Source: Desulforapulum autotrophicum
GTDB taxonomy: Bacteria; Desulfobacterota; Desulfobacteria; Desulfobacterales; Desulfolunaceae
Reading direction: 5' to 3'
Assembly: GCA_020723285.1 (NCBI GenBank)
Contig: DYJE01000003.1
Location: 147,924 to 211,923, forward strand
DNA length: 64,000 bases
Both the position numbers and the translations under genes were made by a program. The first letter of the stretch is position 1; every line of letters starts with the position of its first letter. This document shows, one piece after another, positions 1 to 64,000 of this stretch. The notes below the pieces were generated by a model. It ran no database searches and was not told the DNA's origin. It saw only the letters and a program-made list of their open reading frames with translations.

Positions 1-160
1 TAATTGCATCAAATGATGTAAATCTGTGATTGACATGCTGGAGAATTTGTATTACGTCTTGTCCAGCAAATGATGGAATACAATGTTGTAGGATCTGTGA
101 TGGAGCTTATCGAATGAAAAGGCTCATCTGAACAAAACGACGGAGAGGGAGGTTTTTGAA

Positions 161-1009
161 ATGGCCTTGAACATGGACGCCCTTGGCAAAACCATTGGAC
201 CGATCATGAAAGATTACAGCTGGAAGGATGTCGCGATTTACGCGCTGGGCGTGGGTGCGGGATTCGATGATATCGAGTATTGCTGGGAAAGGAAACTCAA
301 GGTGATTCCCACCTTTTCCATTGCATCGATTTTTGAGTTTCTGGGTCATGTGGGCATCAATTCCGGGATGAACCTCGCGGGGATTCTCCATGGAGAACAG
401 GAACTGATTTTTCATAAGCCCATTCCCGTGTCCGGAAGCTTCACCACGGAAGGCCGTATAGCCCATTACTATGACAAGGGGCCGGGCAAGGGCGCATTGA
501 TCATTGCCGAAAGTGACACATGCGGTGAGGACGGTGCAAAACTTTTCTCCAGCGTTCTTACGGTTTTTTCGCGGTTTGACGGTGGCTTCGGCGGGGAAAA
601 CGCACCTAAAAAGGAACGTGAATATCCCGACCGGGCACCGGATTTCACGGTGGAGGAAATGCCTTCGCAGAACCAGCCCCTGTTGTACAGACTTTCAGGT
701 GATCTTTTCGATGTTCATGTGGATAAGGAATTCGCCACCATGGTCGGATTTGAGCGGCCCATCATGCACGGGCTCTGCACCCTGGGATTTGCCTGTCGCG
801 CCCTTTTGAACTCACTCTGTCCCGGTGAGCCGGAAAAAGCGCGGCGTCTGGCCTGCCGTTTTTCCAAACCTCTTTATCCCGGCCATCCCATCAGGACATC
901 CATCTGGAAAACAGGCGACGGCACCGCATGCTGGAGCACGGAAAATACGGCAACCGGAGAAACAGTCATATCCCAGGGGATTTTTGAGTTTGGCGACGTG
1001 CCTGCATAA
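161..1009 (+). CDS. MaoC-like R-specific enoyl-CoA hydratase (hydratase 2 type)
   Basis: This 282-residue protein has the double hot-dog layout of peroxisomal hydratase 2, which hydrates trans-2-enoyl-CoA to (3R)-hydroxyacyl-CoA. The hydratase-2 signature lies at about residues 179-210: SGDLFDVHVD followed by GFERPIMHGLCTLGF. By recall of the eukaryotic motif (SGDWNPLHID), the catalytic Asp and His correspond to D181 and H186, but the Asn between them is Phe here and the Pro is Asp. The start follows a GGGAGG ribosome site. It is the first of five same-strand genes 31-54 bases apart, and the downstream SDR also resembles the dehydrogenase part of peroxisomal multifunctional enzyme 2. Cytoplasmic. 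Family certain; substrate unknown. Confidence 0.85.
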   Translation: MALNMDALGKTIGPIMKDYSWKDVAIYALGVGAGFDDIEYCWERKLKVIPTFSIASIFEFLGHVGINSGMNLAGILHGEQELIFHKPIPVSGSFTTEGRIAHYYDKGPGKGALIIAESDTCGEDGAKLFSSVLTVFSRFDGGFGGENAPKKEREYPDRAPDFTVEEMPSQNQPLLYRLSGDLFDVHVDKEFATMVGFERPIMHGLCTLGFACRALLNSLCPGEPEKARRLACRFSKPLYPGHPIRTSIWKTGDGTACWSTENTATGETVISQGIFEFGDVPA

Positions 1010-1056
1010 AGGTTTTCTGACGTTCAGTTCAATTTTCAGTGTTGAGGAGATTAACC

Positions 1057-2217
1057 ATGATTGAATTCAATAAATCACAGAAACAGATTCAAAAGGCCGT
1101 TCGATCATTCGCCAAAGGCGAATTTGAAAAAGAGCGGGTGCTCGAACTGGACAGGACAGGGGAGTATCCTTCGGCCATCCATGCCAAGGCCGCTGAGCTG
1201 GGATTCATAGGGATCCATTTCCCGGAGACTTATTCCGGCGGGGGGCTGGGGTTCGTGGAACAGGCCCTCGTGGCCGAGGAACTTTGCGCGGCGGATTCCA
1301 GTTTCGGTATCACGCTGACCATGGCCGGTTACGGTGCCGAGTGTATTTTACGGTTCGGTTCCGATGAGCAGAAGGAAGCGTTTCTTCCCGGTGTGGTGGA
1401 AGGCCGGACTCATTGTGGGGCCGCTTTCACCGAGCCGGGCAACGGTTATGACATCACGAAACTGTCGGCAGTTGCCGTCATGAAAAACGGAAATTATGTC
1501 ATCACCGGCAGGAAAACCGGGGTGGTGAACGGGCTCAACGCCGGTTTTTATATTGTGTTATGCCAGACCGATCTCATGGCCCAGCCTTTCACTTCAGGGT
1601 CGTCACTTTTCATTGTGGAGGCAGACCGGAAAGGGCTCGTCATTGAAAATGCTGGGGAACGTCTGAGCCTCAACATGATGTCCACGGCGAACATCATCTT
1701 CGACCAGGTGGAGATTCCCGCGGCCAATCTTATCGGAGAGGCGGGAAAAGGATACGACTACGTCCAGAAATTTCTTGCCGAAAGCCGGCTTCTGGCAGCG
1801 GCCCAGGCCCTTGGTGTGGCAAGGGGCGCTTACGAACGGGCCATGTTCCATATCAAGAACAGGGAACAGTTCAACCGGCCCATCGGCGTCTTCCAGGCAG
1901 TGCGTCATAAAATCGCGGACATGGCGGCCCAAATCGCCGTGGCCCGTCTTGTGACATACGATTCGGCCCAGGTATTTGACAACGGGGCCGGAGACGCTGC
2001 CACGGCGTCCATTGCCAAGATGGTGGCCTGCAAAGCGGCCATGGCCGTCACGGATGAAGCGGTACAGCTTCTGGGCGGTTACGGCTACATGCGGGAATAC
2101 GAGGTGGAGCATTTTTACAGGGACGCCAAGATGCTGGAAATCCGGGACGGCAACCAGTATCTCCACAAAGACATCATCGCGGATGCCGAAATCGGTAAAC
2201 TCAAAGCCGGAAAATAA
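1057..2217 (+). CDS. Acyl-CoA dehydrogenase (first of a tandem pair)
   Basis: A 386-residue flavin acyl-CoA dehydrogenase of normal length. It should introduce a 2,3 double bond into an acyl-CoA and pass electrons to ETF. Family landmarks include the AFTEPGNGYD stretch near 130, the NREQFNRPIGVFQAVRH helix near 275 and the QLLGGYGYMREYEVE segment. The C-terminal catalytic position, usually Glu in YEGT of short- and medium-chain enzymes, reads RDGN here, so Asp364 stands in for Glu. The start at 1057 was preferred over an upstream GTG at 1039 because GAGGAGA lies six bases before it. The tandem gene next door suggests a possible heteromeric enzyme, which is inference. Confidence 0.9.
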   Translation: MIEFNKSQKQIQKAVRSFAKGEFEKERVLELDRTGEYPSAIHAKAAELGFIGIHFPETYSGGGLGFVEQALVAEELCAADSSFGITLTMAGYGAECILRFGSDEQKEAFLPGVVEGRTHCGAAFTEPGNGYDITKLSAVAVMKNGNYVITGRKTGVVNGLNAGFYIVLCQTDLMAQPFTSGSSLFIVEADRKGLVIENAGERLSLNMMSTANIIFDQVEIPAANLIGEAGKGYDYVQKFLAESRLLAAAQALGVARGAYERAMFHIKNREQFNRPIGVFQAVRHKIADMAAQIAVARLVTYDSAQVFDNGAGDAATASIAKMVACKAAMAVTDEAVQLLGGYGYMREYEVEHFYRDAKMLEIRDGNQYLHKDIIADAEIGKLKAGK

Positions 2218-2248
2218 TTTTGACGTTAAGAACCAGGAGACGTGAATC

Positions 2249-3394
2249 ATGAACATTCTCAATTATACCGATGAACATCAGGCCTTTCGGAAAAGGCTCC
2301 GTGAATTCATCAGCACATATGTGGTTCCCCAGGCTAAACATTGGGAAAAGGATCATTTCATTCCCAGGGACATGTGGCGGAAAATGGGTGAAGAAGGGTT
2401 TCTCTGCACCAACGTCGCCAGGGAATACGGCGGCATGGGAGGGGATTTCATCTATTCGTCCATAGTCTGCGAGGAGATGGCGGCATCCATGCAGACCGGA
2501 CTTGCTCCCACCCTTCACAGCGACGTGGTGGTTCCCTACATCACCGAATACGGATCGGATGCCCAGAAAAAAAAATACCTTCCCGGCTGTGTCAGCGGGG
2601 AGATTGTCACGGCCATTGCCATGACCGAACCGGACGCGGGCAGCGATCTCACCTCCATGAGGACCACGGCGGTGGAAGAAGACGGGTATGTCACCATTTC
2701 AGGATCCAAGACGTTTATTTCAAGCGGCATTCACTCGGATCTGGCGGTGGTGGCTGCACGGAATCCCGACATCGCGGACCCGTACATGGGCATGAGCATC
2801 TATCTGCTGGAAGCCGGGACTCCGGGCTTTGAAAAAGGCAAGAAGCTGGACAAGATGGGCTGGAACAGCCAGGACACGGCGGAACTTTTTTTCAACAACT
2901 GCCGCATTCCCATTGAAAACCGCCTGGGAGACAAGGGCATGGGCTTTCTCATGCTCATGGGCAAGCTTCAGCAGGAAAGGCTCTGCTGCGCCATGGGTGC
3001 GGTTTACGGCGCTGAAATGTGCGTGAACGGACTTATGGATTACTGCAAAAAAACATCGGACGCTTCGGACAAGCCCCTGTCCAAATTTCAGGCCATCCAG
3101 TTCGCCCTGGTGGAAATGGCCACGGAAGTGAAAATCGGCCGGACGTTTCTGGACAAGCTCATTGCCGATCATATGGAAGGGCTTGATGTGAAGGTTGAAA
3201 CGTCCATGGCTAAATTCTGGACCACGGACATGGCGAACCGTGTTCTTGGAAAAAGCCTCGAAATCATGGGCGAGTTCGGCAGTTATGAAGCCAATCCACT
3301 GGTACAGGGATGGCGGGATATGCGGGTGACATCCATTTTCGCAGGAACCAATGAAATCATGAAGTACATTGTTTCAAAGCTCATGCGGCTGTGA
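2249..3394 (+). CDS. Acyl-CoA dehydrogenase (second of a tandem pair)
   Basis: A 381-residue acyl-CoA dehydrogenase with the motifs AMTEPDAGSDLTSM (about 128-141), SGSKTFIS and QQERLCCAMGA. The C-terminal loop reads IFAGTNEIMK, so the YEGT Glu is Ala365. Long-chain and isovaleryl-type enzymes also lack Glu there and carry it on another helix, but in my recalled alignment that helix (AEMCVNGLMDYCKK) shows Asn-Gly where long-chain enzymes have Glu-Glu. The catalytic base is therefore not obvious. The start has AGGAGA upstream. It lies 31 bases after the first dehydrogenase, so the two are surely co-transcribed. Substrate unknown. Confidence 0.9.
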   Translation: MNILNYTDEHQAFRKRLREFISTYVVPQAKHWEKDHFIPRDMWRKMGEEGFLCTNVAREYGGMGGDFIYSSIVCEEMAASMQTGLAPTLHSDVVVPYITEYGSDAQKKKYLPGCVSGEIVTAIAMTEPDAGSDLTSMRTTAVEEDGYVTISGSKTFISSGIHSDLAVVAARNPDIADPYMGMSIYLLEAGTPGFEKGKKLDKMGWNSQDTAELFFNNCRIPIENRLGDKGMGFLMLMGKLQQERLCCAMGAVYGAEMCVNGLMDYCKKTSDASDKPLSKFQAIQFALVEMATEVKIGRTFLDKLIADHMEGLDVKVETSMAKFWTTDMANRVLGKSLEIMGEFGSYEANPLVQGWRDMRVTSIFAGTNEIMKYIVSKLMRL

Positions 3395-3448
3395 TGTCCA
3401 CTATAAAACATAAACGACAACAAAGTTAGTAAACGAAGGAGAAGAACC

Positions 3449-4357
3449 ATGGCTGATATCAGATTTGACGGACGGGTCGCCATCGTCACCGGCGCAGGCG
3501 CGGGACTTGGAAAAACATACGCTCTGGCGCTGGCGGAACGCGGGGCCAAAGTGGTGGTGAACGATCTGGGCGGGTCCCGTGACGGATCAGGCGCCGATTC
3601 CAAAGCCGCCGACATGGTGGTTGCGGAAATCAAAGGCAAAGGAGGCGAGGCCGTGGCGAATTACGATTCGGTGGCCACGAAAGAGGGCGGTGAAAATATC
3701 GTGAAAACCGCCGTTGAAGCCTTCGGCAAAGTGGATATTCTCATCAACAACGCCGGTATTTTAAGAGACAAGAGCCTGATGAAAATCGAGGAGGCCGAGT
3801 GGGATCTGGTGCTTGCCGTTCACCTCAAAGGTGCGTTCTGCGTGACCCAGCCCGCTTTTAAGGTCATGAAGGAAAACGGGTTCGGCCGCATCATCAACAC
3901 CGCGTCCGGTGCGGGCCTTTACGGGAATTTCGGTCAAAGCAACTACTGTTCGGCGAAAATGGGGCTGGTGGGCCTGATGAACAACGTGTGCATCGAAGGG
4001 GCCAAGTACAACATTCTTTGCAACACCATCGCACCGGTGGCGGCCAGCCGTCTGACGGAAGACGTTCTTCCCCCGTCGCTTTTCGAAAAACTTAAACCCG
4101 AATTCGTAACGCCCCTGGTGCTGTATCTGGTTTCCGAGGAATGCACCACCGGAAAGATGATTTTCAACTGCGCGGCAGGCTGGTTCAGCCGGACGGAAGT
4201 GCTTTGCGCGCCTGGAATCTGTCTCGGCGACGGAAAACGGGATATCAACGCGGAAGAGATCAGGGAAAACTGGGCGGCCATCACCAGCCTCGACAACGCC
4301 AAGCCCCTGGCCAACGTTACCGAGTCTTTCGGGTTCCTGGGGCCGCTTTTAAGCTGA
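3449..4357 (+). CDS. SDR-family (3R)-hydroxyacyl-CoA dehydrogenase, peroxisomal MFE-2-like
   Basis: A 302-residue short-chain dehydrogenase that should oxidise (3R)-hydroxyacyl-CoA to 3-ketoacyl-CoA with NAD(P)+. Visible motifs are the Rossmann loop TGAGAGLG (14-21), NNAG (100-103), Ser153, and the catalytic Tyr166 and Lys170 in YCSAK. The text VVVNDLGG, NAGILRDKSL and IYGNFGQ-like SGAGLYGNFGQSNY closely recalls the dehydrogenase domain of human HSD17B4 (multifunctional enzyme 2), as does the long C-terminal tail including NW and PQ/PL-like segments. It sits between the dehydrogenases and the thiolase in the operon, exactly where the third beta-oxidation step is needed. Strong AAGGAGAAG ribosome site. 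Confidence 0.88.
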   Translation: MADIRFDGRVAIVTGAGAGLGKTYALALAERGAKVVVNDLGGSRDGSGADSKAADMVVAEIKGKGGEAVANYDSVATKEGGENIVKTAVEAFGKVDILINNAGILRDKSLMKIEEAEWDLVLAVHLKGAFCVTQPAFKVMKENGFGRIINTASGAGLYGNFGQSNYCSAKMGLVGLMNNVCIEGAKYNILCNTIAPVAASRLTEDVLPPSLFEKLKPEFVTPLVLYLVSEECTTGKMIFNCAAGWFSRTEVLCAPGICLGDGKRDINAEEIRENWAAITSLDNAKPLANVTESFGFLGPLLS

Positions 4358-4402
4358 GGCATGGATATTTTTTTATAAACATACGAAGGGGAGATGACGG
4401 TT

Positions 4403-5584
4403 ATGGAGCATGTCAATGTAATCGGCGTGGGCATGACGAAATTCACCACGCCCAAAGCGGGAATACCATACAATTTCATGGGGCTTGAAGCGGTTCGAGA
4501 CGCCTTGAAGGATTCAGGCATCGATTACAGTCTGATACAGCACGCCTACACGGGCTGGGTTTATGCGGACAGTTGCGCCGGGGAAAAGATTCTGTACGAC
4601 GTGGGCATGACAGGCATTCCCATTTTCAATGTGAACAACAACTGCTCCACCGGCTCAAACGCCTTGTTTCTCGCTCGCCAGGCTGTTCAGTTCGGCATTG
4701 TGGACTGCGCCCTGGCCCTGGGTTTCGAGCAGATGACACCGGGTGCCCTGGGCATGACGTTTACGGACCGGCCGGCCCCCATGGAAAACTACTTCGTCAA
4801 GCTGAACGAAGTCTATCCGCTAAGTGCCACAGCACCGCCCGCGGCCCAGCTTTTCGGCGGCGCAGGCATGGAGCATATGGACAAATACGGCACGAAGCCG
4901 GAAACCTTCGGCAAGATCGCCGTCAAGGCCCGTAAACACGCCGAACACAACGAGCGGGCGGTGTTCAGGAATCTCCTTACTCTGGAAGAGGTGATGGAAT
5001 CGCCACACCAGTACGGGCCTCTCACCCGTTATCAGTGCTGCCCACCCACCTGCGGCGCTGCGGCGGCCATTGTCTGTTCCGACGCTTTTGCGGCGAAACA
5101 CAATATCAAGACATCGGTGTACATCGCGGGTCAATCCATGAAATCCGATTATGCCAGCTCCTTCAACGCCAAGAGCCCCATGATCATAGCCGGTTATGAG
5201 ATGACCGCCAAGGCAGCCAAGGAGGTGTATGAAATGTCGGGTGTTGGGCCTGATGACGTGGATGTGGTGGAACTCCACGACTGCTTTACAGCCAACGAAC
5301 TCATCACCTACGAAGGCCTGGGACTCACACCCGAAGGCACGGCGGAACAGTTCATCAACGACGGTCAGAACACCTACGGTGGGAAAGTGGTGACCAATCC
5401 CTCCGGCGGACTGCTTTCCAAGGGGCATCCTTTGGGAGCCACCGGACTTGCCCAGTGTGCGGAGCTGGTCTGGCAGCTTCGTGGAACAGCTGGCGTCCGG
5501 CAGGTCGAAGGTGCCCGCATCGGCCTTCAGCACAACATCGGACTTGGCGGAGCCGCTGTGGTGACCCTGTACAGAACCCACTGA
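4403..5584 (+). CDS. SCP2/sterol-carrier-protein-X type 3-ketoacyl-CoA thiolase
   Basis: A 393-residue lipid-transfer-type thiolase that would cleave 3-ketoacyl-CoA with CoA. The nucleophilic Cys is C81 in NNNCSTGSNAL; the other active-site stretches are ELHDCF (family His) and SKGHPLGATG near the C terminus. There is no fused SCP2 lipid-binding domain. The start was placed at 4403 because the upstream ATG at 4394 directly abuts the GGGGAG ribosome site, while 4403 is correctly spaced. It is the last gene of the operon and is followed by a strong terminator. Thiolases of this type often handle branched or side-chain acyl groups, but the substrate here is not shown. Confidence 0.88.
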   Translation: MEHVNVIGVGMTKFTTPKAGIPYNFMGLEAVRDALKDSGIDYSLIQHAYTGWVYADSCAGEKILYDVGMTGIPIFNVNNNCSTGSNALFLARQAVQFGIVDCALALGFEQMTPGALGMTFTDRPAPMENYFVKLNEVYPLSATAPPAAQLFGGAGMEHMDKYGTKPETFGKIAVKARKHAEHNERAVFRNLLTLEEVMESPHQYGPLTRYQCCPPTCGAAAAIVCSDAFAAKHNIKTSVYIAGQSMKSDYASSFNAKSPMIIAGYEMTAKAAKEVYEMSGVGPDDVDVVELHDCFTANELITYEGLGLTPEGTAEQFINDGQNTYGGKVVTNPSGGLLSKGHPLGATGLAQCAELVWQLRGTAGVRQVEGARIGLQHNIGLGGAAVVTLYRTH

Positions 5585-5631
5585 TCTTGAACAAAGACAA
5601 GGTGTTGTCGACGGGTCAGTAACGGCCCGGG

Positions 5632-5670
5632 CCCTTTGTTCCCACCCGCATGGGGACAGAGGGTTTTTTT
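5632..5670 (+). terminator. Rho-independent terminator of the beta-oxidation operon
   Basis: CCCTTTGTTCCC and GGGGACAGAGGG form a 12-pair stem with two G-U pairs around an eight-base loop, followed directly by seven T. Confidence 0.85.
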
Positions 5671-5707
5671 ATCAATGAGAGAACATCCAAACTAACAAAC
5701 TAAGGTT

Positions 5708-6049
5708 ATGAATATTTCACCTCTGTCGTCTGTTATAAGCGCATCCGGTTATTCAAGAGTTGAGACCGGTAAACCGTCCGGTGCGGATACTTTGGCTGAA
5801 AAGCCGGGACAAAATCATTCACTTCCTGAGGCGTCGGGCACAGAATACGTTTCTTCCGGCGACGATTTGGGGAATCTTGGTGAAATCGAGGTCGCAGTTC
5901 CTGCTGTTAACGATATGAGTATCGATGAAGGCCATTCGGCCCGTCTTGCTTCCCAAAACGGCGGTATCCCGGTGAAAATGGCGGCGTCCCTCTATGTTCT
6001 CAACCACAGCTTCGATGAACAGAAAAGCATTCTGCAACTGATCGCCTGA
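5708..6049 (+). CDS. Small hypothetical protein
   Basis: A 113-residue protein, Ser/Gly-rich and probably disordered in its first 80 residues, ending in a short amphipathic helix (MAASLYVLNHSFDEQKSILQ). The tail weakly recalls small YjfB-type motility proteins, but this is not enough to name it. No signal peptide or cysteines. The start lies downstream of an AAACTAAGG stretch. It stands alone between the operon terminator and the convergent zinc-ribbon gene. Confidence 0.5.
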   Translation: MNISPLSSVISASGYSRVETGKPSGADTLAEKPGQNHSLPEASGTEYVSSGDDLGNLGEIEVAVPAVNDMSIDEGHSARLASQNGGIPVKMAASLYVLNHSFDEQKSILQLIA

Positions 6050-6138
6050 TCCGATGCATTAAAAAAAGCAGACGAACCACACCGATGAGACTGGATATCT
6101 GCGTATGTTTTCACGTACAAGCCCCCAAAAAATGAAAA

Positions 6139-6831
6139 TTATCTTACAAGCCAGCGCGCCACTTTGTAAAGCACCTTGAAAATGTCGGGGGCCTGGGATT
6201 TGATGTCGTGGCCGAACAGATCGAAGTCGGCCGGTGGAGGGGTTTGTGAATAGGGAACGCGCCTGATTTTCTGGGCCTTAAGCCGTTCTTCGTCTTTCTT
6301 TTTTTCTTCTTCCCGCTTTTTTGAAAGTATTTCGCCGCCGGCTTTGACCCATTCCAGGAGATGCCGAAGTTCTCCACCATCAAGCCACACGCCGTGGTCG
6401 GGACATCGGTCGATGATTACGCCGCTTCGGGCACCGAAGTTGACACGGCTCATCATGGTCGAGCACACCGGGCACTTGATATAGGCCGTGGGATAGTCAT
6501 TGTTTCGGAGATTGTTGTTCAGTTCGGTGATTCTGTGGCGGTCGGCCTGGTAGACATGGGTGACCGAGGCTTTGATCAGGGCTTCCAGTTCACCCACATC
6601 GAAAAAAAGGCCCAGGCAGCGTTCGCAACGTTCGATGAGAAAGGTGCCGTCGATTTTAAGGTCGATGGTTTGCAGGGATATGGTACATCGTGGACAGATT
6701 CGTTCGGTGTCGGGTTCAGTCACGGTGAATCGGTGAATGCCCTTGAGGTCCGTGTCGTTTCGGCTGCCGCAATATCCGCAGATGATGGAGTTTGGCGGCA
6801 AAGGTGCTGAACAGTTTTCACAGTTGGCCAT
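6139..6831 (-). CDS. Double zinc-ribbon protein (zf-TFIIB type)
   Basis: A 230-residue soluble protein with three zinc-ribbon-like cysteine clusters: CENC...CGYC at the N terminus, then two zf-TFIIB-like repeats (CPRC...RCERCLGLFFDVGELEAL and CPVC...RCPDHGVWLDGGELRHLL), followed by a Lys/Glu-rich helix and a C-terminal segment ending KVLYKVARWLVR that may touch the membrane. The start was set at the ATG at 6831, nine bases after AGGA; an upstream TTG is too close. It lies just downstream of the SPFH/GYF gene on the same strand, a pairing I recall for zinc-ribbon and SPFH (virion core protein-like) genes. Molecular role unknown. Confidence 0.75.
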   Translation of the reverse strand: MANCENCSAPLPPNSIICGYCGSRNDTDLKGIHRFTVTEPDTERICPRCTISLQTIDLKIDGTFLIERCERCLGLFFDVGELEALIKASVTHVYQADRHRITELNNNLRNNDYPTAYIKCPVCSTMMSRVNFGARSGVIIDRCPDHGVWLDGGELRHLLEWVKAGGEILSKKREEEKKKDEERLKAQKIRRVPYSQTPPPADFDLFGHDIKSQAPDIFKVLYKVARWLVR

Positions 6832-6879
6832 AAACGTCAATCCTGGGTGTTTCGTTGTATATCAGAGTGTGAGAGATCA

Positions 6880-7986
6880 TTATCCCGGAATGGGCGGGGG
6901 CACGCTGTCGAAAATGTCTTTCAGCTCCGGCATGTCCGCGGCTTTCACCCAGGATTCAAACCCTTTTTTCCACATCAGTGTGTCGGGTTTGATGGCTTTG
7001 TCCTTGATCATCTCATGGATGATTTTGGGAGAAAAAGGGCCTTTTTGCTCACCGCCCAGGGCCACGAAAAACGCCGTGGCCTGACCGGGAAGGGGAGGCG
7101 GGCTGTCCGGTGCGGACGGCCGGGCTGCTTCGGGCTGAAGGACTTTGCCCATCTGGTTGGCCATGGCAAAACCCATGCCCATGCCGATGCCTGCAGACGC
7201 GTCTCCGCCGGGGTTTGCCGCAGCCTTTTCCATGGCATTGGCGGACTGGAACTGGGTGTATTTGTTGAGATCTCCGATGATCCCCATGCTGCTTCGCTTG
7301 TCCAGGGCTTCTTCCACGTCCGGCGGCAGGGAGATATTTTCGATGACAAGAAGGGTGAGTTCAAGGCCGTAGGCCATGAATTCCGAGGTCAGCCGCTGGG
7401 TGATGAAACTGGACAGATCCTTGTAGTTCGACGCCAGGTCGAGGACGGGGATCCGGCTTTCGGCAAGGATGTCTGCAAAACGGCTGGAAATCATGCTCCG
7501 GAGCTGGTCAGCGATTTCATCCACGGTGAAATGGGCGTCCGTACCCACGATTTCTCGGATGAAGGTGGCGGGGTCCTTCACTTTCATGACATACGTGCCG
7601 AAGGAGCGCATGCGCACCGGACCGAATTCGGGGTCCCTCAGCATCACGGGATTTTTCGTGCCCCATTTGAGGTCCGTGAAATTTTTGGTGTTGATGAAAT
7701 AGACTTCGGCCTTGAACGGGCTGTCAAATCCGTAATACCAACCTTTGAGCGTGGTGAGGACCGGGAGGTTCTTGGTGGTCAGGGAGTACATGCCCGGCTG
7801 GAAAACGTCGGCAATGGTTCCCTGACTGACGAATACCGCCACCTGGGATTCACGGACCGTGAGTTTGGCTCCGTATTTGATTTCGTTCTGGTACCTTGGA
7901 AAACGCCAGACCATCGTATCCCTTGAATCATCGGTCCATTCGATGATGTCCACGAGTTCCGCTTTGACTTTGTCCCAAAGAGCCAT
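6880..7986 (-). CDS. SPFH-domain protein with C-terminal GYF_2-like domain
   Basis: A 368-residue protein with an N-terminal SPFH (band-7-like) domain of the YdjI / 'virion core protein' type. The text WRFPRYQNEIKYGAKLTVRESQVAVF is typical of the family. Then come a Gly/Met-rich linker (about 255-290), a Pro-rich stretch, and a C-terminal domain with FFVALGGEQKGPFS...DTLMWKKGFESWVKA that matches the GYF_2 pattern. Such proteins are thought to act as scaffolds near membranes. The ATG at 7986 is nine bases from GGAG; the TTG two codons earlier is too close. It is co-oriented with the zinc-ribbon gene and probably forms a unit with it. Confidence 0.8.
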   Translation of the reverse strand: MALWDKVKAELVDIIEWTDDSRDTMVWRFPRYQNEIKYGAKLTVRESQVAVFVSQGTIADVFQPGMYSLTTKNLPVLTTLKGWYYGFDSPFKAEVYFINTKNFTDLKWGTKNPVMLRDPEFGPVRMRSFGTYVMKVKDPATFIREIVGTDAHFTVDEIADQLRSMISSRFADILAESRIPVLDLASNYKDLSSFITQRLTSEFMAYGLELTLLVIENISLPPDVEEALDKRSSMGIIGDLNKYTQFQSANAMEKAAANPGGDASAGIGMGMGFAMANQMGKVLQPEAARPSAPDSPPPLPGQATAFFVALGGEQKGPFSPKIIHEMIKDKAIKPDTLMWKKGFESWVKAADMPELKDIFDSVPPPIPG

Positions 7987-8059
7987 GTCCAACGTCTCCT
8001 TTCTTTAAATGATAAAGGCGGCGAGATGATCAAGCCGCTGTCTCATGCGATTTTCGGAA

Positions 8060-8551
8060 TCATGCAGCACCACAGCATTTCTTGAATTTTTTTCCGCTGT
8101 TGCAGGGGCAAGGATCGTTACGGCCCACTTTGGGTTCCGACCGGACCACCTGCTGGGGTTTGATGCCCTCGCCGTCTTCGAACACCCATTCGCCGTCGTG
8201 CCGCACAAAGGTGGCCAGTTCGTGGTGGCGGGTCCTGTCGCCTTTTACGGTGTAATAGGCGATGAATTCCACGGTTCCGGTGTCGTCCGTTTCGCCGCCT
8301 TTGTCCGTTTCGATGATTTCAAGCCGGTTCCACTCGGATTTTGCGGCCCAGAGGTAGGTTTCCTTGTCGTCGTGGGACGCCTGCTTGGACGGATGAAGGG
8401 ATGATTTGATGAAATCGGTTTCGACCTTGGCGTAGGCCGAATATCTGGCGCGCATCAGTTCCAGCGCGGTTTTGGCTTTTCGTGTGTTTTTGATGATGGG
8501 TTCACAGCATTCTGCATAGGTCAGGTCAGACCCGCAGGGGCAGAGGTTCAT
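8060..8551 (-). CDS. YchJ-like SEC-C motif protein (UPF0225)
   Basis: A 163-residue protein with a cysteine-rich start ([15 protein letters not shown]) and a SEC-C zinc-binding motif at the C terminus ([17 protein letters not shown]), flanking an NTF2-like middle domain with the [14 protein letters not shown] signature of the YchJ family. The ribosome site AAGGAG lies seven bases before the ATG. Function is unknown in general; the C-terminal motif resembles the SecB/ribosome-contacting zinc motif of SecA. Confidence 0.85.
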
Positions 8552-8683
8552 TGAGTTCTCCTTATGGTCAAGAATCGATGGTTATGAAAACGTTTATTAT
8601 CACAGGTACGGTCAGGCCTCAGAACCCTCCGAGGCTCATACGGTCAGATCTTTTTATAAAGAATATGGTGGATAAAATAAACA

Positions 8684-9157
8684 TCATTTTTTTCTTTCGA
8701 GGTCGAGGAGGACCTTTTTCAATTCAAGACCGGGCCCGAACCCGGTGAGTGAACCGTTTTTACCGATGACTCGGTGGCAGGGAATGACAATGAGCAAGGG
8801 ATTTTTACCGCAGGCCATACCCACGGCCCGTGAAGCCGCAGGATTTCCGGTTTCACCAGCGATGTCCTGATAGGATCGTGTTTCACCGTAGGGTATGGCG
8901 GCCAGCCGTTCCCAGACTTTCTTTTGAAAATCCGTTCCGCCGGGATCAAGGGGCAGGTCAAAGACTTGGAGCTGGCCATCGATGTAAGCTTTGAGCTGAT
9001 CAATGTAAGGTTTCATGGATGGTTGGGACAAAAGCCAGTCTTTCGCTGCTGAAAGGTCTGATTCTTTGGACGCGAAAATCACTTCGCAAAGACCAGCGGA
9101 TGTGGCTGCCATGGCAAACCATCCCAGACGGGTTTGAATCCGGTCATAGAGTATCAT
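8684..9157 (-). CDS. ogt: Methylated-DNA-[protein]-cysteine S-methyltransferase
   Basis: A 157-residue suicide DNA-repair protein that transfers alkyl groups from O6-alkylguanine or O4-alkylthymine to itself. The acceptor is C127 in the invariant IPCHRVIG; the recognition-helix region Y(S)YQDIA...PAASRAVG precedes it. Length is typical for Ogt/MGMT without an Ada domain. Its start overlaps the end of the upstream ModE-like gene by 14 bases, so the two are probably translated together. Confidence 0.93.
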   Translation of the reverse strand: MILYDRIQTRLGWFAMAATSAGLCEVIFASKESDLSAAKDWLLSQPSMKPYIDQLKAYIDGQLQVFDLPLDPGGTDFQKKVWERLAAIPYGETRSYQDIAGETGNPAASRAVGMACGKNPLLIVIPCHRVIGKNGSLTGFGPGLELKKVLLDLERKK

Positions 9158-9557
9158 GGGGAGACTCCGGTTTTTCCAGTTCTTTGGCGAACATGTCTTC
9201 GAAGAACACGTCTGCCACGTGATTGACCTGCCCGTGCATTTTTTTGAACTCGGCCATCAGGGATAGCGCAAGATCCGTCAACTGAGAGCCTCCGCCGGAT
9301 GTCCCGCCGGTGTTGCGTAAAAGAAGGGGCGAACCCAGTCCTTCTTCCGTGGCCTTGATTTTTCCCCAAAGGCCGCGGTAACTCATCTTCAGCTCTTTGG
9401 CTGCGGCGTTAAGGGAGCCGTTTCTTTGAATGGCATCGAGCATCCGAAGGCGTCCCAGCCCGAAAATCACCTGCCCCTTTCTGTCTTCGATCCATATTTT
9501 CGATTTTATATGAAAAGGAGGGCGATCCTGGTTTTTTTCAGAATTCTCATTCGTCAT
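9144..9557 (-). CDS. ModE-like winged-helix regulator (DNA-binding domain only)
   Basis: A 137-residue protein holding a LysR-type winged helix of the ModE class: FGLGRLRMLDAIQRNGSLNAAAKELKMSYRGLW..., then the GG(T/G)SGGGSQLTD turn. There is no molybdate-binding MOP/TOBE domain, so it is the N-terminal-only form. These small proteins commonly control molybdenum or tungsten enzyme genes, and a Mo/W formate dehydrogenase lies 4 kb away, but no direct link is shown. The ATG at 9557 was chosen over an upstream TTG. Confidence 0.8.
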   Translation of the reverse strand: MTNENSEKNQDRPPFHIKSKIWIEDRKGQVIFGLGRLRMLDAIQRNGSLNAAAKELKMSYRGLWGKIKATEEGLGSPLLLRNTGGTSGGGSQLTDLALSLMAEFKKMHGQVNHVADVFFEDMFAKELEKPESPHDTL

Positions 9558-9665
9558 GATGTCATCACCGCGCAAAACTGTTTTTTTGGTTCAGATGTTA
9601 AAATGGCATCCCAATCTTGGAGTGCAATGACCCACACTATTCCACGATTGAGGATGTTTCTCAAG

Positions 9666-9693
9666 AAAAAAGACCCCGTGCAACGACGGGGTC
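9666..9693 (-). terminator. Terminator downstream of the aldehyde dehydrogenase gene
   Basis: GACCCCGT and ACGGGGTC form a perfect eight-pair stem with a six-base loop. On the minus strand it is followed by six T (AAAAAA on the plus strand at 9666-9671). It lies 27 bases past the dehydrogenase stop codon. Confidence 0.8.
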
Positions 9694-9719
9694 AGGAAGG
9701 GCGACGGTGAGAAAAGAGA

Positions 9720-11309
9720 TCAGCGTTTCAGCATCCGGGGGAAAATTTTCATCAGCTTGAAACTGCCCGAGATTCGTTGTGAAAGGGTGTTTCCGTAAAA
9801 GAAATAACAGGCTCCTTTGATTCCCTCGTAAATGGTTTTGCTGAAGGGATGCCACCAGATGTTTTTCCGGGCGACAATGGCGTAAAGGTCGTGAACCACC
9901 ACTTTGGGGAACGTCATTTCATCGAAACCCAGTGCGCCGTGAGTCCGCCCGCCTCCTGTTTCCTTGGGGCCGCCCCAGGGAGTTTCAGCCAGGCCGTGAC
10001 TCATGAGGTGGTCGTTGATGGTGGCCACACCCACCTTGATCTGTTTTGCCAGGGCTTCTGCCTGTTTAAGGTTCTTTGACCATACCGAGCAGGTGAGACC
10101 CAGACTGGAGTCGTTGGCCAGAGCCACGGCTTCTTCCATGGTTTTGACTTTCATGACACCCACCACCGGTCCGAAGGTTTCATCGTTCATCACCAGCATG
10201 TCGTGGTTGACATTGGTCAGAACCATGGGAACCGAGAAAAAGGGACTTTCATTGTGAACAGGGGCTTTGGCTTTGGCGTAAATGACGGCACCTTTGGCAA
10301 GGGCATCATCCACATGGCGTTTCACGGTATCGACCTGGCGGAGCGTGGTCATGCATCCGATGTCGGTGTTATAGTCCGTGTCATATCCCACCCGCAGACT
10401 TTCTGTTTTGTCTTTCAATATGGACAGGAAAGAACTGTAGACGTTTTCATGAACATAGATGCGCTCCACGCCGCCACAGGACTGACCGGCATTCTGGAAT
10501 CCGGCCCAGACAGCACCGGACGCAGCCCGGTAAAGATCGGCGTCTTCGCAGACCAGCATGGCGTCGTTGCCTCCCAGCTCAAGGCAGACCGGGGTCAATG
10601 TTTTGGCGGCTGCTTCGCTCAACTGCTTGCCCACTCCAACGGAACCGGTGAAAAACAGTTTGTCGATGCGATTGCTTAAAAGGGTTTTCGAAGCCTCGGA
10701 CCCTCTCATATTGGCATAGGAAAACACACCATCGGGAAGTCCGGCAGCATCCATGCAACGCTTCAACGCAAGCCCTGCCATCTGTGTCTCCGTGGCCGCT
10801 TTCAGAACCACACAGTTTCCGGCAAGAAGGGCCATGACCACTTCCGAAAACGGAATGGAAAAGGGGTAGTTCCAAGGTGAGATGATTCCCACCACACCGT
10901 AGGGCATCCGGGTGATTTTGCTGATTTTGTTGATGAACAGAAGGCCGCCGGGCATGAGATAACGGTCTTTTAAAAACGATTTTGCTTTTTTACAATAATA
11001 CGTGAGAGCGGCCACGGCGGGGAGAATTTCCGAGGCTAAGGCGTCTGTACGGGTTTTTCCATTATCGCGAGCCACTGTTTCCGCCAGGGAATCCATGTTG
11101 TTCACCATGTATTCTTTGGTTTTTTTCAGCATGGCGATTTTCTGTTTCATGGGGAGGGCTGCCCAGTCCGCCTGGACTTCTTTCGCTTTTTCGATAAGCC
11201 TGGCCACTTCCTCGGCGGAGTGGATGTCCGAATACCCGATCACTTCGCCCGTTCCTGGGTTGACGCATTCCGTGCGCTCGATTCTCATGGCAGATTCCGA
11301 TTGGTACAT
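9720..11309 (-). CDS. Aldehyde dehydrogenase, NAD(P)-dependent
   Basis: A 529-residue member of the aldehyde dehydrogenase superfamily. Catalytic landmarks are SPWNYPF (near 144-150), the FTGS cofactor loop (220-223), Glu244 in LELGGND and Cys278 in NAGQSCGG. The C terminus is about 40 residues longer than the core enzyme and carries an aromatic, basic segment (KNIWWHPFSKTIYEGIKGACYFF) that may associate with the membrane as in class 3 fatty-aldehyde enzymes; that is inference. AAGGATC precedes the ATG. It is divergent from the oxidoreductase gene at 11679, and the shared intergenic region carries a perfect palindrome. Confidence 0.88.
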   Translation of the reverse strand: MYQSESAMRIERTECVNPGTGEVIGYSDIHSAEEVARLIEKAKEVQADWAALPMKQKIAMLKKTKEYMVNNMDSLAETVARDNGKTRTDALASEILPAVAALTYYCKKAKSFLKDRYLMPGGLLFINKISKITRMPYGVVGIISPWNYPFSIPFSEVVMALLAGNCVVLKAATETQMAGLALKRCMDAAGLPDGVFSYANMRGSEASKTLLSNRIDKLFFTGSVGVGKQLSEAAAKTLTPVCLELGGNDAMLVCEDADLYRAASGAVWAGFQNAGQSCGGVERIYVHENVYSSFLSILKDKTESLRVGYDTDYNTDIGCMTTLRQVDTVKRHVDDALAKGAVIYAKAKAPVHNESPFFSVPMVLTNVNHDMLVMNDETFGPVVGVMKVKTMEEAVALANDSSLGLTCSVWSKNLKQAEALAKQIKVGVATINDHLMSHGLAETPWGGPKETGGGRTHGALGFDEMTFPKVVVHDLYAIVARKNIWWHPFSKTIYEGIKGACYFFYGNTLSQRISGSFKLMKIFPRMLKR

Positions 11310-11678
11310 GGGTTGATCCTTTCGTCAAAGGGTTGACAGTCAGTCGGACGACCGTTAAAAATTATTAATCTTTGAAAACAGTTTTACTTTATTGCATACA
11401 ATAGGCTATGAAACATTGGTTCTCAACAGCTAACACAGCTCTGTCATTATGTCAATAATGACATAATGATCAATCCGGTGTGTTCATGCTTTTTAACAAC
11501 GGGAACAGGTTGACCTGGATGGCATTGACGAACATCGTGACACGTTTTTATTCATCCAGACGAAAAAAATGGGTGACACCGGCGCGGTTTGCCTTGTAAA
11601 ACAATTTCTTTTATCAACCGCCGGAAGATTCACAGATGAATATCGGCTTGCGTGTCTTTTTTTCACTATGGGGTAGGC
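11310..11678. other. Divergent intergenic region
   Basis: About 370 AT-rich bases between the divergent aldehyde dehydrogenase and oxidoreductase genes. It contains the palindrome at 11444-11469; I see no gene in it. I looked for GG-N10-GC sigma-54 promoter elements downstream and found no convincing match. Confidence 0.6.
11444..11469. promoter_or_regulatory. Perfect 11-bp palindrome, probable operator or enhancer site
   Basis: TCATTATGTCA and TGACATAATGA flank ATAA. A close relative with the core TTATGTCA-N4-TGACAT lies at 16558-16583 upstream of fdhA, and both copies are preceded by GCTAACACA. The site is 134 bases from the aldehyde dehydrogenase start and about 210 from the oxidoreductase start, distances usual for a remote activator site. 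Confidence 0.7.
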
Positions 11679-13598
11679 ATGAACCAAAATCCGTCAATCA
11701 ATACGTGGACCAGCGGTCCGCAATTCGAAGAAGTGGCCAGGCGTGTTTCGGAAAAACGATTTCAGGGGCGCATGCCCAAAGCGATCATGGGCTGGGATGG
11801 CGTATTTATCCGTGATGATTCCACAGACCCGGTGGCGCTTCTTGACGCTTATATCAAACGTGTTGAAGCTGAAAGCTGCGGGGAATGCACACCGTGCCGT
11901 GAAGGTTCTTTCCGTTTGTCTGAAATCATGAATCGCGTGTGTGCGGGGACGGGGAATGATGAAGATCTTGACGCAATCAGGACGCTTGCCATGGACATCA
12001 GTCTGACGGCGCGCTGCGATATCGGAAAAGGCCTGGCCACTCCGGTGGTCGATCTTCTGGATCGTTTTCCGGCCGATTTTGCGGATGTTATCCATGGACG
12101 ACGTTCGGTCAGGCGAGACACCTATGAAAGCATCATCACGGCACCGTGCATCAACGCCTGTCCGTCCCATGTGGACATTCCTGCTTATCTTGAGCATGTC
12201 CGAAAAGATCATTGGCCGGAGGCCATGGCGGTGATCCGGAACGGTTGCCCCATGCCGGGAACCATCGGCCGTGTCTGCGTCCGGCCTTGTGAAACAAACT
12301 GCCGAAGGAAAGACCTGGATGCCCCTCTGGCCATCCGGGCAGTCAAACGGTTTTTATCCGAACAGGAACAATTCAAGGGGATGATCACGCCGGAACCTCA
12401 GAATGATCGTCAGAGTGAAAAGGTCGCCATCATCGGTGCAGGGCCATCCGGCCTTTCCTGTGCGTATTATCTGGGCAGGCTGGGGTATGAGAGCACGATT
12501 TTCGAGGCCCAGGAAGGACCAGGCGGCATGGCGGCCTATGGCATTCCATCCTACCGTCTGCCCAGGGATGTTATCGCCTATGAAGTTGACATCATAAAAA
12601 AGTTGGGTTCTGAAATACGGTATGGTGTTCAGGTGGGCAAAGACATCACCTTGGATGAAATCGTGGATATGGGATACAGCGCGGTTTTTATCGCCGTTGG
12701 GGCTCCCGAATCTTCTAAAATGCGCTGCAAGGGAGAGGATGAGGGCTATGCAGGGTTCATGACCGGTGTGGAATTTCTCGCCCGATCAGCCCGCGGACAA
12801 AAAACGCTGGACGGTAAAACGGTGGTGGTCATCGGAGGCGGCAATGTGGCCATGGACTGTGTGAGAACGGCGCGCAGACTTGGTTTTGAAGACGTCAACC
12901 TGCTTTACAGAAGGACAAGGGACGAAATGCCTGCTGATCCACATGAAATCGAAGAAGCTGATGAGGAGGGAGTCGTTTTTCATTTTCTTGTGGCACCCCT
13001 TGAAATCGTGGCCAGCGACGGACAGGTCACCGGGCTGAAATGTCAGCGCATGGAACTTGGAGAACCTGACGCAAGCGGTCGGCGAAGTCCGGTGGCGGTG
13101 ACGGGATCGGAATTCATCATGCCCTGTGACGCCATCATCCCGGCTGTGGGGCAGAAATGCACCGTAGACAAGGTGCTTTCCGATCAAAGCATACTGACCT
13201 CGTGGCAGACCCTGATTGTGGACGAAACCACATTCCAGAGCGGTGACAAGAGAATCTTCGGAGGCGGTGACTGTGCCACCGGACCGGCCACACTGATCGC
13301 GGCCCTGGCCGCAGGTAAAAATGCGGCGAGGTTCATCGACCATTCTTTCAGAAAAGGCGGATGTGATCCGGAAACGCGGGATTATCTGGAAACCCTTGTC
13401 TCATCCGGTCACGTGTTCGATGCGGATGAACCCTTTGTTTATCCTGGACAGACGGTTCGAACAGAACCGCCGGTCATGGAGCCGGATGAACGGATCAAGG
13501 GATTCGAGGAAGTGGAAAAAGGATTGTCGGCCGCTGAAGCCCGCATTGAAGCTTCCCGTTGTCTCAGGTGTTACAGAGTGCTCGTGGCGGCGTTTTGA
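11679..13598 (+). CDS. NuoF-like Fe-S domain fused to GltD-like FAD/NAD(P) oxidoreductase
   Basis: A 639-residue fusion protein. Residues about 55-125 match the [4Fe-4S] end of NuoF/HydB (SCGECTPCREG: C67, C70, C73, with C113 in ARCDIGKG), but the NADH- and FMN-binding part of NuoF is absent. Residues about 150-220 are a DPYD/GltD-type Fe-S domain (PCINACPSHVDIPAYL, GRVCVRPCETNC). From about 240 onward come two Rossmann folds, IIGAGPSGLSCAYYL for FAD and VVVIGGGNVAMDC for NAD(P)H, and the GGGDC motif near 535. It could pass electrons between NAD(P)H and a ferredoxin-like partner or the formate dehydrogenase encoded convergently next to it; the partner is inferred. The GTG at 11652 is less likely than the ATG used. 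Confidence 0.82.
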   Translation: MNQNPSINTWTSGPQFEEVARRVSEKRFQGRMPKAIMGWDGVFIRDDSTDPVALLDAYIKRVEAESCGECTPCREGSFRLSEIMNRVCAGTGNDEDLDAIRTLAMDISLTARCDIGKGLATPVVDLLDRFPADFADVIHGRRSVRRDTYESIITAPCINACPSHVDIPAYLEHVRKDHWPEAMAVIRNGCPMPGTIGRVCVRPCETNCRRKDLDAPLAIRAVKRFLSEQEQFKGMITPEPQNDRQSEKVAIIGAGPSGLSCAYYLGRLGYESTIFEAQEGPGGMAAYGIPSYRLPRDVIAYEVDIIKKLGSEIRYGVQVGKDITLDEIVDMGYSAVFIAVGAPESSKMRCKGEDEGYAGFMTGVEFLARSARGQKTLDGKTVVVIGGGNVAMDCVRTARRLGFEDVNLLYRRTRDEMPADPHEIEEADEEGVVFHFLVAPLEIVASDGQVTGLKCQRMELGEPDASGRRSPVAVTGSEFIMPCDAIIPAVGQKCTVDKVLSDQSILTSWQTLIVDETTFQSGDKRIFGGGDCATGPATLIAALAAGKNAARFIDHSFRKGGCDPETRDYLETLVSSGHVFDADEPFVYPGQTVRTEPPVMEPDERIKGFEEVEKGLSAAEARIEASRCLRCYRVLVAAF

Positions 13599-13613
13599 GA
13601 GTGGTGTACGAAT

Positions 13614-13657
13614 AAAAAAAATCCCTCGGACCTTTTGATGGGTCCGAGGGATTTTTA
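13614..13657. terminator. Bidirectional terminator between convergent genes
   Basis: ATCCCTCGGACC and GGTCCGAGGGAT form a perfect 12-pair stem with an eight-base loop, flanked by seven A on the left and a T-rich run on the right. It can stop transcription from both the oxidoreductase gene and fdhA. Confidence 0.92.
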
Positions 13658-13669
13658 ATTTTGAAATAA

Positions 13670-16366
13670 CTACATTTTCTCGATTTTTACTGCACAGGCT
13701 TTATATTCGGCCGTCTGCGTGTACGGATCAAAGGCCGCGTTCGTCAGCCAGTTGGCACAGGCTTCCCTGAAATGGAAGGCCATCCACACCATGCTTTCCG
13801 GGACTTCAGCGGTCACCCTGGCTTTGAGGGTGATGGAACCTCGCCGCGATGAAACACGGATGGTTTCGCCGTTTTTGATGCCCATCTTTTTCGCGTCAAA
13901 GAGAGAGATATCCGCAGTCTCTTCACCCAGGAGATCGTTCAGCCCTTGCGTTCTGCCGGTCTGGGTCCGGGTGTGATAGTGATACAGGCGGCGTCCGGTT
14001 GAAAGAACAAAAGGATAGTCGGAGCAGGAGACTTCAGCGGGCGGTGTCCATTCCGCAGGTGTGAAAAGACCTTTGCCACGGGTGAAGTTTCCGTCCCGGT
14101 GAAGGAAAGGCGTACCCGGATGTTCTTCTGTGGGGCAAGGCCACTGGAGACCATCGTTTTCGATGCGGTAGTATTTGATGCCGGCAAGGTTCGGGGCGAG
14201 AACGGAAATCTCGTTATCCCAGAGCTCCTGGGCGCTGTTGGACGCCCATGCATGACCCATGCGCTTCGCCACTTCACGGAAGATCCACCAGTTGGGTTTC
14301 GAAACTCCCGGAGGTTCACAGGCTTTTCTGACACGGCTCACACGCCGTTCGCTGTTGGCGAAGGTTCCGTCATTTTCACTCCAGGCCGCCGCAGGAAGGA
14401 TCACGTCGGCGAAACGGGTGGTCTCGTTTTCGAAGATGTCCTGCACCACAAGGAACTCCGCACTTTCAAGTTCGTGTTCCACTTTGTGGATATCCGGCTC
14501 GGTGTTTGCGAGGTTTTCACCGAAAATCCAGAAACCTTTGATTTTACCGCTGACAAGACCGTCCATCATCTGGGGAATCATCATGCCGTTTTTATCCGGT
14601 AGCCCGGTGACATTCCAGGCGTTTTCGAATTTCTGGCGGGCTTCGGGGCTGATGACCGTCTGATAGCCGGGGAACACGTTGGGAAGAGCGCCCATGTCGC
14701 AGGCACCCTGTACGTTGTTCTGACCGCGAAGAGGATTCACGCCGCCCATCTCCATGCCCAGGTTGCCTAAGAGCATCTGAAGGTTGGCCACGGACACCAC
14801 GTTGTTTCGTCCGCAGGTGTGCTCGGTGATGCCCAGGGTGTAGCAAAGCATCATGGGTTTTACCGATGCAGCCATACGGGCGGTCTTGACGATCATATCG
14901 CTTGAAACGCCACAGATTTCAGCCGCTTTTTCAGGAGGATAGGACATGACGGTTTTTTTCAGTTCGTCAAAGCCTTCGGTGTGGTTGGCGACGAAATGCT
15001 TGTCATAAAGGTCCTCGGTGATCAGCACGTACATCAGGCTGTTCAGGAACGCGATGTCCGAACCCACCTTGATGGGTACATGGATGTCGGCGAACTGGGC
15101 TAGTTTCTGTTTTCTGGGATCGACGAGGATGAGTTTCGCCCCTTTTCGCACCGCGTTTTTCAGGAACGTGGCGGCCACGGGGTGGGCCTCCGTCATGTTT
15201 GATCCGATGACGAAGAACATTTTCGCGTTTTTGAATTCCTTGAAGGAATTGGTCATGGCACCTGAGCCGAATGTTGTCGCCAGACCGGCGACCGTGGGGG
15301 CATGTCAGGTTCGGGCGCAGTGGTCAATGTTGTTCGTCTTGAACACCGCGCGGAAAAGCTTTTGCATGTTATAGGAATCTTCGTTGATGCTTCGGGCGCA
15401 GCTTACGCCCGCAACGGCGTCGGGACCGTGGTCCTTGATGATTTTGGAGAATTTTGACACCACAAGATCAAGGGCCTCGTCCCAGGTGGCTTCATGGAAC
15501 ACACCGTCTTTCTTGATGAGCGGGGTTTTTAGGCGTTCGTTGGAGCTGATGAAGTCGTAACCGAAACGGCCTTTGACACAGAGCCGTCCCTGATTGGGTT
15601 CGGCGTTTTCCGTGGCCGTGACCTGCACGATTTTACCGTTTTTGACGTGAAGTGTCTGCTGACAGCCCACACCGCAGTAAGGGCAGGTGGTCCGGATCTG
15701 TTCTGTTTCACAGAGACGGGGTTTCTGGTAGGCGTCCTTGGGAACCAGGGCTCCGGTGGGACAGGCCTGGATGCACTGGCCGCAGAACACGCAGTCCGAA
15801 TCTTTGAGGGCCATGTCGCCCTTGGCGATGATTTTCGTTTTGGCGCCACGGTATCCGAAATCGATGGCATCGTTTACCTGAACTTCCCGGCAGGCCTGGA
15901 CGCAGCGTCCGCACAGGATGCACTTGGCGAAATTTCTGAGGATGAGCGGATTGACCGCTTCCATGGGATAGAGGGTTTCGGTGTCCGGGTATTTGCCTCC
16001 CTTCACCTGATACCTGTAGGCCAGTTCCTGAAGACGGCAGTCTCCGGTGGCCGGGCAGACCAGACAGTCATCATGCCTTCCGGAAGAAAGCATCAGTTCG
16101 ACGATGGTTTTCCGGGACTGGATGACCATGGGGGATTCGGTGCGGACCACCATGCCTTTTGTCGCAGGGACAGTGCAGGCGGTCATGAGGCTTCTCGCTC
16201 CCTCGACTTCAACCACACAGACGCGGCAGGCACCGGTGGGTGTGGTTTCCTTGAGGTGACAGAGGGTGGGGATGTCGATCCCTGCGGCTACCGCGGCCTC
16301 AAGAATCGTTTGACCGGGACTGAATGGAACTTCCCGACCGTTGATGACCATCAGGTTTTCACTCAT
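13670..16366 (-). CDS. fdhA: Formate dehydrogenase alpha subunit, selenocysteine-containing
   Basis: One 898-residue gene read through an in-frame TGA at 15307-15305, codon 354. The sequence across it is CART-U-HAPTVAGL, matching the CARV-U-HGPSVAGL of E. coli FdhF, so the TGA encodes selenocysteine, the ligand of Mo or W. Domains in order: NuoG-like 2Fe-2S ferredoxin (C36, C47, C50, C64), a His-Cys3 4Fe-4S site (H98, C101, C104, C110), two 4Fe-4S clusters (C149-C159 and C192-C202), the FDH 4Fe-4S motif (C228, C231, C235), then the molybdopterin domains. This is the cytoplasmic, soluble type that usually works with NAD(P)H- or ferredoxin-linked partners. The start at 16366 has GAGGAG upstream. 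It oxidises formate or reduces CO2. Confidence 0.95.
15276..15307 (-). promoter_or_regulatory. Bacterial SECIS element after the UGA codon of fdhA
   Basis: The UGA is followed 18 nucleotides later by the loop GGUCU held by the perfect stem GUCGCC/GGCGAC. From memory, the E. coli fdhF SECIS also has GGUCU in its loop at the same 18-nucleotide distance. SelB binds this hairpin to place tRNA-Sec. Confidence 0.88.
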
Positions 16367-16557
16367 GTTTGGTATCTCCTCTAACGATGACGTCATGAAA
16401 TAAGAAGGTGAACCGTAAAAAAACAAATCATGACAATTATTTAAAGCATTACGCCCGGGATTTCCCCAAAGGTGTTCGTTCAGGCTGTGGAATGATCCGG
16501 CGTCCGGCTCTATCTTGTTTTGCAACAACGAAATAGAAGTGAGCTAACACAATGAAG

Positions 16558-16583
16558 TTATTATGTCAATGATGACATGGTGA
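16558..16583. promoter_or_regulatory. Imperfect palindrome upstream of fdhA, related to 11444-11469
   Basis: TTATTATGTCA and TGACATGGTGA around ATGA. It shares the core TTATGTCA-N4-TGACAT and the preceding GCTAACACA with the copy at 11444. It lies about 190 bases upstream of the fdhA start, a usual distance for a sigma-54 enhancer site. The sigma-54 activator gene at 17669 is its obvious candidate ligand. Confidence 0.65.
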
Positions 16584-16681
16584 AAGACTTGCGAAACAAT
16601 AGGCTCGTTGATGTTATCGACAGTAAAAAAAGGCCTGCGTGTTCGTGGTGTTCTGAAACACTCTGTTAATCCTGGCCCGGG

Positions 16682-17488
16682 TCAGAACGTCCAGTGGCGC
16701 AGGGCGATTTTTTCGAACATGTTGACAAGTCCGGCACCCAGCGTGTAGAGGGTCCGGATGGGCATTTTTTCTTCCGCCCCTTCGTCAAAAAACACGTTGA
16801 GATCCGACGCCATGCCTTCCTCGGCCTTGAGGTAGCAGATCAGGACCGGAACGGTGGGAAAGGGTCGGAGAACCAGGGAGATGTCCGCTTCATAATGGTC
16901 TTCCACTTTTTCTCCTTTAAAAAGGCGGACAAGATCCTCGAACAGCTCGGTGTGGTCATCGGCGATTTTTTTGAGGGGTTTTTCGCATCGCTGGTTGAAA
17001 AGCCGGAAGTAATCCTTGCCTCCTTTCAGTTCGCGAAGCGGAACCCATCGTCCGGTGAGGGGTTTGTCTTTTGCGTGGGTCAGATGGCTGTAAAAAGGAA
17101 TGGCGAACCAGTGGTTCACATGGATGTCTGAAATAATCTTTCCATTCATGTCAATGCTGACGGGTTTCCCAAGGCAGGTGAGAGTCAGTCGACCATCGGC
17201 AAAGGTACCGCCCACCCGCTGGGCGACCGTCAGAAGGTCCAGATCCTGAATTTGCTGCTGCATGGCAGAAATGAGCGTGAGAAATTCGTCGCTTCTTTCC
17301 TTTAGGGCCGAATGTTCCAGGCCGTGGGTTTCAAGAATTTCAGGTGGAAGATCAGGACAGTCGCTTAAGGGCCGGTTTCCCTTGAACACTTCGGCGGCAA
17401 AGGCCATGCAGGTTTTTTCATTGCATTTCCGGCAGTTTGATTTGTTGAGAAGTTTGAGCACTTCCATCAGGTTTTTGAACTGAGCCAT
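16682..17488 (-). CDS. DUF3786 protein with N-terminal 4Fe-4S motif
   Basis: A 268-residue protein. The N terminus (LNKSNCRKCNEKTCMAFA...LSDCP) is the four-cysteine Fe-S motif also found in the corrinoid/CO dehydrogenase gamma subunit. The rest matches what I recall of the DUF3786 family of anaerobes: HVNHWFAIPFYSHL, GRWVPLRELKGG and a C-terminal LRPFPTVPVLICYLKAEEG. Function unknown; a corrinoid or metal-related role is inferred from the Fe-S motif. A perfect AAGGAGGAT ribosome site precedes the ATG at 17488. It is divergent from the sigma-54 activator. Confidence 0.75.
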   Translation of the reverse strand: MAQFKNLMEVLKLLNKSNCRKCNEKTCMAFAAEVFKGNRPLSDCPDLPPEILETHGLEHSALKERSDEFLTLISAMQQQIQDLDLLTVAQRVGGTFADGRLTLTCLGKPVSIDMNGKIISDIHVNHWFAIPFYSHLTHAKDKPLTGRWVPLRELKGGKDYFRLFNQRCEKPLKKIADDHTELFEDLVRLFKGEKVEDHYEADISLVLRPFPTVPVLICYLKAEEGMASDLNVFFDEGAEEKMPIRTLYTLGAGLVNMFEKIALRHWTF

Positions 17489-17668
17489 AGGTATCCTCCT
17501 TGAAAAAAAGAATAAAAGCATTGATTGGCCATGAGGTCAAAGAAAAAAACAGGTATACCATCCTGTGACCCCGTCTTGTTCAGCAGGCCATATAGAACTT
17601 CCCATGCAAGGTTGCAAAAAAGAAGGTTTTCAGTTATTCCTTGGGCTCATCCCGAAAAAGGAGAGGGA

Positions 17669-19069
17669 ATGGCAGCCTCGAAGGATCAGAAAAAAACGTC
17701 AGAAACATCCGAAACCTCCCGTTCCAGTGTGACGGAAACCATCCTCGAAAGTATTTCCGACGGTGTGTTCACGGTGGATCACACCTGGCGCATCACCAGT
17801 TTCAACCGGGCCGCCGAGGAAATCACAGGCATTCCCAGGGACGAGGCCATCGGCCGTCATTGCTGGGAGGTGTTCCGCTCCAACATGTGCGAAAGGGACT
17901 GCGCCCTTAAAAAAACCATGAAGGTCGGAAAATCCTTCGTCAGTTCTGAAACTTACATCATCAACAAAGACAGGCAGCGAATCCCCATTACTGTGTCCAC
18001 CTCGGTTCTCAAGGACAAACGCGGTAAAATTTTAGGGGGTGTGGAGACATTCAGGGATCACAGCCTTGTTGAAGAATTGCGAAAAGAGCTTTCGTCCCGG
18101 TTTCAGATGGAAGACATGGTGAGTTCCTCAGAAAGCCTCAGGAAGATTTTCTCCATCGTTCCCCAGGTGGCTGAAAGCAGCAGCACGGTACTTATTCAGG
18201 GCGAGACAGGCACTGGAAAAGAACTTCTTGCAAGGGCCATCCACAATGTGGGGCCGAGGAAGGACAAACCTTTTGTGGCCATCAACTGCGGAGCCCTGCC
18301 CGACACCCTTTTGGAATCCGAACTGTTCGGATACAAAAAAGGAGCGTTCACACACGCGGAAAAAGACAAACCCGGCCATTTCAGTCTGGCGGACGGGGGC
18401 ACCATTTTTCTCGACGAAATCGGCGACACAAGCCCGGCTTTTCAGGTGAAGCTTCTGCGTGTCCTGGAAGAGCAGGAGTTCATGCCCCTGGGCTCTGTTA
18501 AAAAGGAAAAGACCGATGTGAGGATCATCGCGGCCACCCACATGGATCTTTCAACCATGGTCAGTGAGGGAACGTTCCGTCGGGATCTTTTTTACCGGAT
18601 CAACGTGGTGAGACTTCTCCTTCCCCCTTTACGCGAACGCATGGAAGACATTCCCCTTCTGGCTGACCGGTTTATCCGGAAAATGAACGGAATCCGTGGG
18701 AAATCCATCCGAGGCCTGAGCCAGGAATCCCTTGCCCGTCTTATGGCCCATGATTATCCAGGCAACATCCGTGAACTGGAAAATCTCATCGAACACGCCT
18801 TTATCCTCTGTTCCGAAGGCGACATCGAACCCCGTCACCTCCCGGCCTGGCTTTCGGACCAGCCCGTGCGAACCCCTTCAAAGGCCATCTCCGCCAGCGC
18901 AAATCCGGTGGCCGAAGCGGAACGGAAACACCTTCTTGAAACCCTGTCCCGCCACGGCCATAACCGCGAAGCCGCCGCCCGCGCCCTCGGCATCCACAAA
19001 ACCACATTGTACCGGAAAATGAAGAAGCTGGGGATTCCCCTGCCTGATGATGATGGGCGCAGGCGATGA
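17669..19069 (+). CDS. PAS-domain sigma-54-dependent transcriptional activator
   Basis: A 466-residue NtrC-family activator. Residues about 22-135 are a PAS sensor with a CxxxC pair (C74, C78 in NMCERDCALKK), a likely redox or metal-sensing spot. The AAA+ domain has Walker A GETGTGKE (178-185), the sigma-54 contact loop as GAFTHA (225-230; canonical GAFTGA), Walker B GGTIFLDE (243-250) and the second region of homology. A Fis-type HTH (REAAARALGIHKTTLYRKMKKLGI) ends the protein. The start at 17669 has GGAGAGGG upstream. Divergent from the DUF3786 gene and close to fdhA, so control of fdhA, the oxidoreductase or both is the obvious guess. Confidence 0.9.
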   Translation: MAASKDQKKTSETSETSRSSVTETILESISDGVFTVDHTWRITSFNRAAEEITGIPRDEAIGRHCWEVFRSNMCERDCALKKTMKVGKSFVSSETYIINKDRQRIPITVSTSVLKDKRGKILGGVETFRDHSLVEELRKELSSRFQMEDMVSSSESLRKIFSIVPQVAESSSTVLIQGETGTGKELLARAIHNVGPRKDKPFVAINCGALPDTLLESELFGYKKGAFTHAEKDKPGHFSLADGGTIFLDEIGDTSPAFQVKLLRVLEEQEFMPLGSVKKEKTDVRIIAATHMDLSTMVSEGTFRRDLFYRINVVRLLLPPLRERMEDIPLLADRFIRKMNGIRGKSIRGLSQESLARLMAHDYPGNIRELENLIEHAFILCSEGDIEPRHLPAWLSDQPVRTPSKAISASANPVAEAERKHLLETLSRHGHNREAAARALGIHKTTLYRKMKKLGIPLPDDDGRRR

Positions 19070-19109
19070 ACTGTGAATCAAGTGCTGATATTCATATCGA
19101 ATAATTTGC

Positions 19110-19166
19110 AAATGAATGAACATCGGACATCCAGTGCGGCCAACATCGAATAAAGGATAACTCCAT
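19110..19166 (-). repeat. Inverted copy of the heptamer-type dispersed repeat
   Basis: CCAACATCGAATAAAGGATAACTCCAT at its right end is, in inverse orientation, almost identical (one mismatch in 27) to 21114-21140, and the left part AATGAATGAACATCG-ACATCCA matches the 21141-21173 flank. A related ending lies at about 55582-55605. Confidence 0.75.
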
Positions 19167-19472
19167 AAAAAACAATCGAAACGCGATCCGGGTTGACCGA
19201 TTTTATCCGGATCACCCGATGCACGAGGTGAAACGTTTAAACAGATATTTCCTATAATTCCTGAACGTTTGATCGAACATGCGTTAAACGTTCTTTCCGT
19301 CATGGATCATCTGAAACAAAACCTTGGAAGAGCAAACAACGACATGCACCAGGGAATCCATCGTTTCGACGAACGCCGGAAAACGGCCTGACATATCCGG
19401 CCCCAAAGGAACATAATCGTCAGGCTAAAGGCAAAAATCAGTTTTTTGCCCTAACGGGGCTGAGGAATAAAG

Positions 19473-19670
19473 CCCAGGGTTGCGGCGAAAGCCGCTACCC
19501 TGGGACATTTCCCATGATGGTTTTCAACCCCAACGGGGTTGCGTAACATGTCCATGAAACGCCCCTATCTGGACGCAACCCCTTTGGGGTTGGGGGATGT
19601 TCGCCGGTGAACCCAGGGTAGCGGCGTTGCCGCAACCCTGGGCTTATGATACGGAATCCCGTTGGGATTC
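19473..19670. repeat. Cluster of five palindromes (REP-like)
   Basis: 19473-19504: CCCAGGGT...ACCCTGGG hairpin with inner GCGGC/GCCGC stem and a GAAA loop. 19525-19541: CAACCCC-AAC-GGGGTTG. 19576-19592: CAACCCC-TTT-GGGGTTG. 19612-19642: a second CCCAGGGT...ACCCTGGG hairpin with a GTT loop. 19654-19670: GAATCCC-GTT-GGGATTC. The first and fourth hairpins are near-identical copies in mirrored order. No T-run follows them, so they are not ordinary terminators. Confidence 0.8.
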
Positions 19671-19693
19671 GATGCGGGTTGTATCATTTTGTG

Positions 19694-19723
19694 GTGGTTG
19701 TCAGATTAAAATTCCGAAATGGA
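19694..19723 (+). repeat. Partial direct copy of the 21089 repeat
   Basis: GTGGTTGTCAGATTAAAA plus TTCCGAAATGGA, one mismatch from 21089-21118. In the full copy at 21089 it is followed by the heptamer array; here it is not. Confidence 0.75.
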
Positions 19724-20301
19724 AAACGGCAAACGGACCATCGGCAAAGAATGGGCCAGGAAACTGGCAGCTGCCCTTCATTGCGATTACAGGGCTTTTT
19801 TGTAAATGATGACCACCTTTGACCGGATTCTGATTGAAAAATCAAGGTGCGAAAACGGCTGAGAGCATATTGTCCAAAGCGATGGCCATGCCGTGACCCT
19901 TGCTTCACAACAGATAGAAATCATACCCCTTGACGATTCTTCACGATTGCGCTGGATTGCGGAAGAGCATCGACCTTTTCTGGAATGGCATCGGAATAAT
20001 ATTTTCAGGTAGTCGCAGCATGACGTGCATACCGTAGGAGAGATGCAACGATGCGGTGCGTTAACATTGCTAAAATGCAACGGTAAGCCAGTCTTAATCC
20101 ACTCCATTCTCTGAATTCTTTCATAAAACGATCTTCTAATACTCTGAAATAAAATACAATTTTTATATTGAAACTGTTTTTTCCAGATACGGCACGGCGG
20201 TTGCTATTCATCTGGATCGAACGGTGTTGTGAAAACGTTTCGTTCATGGAAGGCATGGGTCTGTGACAGCATCCGTGGATAGGTATGGAAGGACGAGGGG
20301 T

Positions 20302-20811
20302 ATGGTTTGCGTGGCGCTGACAGTCTGGGAAGACAGGATCTCTCCCGTGTTCGATGTGGCCCACGATCTGATGATCGTGACCATTGACCAGGGAAAAATT
20401 GAAGACAGGCGATACGTCTCTTTTGATCCGGACAGGCTGACCACCCTGATGATGATTTTCAAGGACAGAAACGTGGAATGTCTGATCTGCGGAGCCATCT
20501 CGGAAACACCGGCAAGGCTGATCATGGACAGCGGGATCCGGCTGATTCCGTTTATCACTGGGGACCTCGATCAGGTTCTCGCGTATTACGCAAAAGGCGA
20601 ACCCATTGTTCCGGGTTTCCTTATGCCCGGTTGCGGTTGCCCACGGCGTGGCAGCTGCGGAAGACATGGCAGGGGGAGGGACCGGGGAGATACGGATCCG
20701 AACGAAAAGGGTTCTGGGTTGAAACATGGGACATCGCCGTCCATGCGGACGGCAAGGAGGCGAACATGCCGGGATACGACAGAACAGGACCGCAAGGAGC
20801 GGGACCGATGA
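20302..20811 (+). CDS. NifX/NifB-like iron-molybdenum cofactor-binding family protein
   Basis: About 169 residues. The first 105 match the dinitrogenase iron-molybdenum cofactor biosynthesis fold: VCVALTVWEDRISPVFDVAHDLMIVTIDQGK and the middle CGAISETPARLIMDSGIRLIPF. A Cys/His/Arg-rich tail follows (GCGCPRRGSCGRHGRGRDRG) and then low-complexity sequence that may be out of natural use. It overlaps the start of the DUF5320 gene by 46 bases. The GAGG-like site precedes the ATG at 20302. In other sulfate reducers such proteins accompany ORP-type Mo-Cu cluster proteins; the metal here is not shown. Confidence 0.75.
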   Translation: MVCVALTVWEDRISPVFDVAHDLMIVTIDQGKIEDRRYVSFDPDRLTTLMMIFKDRNVECLICGAISETPARLIMDSGIRLIPFITGDLDQVLAYYAKGEPIVPGFLMPGCGCPRRGSCGRHGRGRDRGDTDPNEKGSGLKHGTSPSMRTARRRTCRDTTEQDRKERDR

Positions 20812-21020
20812 CAGGCGGAGGCCGTGGATTGTGCAACAGTGGCCAGGGACGGAAAAGTGGCGGTGGTTTTATGGGCCAGGGTTTCTGCCGGGGCGGTAGA
20901 AAAAACAGGATGGGCAGACAGGGCTTCGGTATGGGATTTGGCCGCGGGTTTCGAACCGGTTTTCCTGAAAAAATCCAGGGAAAACCTGAAAGCGTTAAAA
21001 CCACAGGTGATGAAAGCTGA
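20766..21020 (+). CDS. DUF5320-family small protein
   Basis: An 84-residue basic, Gly/Arg/Met-rich protein beginning MPGYDRTGPQGAGPMTGGGRG, the recognisable start of DUF5320. Cysteines near 24 and 42 and several FGMGFGRGF-type repeats follow. AAGGAGG lies six bases before the ATG. These proteins regularly sit with NifX-like and MinD-like Fe-S ATPase genes in anaerobes, as here. Role unknown. Confidence 0.8.
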   Translation: MPGYDRTGPQGAGPMTGGGRGLCNSGQGRKSGGGFMGQGFCRGGRKNRMGRQGFGMGFGRGFRTGFPEKIQGKPESVKTTGDES

Positions 21021-21088
21021 ACAGCGTCAAAACAGCGTCAAACGTTTTGAACTGGTGAAGGTTATACGATGGAGAGCCGTTGTTTATA

Positions 21089-21173
21089 GTGGTTGTCAGA
21101 TTAAAAATCCGAAATGGAGTTATCCTTTAATCGATGTTGGACGTTGGGCGTTGGATGTTCGATGTTCATTCAT
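21089..21173 (+). repeat. Full copy of a dispersed repeat ending in a heptamer array
   Basis: Begins GTGGTTGTCAGATTAAAA, then TCCGAAATGGAGTTATCC, then seven-base units GTTGGAC GTTGGGC GTTGGAT GTTCGAT GTTCATT. Parts of it recur at 19694-19723 (direct) and 19110-19166 (inverted); heptamer arrays recur at 55.5-57.0 kb. Confidence 0.75.
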
Positions 21174-21260
21174 TCGTGAAATCGGAACAGATTTATGACA
21201 ACCACTCTTAAGATTCCGGCCGCGGCTCTTGTGTCATGACATACCTCCCGCGCGTTACGG

Positions 21261-21290
21261 CATCCGGCAGGGCTCACAACCTGCCGGATG
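21261..21290. promoter_or_regulatory. Hairpin in the leader of the 21312 gene
   Basis: CATCCGGCAGG and CCTGCCGGATG form a perfect 11-pair stem with an eight-base loop, ending eight bases before the AGGAAAGGA ribosome site. No T-run follows, so a leader or mRNA-end structure is more likely than a terminator. Confidence 0.55.
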
Positions 21291-21311
21291 TCCGGGAGAG
21301 GAAAGGATTTT

Positions 21312-21695
21312 ATGTGTATGCGTTTTGTTGTGGTCTGTGAAAAATCCGATGATCTGGAAAACCTGAGGCAGGGTTTGATGAAACAGCCCCAGGTTGAAAT
21401 CGTTATGATCGATGGCGTGGAAAACGCCGTGAAAGAAATAGCGACAAACACACCGGCGCTTGTGATTGTGGCAGAAAAGGTTCAAGGCATCGGGGGCAAG
21501 GATATCATCGAGATGATGATCAAAAAGAACCCCATGGTCAACACCGCTCTTGTCAGCCGTCTTTCTGACGAGGAATTTCATGAATACACCGAAGGACTCG
21601 GGGTACTCATGCCGGTTCCGGTGGACGCCGGAGAGGAGACAGCCTTGGAAATGCTTGAAAAAATTAAAAAACTATACAGCCTATATCAATCATAG
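21312..21695 (+). CDS. Pseudo-receiver (response-regulator fold) protein without phosphoacceptor
   Basis: A 127-residue single-domain protein with the alternating pattern of a CheY-like fold (FVVVCEKSDDLENLRQGL, PALVIVAEKVQGIGGKDIIEMM, NTALVSRL, a helix and MPVPVDAGEE). The position normally held by the phosphorylated Asp is Ala in LVIVAEK, so it is not expected to be phosphorylated in the standard way. AGGAAAGGA precedes the ATG. It is the gene just before two Fe-S MinD ATPases (31 bases), so it may act as an adaptor for them; that is inference. Confidence 0.6.
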   Translation: MCMRFVVVCEKSDDLENLRQGLMKQPQVEIVMIDGVENAVKEIATNTPALVIVAEKVQGIGGKDIIEMMIKKNPMVNTALVSRLSDEEFHEYTEGLGVLMPVPVDAGEETALEMLEKIKKLYSLYQS

Positions 21696-21725
21696 ATGAG
21701 AAAGCGTCTTTTGGAAGGTGACGGC

Positions 21726-22565
21726 ATGCTGATCAGTGTGGCAAGCGGTAAAGGCGGAACGGGCAAGACCACCGTGTCGACCAATCTGGCTTATGCTCTT
21801 GGAAAACGGGCGGTGATCCTCGACTGCGACGTGGAAGAACCCAACGCCCATCTGTTTTTGAATCCTGAATTCGAGGAAACGGAAAATGTGACCACAAAGG
21901 TCCCTGTGGTGGACATGGCTCGATGCACCCTCTGCCGGAAATGTGCAGACATCTGTCGGTTCAGGGCCATTGCCGTGGCTGGAAAAACGGTTCTGGTCTT
22001 TCCTGAACTTTGCCACAGCTGCGGCGGTTGTTTCAGGGTCTGTGAACCGGGTGCGCTGTCGGAAGGCCTGCGCGAACTGGGGGATGTGGAAAAAGGTGTA
22101 AGCGGTGATCTGGGCTTTGTCAAAGGAACCCTTCGGGTCGGTGAAGCCATGAGCCCGCCGCTGATCAAGAAAGTGAGGACATACCACGACCTTTCCCGGA
22201 TCAATATCATTGACGCGCCTCCGGGAACTTCATGTCCGGTGATCGCCGCCATGCGCGGCACCGATTTTGTGCTCATGGTCACCGAACCCACACCGTTCGG
22301 TCTTCATGATTTGAAGCTGGCGGTGGGTGCGGTGAGGATTTTAGGCATTCCCCACGGTCTTGTGATCAACCGGTCGGACATGGGGGACGACAAGGTCAGG
22401 GACTACGCGAAAGCCGAATACATTCCTGTTCTCATGGAAATCCCTTTCGACCGCCGAATTGCCGAGTGTTATTCGCGGGGCGGCCTGATCGCGGCCATGG
22501 TCCCGGAATGGAAAGAGAGTTTCATGGAACTTTTTCAGAAAATTCAATCCCAGGTGCTGTCATGA
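21726..22565 (+). CDS. MinD/ParA-type P-loop ATPase with inserted 4Fe-4S ferredoxin domain
   Basis: A 279-residue ATPase: Walker A SGKGGTGKTT (about 6-15), a ferredoxin insert near 62-115 with CTLCRKCADIC and CHSCGGCFRVC, and the switch motif DAPPGTSCPV. It resembles the paired MinD-like ATPases DVU2103/DVU2104 of the orange-protein (ORP) operon of Desulfovibrio, and more broadly Mrp/Nbp35 scaffolds. It likely handles metal or Fe-S clusters for the neighbouring NifX-like proteins. The ATGA overlap with the next gene implies translational coupling. Confidence 0.88.
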   Translation: MLISVASGKGGTGKTTVSTNLAYALGKRAVILDCDVEEPNAHLFLNPEFEETENVTTKVPVVDMARCTLCRKCADICRFRAIAVAGKTVLVFPELCHSCGGCFRVCEPGALSEGLRELGDVEKGVSGDLGFVKGTLRVGEAMSPPLIKKVRTYHDLSRINIIDAPPGTSCPVIAAMRGTDFVLMVTEPTPFGLHDLKLAVGAVRILGIPHGLVINRSDMGDDKVRDYAKAEYIPVLMEIPFDRRIAECYSRGGLIAAMVPEWKESFMELFQKIQSQVLS

Positions 22566-23470
22566 GAGAGCTGGTGGTGATCAGCGGTAAAGGTGGAACG
22601 GGTAAAACAAGCCTGACGGCGGCGTTCGCGGCCCTCAGCCGGAACAGTGTCCTGTGTGACGCGGATGTGGATGCCGCCGATCTTCATCTATTGATGAACC
22701 CTGAAACGGTCACATGCACGGATTTCAAGGCCGGAAACGAAGCGATCATCGATAAAACCCTGTGCACCGAATGCGGTATGTGTCGTGAACTGTGCTGTTT
22801 TGGAGCCATTTCCCAAGAGTATGTCGTGGATACCATTGCCTGCGAAGGGTGCGGGGTCTGCGTGGATTTCTGTCCGGTCAAGGCCATTGAATTTCCGGTT
22901 AAAACCTGTGGGGAATGGTATCGTTCGGACACACGCTTCGGTCCCATGGTCCATGCCCGTCTTGGCATTGCGGAAGAAAATTCCGGCAGACTGGTGAGTC
23001 TTGTGCGTCAGGAAGCCAGAGACTATGCAGAAAAAAACGGTCATGACCTGATCATCACCGACGGGCCTCCGGGCGTGGGATGCCCGGTGATCGCTTCGCT
23101 GGGCGGTGCCACAGCGGTGTGTATCGTCACGGAGCCCACGGTTTCAGGCCTGCATGACATGGAGCGTGTGATCCGTCTTGCGGCCCATTTCAAGGTTCCG
23201 GGTATGGTGATCATCAATAAATACGATCTCAATCCGGATATGGCCAAGAATATCGAATGTCTGGCCTGCGAACGGAATATCACCGTTCTCGGACGGATAC
23301 CGTTTGATCCCGGCTTTACAAAAGCCATGGTTCAGGGAAAAACCATCGTGGAGTACAACCCTTCATCCACGCTGACAGATACGGTGAAAACCATGTGGCA
23401 GGCCATCATCACCTCGCCTGTGATGAACGCCCGTGGAATCATGGATTTCAGTCAATCGATCAAATCATAA
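22562..23470 (+). CDS. MinD/ParA-type P-loop ATPase with inserted 4Fe-4S ferredoxin domain (paralogue)
   Basis: A 302-residue paralogue of the preceding ATPase, with Walker A SGKGGTGKTS (8-17), insert clusters CTECGMCRELC and CEGCGVCVDFC, and DGPPGVGCPV. It starts inside the previous stop codon (ATGA), so the two are made in fixed ratio. As in ORP-type operons, two such ATPases stand together; hetero-complex formation is inferred. The C-terminal extension after the ATPase core is about 40 residues. Confidence 0.88.
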   Translation: MRELVVISGKGGTGKTSLTAAFAALSRNSVLCDADVDAADLHLLMNPETVTCTDFKAGNEAIIDKTLCTECGMCRELCCFGAISQEYVVDTIACEGCGVCVDFCPVKAIEFPVKTCGEWYRSDTRFGPMVHARLGIAEENSGRLVSLVRQEARDYAEKNGHDLIITDGPPGVGCPVIASLGGATAVCIVTEPTVSGLHDMERVIRLAAHFKVPGMVIINKYDLNPDMAKNIECLACERNITVLGRIPFDPGFTKAMVQGKTIVEYNPSSTLTDTVKTMWQAIITSPVMNARGIMDFSQSIKS

Positions 23471-23488
23471 CAAGGAGATAATTTCGAC

Positions 23489-23872
23489 ATGAAAAACGGA
23501 AGAATTGCAGTGCCCTCCATGCATCTGGGAGGGCTTGACGGAGTAAGGGCAGGTCATTTCGGCCACTGCGACGTGTTCACCCTTATCGACGTGAAAGATG
23601 GAGAGATTAAGGAAGTTCAGACCATTGCCAACCGGGAGCACGTTCAGGGCGGATGCATGGTGCCTGTGAATCTTCTGGCGGGCCATAACGTCAACGCCCT
23701 TATCGTGGGAGGAATCGGCATGCGGCCGCTCATGGGATTCCGTCAGGTGGGCATCGATGTTTATCACGATGCGGTAAGGCCGGATATCCGCCCGGTGGTG
23801 GAAGACCTTATCGCCGGGAAACTCGACCAGATCCGCGAAGACCAGGTCTGCGGCGGCGGTGGCGGCCATTAA
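23489..23872 (+). CDS. NifX/NifB-like cofactor-binding family protein (ORP-type)
   Basis: A 127-residue protein of the NifB/NifX-like iron-molybdenum cofactor-binding family: IAVPSMHLGGLDGVRAGHFGHCDVFTLIDV at the start, GGIGMRPLMGF in the middle and a C-terminal CGGGGGH tail. The tail is common in this subgroup. AAGGAGAT precedes the ATG. It is 18 bases after the ATPase pair and 20 before another NifX-like gene, as in ORP-like clusters, where ORP binds a Mo-Cu-sulfide centre. Metal content here is unknown. Confidence 0.85.
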   Translation: MKNGRIAVPSMHLGGLDGVRAGHFGHCDVFTLIDVKDGEIKEVQTIANREHVQGGCMVPVNLLAGHNVNALIVGGIGMRPLMGFRQVGIDVYHDAVRPDIRPVVEDLIAGKLDQIREDQVCGGGGGH

Positions 23873-23892
23873 ATGCCAAAGGAGTCAAAAAT

Positions 23893-24252
23893 ATGAAAGT
23901 AGCTGTGACATCGAAGGGTTCTGATCTGGAATCCCAGGTGGATCCACGATTCGGGCGGGCAAAGTACATCATGATCATCGACGCGGACACTCTGGCTTTC
24001 GAAGCCGTTGACAACTCGGAAAATTTGAATGCCTTCAAGGGAGCGGGAATTCAGGCGGCAACCCTCATCTGTGACAAGGGGGCGGAAGTCCTTCTGACCG
24101 GCCATTGCGGTCCCAATGCCTTCACCACCCTCAAAGCCGCCGGAGTCAAGGTGGTGAACGATGTGGACGGCATGGTGCTGGACGCGGTGACGTCATTCAA
24201 AAACGGCCGGTACACGTTTGCTGAAGAAGCCAATGTGGATGGGCACTGGTGA
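23893..24252 (+). CDS. NifX/NifB-like cofactor-binding family protein (ORP-like)
   Basis: A 119-residue protein of the same family: MKVAVTSKGSDLESQVDPRFGRAKYIMIID, then ENLNAFKGAGIQAATLICDKGAEVLLTGHCGPNAFTTLKAAGVKV. The text QVDPRFGRA and GHCGPNAF strongly recalls Desulfovibrio ORP (DVU2108). A GGAGTC site precedes it. It is the fourth metal-handling gene of the run and the best candidate here for a cluster-carrying ORP homologue. Confidence 0.87.
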   Translation: MKVAVTSKGSDLESQVDPRFGRAKYIMIIDADTLAFEAVDNSENLNAFKGAGIQAATLICDKGAEVLLTGHCGPNAFTTLKAAGVKVVNDVDGMVLDAVTSFKNGRYTFAEEANVDGHW

Positions 24253-24404
24253 TCTTGCATAAGGGTCATACGGGTCTTTAAGGCATACGGTTTCGGAAAA
24301 CAGCGGGAATCAAGGGAATCACAACAACGATCAGGGACATGACCTTTTTCCGCTGTTTTCCGATTATTCATTCATATTCACGTCAGTCATTCAAAGGAGC
24401 ATAT

Positions 24405-24749
24405 ATGAAAAAAGTTGCCATCGTGGCATGCGGTGCGTACATGGACACCGGATACGGTTGTCCTGGTGAATGGCGTTGTCTCAAGGCGGCGGCTCTGGGC
24501 GAGGGGAAGTTCGACGAACCCAAAGCGGTTGTTTCGTTCGTGAAATGCCAGTGTCCGGGCAGGAGTCTCGTGGCCAACACGGGCATGGCCATGAAACTCT
24601 CTGAAATCAAACCGGATGAAATCTATCTGAGTTCATGCATGGTTAACGCCAAGCCCGGCTGTCCTTACAGCACACCCGAAGAAAAAGCCGAAATGATCAA
24701 AGGAAAAACAGGCATGGACGTGATTTTCGGGACACACGACTATCACTGA
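24405..24749 (+). CDS. CGGC-domain protein
   Basis: A 114-residue protein with the putative metal-binding CGGC-domain outline: VAIVACGAYMDTGYGCPGEWRC near the start, then KCQCPGRSLV and LSSCMVNAKPGCPYSTPEE. It has ten cysteines, several well placed to bind a metal. AAGGAG is six bases before the ATG. It follows the NifX-like genes with a 152-base gap and probably belongs to the same metal-related group, though it may have its own promoter. Function unknown. Confidence 0.78.
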   Translation: MKKVAIVACGAYMDTGYGCPGEWRCLKAAALGEGKFDEPKAVVSFVKCQCPGRSLVANTGMAMKLSEIKPDEIYLSSCMVNAKPGCPYSTPEEKAEMIKGKTGMDVIFGTHDYH

Positions 24750-24863
24750 TTTTAATCGAAAAAAGGGGGGAGAGGCGGAAACAAAGGCCGGTCCACTGTG
24801 TTCAACCTATCCCACGTCCGTCTGTCCCCCTGCACATTACATTGAATGATGACAGGAGTTAAA

Positions 24864-25118
24864 ATGCCCATTTTCGATTACCTGTGCAATACCTGTGGAA
24901 AAGAATCGGAAATCCTTCTTGTTTCCTCAAGCCAGAAACCCCGGTGCCGTCATTGCGGAAGCATTGATCTTGAAAAACGCATGTCAGCCCCAAGTCCTCT
25001 TACAGGCTCTGTACGTTCGGGATTTCCAGGTCCCGGAGACACCGCCTGTTGCGGCTCTGCTCCCGGAGCGGCCTCAGGTTGCTCAGGGCCGGGTTCATGC
25101 TGCGGAAAATCTTTTTAA
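24864..25118 (+). CDS. FmdB-family zinc-ribbon protein
   Basis: An 84-residue protein starting MPIFDYLCNTCGKESEI with a second CxxC in PRCRHCGS, the FmdB/zinc-ribbon pattern, and a Gly/Ser/Cys-rich tail ending SGCSGPGSCCGKSF. Members were first named as formamidase and amidase regulators, but their roles in anaerobes are unclear. AGGAG precedes the ATG at 24864; the earlier ATG at 24846 lacks a site. Confidence 0.85.
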   Translation: MPIFDYLCNTCGKESEILLVSSSQKPRCRHCGSIDLEKRMSAPSPLTGSVRSGFPGPGDTACCGSAPGAASGCSGPGSCCGKSF

Positions 25119-25194
25119 ACAAGTGATACATGTGAACGTCTCCTCTGGTCAGGAAACACTTCCGTTTTTTCCATGATCCTGTTATCGTCCGGCC

Positions 25195-26982
25195 ATGATT
25201 TCAACCAAACCGCAAAAAAAGAAACCGGATGATGCCCGTGCGTGGTCTCTGGTCATGCCTTATTTCAGAGAAAATCGATGGCTGATTGCCATGGGTCTTG
25301 TCTGTCTTATCCTTGCTGACTCCGGCCAGCTTTACATTCCAAGAATCATCAAGCTGGCCGTGGATGACCTTACTGCTCTGAGGGCTGATTTCCGAAGTCT
25401 TGGGGGTTATGCTCTGTCCATTACGGTTGCCGCGCTGTTCATCGCCTTGTTCAGATACGGCTGGCGACGCTGCCTTATCGGTACGTCCAGGCTTATCGAG
25501 GAAAAATTGAGGGACCGGTTTTTCACCCACATACAGGCTCTTTCAGCGTCGTATTTTTCTAAGATCAGCGTGGGGGATCTCATGGCCCACGCCACCAACG
25601 ACATCACCAGTGTCCGCATGGCCACGGGAATGGGGATGGTTGCCCTGATGGACGCGGTTTTTCTGGGAACCACCACCATTCTTTTCATGATCTGGATCAA
25701 TGGTCGGCTTACGATTTTCGCCCTTCTTCCCATGCCGCTCATCGTCATCACCGCCCGGATGTTCAGCCGGCTCATGCATTCCAGATACAGAAATGTCCAG
25801 GCCGCCTTTTCCGATCTGACCGAAGGCGTCAGGGAACGTTTCGCCGGTATCCGGGTGGTGAAAGCCTACACCTGGGAAACCGAGAGTGAACAAAAGGTGG
25901 AGAGGCTTTCAAAAGCTTATGTGAAGAGAAACATCGATCTGATCCGGGTGACCGGTTCTTTTTTTCCGTTGATGATCACCCTCAGCAATATCAGTCTGGT
26001 CCTGGTGATATACTTCGGCGGGCGGCAGACGGTTTTCGGTGATATTTCCACGGGCGATCTGGTGGCGTTCATCAGTTATCTGGGGCTTCTGACCTGGCCC
26101 ATGATGGCCCTGGGGTGGATGACCAACCTGATTCAGCGTGGAAAAGCTTCCCTTGAACGTCTGGCGGAGGTTATGAATGAGATGCCTGAAATCTCTGATT
26201 CCGGTAAAAACGATCTTGAATTCTCCGGTAGCGAATCCCTTCGGTTGAATGACGTGTCGTTCTCGTACACGAAAGAGGGCGGTCGTGCGGTTCTTTCGGA
26301 AATTTCGCTGACCATGAATTCCGGCGGACTCATCGGTCTGGTGGGCCCGCCGGGCTCCGGAAAAACGACACTTCTCAGTCTGCTGCCCCGGTTGTATGAT
26401 CCGTCAAAAGGCGCTCTGGTTCTTGGTGGCAGGGATATCCGCGATATAGGTCTTTCAAGGCTTCGTGGCATGATTTCATTCTGCCCCCAGGAGCCTTTCC
26501 TTTTTGAGGGCAGTGTGCGGGACAACATCTTGATGGGAAAAACGGATGCCACGGATTTCCAGGTGGCGGAGGCTGTGAAAAAAGCCTGCCTTTACAACGA
26601 CGTCATGGCTTTCCGTGACGGTTTCGACACCCTGGTGGGAGAACGCGGCGTCATTCTTTCCGGGGGGCAGAAACAGCGGGTGGCCCTGGCCAGGGCCTTT
26701 ATTCACAACCGGGATATCATGGTGTTTGACGACCCGGTGAGTCAGGTGGATACCCGGACCGGGGCAGCGATTATCAAAGTTCTGACAGAGCTGGCTAAAA
26801 CTAAAAAGGTGATCATCAGTTCCCATCGTCTTTCAGTGCTTGAAACAGCAGCTGAAATCCTGGTTCTGGATCAGGGAAGGATTGTTGAGCGAGGGTCTCA
26901 TGACGACCTGATGGCCTTGGGCGGGTACTATGCCAGAACGTCACGGCTTCAGGATATGGAGGCGGATGTCCATGCGGTCTGA
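25195..26982 (+). CDS. ABC exporter half-transporter (degenerate-site subunit)
   Basis: A 595-residue exporter: six-helix transmembrane domain (about 25-320) and an ATPase domain with Walker A GPPGSGKTT, signature LSGGQKQR and Walker B MVFDD. The residue after the Walker B Asp, normally the catalytic Glu, is Asp (VFDDPVSQVD). This is the pattern of the degenerate-site partner in heterodimeric exporters such as TM287/TM288. The next gene starts 10 bases before this stop codon and its subunit carries the intact site. Substrate unknown. Confidence 0.88.
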   Translation: MISTKPQKKKPDDARAWSLVMPYFRENRWLIAMGLVCLILADSGQLYIPRIIKLAVDDLTALRADFRSLGGYALSITVAALFIALFRYGWRRCLIGTSRLIEEKLRDRFFTHIQALSASYFSKISVGDLMAHATNDITSVRMATGMGMVALMDAVFLGTTTILFMIWINGRLTIFALLPMPLIVITARMFSRLMHSRYRNVQAAFSDLTEGVRERFAGIRVVKAYTWETESEQKVERLSKAYVKRNIDLIRVTGSFFPLMITLSNISLVLVIYFGGRQTVFGDISTGDLVAFISYLGLLTWPMMALGWMTNLIQRGKASLERLAEVMNEMPEISDSGKNDLEFSGSESLRLNDVSFSYTKEGGRAVLSEISLTMNSGGLIGLVGPPGSGKTTLLSLLPRLYDPSKGALVLGGRDIRDIGLSRLRGMISFCPQEPFLFEGSVRDNILMGKTDATDFQVAEAVKKACLYNDVMAFRDGFDTLVGERGVILSGGQKQRVALARAFIHNRDIMVFDDPVSQVDTRTGAAIIKVLTELAKTKKVIISSHRLSVLETAAEILVLDQGRIVERGSHDDLMALGGYYARTSRLQDMEADVHAV

Positions 26983-28945
26983 TTCCGGGAATTTTGAAGA
27001 GGAAAACCTGGGGAAGGCTTATGACACCCGGCTTATACTCAAAATACTTCCATTCATGCGTCCCTACGTCCTGGTGTTTTCGCTGTCTGTGGCCATGCTG
27101 GCCCTGATCACCGGACTTGATCTGGCTGTGCCCTATGTGACGCGGGAAGCGATTGACAGGTACATCGTACCTGTTGTCACAAACGAATCGTCCGGCAGGG
27201 AAGGCCGGATGATTCGGGTTGACATCCGGGATATGGACAGTCGAGATGTTCTGTCACGGAACGAGGAGATGTTCGAAAAAAAAGGTGATGACGTTTATCT
27301 GTCCTTGGACAGTTTAAAAAACATGAACCGTGAAGACTTAGGAATCATCAGGTTCATGGATTTGCGGGGCATATCCGTTTGCAGTCTTCTTATCCTCGTC
27401 ATCGTCGCTTTCCAGTTCATGTTCACGTTTATTCAGAAACTGGTGACGGAATACGCCGGACAGATGATCATGCATGATCTTAGAATGCGGGTGTTCCGGC
27501 ATATTCAGAGTCTGTCCCTGACGTTTTTCAACAAAAATCCCGTGGGCCGGCTGGTCACCCGGACCACCAACGACATCCAGAACATGCAGGAAATGTTCAG
27601 CTCGGTCATCGAATTCGTGTTCAAGGATCTGTTTCTCATTCTCGGCATTGCCGTCGTTCTTCTGGTCATATCACCGAAGCTCGCCCTGGTGTCGTTTATC
27701 GTGATTCCTTTTGTTCTTTTGGCCTCGGTGTATTTTTCACGGTTTGCCCGGGGGGCGTTCAGGGATCTGCGGGTGCTCACGGCAAAGATCAACACCCGGA
27801 TTTCGGAATCCATCCAGGGCATGCGCGTGATCCAGCTTTTTCGTTATGAGCGTGAAAACCACAGGTCATTCGCTACGGTGAATCATGATAACTATCTGGC
27901 GGGAATCCGGCAGCTTCAGGTGTTTTCCGTGTTCATGCCCGTGGTGGAATTTTTGGGATCTCTGGCTCTTGCCCTTATCATTTTTTACGGTGGAAAAGGT
28001 GTACTGGATGACTCGGTAAGTCTTGGAACCCTGGTGGCCTTCATCTCGTACATGAAGATGTTTTTCAGGCCCATCCGTGATGTGACGGAAAAGTACAATG
28101 TGCTTCAGAACGCGATGAGCTCGGCGGAACGGATTTTCCAGATTCTCGACAAAACCTCGGATGTGGATGACGGTTCCGGGAATTATGCTGGTAAGGGCAT
28201 GAATAAAATGGCACTTCAGTCCATTCGGCATGTGGAATTCGAAAATGTGACATTCGGATACAACGACACGGAAACGGTGTTTAACGATCTGTCGTTTTCT
28301 TTGGGGCAAGGAGACGTCCTGGCGGTGGTCGGGCCAACAGGTGCCGGAAAAACCTCACTGATCCATCTTCTGGTGGGATTTTATACCCCTGATTCAGGAC
28401 AGATCACCTTTAACTTTATTGATCGTTCTTCTTATGATCTTTCATCCATCCGGTCACGGATCGCTCTGGTCACCCAGGACCCCTTTCTGTTCACGGGTAC
28501 GGTGAAGGAAAACATTCTGGGAGCAACAAACGGTGTCACCGATTCCAGATTCAGGGAAATTCTGACCGCTGCACATTGCGATGCCCTGGTTGAACGGCTT
28601 CCAAAAGGTGTGGACACTGTTCTGACCGATGGCGGTTCAGGACTTTCAAGCGGAGAAAGGCAGCTGATCTCCATTGCCCGTGCCATTGCCCGTGACCCGG
28701 ACCTGATCATTCTGGACGAGGCCACATCCTACATCGACAGCGAATCCGAAGTGATCATTCAGGATGCCCTGGAAAACCTGATGCGCTCTCGAACCTCGCT
28801 GATCATCGCCCACCGTATATCCACAGCCCGTCATGCAGACCGGATTCTCGTGCTGAAAAGGGGGAAGGTGGTTGAGCAGGGAAACCACCGTGAGCTGATG
28901 GGCCTTGAAGGGCTTTATTATAAAATGGTGAAGATGAAAGGGTGA
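26972..28945 (+). CDS. ABC exporter half-transporter (catalytic subunit with outer loop)
   Basis: A 657-residue partner subunit. The transmembrane domain has an insertion of about 75 residues after the first helix (about 60-135, charged and probably outside the membrane). The ATPase domain has Walker A GPTGAGKTS, Walker B IILDE with the catalytic Glu, and a weakened signature LSSGERQ. The strong Walker B here pairs with the canonical signature of the other subunit, and the weak one with its Asp, as expected for a one-good-site heterodimer. It starts inside the previous gene; ATG 26972 was preferred over 26966 because GGAGG is nine bases upstream. Confidence 0.88.
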   Translation: MRSDSGNFEEENLGKAYDTRLILKILPFMRPYVLVFSLSVAMLALITGLDLAVPYVTREAIDRYIVPVVTNESSGREGRMIRVDIRDMDSRDVLSRNEEMFEKKGDDVYLSLDSLKNMNREDLGIIRFMDLRGISVCSLLILVIVAFQFMFTFIQKLVTEYAGQMIMHDLRMRVFRHIQSLSLTFFNKNPVGRLVTRTTNDIQNMQEMFSSVIEFVFKDLFLILGIAVVLLVISPKLALVSFIVIPFVLLASVYFSRFARGAFRDLRVLTAKINTRISESIQGMRVIQLFRYERENHRSFATVNHDNYLAGIRQLQVFSVFMPVVEFLGSLALALIIFYGGKGVLDDSVSLGTLVAFISYMKMFFRPIRDVTEKYNVLQNAMSSAERIFQILDKTSDVDDGSGNYAGKGMNKMALQSIRHVEFENVTFGYNDTETVFNDLSFSLGQGDVLAVVGPTGAGKTSLIHLLVGFYTPDSGQITFNFIDRSSYDLSSIRSRIALVTQDPFLFTGTVKENILGATNGVTDSRFREILTAAHCDALVERLPKGVDTVLTDGGSGLSSGERQLISIARAIARDPDLIILDEATSYIDSESEVIIQDALENLMRSRTSLIIAHRISTARHADRILVLKRGKVVEQGNHRELMGLEGLYYKMVKMKG

Positions 28946-28972
28946 TCGGTATATGAAAGGATGGGGCCATGT

Positions 28973-29122
28973 GTCGGCTTTCGTTCCTCAAGCCGACCTA
29001 CGATAGGCTGGCGTTGTCATATCCGGTGGGTGAACAACGCCGCGTGTTCGTGAAAAATGTTGAATTTCACAAATATACGAGCAGGCCTGGTTATAAAACC
29101 CGACAAATGCCCCGATCCTTTT
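28973..29122. repeat. REP-like palindrome plus related tail
   Basis: 28973-29001 is a palindrome reading GTCGGCTT...AAGCCGACCTAC; the same 29 bases recur exactly at 54641-54669. 29096-29122 reads AAACCCGACAAATG-CCCGATCC, also found at 54545-54566 and partly at 56961-56978. Confidence 0.75.
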
Positions 29123-29127
29123 TTACG

Positions 29128-30069
29128 TTAAAAAGGTTTTGAGACTCCGATGTTGAACTTTACACTTCGGTCAGGATCATATGAGTAATCATTCCCTTTG
29201 TCGCTGTTCCAGCTGTCATACACAGGTATGGAAACCGATGCGTTAAATTCTGCATTATACGTTTTCCAGAGGTAAGTGAAACTGGGAGTCAGGTCAAGGG
29301 TGATGATTCCGGGGGCGTAAGAACTGCCTCCTGGGTTTTTGAATTCATCTTCAGCCCTGTTACTGTAACTTAATAAGGCTCCGGCCTTCATGGTTTCATT
29401 AATGTTGTAGTCGCCCCCTGCAGATAGAAGATATTCATCACCATGATAGATATCGGTTCCCATGAGATCGTAATTGCCGTTGTAGGCGTAACCGATTCCC
29501 GCTTTCAATGCATATTTTTCAAAATACCATGTTCCGTTGAAATAGAGTGCAACGTCCGTTGAACCTGTTCCAAGGGGTACATCGGCGTCTTCAACCTCGC
29601 CTGTGGGGGCTTTGATGACCAGTTTGGAGTCCATCAAGAGCTGCGTGAAACGAATCAGGTAATTGGCTGTGAATGAAATGTCGCCTAAGCCACTGTCTTC
29701 CAAATCTTCAAATTCACGTTTGGTAAAAGGGAGGTTCAGTTTTAAATTCAGAAGCTCTTTATTGCCTGTCAATGAAAGGGGGAATCCATAAGAAATGGGT
29801 ATGTTGTATGTCTGGATATCATCGCTGATCATGGCTTCCACCGTGATCGCTTTTACAGGAACTTCTGAAATTTTGCCGTCCATAGACACGATGGAGGGAG
29901 AAGGAGAACTCTCGATTTGTTCAGTTGCTGTTCCTGTTGTGGTGATTTCATTCAAACCATTACCGATGCTTTCTACGTATTCACCGGAATGGTAATAGTG
30001 TGGATCAAAGGCTTGGGAAACACCGGCTGACAAGATAATGAGCGCAGCCGTGATAATATGCTTTTTCAT
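29128..30069 (-). CDS. Outer-membrane beta-barrel protein
   Basis: A 313-residue exported protein with a clear signal peptide (MKKHIITAALIILSAGVSQA, cleaved before FDP). The mature part is built of alternating beta strands rich in Tyr, Gly and Asp (GDISFTANYLIRF, DVALYFNGTWYF, YALKAGIGYAYNGNY) and ends SVKFNIGVSKPF, an ending of the type used by outer-membrane barrels. The length fits a 12-strand barrel of the MetA/OmpW-like transporter type. Co-oriented with the lipoprotein and second barrel gene upstream, so possibly an envelope operon. Substrate unknown. Confidence 0.7.
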   Translation of the reverse strand: MKKHIITAALIILSAGVSQAFDPHYYHSGEYVESIGNGLNEITTTGTATEQIESSPSPSIVSMDGKISEVPVKAITVEAMISDDIQTYNIPISYGFPLSLTGNKELLNLKLNLPFTKREFEDLEDSGLGDISFTANYLIRFTQLLMDSKLVIKAPTGEVEDADVPLGTGSTDVALYFNGTWYFEKYALKAGIGYAYNGNYDLMGTDIYHGDEYLLSAGGDYNINETMKAGALLSYSNRAEDEFKNPGGSSYAPGIITLDLTPSFTYLWKTYNAEFNASVSIPVYDSWNSDKGNDYSYDPDRSVKFNIGVSKPF

Positions 30070-30152
30070 TTTTCCTCCAATTTTTCTTTTGTTTGAAAGA
30101 CATAACGGCCCAAAGAATATGGACCGTTATGATTCCTTTTTTCGTGTACTTG

Positions 30153-32564
30153 TTATTCTACGGTAAAGCCCACAGCTGTAGGATCATCGAGAATGGTGGT
30201 TCCGTCTTTCTTCACAGCATCGATGATGTCAACACCTTCGTCGATCCGTCCGTTTCTGTTGACGTCCACGATAACGTAGTAGCTACCCGGAGTCATGGGT
30301 GCCTTCCAGATGTTCATCATGCCGGCTCCATTGTAGCAGGAAGGCTGAACCACCAGTGTGGAATGGCGGCCTGTGACGTCCACGGTGTCGTTCAGTTCAT
30401 TGACATGGCCGTAATTTGCAAGATCGAAGGTTGAAGCGTTCACGATGTAGACATCCACGTAAAGGCCATAATAAAGACCGGCAACAGGTGTCGCCGGATT
30501 GGGGTTGCAGAACCATGAGAAATACGGGTTGAAAACCGCTTTCACGCCGTATCCTGCTCCGTAGGGATTGGTGTCAAGACCGCTCTTGATGAAAACATCA
30601 CGGTAGTCACAGAATTCGGAGTAAACGGTCCAGTGCTGTTCCCAGATGTTGCCGAACGATCCTCCTGAAGCGATGTTGACGTAAGTGAGACGCGGATAGG
30701 CGTTGGCCTGGGTGTTCAGGATCACGATGGTGAGGATGCTGTCTCCAGCGTCATAGAGGCCGTCCATGTTGTTGTCGATGACAATGTCATAGGTGTTGTT
30801 GGCCATGGTGGGATTGATCACCTGATATGTTCCGTTCAGATCCCAGATCGGGTTTGTCCCGCTGCCCGAAAGCCCGGTCACACTGAACAATTCACCGGTC
30901 AGATAATCTCCGGCGGTCCAGTTTTTGTCTTTGATCACGTAGACATTGTAGGGAAGCTGGGGACCGTCCTGAACCGCTTTCAAATAAACAATGGAACTCC
31001 CGCCCTCGGTGTTTGATTCATCGAAAAATTCAGAATACGATGTTCCGGCGGAATCAGTACACGTTTTGTAGACAGGTGCCACGGGGACATCAAGAATCGT
31101 GATCGCGTCTTCGATGAAGATATCTTCGTCCTTGTCGTAATAACCGTCATTCCCGAGGTCGATGATCAGATCAAGTTTTTTATGCACATTGATAGCTGAC
31201 CCGGTGTAGCTCCAGTCGTCAAGACCTGTTGTTTTTGTGTTGAGGAGTTTTGTGGACGCGAGGTATGGCAGGTATCTTGGGTCGTTTTCAGTCAGTGTGG
31301 GGTTGGTGAGGGCGAGGCCCATGGTGCCGTTGCCGTCGTCACGGACGTCGGCGGTATCTCCTGTGTTTGAAATCTGGAATTGATTGGTCGCTGGCGAATA
31401 GACATCCGAGTTGATGAGGAAAACTCCGATGGGATCGCTTACGCCCACAGGAACGTTGTCGATGTTGATGAAAAGGTGGTTGGCATTGTTGTTTTCAGTG
31501 ATGACGTTCACTTCGTCACCGTTGATGTCCGTGATTTTGACGAATACGTCGTTAGCCGGTGTGTTCTGGATGATAAAGCCGGGTGAACCGTTCCCATCCA
31601 CACCGTCTATGAAGTGATCGGCCAGTCCGTCGCTGTCCGTGTCCATGCCCAGATCGTAGACACCGTCACGGTCAACGTCCATGACGATACTATAGGCCAT
31701 GTTGTCCTGATTGGGATTGATGCGTGTCGGGGCGTCATTGAGGTCCCAGAGCAGAGTGCCGGTGACGGTTCCGTTCCCATCCTCATCAATAGCGACATTG
31801 GCGGTTTTGTGTAGAACGTAGCGGCTGGAATCTGTCAGATCATCTCCGTTTTTGAATGTATCACCGGTGAATTTGAGAACGTAGAAATCCACCTTCGTGA
31901 CAGTTACGTTGTTACCGATCTTTGTAGGTACACGGTCAGCTTTGACATAAACGCGCGTTTTTGGGTCTTCATTGCCGTTGATGTCTTTTGTTCCGGTTTC
32001 TTTGAATGCGTTTTCCGGATAAAAGACACCGGGTGCTTTTGTAACTGGTGGCGTGCCAAGATAACAGGAATAGACCACCGGTTTCGGGTTGGTGTCACCT
32101 TCAGCTCTGGTGTAGACAATCCACATATCCTGAGTGAAGTCGGTGGATTCACCGTTGTCGTAAAGGCTTTTTACATTGATTTTGAAGGCTCCGGGTTCAA
32201 TGCCGGACGGCCAAACCAGGGAAGGGGGCAGGGTCGGGTCATCGGCATCCACTTTGAGACCCATGTCGTACCACAGGGGAGTCGGATCGATAACCCCGTC
32301 TTCATTGGTACGGGCTTCGATTTTATTGATGAGATTGTTGTCGGCATCAAGAGCGCTGATCCGGTAAAAAGAGTTGGCTTTCATGCCGGCAATTTTAACA
32401 TAAAGCGTATCCATGGGCGCGAACTCACGGGTTTCTTCCATATCCGAGTTGTATGTCGAAAGGATCAGATCCCCCGGAATCGGCCGCTTGTCACAGGCCA
32501 CAAGACTCAGGGCCATGGCTGTCACGGCGAAAAACAATACGGTCAGATTGAATTTTATTTTCAC
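30153..32564 (-). CDS. Large surface lipoprotein with repeated Asp-rich calcium-loop motifs
   Basis: An 803-residue lipoprotein; the signal ends at the lipobox LSLVAC, Cys24. The body carries at least four EF-hand-like D-x-D/N-x-D/N-G loops: DVDRDGVYDLGMDTDSDG, LGNDGYYDKDED, DNNMDGLYDAG and DVNRNGRIDEG. They are embedded in repeating Ig-like or dockerin-like units of similar text (NPTMANNTYDIVIDNN / NPNQDNMAYSIVMDVD). These suggest internal duplication and calcium-stabilised extracellular domains. Ends TAVGFTVE. Neighbours on both sides are barrel-like exported proteins. No enzyme motif recognised. Confidence 0.7.
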   Translation of the reverse strand: MKIKFNLTVLFFAVTAMALSLVACDKRPIPGDLILSTYNSDMEETREFAPMDTLYVKIAGMKANSFYRISALDADNNLINKIEARTNEDGVIDPTPLWYDMGLKVDADDPTLPPSLVWPSGIEPGAFKINVKSLYDNGESTDFTQDMWIVYTRAEGDTNPKPVVYSCYLGTPPVTKAPGVFYPENAFKETGTKDINGNEDPKTRVYVKADRVPTKIGNNVTVTKVDFYVLKFTGDTFKNGDDLTDSSRYVLHKTANVAIDEDGNGTVTGTLLWDLNDAPTRINPNQDNMAYSIVMDVDRDGVYDLGMDTDSDGLADHFIDGVDGNGSPGFIIQNTPANDVFVKITDINGDEVNVITENNNANHLFINIDNVPVGVSDPIGVFLINSDVYSPATNQFQISNTGDTADVRDDGNGTMGLALTNPTLTENDPRYLPYLASTKLLNTKTTGLDDWSYTGSAINVHKKLDLIIDLGNDGYYDKDEDIFIEDAITILDVPVAPVYKTCTDSAGTSYSEFFDESNTEGGSSIVYLKAVQDGPQLPYNVYVIKDKNWTAGDYLTGELFSVTGLSGSGTNPIWDLNGTYQVINPTMANNTYDIVIDNNMDGLYDAGDSILTIVILNTQANAYPRLTYVNIASGGSFGNIWEQHWTVYSEFCDYRDVFIKSGLDTNPYGAGYGVKAVFNPYFSWFCNPNPATPVAGLYYGLYVDVYIVNASTFDLANYGHVNELNDTVDVTGRHSTLVVQPSCYNGAGMMNIWKAPMTPGSYYVIVDVNRNGRIDEGVDIIDAVKKDGTTILDDPTAVGFTVE

Positions 32565-32575
32565 GGGTCACCTCC

Positions 32576-33442
32576 CTAGTTTGTGTCGGTTTTGTTTTCG
32601 GATTTGGAAAACATTTTACCCAGGGGTATCTCCACCAGGGCATAAGCTCTCACATCGCTGGAATCGTCTGAGAAACCGGGGTCCCCGGTCGACACATCTT
32701 CCTGGATGCAGTTGTAGACTGCAACGCCTAAGCTTACCCAGCCCATCTTGACCTTGGCTCCAAGGTTCACGACCTGGTCTTCGTCTTCTTTGCCCATGCC
32801 CTGAACTTCGGCCATCAGATAAAGCATGTCGAAAAGTTTGAGATCCGCACCGGCGCTGAAGTAGAGATCGCTGGTTTCACCTTCGTTGTAGATGGATTCG
32901 GCTACCGCAGTGGCGGAAAGCACGGCTTTTTCAGTGAACAGGGGAACCCTCATGGTGACGGCGAGGTAAGGATTGAACAGAATGTCTTCCTGGCGGTCGA
33001 ATTCGTTGTCGTTCAAGGAGACGGCGTTCATGCCAAGTGCGATCTGGGGAATGATGGAATCCGTCATATGGAAAATTCGGGCTTTGAACGAATATGTGTC
33101 CATGGAAAGGTCGGTTCTGTCCAGATTGTCCCAGATGAACTGTCTCCGTGTATAGCCGAATTCCACATCGTCAGATGTTCCCACCACACCGGTGACGGAC
33201 GTCAGAAAAATCCGGTCTCCTTCGACGGTTCCCGAATCCTGGGCGCTTCCTGCGAGATAGATATTGCCTTTGCCGGCAGGCATGGCTTTGGGGACGGTGA
33301 TCACGCCGTTTTCACCCCAGTTGTAATCAGGGTTGATGCTTCGTTTGAACAAAGCGAACTCGGATTGTTTGGATGCCGCCGATACGGTCTGGCAAGCCCA
33401 GAACACCATAATCGCGGTCAAAACCATTTTTCTCAATTTCAT
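32576..33442 (-). CDS. Exported beta-barrel-like protein
   Basis: A 288-residue protein with a signal peptide (MKLRKMVLTAIMVFWACQTVSA) and a mature part of beta strands (GVITVPKAMPAGKGNIYLAG, DVEFGYTRRQF, IALGMNAVSL). The outline resembles the N-terminal barrel of YjbH-type or related proteins, but I do not recognise a defined family. The start at 33442 has GAGGAGG seven bases upstream; an in-frame extension back to 33664 is not signal-like. The next gene starts 12 bases later, so it is probably the first gene of the three-gene envelope unit. Confidence 0.65.
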   Translation of the reverse strand: MKLRKMVLTAIMVFWACQTVSAASKQSEFALFKRSINPDYNWGENGVITVPKAMPAGKGNIYLAGSAQDSGTVEGDRIFLTSVTGVVGTSDDVEFGYTRRQFIWDNLDRTDLSMDTYSFKARIFHMTDSIIPQIALGMNAVSLNDNEFDRQEDILFNPYLAVTMRVPLFTEKAVLSATAVAESIYNEGETSDLYFSAGADLKLFDMLYLMAEVQGMGKEDEDQVVNLGAKVKMGWVSLGVAVYNCIQEDVSTGDPGFSDDSSDVRAYALVEIPLGKMFSKSENKTDTN

Positions 33443-33870
33443 CAAGGCACCTCCTCTAAATGATTGATCCATTATGTTCACTGATTTGTCAGTGTGGGCC
33501 GGGTTTAAAAAAATAACTCCGGCGCTTATGGCTGAGTGGATAAAAGTGTGACGGGAAGAACAGCAGGACCATGATACGTTACCGTTCATAAGTGCTCCGC
33601 GGGGATCATCGGCCATTACGGGCTTCATGAGGGAGCTTAAAGTTTCCCGTCCTGAAAAAGTCATACCGTCGTTTATAACCTTATAAAATCAGTTATCCTG
33701 ATGATCTAATGATTGATGGTGTTGAAGACTTGAGCCTGTAAACTTGCAAATAGTAACAAATGGCTAGGAGGGAAGGCAAGTTTTTTTTGTCTGTGAAGAT
33801 GGAAAAGGCTGAATATTAAGGCGACCCAACATTGTGGAAAGGTCGCCTTAGGGATGTTTGACGTGCCTTA
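33443..33870. other. Intergenic region with one hairpin
   Basis: About 430 bases without a gene I can support. A ten-pair inverted repeat, TAAGGCGACC (33817-33826) and GGTCGCCTTA (33841-33850), lies just past the stop of the 33871 gene but has no T-run after it, so it is only a possible terminator. Confidence 0.5.
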
Positions 33871-34146
33871 TTAAAAAGGAATGTCGTTTTTATTTTTCTT
33901 TTTTTTGTTTTTTTTCAACGATTTGAAATCTACGATATCATCGTGGTAGATGTCTTCGTCATCATCAAGATCGTCCATGAAATCGTAATCCATCATGTTC
34001 ATGCCATCAAAGAAAACTCCGATGGATTCACTCAGGAGCTTGATGATTTCAGCATGTTTTTTTTTCTTATCGATGTCTGTGCATTTTGACATTTCTTTGA
34101 TATTATTGTTGATTTCTTTTGTTAACCCCTCGATCATATCGTCCAT
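33871..34146 (-). CDS. Small acidic/basic hypothetical protein
   Basis: A 91-residue protein: a helical N-terminal half, an acidic Asp-rich block (MDDLDDDEDIYHDDIVDF) and a Lys/Asn-rich tail (LKKNKKKKNKNDIPF). No membrane segment or cysteine motif except one Cys. Codon use fits a real gene and AAGGAAT precedes the ATG. It follows the SOD gene on the same strand after 112 bases. Not recognised. Confidence 0.5.
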   Translation of the reverse strand: MDDMIEGLTKEINNNIKEMSKCTDIDKKKKHAEIIKLLSESIGVFFDGMNMMDYDFMDDLDDDEDIYHDDIVDFKSLKKNKKKKNKNDIPF

Positions 34147-34258
34147 TTCATATTCCTTTCCATCTTTTTTTATTGGGTCTGTCGGATTATTTCGGCAGAC
34201 TGTGCGTATCGTTATCCTTATGGATTGTCAAGGGCCCAGTCCATCGTTTATGATTGAT

Positions 34259-34945
34259 TCATCGAAGAGCTTTTTCGACGAATTCCCAGTTGGCCAGGTG
34301 GTCGAGTACTGCTTCGACGTATTCAGAACGCTTGTTCTGGTAATCTATATAATACGAGTGCTCCCAGACATCCACGGTAAACAGCGGAATACGGTCATGG
34401 GCAACGGGGGTGTCCGCATTGGATGTGGTCATGATTTCAAGATTGTCTCCATCTTGAACAAGAAAAATCCAGCCGCTTCCAAAAACACTTTTGGCCTGTG
34501 CTGTAAATGCCTGCCTGAACGCCTCGAAGCTTCCGAAGGACGATTCAATTCTTTTCAGAAGTTCACCCTGAGGTTTTCCTCCGCCCTGGGGTTTGAGGCA
34601 TTTCCAGAAAAAATCGTGATTGTAAGCCTGAGCAACCTGGTTGAACACGTCCTGATATTTTTTATTCCCGGAAATTTCTTTGATGATCTCTTCAGGTGTA
34701 TTCCCGTCAATGCCAGTCTGTTCAAGAAGCAAACATGCGTTTTTCACATAAGCGGCATGATGAACGCCATGATGAAGGGAAAGGGTCTTTCCGGACATGT
34801 ATGGTTCAAGAGCGTTTTCAGCATAGGGAAGGGGAGAATGAACGATAACAGAGTCCGAAGGCGATGATGAGCATCCTGCCATGATGCAGAAGGATAAAGC
34901 AAGAAAAAGAACCCCGGTTTTTTTGGGTGCTGATGAAGTGTTCAT
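34259..34945 (-). CDS. sodB: Membrane-anchored (lipoprotein) iron superoxide dismutase
   Basis: A 228-residue protein: a lipoprotein signal (lipobox MAGC, Cys25) then a complete Fe/Mn-type SOD. The four metal ligands are present: H58 (LHHGVHH), H110 (AYNHDFFW), D192 and H196 (DVWEHSYYIDYQNKR). Q106 (VAQAYNH) is placed as in Fe enzymes. The protein should sit on the outer face of the inner membrane or the outer membrane and convert superoxide to H2O2 and O2. GGAGGAG precedes the ATG. Its neighbour upstream, beyond a 770-base gap, is thiol peroxidase on the same strand, which fits a shared oxygen-defence role. Confidence 0.9.
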   Translation of the reverse strand: MNTSSAPKKTGVLFLALSFCIMAGCSSSPSDSVIVHSPLPYAENALEPYMSGKTLSLHHGVHHAAYVKNACLLLEQTGIDGNTPEEIIKEISGNKKYQDVFNQVAQAYNHDFFWKCLKPQGGGKPQGELLKRIESSFGSFEAFRQAFTAQAKSVFGSGWIFLVQDGDNLEIMTTSNADTPVAHDRIPLFTVDVWEHSYYIDYQNKRSEYVEAVLDHLANWEFVEKALR

Positions 34946-35713
34946 GGCTCCTCCTTTAACTTGAATATTGTAAAGATGGGTAAGATCCCGGACAAATGAT
35001 GATTGACAGTGACGATAAAACATCGTGATGTTCACGTCAATTGTTTCAGATTGTCTCAAATAATTTTTTTTTGAGAAAATTTGATGATACACATGCTTTG
35101 AGAGTCGCTGCAATACATTGGATATTTGGATTCGAGCGGAATTTGAAAATCGATACGGGGGTCCCTGGACGAAAATATTTTGTAACGTTGTTGCAATATG
35201 TTTTCGTGAGGTTGGGTTGGAGTGAGTTTTCCCGCCCAGGGCCCCGCACCGGATAACAGCCTGAATCAATCATCGGGAGTGCCGTGTCTTGTATTTCAAG
35301 CTGCCTGATACATAAAAACTCTGATGGTTTTTGGTATCATAGTTGTATACTGCTGTATTTCGTATCCCCGTTCAGCGCAAGGCACTGTGCAGGAAGAAGG
35401 TCTATATTCGTATTGCGGAAACCTTGTCAACGATATTTTTCTTTAAAGGATTAAATCGTGTTTTGTTAGTAATTAATTATTTTTAACTATTTGATAATGT
35501 TGATTATAATGTGTTTCTAAGTTTCTGTTCGAAAACAAAAAAAACGTGACTGACCACTGTTTACATGGATGTGGGGCGATTATATGGTGTGCTGGTTGTT
35601 TTACTTAGGAAAAGAATCCTGTTTAATAGATGCGATGTGTGATTGTTAATAAATGAAATGATTTGGATTTTTTTCAGATGGGGCGGAGGGAGCACCTCCG
35701 CCCTGTATTACAA
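34946..35713. other. AT-rich intergenic region
   Basis: About 770 bases between tpx and the SOD gene with no gene I can support. AT content is high around 35440-35530. A nine-pair hairpin, GGGCGGAGG and CCTCCGCCC at 35681-35703, sits just past the tpx stop; it lacks a T-run, so it is a weak terminator candidate. Nothing else recognised. Confidence 0.55.
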
Positions 35714-36352
35714 TTAACCGGCTCGTCCATCGTCGCAGGGGCCGTCTTCATGATCGAGTCTTGAATCTTCGGCCGTTGAAGTATAGGTGCAACGATCAAG
35801 GGGTAACTGATCTTTTTTTGTCGATTGTGCTTCCGGAATGTCTTTCATGGCTTGTGTCACACAGGCCACAACGTCATCGTAGTCCGGCTCACCGGAAAGA
35901 TCTTGACAGGCTTCCGAATAAACGATGGTTCCTGTTGAATCGATGGCGACCACGTATCTCGCAAACAGTCCTTTAACCGGTCCTTCATCTATGATCAGTC
36001 CGTAATTCTGTATAAAATCAGGGCTTCTGAAAGCCGATGCGGAAATGACATTTTCAATGCCTTCCGCAGCACAGAATCTTCCATGGGCAAAAGGAAGGTC
36101 CATGGAAACGCACAACACCACAGTATCCTTAATTTTAGCGGCTTCCGTGTTGAATCGCCTTACGGATGCTGCGCAAACAGGCGTGTCAATACTCGGGAAA
36201 ATGTTGAGTATGATATTTTTACCTTTGAAATCAACGAGGCTCACATCTCCCAAATCATTTCTTGTAAGCTTGAATTCAGAGGCCTTAGACCCGACTTCCG
36301 GCAGATAGCCTTTTACTTTGGTTTTTTTACCTTTTACGATGATGTCTGTCAT
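35714..36352 (-). CDS. tpx: Thiol peroxidase with C-terminal extension
   Basis: A 212-residue atypical 2-Cys peroxiredoxin. The peroxidatic Cys60 (SIDTPVCAASVRRF) and resolving Cys94 (GRFCAAEG) match the E. coli Tpx positions. The usual protein is about 165-170 residues; here about 45 more follow (DIPEAQST... ending DGPCDDGRAG), with two extra cysteines. It reduces H2O2 and alkyl hydroperoxides with thioredoxin. AAGGAG precedes the ATG. It lies on the same strand as the lipoprotein SOD. Confidence 0.92.
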   Translation of the reverse strand: MTDIIVKGKKTKVKGYLPEVGSKASEFKLTRNDLGDVSLVDFKGKNIILNIFPSIDTPVCAASVRRFNTEAAKIKDTVVLCVSMDLPFAHGRFCAAEGIENVISASAFRSPDFIQNYGLIIDEGPVKGLFARYVVAIDSTGTIVYSEACQDLSGEPDYDDVVACVTQAMKDIPEAQSTKKDQLPLDRCTYTSTAEDSRLDHEDGPCDDGRAG

Positions 36353-36870
36353 AATGAGCTCCTTATTGATCGTTGTTAGTTATACCAAACAACATCCTTG
36401 GTGTTTTTTTATTTTGTCTTTTTTAAAAGCAATTTACATGCCGTAATTTTGCAATACAAGAGGGTGTCAGCGACAAAGAAAGAATGAATATTGTAAAGAA
36501 GAACTTTTAAAATACAATCTACCGGAGAACAGAATTTTTGTACAGGTTTTAATCGCTGGTCTCGAATAACAAAGAGTTCAATCCGTGATGTCAGATTTCA
36601 TGACTTGGACCAGAATTCAAGTCCAATAAAATCGCTTCATCCTTTCGCATTGTTCAATACTCATCGAAATTTATCCTGAAAGACATATGATCCTAACATC
36701 CTTCGTCCATTCATGACGGTAAATTCCATCTGATTCTATCAAGGTCTCTATACGGGGTGTGTTGATGATGGAACGAATCTTACTGGGGGAGGCGACATCA
36801 TAAAAATTCACATGTCGTTTCAATTTATTCAGGCTTTAGCTCAATACATTGAAAAAGGAGGAATGGTCAA
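36353..36870. other. Intergenic region
   Basis: About 520 AT-rich bases between divergent tpx and the alkaline phosphatase gene. Only the AAAGGAGG ribosome site of the phosphatase is clear. Promoters probably lie here but I cannot place them; I saw no Pho-box-like direct repeat. Confidence 0.5.
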
Positions 36871-38403
36871 ATGATCAGGATGAAAAAAAGCATGATTAAT
36901 CTGGCTGTGGGATTGACGATGATGGTCGCAGGATCGTCAGCGTGGGCGGATATACCCAAATACGTGTTCTTTTTTTTAGGTGATGGAATGTCCAGTGCAC
37001 AGATTCAGGCAACGGAAGCTTATCTGACAACCATCAATGGAGGTTCAGCAACCAAGGCCGCTGATTTACTGAAAAGTGAAAATCGATTGAACATGTGTAA
37101 AATGCCGATTCAGGGTATGCAAACCACGTATGATGCACACGCCCTGATGACTGATTCCGCTTCTGCGGGAACAGCTTTTTCCTGTGGAATCAAAACCATG
37201 AGTGGTGTGATCGGCATGGATGAGACCATGACCATCCCTTATAAAAGTGTTGCTGAGTTGGCCTTTGAAAAAGGAAAAAAAGTGGGGATTGTTTCCAGTG
37301 TTTCTTTGGATCATGCCACTCCAGCTTCCTATTACGCCAATGTTACGAACCGTGGATACATGAACAAAATAGCCACTCAACTTACCGAAACCGGCTATGA
37401 TTTTTTTGGTGGTGGTGGTCTTGCCTCACCCGTGGGGCCTGCACGCAGCGGTGACACGGGCAACAACATCTGGAATCTCCTCTCAACCCAAGGTTATTCT
37501 GTGGTTAAAGACCGGGATTCCATGATGGCCCTCAAAAGCAAACCCAAAGAAAAAGTCGTATGTATCAACCCCTGGCTTCAAGACAGCGCCGCCATGCCCT
37601 ACGCCATTGACAGACCGAACAGCAACCTTTCTTTGAAAGAAATGACCGAGGTGGCCATCTCATGTCTTAAAAAAGGGAACAGCAAACGTTGTAACAACGG
37701 GTTTTTTCTGATGGTCGAAGGTGGAAAAATCGACTGGGCCTGCCATGCCAACGATGCCATGGCCACCATCGGTGACATGATAGATTTCGATGAAGCTGTA
37801 GGTGCCGCTCTTGATTTCTATAAAAAACATCCAAACGATACGCTTATCGTGGTCACAGGCGACCATGAAACAGGTGGTATGAGTGTAGGACACGCCACCA
37901 CAGGCTACTCTGCTTATTATGACCGTATCCTCGGTCAGACCAACAGTTTCACTTATTTCGGGCAAAACGTATGGCCCGCACATAAAGCGGCTTACAGCGC
38001 CGGGTACAACTGGTCGCTCAGCAATAATCTTGAAAGCAATTCCGCCATGCTCAATGTGATGAAATCCGAATTCGGCCTGATCTGGAGCGAGCTGAACGCC
38101 CATCAGAAAGAAAAGCTGGAAGACGCATACGACAAATCCATGTGCGGCACCAACAATAATGGATCTGATGAAAACAAACTGCTCTATGGGGGTTATGAAC
38201 CCATAATCGTGACCATTACCCATATTCTGAATGAAAACGCAAGTATCGGATGGACATCCTATTCACATACCGGCGTTCCGGTTCCTGTCTATGCCATCGG
38301 TGCTTCATCACGGATTTTCAGTGGGTTCTATGATAACACCGATATCGCTAAAAAACTGGCGAAAGCCATGAATATCCGGCAATCACTCCCGGTAAAAAAA
38401 TAA
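36871..38403 (+). CDS. Alkaline phosphatase (PhoA superfamily), periplasmic
   Basis: A 510-residue secreted metalloenzyme that hydrolyses phosphate monoesters. A signal peptide ends at AWA before Asp27. Active-site marks: FLGDGMS (D38), the phosphoryl-accepting Ser96 in MTDSASAG, ENG-like metal region MVEGGKIDWACHAND, and VTGDHETGGM. AAGGAGG sits nine bases before the ATG. Pho-type control is likely but not visible. It is monocistronic, with a strong hairpin following. Confidence 0.9.
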   Translation: MIRMKKSMINLAVGLTMMVAGSSAWADIPKYVFFFLGDGMSSAQIQATEAYLTTINGGSATKAADLLKSENRLNMCKMPIQGMQTTYDAHALMTDSASAGTAFSCGIKTMSGVIGMDETMTIPYKSVAELAFEKGKKVGIVSSVSLDHATPASYYANVTNRGYMNKIATQLTETGYDFFGGGGLASPVGPARSGDTGNNIWNLLSTQGYSVVKDRDSMMALKSKPKEKVVCINPWLQDSAAMPYAIDRPNSNLSLKEMTEVAISCLKKGNSKRCNNGFFLMVEGGKIDWACHANDAMATIGDMIDFDEAVGAALDFYKKHPNDTLIVVTGDHETGGMSVGHATTGYSAYYDRILGQTNSFTYFGQNVWPAHKAAYSAGYNWSLSNNLESNSAMLNVMKSEFGLIWSELNAHQKEKLEDAYDKSMCGTNNNGSDENKLLYGGYEPIIVTITHILNENASIGWTSYSHTGVPVPVYAIGASSRIFSGFYDNTDIAKKLAKAMNIRQSLPVKK

Positions 38404-38430
38404 TTGTAACACATTGCACGCATCATCTTC

Positions 38431-38457
38431 CGTCAAAGGGGAGCCACCCCTTTGACG
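38431..38457 (+). terminator. Hairpin after the alkaline phosphatase gene
   Basis: CGTCAAAGGGG and CCCCTTTGACG form a perfect 11-pair stem with a five-base loop, followed by TTAATTTTC. A terminator is likely although the T-run is broken. Confidence 0.7.
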
Positions 38458-38481
38458 TTAATTTTCAATCTGAAGGAAACC

Positions 38482-39624
38482 ATGTCACATCTTCGCCAGG
38501 ATCTGCTTTTTTCTTTTGTCATCGTTGTCGTCTGTTCCATTCTTTACACCTTGGACGTCGGCAGAATACCGCCAGCCCCCAAGGGAATCCACGCCAAAGG
38601 CCGGATCACGGACGTGGATAACAGTCGTGTGCGTGTAAACCTCATCGTTAAAACAAATGCCCAGTTTCTCACCGTGAAATTGCTTGATGGTCCTCATGAA
38701 GGCGAGACTGTTCAGGTGACAAACATGCTTACCGGTAAAATGGAGCTGGATGAGTTCTATGAAAAGGGTAGTACCATTCTCGTGGAGTATGGGGAATCCG
38801 ATGGAAGACCGGTGAACGCCACAGCTCGCGGATACTATCGTCTCGGCCTGCAATGGGTTCTCATTGTTATCTTTTTTGCTGCGCTTCTTCTTGTTGCCGG
38901 GACCACCGGTCTCAAAGCCGCATTATCATTTGTCTTTGCCGTGATGGTTCTGTTCAAGCTTTTTTTCCCTCTGCTGTTAAGGGGATTTCCTCCGATGTCC
39001 ACAGGGCTTGCAATCGTCGGTATACTGACCGCTGTCATCTGTTTTTCTGTCGGTGGGCTGACACGGCGAGGGCTGTCCGCATTTATTGGATCCATGATGG
39101 GACTCAGTCTGACCTGTGGTCTTGCGTGGCTTTTTACAACGATGTTCCGGTTGCATGGCGCTGTACGCCCGTTTGCTGAAATGCTCTTGTATTCAGGATA
39201 CTACGAGCTTAATTTAACGTCGATTTTTATCGCGAGCGTGTTTATTGCCTGCTCAGGAGCCGTGATGGATCTTGCCATGGACATTGCAGCCACCATGGAT
39301 GAGCTGATCGTCAGAGACCCTTCGATCAGGATGGTCGATCATATGATGTCCGGCCTCAGGGTTGGTCGGGCTGTGACTGGGACCATGACGACCACGCTTC
39401 TCCTTGCGTATTCGGGAAGTCACATCACCATGTTCATGGTTTTTCTGGCCAAAGGCCTTCCAGCATCCAACCTGCTCAACGCGCCCTTTGTTTCAGCTGA
39501 AGTGCTGAACATCCTCGTGGGGAGTTTCGGGGTGATCACTGTGGCCCCACTGACCGCCATGGTTTCAGCCTTGATCTATCATATCCGGTCGATCCATTTA
39601 ATGGTGTCCGGAGGGGCGGAATAA
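38482..39624 (+). CDS. YibE/F-like membrane protein
   Basis: A 380-residue integral membrane protein. A first helix anchors an outer domain of about 100 residues (KGRITDVDNSRVRVNLIVKTNAQFLTVKLLDG, an OB-like stretch), then about seven helices from residue 130. The text DLAMDIAATMDEL and GTMTTTLLLAYSG is typical of the YibE/F family, first described in Lactococcus. Transport function is suspected but not proven. The ATG at 38482 (AAGGAAA) was preferred over the upstream TTG. Its 3' end overlaps the convergent LOG-family gene by 46 bases. Confidence 0.85.
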   Translation: MSHLRQDLLFSFVIVVVCSILYTLDVGRIPPAPKGIHAKGRITDVDNSRVRVNLIVKTNAQFLTVKLLDGPHEGETVQVTNMLTGKMELDEFYEKGSTILVEYGESDGRPVNATARGYYRLGLQWVLIVIFFAALLLVAGTTGLKAALSFVFAVMVLFKLFFPLLLRGFPPMSTGLAIVGILTAVICFSVGGLTRRGLSAFIGSMMGLSLTCGLAWLFTTMFRLHGAVRPFAEMLLYSGYYELNLTSIFIASVFIACSGAVMDLAMDIAATMDELIVRDPSIRMVDHMMSGLRVGRAVTGTMTTTLLLAYSGSHITMFMVFLAKGLPASNLLNAPFVSAEVLNILVGSFGVITVAPLTAMVSALIYHIRSIHLMVSGGAE

Positions 39625-40157
39625 TTATTCATACGATCAATGAGAACCCCGGGATCGGTTTCAACGATAAGCATGTCCCTATGCGCACGTCTGATGAAAC
39701 CTTGCCCAGTCGCATGCTCGATGAAAGCGATCAGGTGTTTGAAATAATCATTGATATTGAGAATTCCGAACGGTTTTTTGTGAAAGCCCAGTTGAGCCCA
39801 GGTCCAGATTTCCGAGAGTTCCTCAAGGGTGCCGATACCCCCCGGAAGAGCGATGAATCCGTCTGAAAGGTTCGCCATCATCATTTTCCGCTCATGCATG
39901 GAATTTGTTACATGAAGATGTGTCAAGCCATGATGGGCCACTTCTTTTTTAACCAGTGCATCGGGTATCACACCCACAGCTTCACCGTGATTTAATAGAA
40001 CCTCGTCGGCAATGGCACCCATGACGCCTACGCTTGCGCCGCCGTAGACCAGCCGGATACCCTGTAAGGCCATGGATTTGCCAAGAGCACGAGCTCCTTC
40101 AGCATATGAAGTGGAAGAACCTGGGCTTGAGCCGCAGTACACGCAGATACTTTTCAT
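39579..40157 (-). CDS. LOG-family protein (TIGR00730; cytokinin riboside 5'-monophosphate phosphoribohydrolase type)
   Basis: A 192-residue Rossmann-like enzyme, formerly called lysine decarboxylase-like. It carries YCGSSPGSS near the start, VYGGASVGVMGAIADEV and the family signature LPGGIGTLEELSEIWTWAQLG. Homologues split nucleotide monophosphates into base and ribose 5-phosphate. It runs convergent to YibE/F and overlaps its end. The start used is the ATG at 40157; the upstream ATT/GTC frame lacks a better site. Confidence 0.88.
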   Translation of the reverse strand: MKSICVYCGSSPGSSTSYAEGARALGKSMALQGIRLVYGGASVGVMGAIADEVLLNHGEAVGVIPDALVKKEVAHHGLTHLHVTNSMHERKMMMANLSDGFIALPGGIGTLEELSEIWTWAQLGFHKKPFGILNINDYFKHLIAFIEHATGQGFIRRAHRDMLIVETDPGVLIDRMNNYSAPPDTIKWIDRI

Positions 40158-40328
40158 TTTTTTTATGACACTCCTTGACCTTCTGTCTGGATCATTAATA
40201 TTTAAATGGATCATACATGATTCTGTCTGACTTGGGGACTGTTACTTTCCCGTAAAAAAAACTGGAAAAAGAAAGGATAAGATGAGAAACAATGTAATTA
40301 AAAATAACATTTATTGATCGAAGGATCT

Positions 40329-41219
40329 ATGGCCCCTTTAAAATGCGTGATCAGGACCGTTTACGATACCCTTGAAAAAATCTGGGCCGGACCCCGCGGT
40401 CACAGATTCGCCAGCAGCGTTCTCGTGATTTTTTTTATCGCTTTGCTGATCATGGTGGAACTCAATCGTTTCCAAATCTTTCCACCTGTATTGGCAAAAC
40501 TGATTCCTCGGAATCACCTATCCGCCATACAGAGCACCCTGACCTTTCTTTTGATCATCGAGGTCATGGGGCTCATCTTCAGTCTTGTGGAGTCCGTGAC
40601 CACGTCTGTCGGCAGACAGCTTGAGATCTTGTCCCTGATTCTCTTGAGAAATGTTTTTAAAGAAATATCACATTACAGTGAGCCCCTGGTCTGGTCTCAG
40701 TTTACAGGGCATCTGGGATACCTTGCCGCGACCTCGTTTTCAGCGTTGTTCATTTTTGGTGTTCTTGCAATTTTTTACCAAATAAAAAAAGAAGAGGCAC
40801 TTTCCGGCTACGAGGAAGACAAAAAACAGTTTATTCTGGCGAAAAAAGCCGTGGCTATCGGATTGCTGGTTTTTTTTCACATCATTCTCGTGAAGCATTT
40901 TTATCTGTTTGTCACCGGAGGTCAGGATATTGATCCGTTCGAAGCGTTGTACACCCTTTTGATCATCAGCGACGTGCTGATTCTTTTTATTTCCATGCGA
41001 TACGGCCATGATTTCAGGATCGCTTTCAGGAATTCCGGTTTTGCTGTGGTGACGGTTTTCATACGCATATCTCTTATCGCAAGCCCTTATTACAGCGCGC
41101 TTATCGGATCAGGAGCAGCTGTTTTCGCACTCGGAACTCTTTATGTCTACAGTTTTTCCATACGAAGTCGGGAAGACACAGGGGCAACCTTAGAAGTTTA
41201 TTCCGATTCTCCGAAATAA
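40329..41219 (+). CDS. Integral membrane protein of unknown function
   Basis: A 296-residue membrane protein with about seven predicted hydrophobic helices (SSVLVIFFIALLIMVEL, LTFLLIIEVMGLIFSLV, YLAATSFSALFIFGVLAIFY, GLLVFFHIILVKHFYLF, ALYTLLIISDVLILFISM, and two near the end). Charged loop YEEDKKQFILAKK sits between the third and fourth. I do not recognise the family; it has no transport signature. GAAGGAT precedes the ATG at 40329. Confidence 0.7.
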   Translation: MAPLKCVIRTVYDTLEKIWAGPRGHRFASSVLVIFFIALLIMVELNRFQIFPPVLAKLIPRNHLSAIQSTLTFLLIIEVMGLIFSLVESVTTSVGRQLEILSLILLRNVFKEISHYSEPLVWSQFTGHLGYLAATSFSALFIFGVLAIFYQIKKEEALSGYEEDKKQFILAKKAVAIGLLVFFHIILVKHFYLFVTGGQDIDPFEALYTLLIISDVLILFISMRYGHDFRIAFRNSGFAVVTVFIRISLIASPYYSALIGSGAAVFALGTLYVYSFSIRSREDTGATLEVYSDSPK

Positions 41220-41221
41220 AA

Positions 41222-41250
41222 AAAGACCCGAAGGAATCCTTCAGGTCTTT
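41222..41250. terminator. Bidirectional terminator
   Basis: AAAGACC-GAAGG and CCTTC-GGTCTTT pair (one C-A mismatch) around AAT, with A-run on the left and T on the right. It separates the membrane-protein gene from the convergent Exb-type operon. Confidence 0.8.
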
Positions 41251-41269
41251 GGAATGACGGGTTCGTTGT

Positions 41270-42787
41270 CTATCGACCGGACGCGCATCCCCTTCCCACA
41301 TGGACTTTGTCCTGCTTTGTTTCGGTCATGGCAACCAAGGTGTCTTTTTTTGTTTCTGCATCTTTCTTTATCGGAGGTTCTTCATGGATGATGGAAGCGT
41401 CTGTTTCGGCTTCATTGCCTTTCCCGAACATTTTTCTGTTGGCCTGTACCGCGTCAAGAATGTCCTGATAAAATATAAGTTCATGATTGTACACGTTGAC
41501 TTTGGTGATGCTTTTATCGATGGATCTTTTTTTGCAATCTTCACCTTTGTAGCAGGGCACGAGTTCCACGAGGCCTAAGAATTTTCCCTGTTCGAAAAGA
41601 CGGTAAACACCGTATCTCAGCATGCTTCCAATTTTCAGGTTTTCAGAGGAACCCATTTCGTAATCGAGCATCATTCTTTTTTTGGCGTCTTTTCCCGCTG
41701 TGGCCATGATATCTCCATCGTCATTCAGAAGATCTGTTTTGACCAGATTCAATCCTTTGCCGATGAGGGTTTGATTTTTCACATTTTTTATTTCATCACT
41801 TTTCAACCGTTTGAAGTCGGTAACTGCAAATCCCTTGAAGACACAGAGACGTTCAAGGTTGACTGTTTTGTTGTCGGCGGCAACAGAGCCCAGAATGGTT
41901 TTGTCTTTAAGATCGAGATCGTACCCACCCTTGATAATGGGGAATTTATATGTCTGGATATACTGGTTTTTCTCAATAGAAACAGGTTCGGTTTTTCTGG
42001 ACAGATTTTTATAGTTTCGTCTGTTGAAAAAATTGATGATTTCACTGAAATGAATGGTGCTGTTGTTATTCTGGTCAAGGCCTGTGAACGCTTCTCGATA
42101 ATAACTGAAATAGGCTTTGTTGAAAGAGCTTTCTTTGTCGTAATCGGGGATTCTTAAGTAAGCGTTGATGTACTGGACATCGGAAGGGAAGAAGTATTTT
42201 GTACGGATTGAAAGAAACGTCAGGTTTCCGCTGACCAGCCTGAACAGGTTTTTAAGTTCGGCTGTGAGGGGAAAGTCTTTCATGCGTCCTTCGATGTCTA
42301 TGAGTTTGATGCTGAAGTTCTGTGAAAAGATGTTTTTGTTCTGAAGAAGATCATAGCTCATGGCAAAGTCGCCCGTTTTCATATAAGAATAGGCAAGCAT
42401 CTGATATATCTGGAGTTCAAGGCTGTTTGAAAAAGTGGCACCGTTTTCATCCATGTTGCCTGAGGTATTTTTAAACGTGATGAATTCTTCGAAAAGAGCA
42501 TCCAGCTGACCTTCAAAGTGCTTGAGTTCCTTGGTGTACCGGTCGATTTCTTCTCTCGGAACAGCGCGGTCTTCCTGCATGCTTGCCCAAAATTTCGGAT
42601 AATCCCTGCGGATGAAAAGCTCTATCCCCTCAAGAAAGATCCGGCAGTCGTCATAGATACTCTGGAGGTAGGACGATTTCAATTCCTGCATGGTGTCTTC
42701 TTTTTCAGCGGAATGGAAGGCTGAGGGTGTGAAGATGGTGATCAGGAAAACAATAACGATAAGCACATGGCACCGATTCTGAGTCAT
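41270..42787 (-). CDS. Exported protein of unknown function, last gene of the Exb-type operon
   Basis: A 505-residue protein with an N-terminal signal or anchor (VLIVIVFLITIFTPSAFHSA). The middle is mixed helical and beta and has an EF-hand-like loop DQNNNSTIHFSE near residue 235. C-terminal part is Lys/Glu-rich and disordered, ending HVGRGCASGR. No enzyme motif. AAGGGGA precedes the ATG. It is the sixth same-strand gene of the motor operon and, from its position, should be a partner of the preceding exported proteins. Confidence 0.6.
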   Translation of the reverse strand: MTQNRCHVLIVIVFLITIFTPSAFHSAEKEDTMQELKSSYLQSIYDDCRIFLEGIELFIRRDYPKFWASMQEDRAVPREEIDRYTKELKHFEGQLDALFEEFITFKNTSGNMDENGATFSNSLELQIYQMLAYSYMKTGDFAMSYDLLQNKNIFSQNFSIKLIDIEGRMKDFPLTAELKNLFRLVSGNLTFLSIRTKYFFPSDVQYINAYLRIPDYDKESSFNKAYFSYYREAFTGLDQNNNSTIHFSEIINFFNRRNYKNLSRKTEPVSIEKNQYIQTYKFPIIKGGYDLDLKDKTILGSVAADNKTVNLERLCVFKGFAVTDFKRLKSDEIKNVKNQTLIGKGLNLVKTDLLNDDGDIMATAGKDAKKRMMLDYEMGSSENLKIGSMLRYGVYRLFEQGKFLGLVELVPCYKGEDCKKRSIDKSITKVNVYNHELIFYQDILDAVQANRKMFGKGNEAETDASIIHEEPPIKKDAETKKDTLVAMTETKQDKVHVGRGCASGR

Positions 42788-42828
42788 ATATTGAGAATCC
42801 CCTTTTAGCCTGAGAAGATAAGGCGGTT

Positions 42829-44580
42829 TTATTTTTTGTTATCCTGGTATCGTTTCAGTATAAGCGGTGCGCTGAATTCCTTTGGAATGACGGCATCCGG
42901 ACTGGTCTGGTATTTTTTTTGAAACTCCGTGAACAGCTTCAAGTACGTTTCGGCACCGGGTAATTTATAGAAATTCATCCAACCGTTTGGATCTGATCCG
43001 AAAGAAAGCGCCGTTTTTTCACATGGGACCATGAACGCCCGTTTAGCGTGGTACATGGCCAGTGATTCAAGGCCTTCTTTTCTCGAATAGAACATGGCAA
43101 GAGCACTGTGGATCAACGATGCATATTCCCAGTAGTTCGTGTCTTTGGATATAAGAAGCGGAGTCAGTGTCTCTGCAATATCCCGGTATTGATCTGAATT
43201 CCTGTCAAGGCCTGATCTTCTTTTTTTGTCGAGGATATTAGCAAGTAAATAAGCCATAGTCAAACGTGAAGAGTTTTTGATACTGGTTCCGGTCGGGTTT
43301 TCATTTTCCTGGATACGCATGGACAGCTGACCGTATTCGTAGAGGACATCTTCCATCAGCCTGAGATTGTCAATGCCGATGCCGAAGAGAATCAGCTCGT
43401 TGTATATAAGACTCCTGAAAGGAATGTTGTAAGTCACGAGTCTGGCTGAGTCATCGTAAAATTTTCTGTACAGTTCGAACAGTTCGTTTTTTGGGAGTGA
43501 AAAATTAAGATTACGAGTGGCCACAAATCCCCGTCTTGCAAGATAAAGATGGACAATGAACCGGGTGTTGTTGGAGTCTTTCGTGGCCTCATTGCTGTAA
43601 TATTCATAGAAATTCGGCTGACCCGCGCCAGTTGCCTTTTGAAGATCAGCAAGACGGTTCAGAAGCGTCCGGGTCTGGGAATCCAGTAAAGGATCTTTAA
43701 CATCGGAATTTCTCAGATATCTGCCAAAGAAATGATACCTCAGGTATAATTCGTAAAGTGTGAAAAGTTGCTTGGAGGAGGGGGTGTAAACACCGCTACC
43801 ACGATTGGTTTTAAATCGGTTTTTCCACAACGTGTCAAGCCAGTTCCAGGTTTTCTTGTCATAAAGATTTGAAAGTTCATCGGACTGGGTTGTGTCGCCC
43901 CATTCGCCGGCCAGTTTTTCACATTCCAGCATCATGGCGAGAAAATACACATTCAGATAAAAATCCGGAGAGTTTCTGAACTTAAAACTGACGTCATCGG
44001 TGTTTTTAAGAAGGGTTCTGCCCTGGACGATCATGTCCGGACCGCCTTTGGACGACCCGATCAGTGATTTAAGATAATGTTCCGACAGAAAGAGATACTG
44101 TTCAAGCTCCTTGTCGTGTATGGGGATTTCATCGTCCATGGTGAATTTGCCGGAACGGGTCAGGCCGTATTTTTCATGGAGGTAATGAAGATACAGAAGA
44201 AAATATTCATAGGCCATGTCGAACTTGATCCGCTGGGCCTCTTCACCGTCCTGGGTTGTTTCGTTCTTCTTGGTCAAACGTTCGATATTAGAGACGATGC
44301 TTTTGACATCATCCATAGGAAGCAGCTGACTTTGCTCTGGGATATAGGACAGCATGTCCAGATGTTTGCTGTCCGCTTTTCCCTGGATCGATGTTTTCCT
44401 TTTTTCCGAGACAGCTTCGCCGGGAGATTTGGCAGACGCCGTGAGTTTGACTGAATGAAGCAGATAAATGCTTTTGGCGTGTTTCTTGAAATCATCGATG
44501 TATCCGCCGAAAGAAACCGAACTGACGAACATCAGGATGAATCCTTGAAACAAAAGGGTTTTTAACGTACTGCGAATCAT
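42829..44580 (-). CDS. Exported alpha-helical protein of unknown function
   Basis: A 583-residue protein with an N-terminal hydrophobic signal (TLKTLLFQGFILMFVSSVSFG). The rest is almost all alpha-helical, with aromatic-rich paired-helix units (FDMAYEYFLLYLHYLHEKY, NVYFLAMMLECEKLAG, ELYLRYHFFGRYLRN) like a TPR/SEL1 scaffold. It starts in the preceding stop codon (ATGA), so it is translationally coupled to the 732-residue gene. No family recognised; a periplasmic scaffold role is inference. Confidence 0.6.
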   Translation of the reverse strand: MIRSTLKTLLFQGFILMFVSSVSFGGYIDDFKKHAKSIYLLHSVKLTASAKSPGEAVSEKRKTSIQGKADSKHLDMLSYIPEQSQLLPMDDVKSIVSNIERLTKKNETTQDGEEAQRIKFDMAYEYFLLYLHYLHEKYGLTRSGKFTMDDEIPIHDKELEQYLFLSEHYLKSLIGSSKGGPDMIVQGRTLLKNTDDVSFKFRNSPDFYLNVYFLAMMLECEKLAGEWGDTTQSDELSNLYDKKTWNWLDTLWKNRFKTNRGSGVYTPSSKQLFTLYELYLRYHFFGRYLRNSDVKDPLLDSQTRTLLNRLADLQKATGAGQPNFYEYYSNEATKDSNNTRFIVHLYLARRGFVATRNLNFSLPKNELFELYRKFYDDSARLVTYNIPFRSLIYNELILFGIGIDNLRLMEDVLYEYGQLSMRIQENENPTGTSIKNSSRLTMAYLLANILDKKRRSGLDRNSDQYRDIAETLTPLLISKDTNYWEYASLIHSALAMFYSRKEGLESLAMYHAKRAFMVPCEKTALSFGSDPNGWMNFYKLPGAETYLKLFTEFQKKYQTSPDAVIPKEFSAPLILKRYQDNKK

Positions 44581-46775
44581 AACAAAAATCCTTCAGGGTT
44601 TCTTAAATCCTGCAATCTGTTGTACAGCTCGATATCTTCGCCAGGAAGAAGGAGCCAGATTTTTTTACCGAGTTTAAGGGCGATATCCTGGTAAAATTCG
44701 AACTGGCGTTCGAAATCATCGATTTCAGTACAGTTGTTGCTGAGTGCGCCAGGGATGCTTCCCTGAATGTAACCTGCGGAAGCTGCGGCGTTGACATAGT
44801 AGTTCCTGGCGAGCTTGTAACTTCGTTCAGCGACCTGGAGTGCTCTGACCTGGAGCTGCTTGTTCGACAGATAGGAGTTTGCGATGATTCTGTAAATATC
44901 GTATCGGTCATCTTCGGTATGGTTAACCAGTGAACCCAGGCGGTATGTATCATTCATGATGAAGCTTTCAAGCTCTTCTTCATATTTGATGATTTCGCTG
45001 ATCTTGCCCTGGGATGAAAGCTCCTTAAACAGAAGATCGTAAGCGTTCAGAAGGTTTTCATGGTTGATACGCCTGCCTGTTTCGTTCAGAAAGGCCGCTT
45101 TGAAATCCATCAAACAGTTTTTTCTTGAGTTGGCCAGGGGAAAACGAACCGCTGAAATATTCTTTTCATAAAGACCGAACTGGAGATACTCAAAGTAATA
45201 GTTGATCTCACCCCGGTATCTGAAAAAAATATGGTTGATGCTTGTGGCGTTCTGGTCGTTTCCATAACCCTGAATCGGTCCGAACATTTTTTCGAGATCG
45301 GAAAAGACAAGTGTTATTTTTTCAAGGGCTTCGGCGTATATTCTGTTGATATTCGTATTGAACAGTTCGTTACGCTTTTTAACGGGATACGTGTCCCATG
45401 TCCTTGCGTATTGCTTGAGTTCTTCAAGGGGTTTTCTGCATCCGTAAAGATTATAGAAAATCCATCCGGAGGGACAAACCTCCAGTTCATCCAGGAGATC
45501 CTTGTATTTGAGGCGATCCTCCACCTTGATTCCGTGTTCCACCTGCTTTCTCAGCCACGTTTTTAGGGCGGACATGGCCACAATGTCCACTTCCCGATTG
45601 TCAAGTTTCAGTGTTTCAAGTGTGTCATTGAAAAGTTTGTCCACGTTGAATTGAAGATTCTCCCCACTGGCCGAACTGCCCTGGCTCGTAAAGAGCATAA
45701 GGGGAAGTAGCGCCCGATGCGCCATGGTCTGATCTACCCAGGTTTCCCTGATGTCATGGGCGATGACCTGGGCGCTGATGGAAAGGGGAAGATTGGCTCT
45801 GAACCAGGGGTAGCTTGACAGGGCATTGTGGGTATTGATGCCCGAAAAATACCGGATGCTTTCATTTAATCCGGCACGATCCTCTTTGGTGAAAATCCGT
45901 TCGTAAGGAGAATCGATGACTTTACTGCTTTTGATCCTGAACTCATCAAGTTCAGCGCAGACTTTAACGGTCGTGTCGAACGTCAGAATGTCTTCTTTGG
46001 TGAAAGGGGGTTCGGCGTCAGGTTTTTTATTCATGAAATCGATGGCCTGTGTGATGCGCTTGATCAGGCCGTCCTGGGATACCAGAAGATAATAATACAG
46101 TGATTTGTAATAGTATTCTTCAGCGATGAACAGATTGCGATTCGGATAGAAACCGTTTTCAAAATACCGTTTGAATCGTGCGCTCTGCTTGTCCTTATGG
46201 ACCGTGCACAACTCGAAGTAGATGAAGTTGTAACCGGTAAGGTTTTGTTTGTCATCGAAATAGATGTTGCTGAACTCTTTGTTCGGATCTTCACTGTATG
46301 TATAGAGGGATGCCTGGGCTTCCCGAGCCCTGATCAGATCGAGTTTACCATCGGGGTAAATACCCAGATTTTTTTCAAGAGATGAAAAGAAAGTGTTCAA
46401 TTCCCCGTCGCTTAATTTATCTTTGACATACAGTTTGCCGATGTCGGCAATCCAGGCAGAAGGGGGCGGTGTTTCTTCAGCTGTCGTATGTGTGGATAAA
46501 GTCTTGACAGATGGGAGTGAATCCGTTGCAGGTGCTTCAGTTTTTATCGACGGTGATTCAGGTTTTGGTGATGCAGAAGGAGCGGGTTTTATTTCAGCGG
46601 CAGGTTCCGACAAACGGTTTTTTCGTCCGGGATCCGCTTTCTTCCATGTGCCTGTGGGTGAGTGACGTTCGGACTGGAGCTCCTCGCTGGTAAGGGGGGT
46701 CAGAGCAGAACTCTGAATGGCTACGGTCATGACAACCAACCACAGACAGGAAAAAAAGATGATGGGACATTTCAT
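44577..46775 (-). CDS. Large exported protein of unknown function
   Basis: A 732-residue protein with a signal peptide (MKCPIIFFSCLWLVVMTVAIQSSA), a Pro/Ser/Lys-rich disordered stretch (about 30-115) and a long helical domain with repeated Tyr-rich helices (NLFIAEEYYYKSLYYYLLV, IRYFSGINTHN, YEYLQFGLYEK). The start region (NNNT...) overlaps the following gene by four bases at its end. The low-complexity tether suits a protein reaching across the periplasm. No recognised catalytic motif. Confidence 0.6.
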   Translation of the reverse strand: MKCPIIFFSCLWLVVMTVAIQSSALTPLTSEELQSERHSPTGTWKKADPGRKNRLSEPAAEIKPAPSASPKPESPSIKTEAPATDSLPSVKTLSTHTTAEETPPPSAWIADIGKLYVKDKLSDGELNTFFSSLEKNLGIYPDGKLDLIRAREAQASLYTYSEDPNKEFSNIYFDDKQNLTGYNFIYFELCTVHKDKQSARFKRYFENGFYPNRNLFIAEEYYYKSLYYYLLVSQDGLIKRITQAIDFMNKKPDAEPPFTKEDILTFDTTVKVCAELDEFRIKSSKVIDSPYERIFTKEDRAGLNESIRYFSGINTHNALSSYPWFRANLPLSISAQVIAHDIRETWVDQTMAHRALLPLMLFTSQGSSASGENLQFNVDKLFNDTLETLKLDNREVDIVAMSALKTWLRKQVEHGIKVEDRLKYKDLLDELEVCPSGWIFYNLYGCRKPLEELKQYARTWDTYPVKKRNELFNTNINRIYAEALEKITLVFSDLEKMFGPIQGYGNDQNATSINHIFFRYRGEINYYFEYLQFGLYEKNISAVRFPLANSRKNCLMDFKAAFLNETGRRINHENLLNAYDLLFKELSSQGKISEIIKYEEELESFIMNDTYRLGSLVNHTEDDRYDIYRIIANSYLSNKQLQVRALQVAERSYKLARNYYVNAAASAGYIQGSIPGALSNNCTEIDDFERQFEFYQDIALKLGKKIWLLLPGEDIELYNRLQDLRNPEGFLL

Positions 46776-46787
46776 TCGTCTATACCT

Positions 46788-47957
46788 CTACCTTATTTTG
46801 CGTTCAAGGGCTGAAACCACATCAAAAGGAGCGTCCACCGGAGAAAAATCAATGATAACTTTTTTGGATCCCGATTCTTCTTCTATGGTCAGAGTGCACG
46901 TGTAGCCTTTGACTTTATAGATGTATGGGCTGTTGGCGCGGCTCAATTTACGTGCTTTCTTCATGATGTCCTGTTTGAGGATCTTGACTCGGTCTGAGCT
47001 CCCCAGTGCTTTACTGTTAATGACAATTTCTTCCACGGCCTCTGCGTCTTGAGGGGCGATATGACGGATGGGGGGCGGCGTTGATGTCACAGAGATGCTT
47101 TTTGGGGGAATAGGCGCTGACACAGATGAAGACCCTGGAATGGTTGAAACTCTGCCACCACGAACAGGCGGTCGAGCGCTTTCCCACTGGGTCAGCTCAG
47201 GTTTTGGTCCACGTCCGGCGGCAATACCGCTGGAGGGCGGTAAAGCTGTCATACGGTCTCCCGGTGTATCGGCTGAAACATTCCGTTTGATTTCCGGCAT
47301 GGCGTTGAAAGTCGACCCACTTGTGACAGAACGGTTTGCAGGTGCAGGTGATGCCGTGGGCAGAGGGCCTGTTTTGGGCACCATGGACGGAGCAAGCCTG
47401 TTGGGGGCTGGAAGTTGGCGTGATGGTATGTCACGGGGCTCAAGTGGTTTGGCTGTCAATTCTCTGGGTATGATGGTTTTATCATGCAGGGTTTTGGGCA
47501 ATGGTTGAGCTGCTTCAATGGGTTTTGCCTCAATTCTGTTTTCAAGGGGTTTTAGAGCTTCGATTTTTTTTTCCGGAAGCGGCTCAGCGATGGTTTTTTC
47601 AACAGGTTTCGGCTCTTCCGGTTTTTCATGGATCAGTTTTTCAAGTTCGACTTTTTTAGTTTCGACAGATTTTTTTGCTGCGTTTTTCAGAACTTTGAGC
47701 AACGGAAGAGATTTTGGCACTGTGGGTTCAGGAACACGCTCCGTGTGTGGGAGAATTACCGTGGTCCGGGTGATTTTGTAAAGATTTTTATCCAGAAGGG
47801 TTCGATTGACAATAAATATCACGATAACCGAGACGATAAAAATCAACAGGGAGGGATTGACGAACCACTCTTTTCGTCGGGTTCTGGAATAAACCCGTGG
47901 CATGATGATTTTATATGGACCACGTCCGTAATGATTGAAGCCTGGCGATACCGTCAT
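46788..47957 (-). CDS. TonB-like inner-membrane protein
   Basis: A 389-residue protein with TonB architecture: a short cytoplasmic start, one transmembrane helix (LLIFIVSVIVIFIVN), a long Pro/Lys/Glu-rich periplasmic rod (about 70-300) and a small C-terminal alpha/beta domain (YIYKVKGYTCTLTIEEESGSKKVIIDF). The end is not a textbook TonB fold, so it may be a variant. It starts inside the ExbD-like stop codon (ATGA). It would pass motor force to outer-membrane or periplasmic partners; the following exported genes are its likely partners. Confidence 0.75.
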   Translation of the reverse strand: MTVSPGFNHYGRGPYKIIMPRVYSRTRRKEWFVNPSLLIFIVSVIVIFIVNRTLLDKNLYKITRTTVILPHTERVPEPTVPKSLPLLKVLKNAAKKSVETKKVELEKLIHEKPEEPKPVEKTIAEPLPEKKIEALKPLENRIEAKPIEAAQPLPKTLHDKTIIPRELTAKPLEPRDIPSRQLPAPNRLAPSMVPKTGPLPTASPAPANRSVTSGSTFNAMPEIKRNVSADTPGDRMTALPPSSGIAAGRGPKPELTQWESARPPVRGGRVSTIPGSSSVSAPIPPKSISVTSTPPPIRHIAPQDAEAVEEIVINSKALGSSDRVKILKQDIMKKARKLSRANSPYIYKVKGYTCTLTIEEESGSKKVIIDFSPVDAPFDVVSALERKIR

Positions 47958-48421
47958 TTTTGATTCACACCGCCTGAATGCTGGATGGTGATCCGGTTAG
48001 CGTCTTCGTAGATGCTTTCAATGACGGACATGGCCATCAGAGTATCTTTACTCAGGGAAAATGTGTCAGGGACGAGAATCGGTCGCTGACTTCCTTCCTG
48101 TTTAAGAACGGTCAGTTTGTTGCTGAGGTCCTGTGCGGAGAGCAGGGTGGGGTCGACAGTTTCTTTGGTACCCTGGATGAAAACGACCTGGTAGGGGTTT
48201 GTTTCAGGGATGGTGGGCTTGAGCACCCGGATCTGGTAAGACTGATAACCTTGCTCAATGGATGAGACCTGCTTGTTTTTGACAACTTTGGGGACAGTCA
48301 TTTCACCGATGTTGACCGGTTTCTTTCCAACTGTCGATGTCTGAGTGAATGCGATGAGCAGGAGAAACGCCAGGTCAGCAAAAGAAAACAGCCAAATTCT
48401 TGAATCTTCACCGTGTTTCAT
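47954..48421 (-). CDS. ExbD/TolR-like protein
   Basis: A 155-residue inner-membrane protein: one N-terminal helix FSFADLAFLLLIAFTQT with the Asp at the place of the proton-carrying Asp of ExbD (D25 in E. coli), then a periplasmic domain with ILVPDTFSLSKDTLM. The next gene starts within its stop codon. Membership of the ExbD family is inferred from architecture and that Asp rather than strong sequence likeness. Confidence 0.75.
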   Translation of the reverse strand: MKHGEDSRIWLFSFADLAFLLLIAFTQTSTVGKKPVNIGEMTVPKVVKNKQVSSIEQGYQSYQIRVLKPTIPETNPYQVVFIQGTKETVDPTLLSAQDLSNKLTVLKQEGSQRPILVPDTFSLSKDTLMAMSVIESIYEDANRITIQHSGGVNQK

Positions 48422-48464
48422 ATCTTATATGGTCCCGTGTGTGCGTGTGTTTGAAAATGAATCA

Positions 48465-49046
48465 CTAAAACAGCCTGGATGCCATCCCCAATGCTTTGTC
48501 GATTCGAGCTTCTGACAAGGTGATCAGATTTTTTTTGATCACTTCGAAAATGATAAATGTAGCCATGGTAATCAGCGTCGTGAACAGTGCAACGCCAAGG
48601 CCCTGGGTGTTAAGGGCGCTGTTGGGATCTTCATTTGCGAGAAATATCATGATCATCCCGAATACGGTGCCGAAAAGACCCGTGGGTGGAAGGATGTTGG
48701 TGATCATGGTGATCCGGTTGATGTATTTATGGTGAAAAACATTTTCGATGAGCTGGAATGTTGCATCTGCAAGAAATGTTTTAGGATAATTATTCCCCTG
48801 ATGTTGAATGTGTGCGGAGTAATATGTTTTAGCGGTCAGAACCATCAACGGATCGTCGGTCATGCTTTCCTTCTTGGTTTCAGCCCGGATGACATCGAAG
48901 CTGACAGCGCGGATATGTCTGTAAGCTTGAAAGCACATCCATGTGGCATGGGCGAACAAAATGGCAATTCCTGTGAACACACATCCGTGGATCATGGTTT
49001 TGATAAGATCCGGATACATTCTGAACATATAAACCAAAAAATCCAT
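48465..49046 (-). CDS. ExbB/TolQ/MotA-like proton channel protein
   Basis: A 193-residue protein with three transmembrane helices (TMIHGCVFTGIAILFA, NILPPTGLFGTVFGMIMIFLA, GLGVALFTTLITMATFIIFEV). The middle reads like the TolQ/ExbB core: LPPTGLFGTVFGMI, and ALFTTL corresponds to the conserved TALxTTxxGL part. It should form a proton-driven motor with the ExbD-like product. It is the first gene of a six-gene operon ending at 41270. Ion specificity is unknown. Confidence 0.85.
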   Translation of the reverse strand: MDFLVYMFRMYPDLIKTMIHGCVFTGIAILFAHATWMCFQAYRHIRAVSFDVIRAETKKESMTDDPLMVLTAKTYYSAHIQHQGNNYPKTFLADATFQLIENVFHHKYINRITMITNILPPTGLFGTVFGMIMIFLANEDPNSALNTQGLGVALFTTLITMATFIIFEVIKKNLITLSEARIDKALGMASRLF

Positions 49047-49540
49047 ATCAGTCCTTATTTAATCAGCAAAGTTTCAAAACTTGACCCTGAAACATGCAAC
49101 ACATCTGAAAGAGTTGTGGTTTCGGTCGGGTGTTCAATTGTTTGATTTGTACTATCCATTATGTCGATCTTTGCGTGATGTCAATAGTATTCTGCTTGAA
49201 CAGCCCGAAAATACAGACATGTCAAAGGTTTTTCAGGAGGGTATTTTATTTGAAATCACATGGACGTAAACTGTGGAGTTTAAATGTAAAAAAAGAATCA
49301 TAAGATGATATCGCAATGTACTTGCTAAAGGTATGGGATGTTATTTATGAAGAACGATCCAATGTGTCAAAGAGCATGATTGTAACCCAATGGATGAATG
49401 AAATGGATGTCATTCAATAACTCTTTGTAATAAATTAACATACGTGTATTGTTGTTTATTTGTGAAGCTGTTTTAAGCTTTTAATGAGATGAATGGTAAA
49501 GGTGGGTCAGGAGAAGAGATGCAGGTGTTGAAAAATAAGA
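49047..49540. other. Upstream region of the Exb-type operon
   Basis: About 490 AT-rich bases without a supportable gene. It presumably carries the operon promoter on the minus strand; I could not place one with confidence. Confidence 0.5.
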
Positions 49541-49567
49541 AAGGGTACAGACAGAAACTGTACCCTT
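49541..49567 (-). terminator. Terminator after tRNA-Arg
   Basis: AAGGGTACAG and CTGTACCCTT form a perfect 10-pair stem. On the minus strand it follows the tRNA and is trailed by TTCTTATTTTT; on the plus strand it is also followed by TTTTT. Confidence 0.85.
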
Positions 49568-49577
49568 TTTATTTTTA

Positions 49578-49654
49578 TGGCGCGCTCGGCAGGATTCGAA
49601 CCTGCGACCCCCTGATTCGTAGTCAGATACTCTATCCAACTGAGCTACGAGCGC
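49578..49654 (-). tRNA. tRNA-Arg (anticodon ACG)
   Basis: A 77-base cloverleaf with encoded CCA. The anticodon stem-loop has ACG in the loop CTACGAA and the T loop reads GGTTCGAATCC. The acceptor stem is GCGCTCG / CGAGCGC. The wobble A would be edited to inosine by TadA. Confidence 0.97.
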
Positions 49655-49669
49655 TTAAAATGTGGCATA

Positions 49670-49698
49670 CTTTTAATCCAAACCGTCCATGTTGTCAA
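49670..49698 (-). promoter_or_regulatory. Promoter of tRNA-Arg
   Basis: On the minus strand TTGACA, then 17 bases, then TAAAAG, with the tRNA starting 16 bases past the -10 box. The tRNA-Pro promoter has the same design. Confidence 0.65.
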
Positions 49699-49785
49699 CG
49701 ATTAGTTGGAAAACTTTTTTAGTTGTCAAGGGTCTTGAAAACAGGATACTGAGGGGTACTCTATTTAATCAATGAAGAAAGACCG

Positions 49786-50274
49786 GTGAATGAGATGCTT
49801 GACGATATGGATTATATGAGGCTTGCTCTGGCTGAGGCTGAAAAAGCTGGACAAAGCGACGAAGTTCCGATAGGTAGTGTGATTGTGGCTAAAACAGGGG
49901 AAGTTATTTCAAGCGCTCGGAATATGACCCTATTTCTTGCAGATCCGACAGCTCATGCGGAAATGCTCGCTATCAGAAAAGCGGCCCAAAATCTTGGGAA
50001 TTACAGACTGATAGATGCTACACTTTACACGACCATCGAACCCTGCATCATGTGCATGGGGGCGATCGTCCATGCCCGGATACGACGGGTCGTTTTCGGA
50101 GCTCCCGATCCCAAGTGGGGTGGAGGAGGCTCGCTTTACAACTTTGCGGAAGATAGGAGGCTGAATCACTCAGTCACATTATCTTCCGGCGTCTGCGAGG
50201 CTGAAAGCAGGGAACTGATTCAGAGTTTTTTTAGAAGCAGACGAACCAAACAGCAGGATGAGCATTGTTCATAA
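49786..50274 (+). CDS. tadA: tRNA-specific adenosine deaminase
   Basis: A 162-residue deaminase that converts A34 of tRNA-Arg(ACG) to inosine. The zinc site has H57-A-E59 (HAE, with Glu as proton shuttle) and PCxxC (C87, C90). The core DPTAHAEMLAIRKAA and PCIMCMGAIVHARI is canonical. The start is GTG at 49786; an ATG at 49795 is possible. It lies just beyond the gene for its own substrate tRNA, on the opposite strand. Confidence 0.95.
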   Translation: MNEMLDDMDYMRLALAEAEKAGQSDEVPIGSVIVAKTGEVISSARNMTLFLADPTAHAEMLAIRKAAQNLGNYRLIDATLYTTIEPCIMCMGAIVHARIRRVVFGAPDPKWGGGGSLYNFAEDRRLNHSVTLSSGVCEAESRELIQSFFRSRRTKQQDEHCS

Positions 50275-50288
50275 ACCCAACATTTTAA

Positions 50289-51599
<1,311 letters not shown>

Positions 51600-51618
51600 G
51601 GAAATGTGACATTACGAA

Positions 51619-51647
51619 TTGACAAACGTTATCCGTTATTATAAAAA
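51619..51647 (+). promoter_or_regulatory. Promoter of tRNA-Pro
   Basis: TTGACA, 17 bases, TAAAAA, with the tRNA starting 17 bases past the -10 box. An alternative -10 TATAAA two bases earlier is possible. Confidence 0.6.
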
Positions 51648-51664
51648 ACGTTCGTTCATTTCAT

Positions 51665-51741
51665 CGGGATGTGGCTCAGTCTGGTAGAGCACAGCGTTCG
51701 GGACGCTGGGGTCGGAGGTTCGAATCCTCTCATCCCGACCA
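51665..51741 (+). tRNA. tRNA-Pro (anticodon CGG)
   Basis: A 77-base cloverleaf with encoded CCA. The anticodon loop is TTCGGGA in the stem CAGCG/CGCTG; the acceptor stem is CGGGATG / CATCCCG; the T loop is GGTTCGAATCC. An integrase gene follows within 81 bases, so its 3' end is probably the attachment site of the adjoining element. Confidence 0.97.
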
Positions 51742-51821
51742 AATAAACCCCATAGTTTCAATCAGTTAATAAAATTTCCATACTCAAAACCGATGTGTAA
51801 ATGATGTGTAGTTTGAAAAGA

Positions 51822-52982
51822 CTACACATCTCCGGTTTTTTTCTTTTTTAGTGGAACGATGCGGGCTTTTTTTTGAGTCATAGCGGCCGTTACAGTTTTA
51901 AGATTGTCGATGCCGTCTACCTCGCAGTAACGCTTAAAAGCCTTGTTTGTCAGTCCTGAAGCTGCAAGGGCTTTTTCTTCGCCTAATATCCTGGCTGTCT
52001 CTGTTGCGGTTGTATGTTTTGTGCCCGCATACAAACCAACACCTTCAATGCCCAGCTCTTTACAAGCTTTAGTCCAATACTTCCGGAGCAAATTGATTCC
52101 GAAAACCTGGTTTGCATCAGATTTTCGAAGATCGCCACGGTGTCTGAAAAACGGCATCGTCGGGAAAGCCGGATACTCGTTCTTGAACCTGATGAACTCT
52201 TCAATATGCTCCGGCATCAAACGTATTGTCTTGAACTTGTTCCGGCGCTTCGTCGGATTATGGATGATCAGAATTCCGTTTTCATCAACGCTGTTTTCCA
52301 AAATCCTTCGGATATCGTCCGGGCGCAATGCGGTGTATGTCGCAAGGAGCTCACAGGCAAAACCGATTTTTTCATTGGATTGATCTGCCAGCTCATGAAC
52401 CTTTTCAATGATCATCGATTGGGTTTCCCAATCTGTGATCGTTCGACGACCAAGTTCAAAATCGATCTTTGGGAAAACAGGTATGTCCATGATGACCCCG
52501 CGTTGTTTTACCCATTTGAAAAAGTCATGAAGCTGAGAGATATAATTTGAACGGGTCTTGTCGCTCAATCCTTTCAATGAAAAGGCAAAGTCGTCAATAT
52601 CTGCACCGCTGATATGCTTGACGTTAATATTCGCAAAATAATCAACGGCTCGTTTCATATATACGACTATGTGTGAGAAAGAGCGCTTCCCTTCTTTCCG
52701 TGTCAGATATGTTCCAACGAGGTTTTTGAATCCGTTCGGTTCTTCCCGCTTATAGTCTTCAGGATCGAAAGACCCTTCGTCCTTTTTATATCTGACCCCG
52801 TTTAAAAATCTTACCGCTTCATCGTAAGATGTGAAGTTTTTATAAAGCTTTTCAAATCTCACCACAAACCGTGTTGCCGCATGCCCGTGATCCGGACAAA
52901 AACAACCTCTTTTTCGTTCGTTATGCCAAAGTGTGCCCTTGCATACAGGGCATTTTTGGCGTGTATGAATACCACCAGCCAT
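51822..52982 (-). CDS. Tyrosine recombinase (integrase) with N-terminal zinc ribbon
   Basis: A 386-residue tyrosine integrase. The N terminus has a zinc-ribbon pair (CPVCKG...CFCPDH), followed by a SAM-like core-binding domain and the catalytic domain with the Arg motif TALRPDDIRRIL, a Lys/beta hairpin and TKHTTATETARILGE, then the C-terminal nucleophile region FKRYCEVDG. The HxxR box is degenerate here (HTTA). The ATG at 52982 has AGGAGG ten bases upstream. It points at tRNA-Pro, the presumed attB, as usual. Confidence 0.88.
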   Translation of the reverse strand: MAGGIHTRQKCPVCKGTLWHNERKRGCFCPDHGHAATRFVVRFEKLYKNFTSYDEAVRFLNGVRYKKDEGSFDPEDYKREEPNGFKNLVGTYLTRKEGKRSFSHIVVYMKRAVDYFANINVKHISGADIDDFAFSLKGLSDKTRSNYISQLHDFFKWVKQRGVIMDIPVFPKIDFELGRRTITDWETQSMIIEKVHELADQSNEKIGFACELLATYTALRPDDIRRILENSVDENGILIIHNPTKRRNKFKTIRLMPEHIEEFIRFKNEYPAFPTMPFFRHRGDLRKSDANQVFGINLLRKYWTKACKELGIEGVGLYAGTKHTTATETARILGEEKALAASGLTNKAFKRYCEVDGIDNLKTVTAAMTQKKARIVPLKKKKTGDV

Positions 52983-53073
52983 ACATAAACCACCTCCTTT
53001 CTGAATAAAATCATTTCGGATGGTAAAATATGTGGTTGATGGTTTCAACATTTTTAAATTTTCTAATCCGCTA

Positions 53074-54336
53074 TTATTTCAGTAAAGCAAGGCAAAGCGC
53101 GGCGGCAGTCTGTACCGGAACCGCGTTCCCGATCTGTTTGATTTTTTCCGATTTGGTCCCGCAGAAATGATAGTCCGCAGGAAAGCTCTGGGCCGCCGCC
53201 AGTTCGTGAGGCTGAAGCATCCGGTAGCGGATGTCCAGGGCGCAATGATCGAGCGACGGCGAAACGATCCCGAACCGGTCCCGGGTGGTGATGGTGTCGA
53301 TGGGTTTGTCGATGGACAGGGTGTTATTCCCGGTGCCGTAATATTTGACGATGAAGGGTTCGATCAGGGCGTCCGCTCCACGGGTGGTCACGGTGGACAT
53401 GGGCTTCGAGACCGGCCGGACATAAAGCTGACCGGCCCGCCCGGCCTGCTGGGGCAGGATGAACGGTTCACAAAGGGCGATATGCTGGCCCGAGGCTGTG
53501 ATCGTGGGAAGGGGCAGGGCGGTGGACCGGCTTTTCGAGGTGCCGTAAAGCATCACCAGGAAGGGCTCGGCCTTTTTCCCACCGAAGGTTTTCAGGCCGT
53601 GGACGATCCGGTCCATGGATCTCTGGGCCAGGGGCCTTTTACGGCTGAAGATGCTTTCCCCCTTAATGCTCCAGTCGATGATGGATTTTGCGGGGATCCA
53701 TTTCCGGGTCTCGCCGAACAGATCCGGGCCGCCCTGTTCGGAATGGGTATGTTCCGGCCAGACAATGCGGCGGTTTCCCCTTCGGCAGAGCATGAAAAAC
53801 CGGGTCCGGCAGGTGGGGTCCCCGTAATCGGCGGTATTCACGGTTCGCCAGGAACACCGGTAGCCCAAAGACTCCAGCGCGCCGACAAAGGCCCGGAACG
53901 TTTGTCCCCTCTTTGAAATCATGGGCTTGCCGTTGGCTCCCAACGGCCCCCAGGACATGAACTCCGGGACATTCTCGATGAGGATGTTCTCGATATAAAG
54001 GGCCTCGGCCCAGCGCACGATATGCCAGCCGGATGAACGGGACTGGTCGGAACAGGGAACCCCGCCTCGGGCATTTGAAAAGTGGGTGCATTCGGGGGAA
54101 GCCGTAAGGAGCCGGACCCGCCTGTCCGGGAACAGCTTCCGGGGGTCGATGTTGTGGAGGTTCTCGCACAGGTGCCGGGCCTCCGGGTGGTTTTTGGAAT
54201 GGGTCTCGATGGCCACGTCCCAGTGGTTGATGGCCGTGAGGGATACGTCAAGGCCCATGGACCGGGCTGCGGTCAAAAGTCCGGTGCTGGTTCCGCCCGC
54301 CCCGCAGAAAAGATCGATGGCCTGGATGGTTTTCAT
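53074..54336 (-). CDS. DNA (cytosine-5) methyltransferase, phage type
   Basis: A 420-residue C5 methyltransferase that transfers a methyl group from S-adenosylmethionine. Motif I DLFCGAGG, the catalytic Cys83 in ASPECTHFS, ENVP near 118, the QRxR-like CRTRFF and the C-terminal IGNAVP are visible. No restriction enzyme gene is next to it, so it is probably orphan, protecting the element's DNA or altering expression. It is preceded by the zinc-finger gene at 54340 (three bases apart). Confidence 0.92.
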   Translation of the reverse strand: MKTIQAIDLFCGAGGTSTGLLTAARSMGLDVSLTAINHWDVAIETHSKNHPEARHLCENLHNIDPRKLFPDRRVRLLTASPECTHFSNARGGVPCSDQSRSSGWHIVRWAEALYIENILIENVPEFMSWGPLGANGKPMISKRGQTFRAFVGALESLGYRCSWRTVNTADYGDPTCRTRFFMLCRRGNRRIVWPEHTHSEQGGPDLFGETRKWIPAKSIIDWSIKGESIFSRKRPLAQRSMDRIVHGLKTFGGKKAEPFLVMLYGTSKSRSTALPLPTITASGQHIALCEPFILPQQAGRAGQLYVRPVSKPMSTVTTRGADALIEPFIVKYYGTGNNTLSIDKPIDTITTRDRFGIVSPSLDHCALDIRYRMLQPHELAAAQSFPADYHFCGTKSEKIKQIGNAVPVQTAAALCLALLK

Positions 54337-54339
54337 GGG

Positions 54340-54471
54340 TCAATGCCTCTCTTCCGTCGTGGCCATGTTCCCGCACGGACACACCCAGGTGTGAACCGTG
54401 ACCCAGGACCTGGGATAATGGTGGGACGATCTCCTCCGCATGGACTTTCCGCATTTCCTGCATTTCATCAT
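54340..54471 (-). CDS. Small Ogr/Delta-like zinc-finger protein
   Basis: A 43-residue gene with a CxxC near the start (MMKCRKCGKSMRRRSS) and CPCG near the end (WVCPCGNMATTEER). The outline MxCxxCGxxxRxRSS...C-C resembles the Ogr/Delta/Com-type phage zinc fingers that turn on late genes. GGAG precedes the ATG at 54471 by seven bases; ATG 54468 is an alternative. It ends three bases before the methyltransferase start. In P4-like satellites such an activator uses the helper phage late genes. Confidence 0.55.
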   Translation of the reverse strand: MMKCRKCGKSMRRRSSHHYPRSWVTVHTWVCPCGNMATTEERH

Positions 54472-54520
54472 GATAAATCTCCGGTTCATTTGACCCTGTA
54501 ACGTTTTCATTCAGCCCATC

Positions 54521-54669
54521 GTAGGTCGGGTTAAGGAACGAAACCCGACAAATGACCCGATCCTTTAAATTCAACAACGGACGCATAACCTTTCTGACCG
54601 CCCTGTTTGCCATCCGCCGCTCATGTTTCTGCGGAGGCCCGTCGGCTTTCGTTCCTCAAGCCGACCTAC
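54521..54669. repeat. Two REP-like palindromes
   Basis: 54521-54549 reads GTAGGTCGGGTT...AAACCCGAC, then AAATG-CCCGATCC; 54641-54669 reads GTCGGCTT...AAGCCGACCTAC, identical to the copy at 28973-29001. The two are variants of one 29-base family in opposite orientation. Confidence 0.75.
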
Positions 54670-54683
54670 ATCCAGATTGACCC

Positions 54684-55052
54684 TCATGACTCCGCCTCCT
54701 GATCCTCCCTGGCCCGGTTTTCCAGGTAGTCGTCAAAGGTCTGCTGCTGGAACCGTTTCTGCTGGGCCATGGGTGTGCCGTCGATGTCCCTTCCGATGTA
54801 AAGCTGGGCCGCGTGGATATGGCGCGGGGCAAGGGATGACGAGCACTGGATGGAGGCGTGGGCGAAATCTCGGGTTTCTTCGGGCTCCAGGATGATCTTG
54901 AGGGTCACGGAGCGTTTTTTCCGCACATCGGTTTTCTCGTCCATGATGTTTTCAAGGCATCTTGAAAACTCCTGGTCAAACTCGTCGATCACCTTTCCGT
55001 CGGCCAGGGTCCTTAAAGATACTTTTTCCGGGTCAATGTATGAGGCTTCCAT
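54684..55052 (-). CDS. Phage-type small protein (replication-terminator-protein-like)
   Basis: A 122-residue protein. The text LADGKVIDEFDQEFSRCLENIMDEKTDVRKKRSVTLKIILEP matches the outline I recall for phage 'replication terminator protein' (VTLTLTLKP, SSLAP). It is one of a minus-strand run of small phage-type genes. The name is a family label only; the real role is unknown. Confidence 0.6.
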   Translation of the reverse strand: MEASYIDPEKVSLRTLADGKVIDEFDQEFSRCLENIMDEKTDVRKKRSVTLKIILEPEETRDFAHASIQCSSSLAPRHIHAAQLYIGRDIDGTPMAQQKRFQQQTFDDYLENRAREDQEAES

Positions 55053-55063
55053 GGTTCCTCCGG

Positions 55064-55501
55064 TCAGGACGGGTCTGAAACTGTGTCAATGGCCGCGCCG
55101 ATCCGAACCGGCAGAGCCGCCTTTTGTTTAAGGACAGCCTGTTCCACCTTGGCCCCGATCAGGCTCTGGATGGAGTTCACCGCCAGCCCGGCGGCCTTGA
55201 CTGTTTCTTCCGGGAGCTGTTTCAGCACGGTTTTCATGGCGTCCTGTTTGAGAACCTTGCCCTGGGAGCGGGTGAGCTTGCCGGTTTCGGATTTTTCCTT
55301 CAGGCTCATGGCCACGGTCTGGGTCAGGTGGTCCACGGTGGTCTGGACCGTTTCCGTGATCCGGGTCATGGCCGCGTTCACGTTTTCGTTTTTGGTCCTT
55401 GCGGCGATGAATTTTCTGACTTCATAAAGGGCAAGGGTAGCCAGGGTGGAAATGAGGGTGGCGGCCACGGGGGCCAGGGACTGGATGAGGATGTCTTTCA
55501 T
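55064..55501 (-). CDS. Holin-like small membrane protein
   Basis: A 145-residue protein with one N-terminal helix (LAPVAATLISTLATLALYEV) followed by a coiled-coil, Lys-rich tail, an outline of LLH-type phage holins or holin-like proteins. No lysin gene was found nearby. GGAGC precedes the ATG. The role in lysis is uncertain; it might instead be a structural anchor. Confidence 0.5.
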   Translation of the reverse strand: MKDILIQSLAPVAATLISTLATLALYEVRKFIAARTKNENVNAAMTRITETVQTTVDHLTQTVAMSLKEKSETGKLTRSQGKVLKQDAMKTVLKQLPEETVKAAGLAVNSIQSLIGAKVEQAVLKQKAALPVRIGAAIDTVSDPS

Positions 55502-55553
55502 GGGGGCTCCTTTGGTTTAAATGTTTTAAAAATAAATAGTGAATAATGAAAAA

Positions 55554-55714
55554 GATGAACGTCCAACGTCGAACGCCCAACGTCCAACATCGAATGGAGG
55601 AAAACTCCATGTGATAAACAGATCGGGCCGGTTTGGCCGGGCTGTCAACCGTCTGATCCGAATGGAAAATCATTGAACATCGAACATCGAACGCCCAACA
55701 TCCAACATCGAATG
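55554..55714. repeat. Two heptamer-repeat arrays
   Basis: 55554-55605: seven-base units of the form GTCCAAC GTCGAAC GCCCAAC GTCCAAC ATCGAAT, ending in GAGGAAAACTCCAT, similar to the end of the 19110 copy. 55672-55714: a second array of the same units. They lie in the 317-base gap between phage-type genes; no gene is supported in it. Confidence 0.75.
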
Positions 55715-55818
55715 AAGACCAAACCCATCAACAACCCAAAAAAAGCGCTTCAGCCATGGCGTCATTTGAACCGTATAGGCATGACGCCTGACGACGGGCT
55801 GAACCGCCGTTAGAGGTG

Positions 55819-56295
55819 TTACGGCTGTCCGTGAGAGCGTGCCGCATCGGTGTGCAGGTTTATGGATGTTGCCAGGGATTTCAGATTGATATTGAGGAAG
55901 GCCTGTTCATGTATGATCTTATGATCAAACCCGCAGATCAGGGCCGCCGCGATCAGTTCACCGGTGGTGTGGTAGGTCTTGATTTTATCTTCAAGATGAT
56001 GTTTCAGCTGGCCGCAGTGGTATGTGGTGTTGATGTCCTTGGTCTTTTTTGTTTTCAGAAGAACGCTCATGATCAGCCCGAAGGTTTGGGTTCGTTTGGA
56101 AAAAATCGAGCAGATGAGCTGACGGTGTTCACGGCGAATCTTTTCCTCGTCATAATCCTTTCCCGGAAAGATAAAGCCCTGGTGGGCAAGGTTTGGGGGG
56201 ATGACGGTGCCGGAGGCCGCCTGTACAAGGAGCGGATAATCATCGCAAGGGTCATAAACCGTGTGCTCGTTGGTGGGGAAAGATTCTTTTTTCAT
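55819..56295 (-). CDS. Hypothetical phage-type protein
   Basis: A 158-residue soluble protein (MKKESFPTNEHTVYDPCDDYP...), unrecognised, with two cysteine-containing stretches and a helical middle (EEKIRREHRQLICSIFSKRTQ). AGAGG precedes the ATG at 56295; its start overlaps the next upstream gene by four bases. Real by its coupling; function unknown. Confidence 0.55.
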   Translation of the reverse strand: MKKESFPTNEHTVYDPCDDYPLLVQAASGTVIPPNLAHQGFIFPGKDYDEEKIRREHRQLICSIFSKRTQTFGLIMSVLLKTKKTKDINTTYHCGQLKHHLEDKIKTYHTTGELIAAALICGFDHKIIHEQAFLNINLKSLATSINLHTDAARSHGQP

Positions 56296-56483
56296 GAAAA
56301 CCTCTTCCTTTTCGGCATCATCCAATGCCGGTTCGTGTTTGTCCTGCGGGTCCATTCCTCTTCGGCACTGCGCCGGACCTGGGCGCTGTAGGCGTTCTGG
56401 ATCAGGTACCACAGGTAATAGCTGGGCACTTCGCTCACGTGGGAGCCGGAAAAGCGCCCGAATGTCAGTTGTTCGTCCGCCAT
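56292..56483 (-). CDS. Small DUF3820-like protein
   Basis: A 63-residue protein (LTFGRFSGSHVSEVPSYYLWYL...) recalling DUF3820-type modules: FGxxxGxxxxxxPxxYLxW. The stop overlaps the next start (ATGA). Such modules occur next to nucleases and phage genes; role unknown. Confidence 0.6.
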   Translation of the reverse strand: MADEQLTFGRFSGSHVSEVPSYYLWYLIQNAYSAQVRRSAEEEWTRRTNTNRHWMMPKRKRFS

Positions 56484-56490
56484 GGCCGTT

Positions 56491-56745
56491 TCACCCCATG
56501 GGAAGATGACCGTAGGCAGCAGCGGCCCAGCCGTAGCCGAGAAAAATGAACATCAGGGCTTTCAGGAATTCCACCGCCCCTTTGTTCATGGTCCGTTCAA
56601 TGCGGCCGGAGGTGTGAGTGGGGAGAATGAACGATCCCGGCCTGTACGGCTCGCAGTTCCAGCACCATGATCCGTTGGGCTCCACATGAACCCGGCGCAT
56701 GGGATGCCCGCAGATGGGGCAGCGTTCTTTGTGTTGTCTGTTCAT
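56491..56745 (-). CDS. Small zinc-ribbon/membrane protein
   Basis: An 84-residue protein: a zinc ribbon at the start (RCPICGHPMRRV...WCWNCEP), then a helix (VEFLKALMFIFLGYGWAAAAYG) that probably spans the membrane. The start at 56745 was chosen over an upstream in-frame Met. Not recognised further; part of the minus-strand phage-type run. Confidence 0.5.
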   Translation of the reverse strand: MNRQHKERCPICGHPMRRVHVEPNGSWCWNCEPYRPGSFILPTHTSGRIERTMNKGAVEFLKALMFIFLGYGWAAAAYGHLPMG

Positions 56746-56880
56746 ATTTTTGTCGTCCTTTTGTGATGGTGTCCTCACAGCCTCACACCGTGACAGCTTC
56801 ATCCATCAGCCCGCCTGTCTCATCAGATCCGGGAGGCGATGCCCGGATGACCCCGGTTTGGGGTTTCGACAAAGAAAGTG

Positions 56881-57017
56881 ATGAACGTCCAACGCCCAAC
56901 GTTGAACGTCCAACGTCCAATGGTTGACGTTTCGATGGCGTGGCAGGAACAAACCTTAAAAAATGGCCCCGATCCTTTATTGAACGTTGAACGTTGGGCG
57001 TTCAGCGTTGGACGTTT
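56881..57017. repeat. Two further heptamer-repeat arrays
   Basis: 56881-56930: GTCCAAC GCCCAAC GTTGAAC units. 56980-57017: GTTGAAC GTTGGGC GTTCAGC GTTGGAC units. AAATGGCCCCGATCCTTT between them (56961-56978) matches tails at 29106 and 54550. These fill a 280-base gap without a gene. Confidence 0.75.
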
Positions 57018-57026
57018 AGGCCTTTC

Positions 57027-57254
57027 TTACGGATAAAGCGGCGTCTCTTCCGCTTCATCGGGTGTCATGCGGTTCACACGAATGTCTTCAAGGCCGGTGA
57101 TCACGTTTTTCAGACTGTCCCGGCATTTTTGGCAGCGGTCTTCGGTTAAAAGGGAAAGAAGGCCGCGGTAGGTTTCCTTGAGATTGATGGGGCTGTCTTT
57201 TCCGGCAATCTTCAGGAGCTCGATTTTCTGGTCCATGGTGAGGGTGTCGGTCAT
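57027..57254 (-). CDS. Small hypothetical protein
   Basis: A 75-residue protein with a CxxC (DRCQKCRDSL) and helical outline, starting MTDTLTMDQKIELLKIAGK. The start overlaps the stop of the 57251 gene (ATGA), so it is translated together with it. Not recognised. Confidence 0.5.
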   Translation of the reverse strand: MTDTLTMDQKIELLKIAGKDSPINLKETYRGLLSLLTEDRCQKCRDSLKNVITGLEDIRVNRMTPDEAEETPLYP

Positions 57255-57757
57255 TTCTTTTTCCTTCCTTCGTTTTCTCCGTGTTTTGCGCGGTACAGTT
57301 CCAGGGTTTCTTCGATCTGCTCCATGGCTTTTTCTGCAAGGTGCCGCACGGTATCAAGGCCCATGCCCTGCTGGATGGCGTCGTGGAAATGCACAAGGGC
57401 GGGGTAGTCGTCCAGCATTTCGGCTTCCATCAGGGTTTTGTCCGGCTGGGCGCGCTCGTTCTTCACAAGGCGGCACCCGGTTAAATCGGCGTGGCGGCCC
57501 ACAATGGCCCGGGCAATGCCGGGGTATCCGTCACCCATGAGCCGGGCAAGGAGGGTTTCGAAATGCTCCAGGGGGTTTTCACGGATGGAGTCTTCGGACA
57601 CGTAAGGGCGCTGGGCGATCCACCGGGTCACGGTGCGGAGGCTCACGCCGAAAAGGTTGGCCATGTAGTTGATGCCCACGATGTCGCGGACCGTGGCGAG
57701 CCACTGGCGCGGATGGGCCGGGGGTGCGTAGGATGCTTCGGTTCGGGTGTCGTTCAT
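57251..57757 (-). CDS. Phage-type regulatory protein with helix-turn-helix
   Basis: A 168-residue protein: an N-terminal HTH-like region (VRDIVGINYMANLFGVSLRTVTRWIAQ) followed by helices and a Lys-rich end. It resembles small CII-like phage regulators, but the match is weak. Coupled to the 57027 gene. It may act in the early module of the element. Confidence 0.5.
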   Translation of the reverse strand: MNDTRTEASYAPPAHPRQWLATVRDIVGINYMANLFGVSLRTVTRWIAQRPYVSEDSIRENPLEHFETLLARLMGDGYPGIARAIVGRHADLTGCRLVKNERAQPDKTLMEAEMLDDYPALVHFHDAIQQGMGLDTVRHLAEKAMEQIEETLELYRAKHGENEGRKKK

Positions 57758-57793
57758 CGGGTTCCTCGTCGCTGGCGTCTGGGTTTAGGGGTT

Positions 57794-58504
57794 TCAGGCT
57801 CTTTGGCAGGCACTTTCAGCATGTTCGGGGTCATGTTCCGCCGGGACGTTTTTCACGCACCGGACACGGTTTGAAACAATCTGGAACAAACGTTCCAGGG
57901 CTTTGATTTCCAGTTTGACCAGCTCGATTTTTTCCCTGATCTCGGCAAGTTCGTTCATGGGGGTCTCCTTGGGGGTTGGGGTGTTATGTTTAGGACCCGG
58001 CAAGGGACTGCCGGGCGCGGCGGCTTTCAGGCATTCGGGTTTCAGGTATTCCAGCATGGCCTTGTAAAGGATGTCGGTGATGGGAAGGGAAAGGCAGGGG
58101 TCTGAAATCCCTGAAAGCTGGAACACACCGGGGGTGTGTGAGGGTTCGTTGGGGTCGGCTTTAGCGAAGTAAAGAACGCCGGAAGACACGGAGAGGCTGT
58201 CGAGCCGCACCATGGCGTTGGGGCCGGATGACCAGAAGAACCAGTCCGGACTTTCTCCGGAACCGGGATCGAGAAGGATCTCTCCGTGATCGTTCATTTC
58301 GAACCTGCCGGAACAAAGGATGGTTTTCCCCGGCGCTGAAAGGCGCGATGGGTCAGCCGTGTCTTTGACGGACGGCTGGGCCGCCGTCCGTTTAGGGGAC
58401 GGCGGTGTCTGGCTGGAATGTTTGAGGGGTCTCACCGTGGTTTGAAGGGCGGTCGCAAGGGTCCGGGCGATCCGGGCAAGCAGGTTTTTCTTGTGTGGAG
58501 TCAT
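57794..58504 (-). CDS. Hypothetical protein, possible internal start at 57957
   Basis: A 236-residue open frame. The first 175 residues include a cysteine- and Pro-rich part (LPLPGPKHNTPTPKETP); the last 54 (MNELAEIREKIELVKLEIKALERLF...) form a coiled-coil. An AAGGAGA site lies just before the Met at 57957 (residue 183), so this 54-residue part may be a gene of its own in the same frame. Not recognised. Confidence 0.45.
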   Translation of the reverse strand: MTPHKKNLLARIARTLATALQTTVRPLKHSSQTPPSPKRTAAQPSVKDTADPSRLSAPGKTILCSGRFEMNDHGEILLDPGSGESPDWFFWSSGPNAMVRLDSLSVSSGVLYFAKADPNEPSHTPGVFQLSGISDPCLSLPITDILYKAMLEYLKPECLKAAAPGSPLPGPKHNTPTPKETPMNELAEIREKIELVKLEIKALERLFQIVSNRVRCVKNVPAEHDPEHAESACQRA

Positions 58505-58640
58505 GGTATTTTTCCTTTCTTTATAAGGCTTTTTCCCGTCAAAGGTCCCGCCGTGGGGGATTTGGCCCTTGATCTGTTCCGGCAGCCATGGTCAGGTGTT
58601 AGCCGGGGTGGTTCTTGCCGTTTGACTTTTCCGGGCTTTT

Positions 58641-58660
58641 CAGGTTAAAAGTTTAACCTG
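58641..58660. promoter_or_regulatory. Perfect palindrome, probable operator
   Basis: CAGGTTAAA and TTTAACCTG flank AG, a nine-pair inverted repeat between the Ner-like gene and the following operon. It may be bound by one of the two regulators. Confidence 0.5.
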
Positions 58661-58672
58661 GAAAGGGTAAAA

Positions 58673-58897
58673 TCAGGCGGCTTCGCTGTCGCTGCTGTCT
58701 TTCATTGATTTCTCAGGCCACAATTCAGAAACGGGTTTGTTGATTCGTGTTGCTATGAAGTTCTGGACACGCTGGCTTTTTGCCGTGCCGAAAATGACCC
58801 GGCTGATCAGTGAGTTCGAAACACCAAGATTTTCAGCAAGTTTCCTTTGATTGGTCCCGGTTTTTTTTATGGCGGCTTGGATGTCTAAAGGGTGCAT
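58673..58897 (-). CDS. Ner/Nlp-like HTH regulator
   Basis: A 74-residue protein of the phage Ner/Nlp family: DIQAAIKKTGTNQRKLAENLGVSNSLISRVI is the HTH and KPVSELWPE near the end is a family mark. It lies at the head of the minus-strand run, divergent from the 58971 repressor-like gene, the layout of a phage switch. Confidence 0.8.
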   Translation of the reverse strand: MHPLDIQAAIKKTGTNQRKLAENLGVSNSLISRVIFGTAKSQRVQNFIATRINKPVSELWPEKSMKDSSDSEAA

Positions 58898-58970
58898 TTT
58901 TCAATTTCCATGTTTGGGTTGAAAATGTTTAGTTTAAATGTTTGTCAAAACTACATCATAATAGATTTTA

Positions 58971-59498
58971 ATGTCAAATCAAAAATCAATCATGGATGAT
59001 AATTTTCGTGATGAACTCCGAGAGAGATTCATAAAACTGGTAGAGTCTCAAAGAGGTATTCAGGCAAAACTATCAAAATCAATTGGGAAAAAAGATAATT
59101 ATTTCGGTGCAATAAAGCAGGGAAATCCCGTTAATGCGGATCATCTAAGAGCAGTTGGAATTGTATTTGGCCCAGATAAAGTGATCGAGTTACTGGGGAT
59201 TGGTAAATTAAAAAAATCCATTATAGATGATATTGTTGATGTAAAAAAAAGATTTGATAACGATATACCAAGAGAAGATTGTTTTAGTGATTTTATACAA
59301 AAAGATCTTGTAAAAGAATGCAAAGCTCTTATGGTTGAGCTTGAAAAAATTGACCCATCTGAACTTTCAGAGGTCAAAGCATTTATCGATTTTAGAATTT
59401 CGCAGAAGTTGCAGCAGGCAAAAGGTTATCAGGTCGAAGGTGACCGCCGAAAAAAGGATCTTCCATTCAACCCCGACAGGCGGAAAAAAGTGGGCTGA
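58971..59498 (+). CDS. Repressor-like HTH protein
   Basis: A 175-residue protein with an N-terminal HTH-like stretch (FIKLVESQRGIQAKLSKSIGKKDNYFGAIKQGN) that resembles CI-type repressors and a helical C-terminal part that may dimerise; no LexA/CI protease site seen. AT-rich coding unlike the GC-richer genes left of it. Start at 58971 or Met8 (58992). Divergent from the Ner-like gene, so it is the candidate lysogeny repressor. Confidence 0.6.
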   Translation: MSNQKSIMDDNFRDELRERFIKLVESQRGIQAKLSKSIGKKDNYFGAIKQGNPVNADHLRAVGIVFGPDKVIELLGIGKLKKSIIDDIVDVKKRFDNDIPREDCFSDFIQKDLVKECKALMVELEKIDPSELSEVKAFIDFRISQKLQQAKGYQVEGDRRKKDLPFNPDRRKKVG

Positions 59499-59509
59499 TC
59501 CCACTTGAC

Positions 59510-59854
59510 ATGCTCCGTTTTGGACGGATCATGAAGGCGGCCGAAGAACCTTCCGGCATGTTCGGCATTTACCGACTCAACGGCCAGACCTGCCAGATCA
59601 CAGAGATCGTGGTCCACGAACGCGCAAACATCCCGGAATCTGATTTGCTCCATTCATATCCAGAAGACATCATTCCAAACCATGCTTTATCCGATTACTG
59701 CCGTTCGGCCATAACCAAGGTTCACGAATCAGGCCGTCCGCTTTCCATCACCGTTCACATCTCATCCCCGGACGGTCAGACCTACAATCGCCACATCCAC
59801 CTCGAAAAAGACCCGAACGCCTCCATCATCACCATTGTCGGCTGGCAGGACTGA
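59510..59854 (+). CDS. Hypothetical protein
   Basis: A 114-residue protein with a beta-rich outline (GMFGIYRLNGQTCQITEIVVHE, SITVHISSPDGQTYNRHIHLEK). Not recognised. The start could be Met1 or Met8 (59531). It follows the repressor-like gene by 11 bases and may be its operon partner. Confidence 0.45.
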   Translation: MLRFGRIMKAAEEPSGMFGIYRLNGQTCQITEIVVHERANIPESDLLHSYPEDIIPNHALSDYCRSAITKVHESGRPLSITVHISSPDGQTYNRHIHLEKDPNASIITIVGWQD

Positions 59855-60660
59855 TCTGGACAAAGGCTGTCCGCAGACTATTCCTACTGATGAAGTCAAG
59901 AATGTTTCCTCAAAAAATATTCATACAGGTTAAATAATTTACTGGACATGATCCAATCAATCCGATACAGATCATCAGTAAATCAATTAGATGAAGGTGC
60001 GCCCGGGCCACTCTAAGGGGGGATGGCCCGGTTCATTAATTGCGAAAATTCGAATTCAACAGACAGGAATTGCTCACTCGTTCCACATGCTGAACTGTTT
60101 GGTCTGAGTTCTTAAGCGATAATGGACAGGAGGTGTTATGGCGTTGCTTTCAATGATTGGTTCAAACTTCACAAAAGACCCGCCTTGCCATTTCAATCAC
60201 CTGAAAAGCATGATTAAATCCTATGCGGGTTCTTCCGCATTTGGCCCACCCTGTTTATTGCAAGGGTTGCCAAAGCACAAGGATTTATATTAATTGAAAA
60301 TATTTATAGAGCGAGTGTCTAATACAATGATTTAAAAGGTTCTTCAGCGCAGATGCCACAGATTTCAACATACCTACAGAGTGGTTACGTAATAAAGGAC
60401 TCATACAGGGTGATGAGATTTTATTTGGTATAGAATTGACTGTTGGAGAAAATCATAGGGACCGGGCGGGGCTCAGCGTTTTGGATAGTCGCTTCCCTTT
60501 TAACCATTTTCGTTCAGCGGTCGTTGTCGCAGTCCAGCGCCCGGACCCTGAATTTTCGCGTTATACGAAGAAGAGATTGTCCAAATTTGACCCGAAGCGA
60601 ATTTTAATAATTAGGTAAGAACCCCAAGAATCATGGGAAAAAATATTGGAGTGGACAGGC
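59855..60660. other. Intergenic region with remnants
   Basis: About 800 bases. A hairpin, CCGGGCCA (60003-60010) and TGGCCCGG (60024-60031), lies in the first third. An open frame without a good start, 60331-60618, is listed separately. Otherwise nothing recognised; this may be the joint between the phage-like module and the defence operon. Confidence 0.5.
60331..60618 (+). pseudogene. Truncated open frame, probable gene remnant
   Basis: An open frame of 95 codons without an upstream ATG. It reads TEWLRNKGLIQGDEILFGI and GENHRDRAGLSVLD in its first half, plausible protein text, and ends KRILIIR. It starts directly after a stop codon and has no ribosome site. Probably the tail of a lost gene; family unknown. 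Confidence 0.35.
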
Positions 60661-61788
60661 ATGAGCGGAAGCCAAACCAAAAATGCTGCATTAACCACCG
60701 CTTTAGCGTTTCATTACCAGGTGCTGATAGGCTTGGATAAGTGCTTTTCGCTTGAAGACGACCAGTCTGTGTGGTTCGAAAAAGACGGGGACGTCAGCTT
60801 GATTTCTCCAGACGCCTTTGAGTCAATACAAACCGAAGCAAAAGATTACTCGGCGCCCCTAACTGACCACCATGAAAACCTTTGGAAGACGTTAAAAAAT
60901 TGGCTGTCACCAGCTTTTAGCCACGCTCAATACGGTGTTTTGGTACTTCACACCACCCAGGCTTTTGGCGCGAATACTCGCCTAAAACACTGGAACTTAA
61001 TAAATGCGGAACAACGCCTACAAGTATTAAAAGACATTTTTGCGGAACGTACCGAAGATCAAATGAATGCCGAAAAACCATCAGATATTGTCAAACTGCA
61101 AAAAGCGGTAATGAAAGCTGATGAAGTATTGCTTAAGAATGTACTTATTAAAGTAACTCTATTTACAGAAGCCGATAATGCACAAGAGCTGGAGAAGCAG
61201 ATACTATCCAGACCAATAGGTATTCCAATGAATAACCTTAAAAGCTACCTACATGGGCTTATTGGCTTTGTTTACGCGCAGGCAACTCAACAATCTTGGA
61301 GTATCAAACATCAAGAATTTAAAGCGAAGTGCGAAGAGTTAACAGCGCTTCTTTGTAAAAAGGAATTCACCTTTCCGATCTTTTCTGGCTATGAAGCTTC
61401 TGAGCGAGAAGTAGAATTGCACCAGGTCAGACCTTTTGTGCAAAAAATTACCGAAATTGAGCATCACGAGATGATTCCTGATGCTGTAGGTAATTGGCTT
61501 GAATTACAAAACTCATTGATTGAACAGTTAGATGAGTACCCACTTTATAGGGAAAAGACAATTACCTACCAAAATCAATTGGTAAAAAAATACAAGCTTG
61601 CCTATTCGAGCGCTATACTTGAAGCAACAGATTCAATTATAAGTTCAAAATTGCTTTACAATAGAACCATAGGTGAACAGCCGCTGAACATGGGCAATGA
61701 TATCCCGCCTCTTGAATACAAAAACGGCTTAATACACGATGCCATGGATGATGAAGAACGTGAATTAAAATGGAGAGTTGAGCGATGA
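60661..61788 (+). CDS. ABC-3C system component with predicted PD-(D/E)XK nuclease-like N terminus
   Basis: A 375-residue protein. The N terminus (HYQVLIGLDKCF...SVWFEKDGDVSL, then QTEAKDY) has the Asp in KDGD and ExK (E59-A-K61) of Cap4/DUF4297-type nuclease folds. After an alpha-helical middle comes the ABC-three-component C-terminal domain region. It is the first gene of a tight operon with ATGA coupling to the next two. The presumed role is effector or sensor of a phage-defence system; the activity is inferred. ATG 60661 has GGACAGG upstream. Confidence 0.72.
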   Translation: MSGSQTKNAALTTALAFHYQVLIGLDKCFSLEDDQSVWFEKDGDVSLISPDAFESIQTEAKDYSAPLTDHHENLWKTLKNWLSPAFSHAQYGVLVLHTTQAFGANTRLKHWNLINAEQRLQVLKDIFAERTEDQMNAEKPSDIVKLQKAVMKADEVLLKNVLIKVTLFTEADNAQELEKQILSRPIGIPMNNLKSYLHGLIGFVYAQATQQSWSIKHQEFKAKCEELTALLCKKEFTFPIFSGYEASEREVELHQVRPFVQKITEIEHHEMIPDAVGNWLELQNSLIEQLDEYPLYREKTITYQNQLVKKYKLAYSSAILEATDSIISSKLLYNRTIGEQPLNMGNDIPPLEYKNGLIHDAMDDEERELKWRVER

Positions 61789-62237
61789 GCTGCATTGTCG
61801 AGGCTCTATATGAGTTGAAATACAACCCGTTCAAGTACGGAGCACATCTTGCCTCGTTTTACAAAGCAGTAGGAGAATCAGAATATAATCTATTACTTTC
61901 TCCTTTTGTGATACCTATTTGTAGTCACCCATTATATGGCCAGAAGTTAATCAACTCTAACGTTAGAAGCACTATCTGGTCGGTTTTTGACGATCGCACC
62001 AGGCTCTATGACCTACAAGACCGAATCGATGGGTTTCAATCGTTAACAGAGCAATGCATTCAATATTGTTTGGTCAATGACTGGTTATCAATAGACGAAC
62101 ACAGTTTGACCATTCGCGCATGTAATGAATCTGAGCCAGGATTTACCAATCAAAAAAGTGCAGAGAAGTTAGGACGGTTATTTAGCGGTCACTCAGTGGT
62201 CGAGATTTATGCGTTTTTAGGAGTGATTCCGCGATGA
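61785..62237 (+). CDS. ABC-3C system middle component
   Basis: A 150-residue protein (MSCIVEALYELKYNPFKYGA...), the small middle component of ABC-three-component systems. It has no known motif; the assignment rests on size, position between the effector and the DUF3732 ATPase, and four-base stop-start overlaps on both sides. Confidence 0.65.
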   Translation: MSCIVEALYELKYNPFKYGAHLASFYKAVGESEYNLLLSPFVIPICSHPLYGQKLINSNVRSTIWSVFDDRTRLYDLQDRIDGFQSLTEQCIQYCLVNDWLSIDEHSLTIRACNESEPGFTNQKSAEKLGRLFSGHSVVEIYAFLGVIPR

Positions 62238-64000
62238 AAACATTAATTCATGAAATTGGCGTTATTGATAAGCAGGGAACCAAGCACCCTGTTAATTTTA
62301 AAAAGGGGCTAAATGTTGTCACTGGTAAGTCATCGACAGGCAAAAGCGCCTTAATTGAAATCTTTGATTATTGCTTTGGCAGTAGTGAGAACACTATTCC
62401 AAAAGGGGTCATTACCAATAGGGCTACTATTTACTATGTCGCGCTTTCGGTGAATGAGCAACATATGGTGATTGCGCGTGATCCTGCTATAGCGAGTAAG
62501 GCTTTTTTTCGTCGTGTTGAGTCATTCAATTCTGAAGATATTGATCGCGAATATTTTAACAGAAACTATTTTCGCCCGTTAGCTGATTTTAAAAAGCATC
62601 TAAGAGACTTTTTCTTAGATATAGATGATGTGGATGAGTCATTGGCAGCTAAAGCCAATCGGCGCTTTAATGCCAAAGCGTCTACTCCTTCAATACGCAG
62701 CTTTTCATCGTTTATTCTTCAACATCAAAACCTTGTTGCCAATAAACATGCGTTATTTTACCGTTTCGATGAAAAGAAAAAACGTGACCAAGCGATTGAT
62801 CATACCAAAATATTTTTAGGGTTAGTTGATCAAAAATACTTTCATTTGTCACAAGAAAAAGAACGGTTAAGCGCCGATGTTAAACGCTTAGAGCGTCAGA
62901 GAGAGACAAACAAGCGTACCTCTGAAAACTACAAGCAACGTGTTGGTCCTGTTTTAAGCCATCTTTATGCTTTGATGGGATTTAAAGACGAGCCACTGTC
63001 TTCGGAAATGGTGCTACGCCACCCACAGGACGCCAAAGACCAGCTCGACCTCATTATCGTACCTGAAAAAATTAATCATAACTCGGATGCTGTAACTCAA
63101 CGCTACAATCAACTTAAGCTGGAGCGCACTCAAAAGACTGCCGATCTTAGAAAGTTGCATCGACAAGCGGCATCAATTAACAAGCATATTCAAGAAGAAG
63201 AGCGTTTTGTAGCTAACGTAAGGCAATTTAGCTCTCCAAATTATGTTCAGATATCAGCTTTAGTCTGCCCTTTTTGCCATACTGAAAAAGACACATTGCG
63301 AGATAGTGCAGAAAAATTACAGCAAGCTATTGCGAAAGTATCGGGCAACCTCGCACAAGCGCGCCCAATGAAAGCAAAGTTTGAATCGTCCTTGGTTGAA
63401 GTTCAACGTAACATAGAAGTTTTTGATAAGGAGTTGACCGCGTTAAACCTGCAAATCATGGAAGTTGAGAAAGCAGAGAAACAGTTGGAAGAACAAAAGA
63501 GCCTATATGAGAGTATCTTGATGCAGAAGGCCAAGCTATTCGTACTTCTCGACACCCTTAACATGGCAGATGATGGCGAGCTTGAAAAGGAAATTAAAGC
63601 TATAGAGAAACAGCTTAGAGATATCAATAAAGGCCTTAAACAATACGACGTACAAAAAGGAATAGAAATCGCTTCTGCAAAAGTAAATGAATATATGGCT
63701 GAAATTGGCAGACATTTCGAATTTGAAGCCAGCTACAAACCTATCAACCTTCATTTTTCCTTTGAGACATTTGATCTCTATCACTTAACTCCCGAGAACG
63801 AAAAAATTTACTTAAGATCAATGGGTAGTGGTGCAAACTGGCTGTACAGTCACGCAACGCTTTTTTTGGCACTTCACAAATATTTTACTGAGTTGGGTGA
63901 TAGGTGCGCTATTCCTTCAATACTATTTTTTGATCAGCCAACCCAGGTGTATTTCCCTAGCTTCAATCGCGACAACTCTGAATCATTTGAAGAACAAAAA
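62234..64000 (+). CDS. DUF3732 SMC-like ABC ATPase of the ABC-3C system (partial)
   Basis: At least 589 residues; the frame is open to the window end, so the C terminus is missing. Walker A GKSSTGKS (31-38), a long coiled coil with a zinc-hook-like CPFC, and Walker B-like SILFFDQPTQVYFP near the end, the text typical of DUF3732. Such RecN/SMC-like ATPases bind DNA or nucleoprotein and are thought to trigger the effector. ATG 62234 lies in the previous stop codon. Codon use is AT-rich, unlike the chromosome to the left. Confidence 0.85.
   Translation, partial: MKTLIHEIGVIDKQGTKHPVNFKKGLNVVTGKSSTGKSALIEIFDYCFGSSENTIPKGVITNRATIYYVALSVNEQHMVIARDPAIASKAFFRRVESFNSEDIDREYFNRNYFRPLADFKKHLRDFFLDIDDVDESLAAKANRRFNAKASTPSIRSFSSFILQHQNLVANKHALFYRFDEKKKRDQAIDHTKIFLGLVDQKYFHLSQEKERLSADVKRLERQRETNKRTSENYKQRVGPVLSHLYALMGFKDEPLSSEMVLRHPQDAKDQLDLIIVPEKINHNSDAVTQRYNQLKLERTQKTADLRKLHRQAASINKHIQEEERFVANVRQFSSPNYVQISALVCPFCHTEKDTLRDSAEKLQQAIAKVSGNLAQARPMKAKFESSLVEVQRNIEVFDKELTALNLQIMEVEKAEKQLEEQKSLYESILMQKAKLFVLLDTLNMADDGELEKEIKAIEKQLRDINKGLKQYDVQKGIEIASAKVNEYMAEIGRHFEFEASYKPINLHFSFETFDLYHLTPENEKIYLRSMGSGANWLYSHATLFLALHKYFTELGDRCAIPSILFFDQPTQVYFPSFNRDNSESFEEQK

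What the first reader, a model, noticed from the sequence alone, without database searches (positions are those of the whole stretch)
41270..49046. Six-gene operon: ExbB/TolQ-like channel, ExbD/TolR-like, TonB-like and three unknown exported proteins
Seen: three genes form a recognisable proton motor and rod. The following three encode long exported proteins of 732, 583 and 505 residues that I cannot assign; four of the five junctions are ATGA overlaps or very short. Known: Exb- and Tol-type motors drive import, envelope upkeep and motility. Inference: this motor powers a new envelope machine whose outer parts are the three unknown proteins. Best candidate for an undescribed system in the window.
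Basis: partly seen in the sequence, partly recalled or inferred. Interest (0 to 1): 0.75.

Follow-up and report, generated by a model that had tools for sequence, protein, structure and literature searches.

The report
Undescribed proton-driven cell-envelope motor operon
A six-gene operon in a sulfate-reducing bacterium encodes a small proton-powered motor plus three exported partner proteins, and it belongs to an apparently unnoticed family of such motors in related bacteria that probably works on the cell wall or outer membrane.

Summary
The operon is real (minus strand, 41270-49046). All six genes recur in one order in 9 of 9 other genomes that matched the 732-aa protein (10 of 194 genomes searched, own included). 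Genes 1 and 2 are a proton channel and rod. Genes 3-6 match no known family.

The rod profile revealed a wider family: channel, rod, transducer and a long exported protein recur in 23 further loci, many with contigs of Geobacter/Pelobacter type (names recalled). The 33 channels form one group apart from TolQ, ExbB and MotA (99/99; 91/86 with more outside rows). The host has a separate tol-pal operon. Pore threonines are kept in 33 of 33, but the known motor-transducer contact is lost: no Ser in the channel, and SxxxH in 0 of 33 transducer membrane helices (20 of 30 TonB/TolA controls have it). Instead a YGxG-type motif sits near the transducer N terminus (strict 24 of 33; 0 of 30 controls).

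In Geobacter-type loci an AMIN-bearing gene lies beside the motor in 9 of 10, once fused to the long protein. I read this as a third Tol/Ton-like force machine at peptidoglycan or outer membrane. Motor and lineage are well supported; the task is inferred.

The parts
48465..49046 (-). Gene 1, proton channel subunit (MotA_ExbB family, 193 aa)
   Evidence: PF01618 E 2.2e-9; TolQ T145, T178 and P138 equivalents kept in 33 of 33 family channels
47954..48421 (-). Gene 2, rod subunit (ExbD/TolR family, 155 aa)
   Evidence: PF02472 E 1.3e-5; Asp16 invariant in A6 and kept in all 33 family rods, strict motif in 30
46788..47957 (-). Gene 3, presumed force transducer: N-terminal YGxG-type motif, one membrane helix, proline-rich stretch, small C-terminal domain (389 aa)
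44577..46775 (-). Gene 4, long exported protein predicted all-helical (732 aa)
   Evidence: alignment; no family; model pLDDT 70.8, pTM 0.44
42829..44580 (-). Gene 5, exported protein of unknown family (583 aa); one relative carries a C-terminal Cds6_C NTF2-like domain
41270..42787 (-). Gene 6, exported protein with helical N-terminal domain and strand-rich second half (505 aa)
   Evidence: model pLDDT 71.0, pTM 0.65; possible relation of its N-terminal domain to the small upstream gene of sister loci
41222..41250 (-). Terminator-like hairpin after gene 6 (13 pairs, then a T-run)
   Evidence: consensus scan; 14 found, 8.9 expected by shuffling
49540..49568 (-). Terminator-like hairpin after the tRNA-Arg, upstream of the operon

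Best explanation
The operon encodes a proton-driven inner-membrane motor of the Exb/Tol superfamily that belongs to a lineage of its own, with its own transducer and exported partners: a third force-transducing envelope machine beside Ton and Tol-Pal. Protons pass between the gene 1 ring and the aspartate of the gene 2 rods (residue conservation shown, activity inferred). Gene 3, anchored beside the channel and spanning the periplasm with its proline-rich stretch, carries the force outward (inferred from layout and position). It engages the motor through something other than the Ser-His contact of TonB/TolA, possibly its conserved N-terminal YGxG motif (loss of the contact shown, the replacement inferred). 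The load is genes 4-6, exported proteins that tie the motor to peptidoglycan or to an outer-membrane partner (inferred, mainly from sister loci).
For: Six genes in one order in 9 of 9 other genomes. Channel-rod-transducer-long exported protein in 23 of 23 distant loci (the transducer by profile in 14, otherwise by position and motif). One channel group, 99/99 with 9 outside rows, 91/86 with 23. Pore Thr and Pro kept in 33 of 33; rod Asp kept in 33. TolQ Ser28 position never Ser in 33 (Ser in 5 of 5 outside channels), in any of four registers; SxxxH in 0 of 33 transducer helices against 20 of 30 TonB/TolA controls; strict YGxG in 24 of 33 against 0 of 30, loose form 33 of 33 against 2 of 30. 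Separate tol-pal in the host and in 4 of 4 other carriers looked at. AMIN-bearing gene adjacent in 9 of 10 Geobacter-type loci and fused to the long protein in L088. One gene 5 relative fused to Cds6_C.
Against: No AMIN gene beside the six-gene operon: the host's three AMIN matches lie on other contigs. Genes 4 and 5 are not detectably related to the long proteins of the sister loci, so their role need not be the same. Gene 3's C-terminal domain has no demonstrable kinship with TonB_C or TolA. The structure models are middling and match nothing specific. Ten of 30 TonB/TolA controls also lack SxxxH by my pattern, and the Trp that goes with the Ser is also absent from 3 of 5 outside channels, so loss of the contact is not unique. 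No expression or functional data.
Confidence: 0.6

Rival explanations
1. It is a diverged relative of the AglRQS-Glt core complex of myxobacterial gliding: TolQ-like channel, TolR-like rods, a membrane TonB-like protein and three exported proteins. That core occurs as one cluster of unknown function in some non-gliding bacteria, Geobacter included.
For: Same plan: motor, transducer, exported proteins in one cluster (PMC3169522, passages and section 7). Both occur in Geobacter relatives.
Against: One rod gene here, two TolR-like genes (AglQ, AglS) there (their TolR likeness is recalled). Gene 3 has no FHA or TonB_C domain, which GltG has. No NCBIfam model named for gliding proteins matched. Glt sequences were not on hand, so homology was not tested.
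Confidence: 0.17
2. It is an aberrant Tol-Pal or TonB-ExbBD system doing the usual job.
For: Layout channel-rod-transducer followed by exported proteins; same superfamily.
Against: Host has its own tol-pal and TonB_C proteins elsewhere. No TolB, Pal or receptor in the operon. Separate channel lineage. Docking contact lost.
Confidence: 0.08
3. It energises surface-protein export, display or adhesion.
For: In two Geomonas-like genomes a 2.7-2.8 thousand-residue protein follows the motor operon; the one scanned (L089) is cadherin/Ig-like with RTX repeats.
Against: Seen in only two loci, related to each other; no such gene beside the window's operon.
Confidence: 0.08
4. It is a Zorya-like defence motor.
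For: Gene 1 touches three ZorA models (best E 7e-4).
Against: Genes 2-6 match no PADLOC model at E 1. The exported genes do not fit cytoplasmic effectors (Zorya's plan is recalled). The ZorA match covers only the stretch common to such channels.
Confidence: 0.02

Closest known systems
Tol-Pal (TolQRA, TolB, Pal, CpoB)
   Same: Channel and rod of the same superfamily; transducer of similar layout; exported proteins encoded downstream
   Different: Separate channel lineage; no Ser-His docking contact; no TolB or Pal; host has the true tol-pal elsewhere
AglRQS-Glt core complex (PMC3169522)
   Same: Motor, membrane TonB-like protein and several exported proteins in one cluster; job outside gliding bacteria unknown
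   Different: One rod gene instead of two; no FHA or TonB_C in gene 3; sequence kinship not tested
TonB-ExbBD
   Same: Channel, rod and one-helix proline-rich transducer
   Different: No TonB_C match, no receptor, no SxxxH
vWA force transducers beside TolQR-like motors (PMC12204202, section 8)
   Same: Uncharacterised motor clusters with a TPR gene and a transducer of TonB/TolA layout
   Different: No vWA match in gene 3; one of those two families keeps the SHLS motif

Membership tests
Exb/Tol/Mot proton-motor superfamily | MotA_ExbB channel with conserved pore threonines | tested here: met
   Thr at both aligned positions in 33 of 33 (residue numbers recalled)
Exb/Tol/Mot proton-motor superfamily | Rod with one N-terminal helix and a proton-binding Asp | tested here: met
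   PF02472; one helix; Asp kept in 33 of 33
Exb/Tol/Mot proton-motor superfamily | Proton-driven movement | not testable with these tools
   needs experiment
Tol-Pal | TolB, Pal and CpoB in the operon | tested here: not met
   no such family among genes 3-6; the host's tol-pal lies elsewhere
Tol-Pal / TonB-ExbBD | Transducer with the Ser-x3-His contact in its membrane helix | tested here: not met
   0 of 33 family proteins, 20 of 30 controls; channel Ser also absent
TonB-ExbBD | TonB_C domain at the C terminus | tested here: inconclusive
   no Pfam match and no profile match, but the fold of the domain was not predicted
AglRQS-Glt core complex | Two TolR-like rod genes | tested here: not met
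   one rod in the window's operon; one rod hit per locus in the 23 distant loci
AglRQS-Glt core complex | Homologues of GltC, GltD, GltE, GltG | not tested
   sequences not on hand; NCBIfam gave no match; the GltE model is unselective
Zorya | ZorB and effectors ZorC/D/E | tested here: not met
   genes 2-6 have no PADLOC match at E 1

The most novel reading that the evidence does not exclude
A third class of trans-envelope force machine, separate from Ton and Tol, in which the transducer engages the motor not by the Ser-His membrane contact but through its conserved N-terminal YGxG motif on the cytoplasmic side, and pulls on peptidoglycan-bound helical proteins and an outer-membrane partner that are exchanged from lineage to lineage while the coupling end stays fixed.
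Probability: 0.35. Interest if true: 0.82.

Novelty: new variant of a known kind. Interest (0 to 1): 0.66.

Why it matters
Few proton-driven envelope motors are known (flagellar, Ton, Tol, gliding, type IX, Zorya; recalled). A further lineage that keeps the pore but has lost the Ser-His contact on both partners would test what force transduction strictly needs. In the Geobacter-type genome G470 it is one of only two MotA_ExbB matches at E 0.001; there and in G742 the channel scores 21.6 and 20.9 bits, below Pfam's cut-off of 22.9, which may be why it has gone unnoticed.

Tried and rejected
Family scans of the six proteins (Pfam, NCBIfam, PADLOC) and of each member of the gene 3, 4, 5 and 6 alignments (Pfam) gave no shared family for genes 3-6. 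BofC_C touched 4 of 10 gene 4 members (best E 3.5e-4; which four is not shown); three members scanned singly (L020-L022) showed nothing at E 0.01. I dropped it without refuting it. A peptidoglycan-binding look of the gene 4 N terminus was a hunch by eye; no such family is in the list. The EF-hand match of gene 6 (E 0.041) is below cut-off.

PDB sequence searches with six profiles: nothing useful for genes 3-6, weak MotA/PomA/TolQ hits for gene 1 (best E 0.02), chance hits for gene 2. Foldseek against the PDB: no match at E 0.001 for the gene 6 or gene 4 model. VIA-align best Z 8.7 (rmsd 4.4, 125 aligned; rows span model residues 23-187) for gene 6 and 10.7 (rmsd 5.5, 261 aligned) for gene 4; by the tool's note such values are usual for helical repeats. 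The strand-rich half of gene 6 was barely tested.

hhalign found no kinship among genes 4, 5 and 6, nor between them and the sister long proteins e1 and e2. TolA III looked similar to gene 3 by eye; hhalign gave probability 1.7%. The GltE model matched 58 of 58 genomes, none over cut-off: uninformative. The rod was not found on plasmids. The second tree holds one badly extracted outside row (L163) and long branches; the six-gene lineage itself is not a firm branch in the first tree (one group in 24% of bootstrap trees).

Papers: searches of the open PMC library (no preprints held) showed no description of this operon in their listings; one search failed. PMC12204202: passages and section 8. 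PMC3169522: passages and section 7. PMC12505986, PMC12215075, PMC10653833: passages. Others: listings only.

Rows left out or changed: L026 is missing from A4 but present in A8. L099 is not in the e1 alignment (contig end). For L088 and L094 an ORF replaced the automatic gene 3 pick; the L094 ORF seems out of frame at its end. L185-L190 came after the tree and residue counts and are in neither. The AMIN gene is confirmed by Pfam in three loci (L041, L086, L088) and by BLAST in the other six.
Full report
What is there. Six minus-strand genes stand at the stated coordinates with the stated lengths. Junctions are 43 nt, -4, 12, -4 and 41 nt. A terminator-like hairpin follows gene 6 (41250-41222); another follows the tRNA-Arg upstream of the operon (49568-49540). 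Genes 1 and 2 are a MotA_ExbB channel and an ExbD rod; genes 3-6 match nothing convincing in Pfam, NCBIfam or PADLOC.

Conservation of the six genes. With gene 4, 10 of 194 genomes of the order match, the own genome included. In all nine others the six genes stand in the same order and direction (gene 3 of L026 by position). Gene 4 identity is 42-67% over the aligned parts. Flanking genes are shared within the Desulfoluna-like group (L020-L024) and between L026 and L027, but not across these groups. So the operon is inherited as a unit. Eight named contigs carry it: Desulfoluna limicola, D. spongiiphila, D. butyratoxydans and five MAGs. It is patchy: the gene 4 profile found only the own genome among 395 drawn from the phylum.

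A wider family. The rod profile reached further: 4 of 297 genomes of the phylum, 34 of 277 in the class of G470 (13 of 82 genera) and 16 of 379 in the own class (11 of 145 genera). I read 23 distant loci (L041-L043, L083-L102). In all 23 a channel, a rod and a relative of the long exported protein e1 are found by search (in L099 e1 is cut by the contig end). Between rod and e1 stands a gene 3-like protein: by profile in 14 loci (three of which are in the profile), otherwise by position and N-terminal motif. Five more such loci (L185-L189) occur in the own class; L190 is a further six-gene-type contig that ends before gene 6 and has gene 4 in two ORFs.

One motor lineage. A tree of 33 family channels and 9 outside channels (host TolQ, ExbB and MotA types, E. 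coli TolQ) sets the family apart with 99/99. With 14 more outside channels the support is 91/86. Branches are long, and AglR was not available. The channel profile gives three distant family channels 130-152 bits and the best other channel of the host 33 bits.

A changed coupling site. The equivalents of TolQ Thr145, Thr178 and Pro138 are kept in 33 of 33 (the Thr numbers are recalled). TolQ Ser28, which with Trp32 meets the Ser-His pair of TolA (PMC12215075, passages), is Phe in 32 and Ile in 1, while all 5 outside channels in that alignment have Ser. Registers shifted by -1, +1 and +2 give no Ser either. The Trp is not kept as aligned; three of the five outside channels lack it too. Ser-x3-His occurs in 0 of 33 family transducer helices against 20 of 30 TonB/TolA controls. 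YGxG within the first 80 residues occurs in 24 of 33 against 0 of 30; a loose form in 33 of 33 against 2 of 30. The loss on both partners argues that this docking contact is not used. What replaces it is inference.

Not the housekeeping Tol system. The host has tolQRAB-pal-cpoB on another contig; E. coli TolQ, TolR, TolB, Pal and CpoB match its proteins (E 2e-12 to 1e-44). Four of four other carriers looked at (G147, G470, G742, G677) have TolQ, TolR, TolB, Pal and CpoB; TolA was found by similarity only in G147.

The accessory proteins. Gene 4 is predicted all-helical (pLDDT 70.8, pTM 0.44), gene 6 helical then strand-rich (71.0, 0.65); neither has a telling structural neighbour. In 22 of 23 distant loci a small exported or lipoprotein gene, about 180 aa, precedes the channel; in L042 the contig starts there. 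Its profile and that of the gene 6 N-terminal domain pick each other out: the only 4 hits (E up to 1) among 692 ORFs of nine six-gene loci are gene 6, and the top 5 of 944 ORFs of the distant loci are the small gene. hhalign gives probability 59%, E 9.3e-5, over 92 columns, against under 1% for genes 4 and 5. Single HMM E-values are weak (0.025-1.9) and both look TPR-like, so this is suggestive only.

Clues to the load. In the Geobacter-type branch (10 loci) a gene with an AMIN-like part lies beside the operon in 9, upstream, downstream or divergent; the tenth is a 5-kb contig. Pfam confirms beta-barrel plus AMIN in L041 and L086, and AMIN fused to e1 in L088 (E 4.9e-7). AMIN domains bind peptidoglycan (PMC10653833, passages). 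One gene 5 relative (L025) ends in Cds6_C (E 5.1e-11), a domain I recall from Csd6-type cell-wall enzymes. Against this, the host's three AMIN matches lie on other contigs. So the clues point to peptidoglycan and outer membrane without proving it for this operon.

Judgement. Shown: a conserved operon, an intact pore signature, a separate lineage, a missing docking contact. Inferred: proton flow, force transfer by gene 3, periplasmic place and anchoring role of genes 4-6. The closest described plan is the AglRQS-Glt core complex, itself of unknown function outside gliding bacteria (PMC3169522). PMC12204202 remarks on the diversity of such motor-driven systems still to be discovered (section 8); this looks like one. 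The searches listed under Tried and rejected showed no paper on it.

Noticed in passing
window 51665-54336: tRNA-Pro followed by a 409-aa integrase-like ORF and a 420-aa cytosine-methyltransferase-like ORF on the minus strand (named by eye): perhaps an integrated element.
   Followed up: no
L089 7236-15695; L090 2525-10585: In two Geomonas-like genomes a 2.7-2.8 thousand-residue protein follows the motor operon; the L089 copy is cadherin/Ig-like with RTX repeats.
   Followed up: partly
L041 3769-4966; L043 5407-6617; L101 295-1396: queE- and queD-like genes (named by eye) lie near the motor operon in three loci; PMC12204202 notes queEC genes often syntenic with tol-pal.
   Followed up: partly
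L185 11724-19318: Here the motor operon lies between two e1-type proteins, one before the small upstream gene and one after gene 3.
   Followed up: no
L100 8364-11914: A run of four short lipoprotein-like genes, LpoB/LPP20-like by eye, downstream of the motor operon.
   Followed up: no
L190 1800-3854: Gene 4 is split over two ORFs in this contig, a broken gene or a sequencing error.
   Followed up: no
L046 (G000:C37) 3331-9941: Another host motor locus: an ExbB-like channel in a 600-aa ORF next to a 1603-aa ORF.
   Followed up: no
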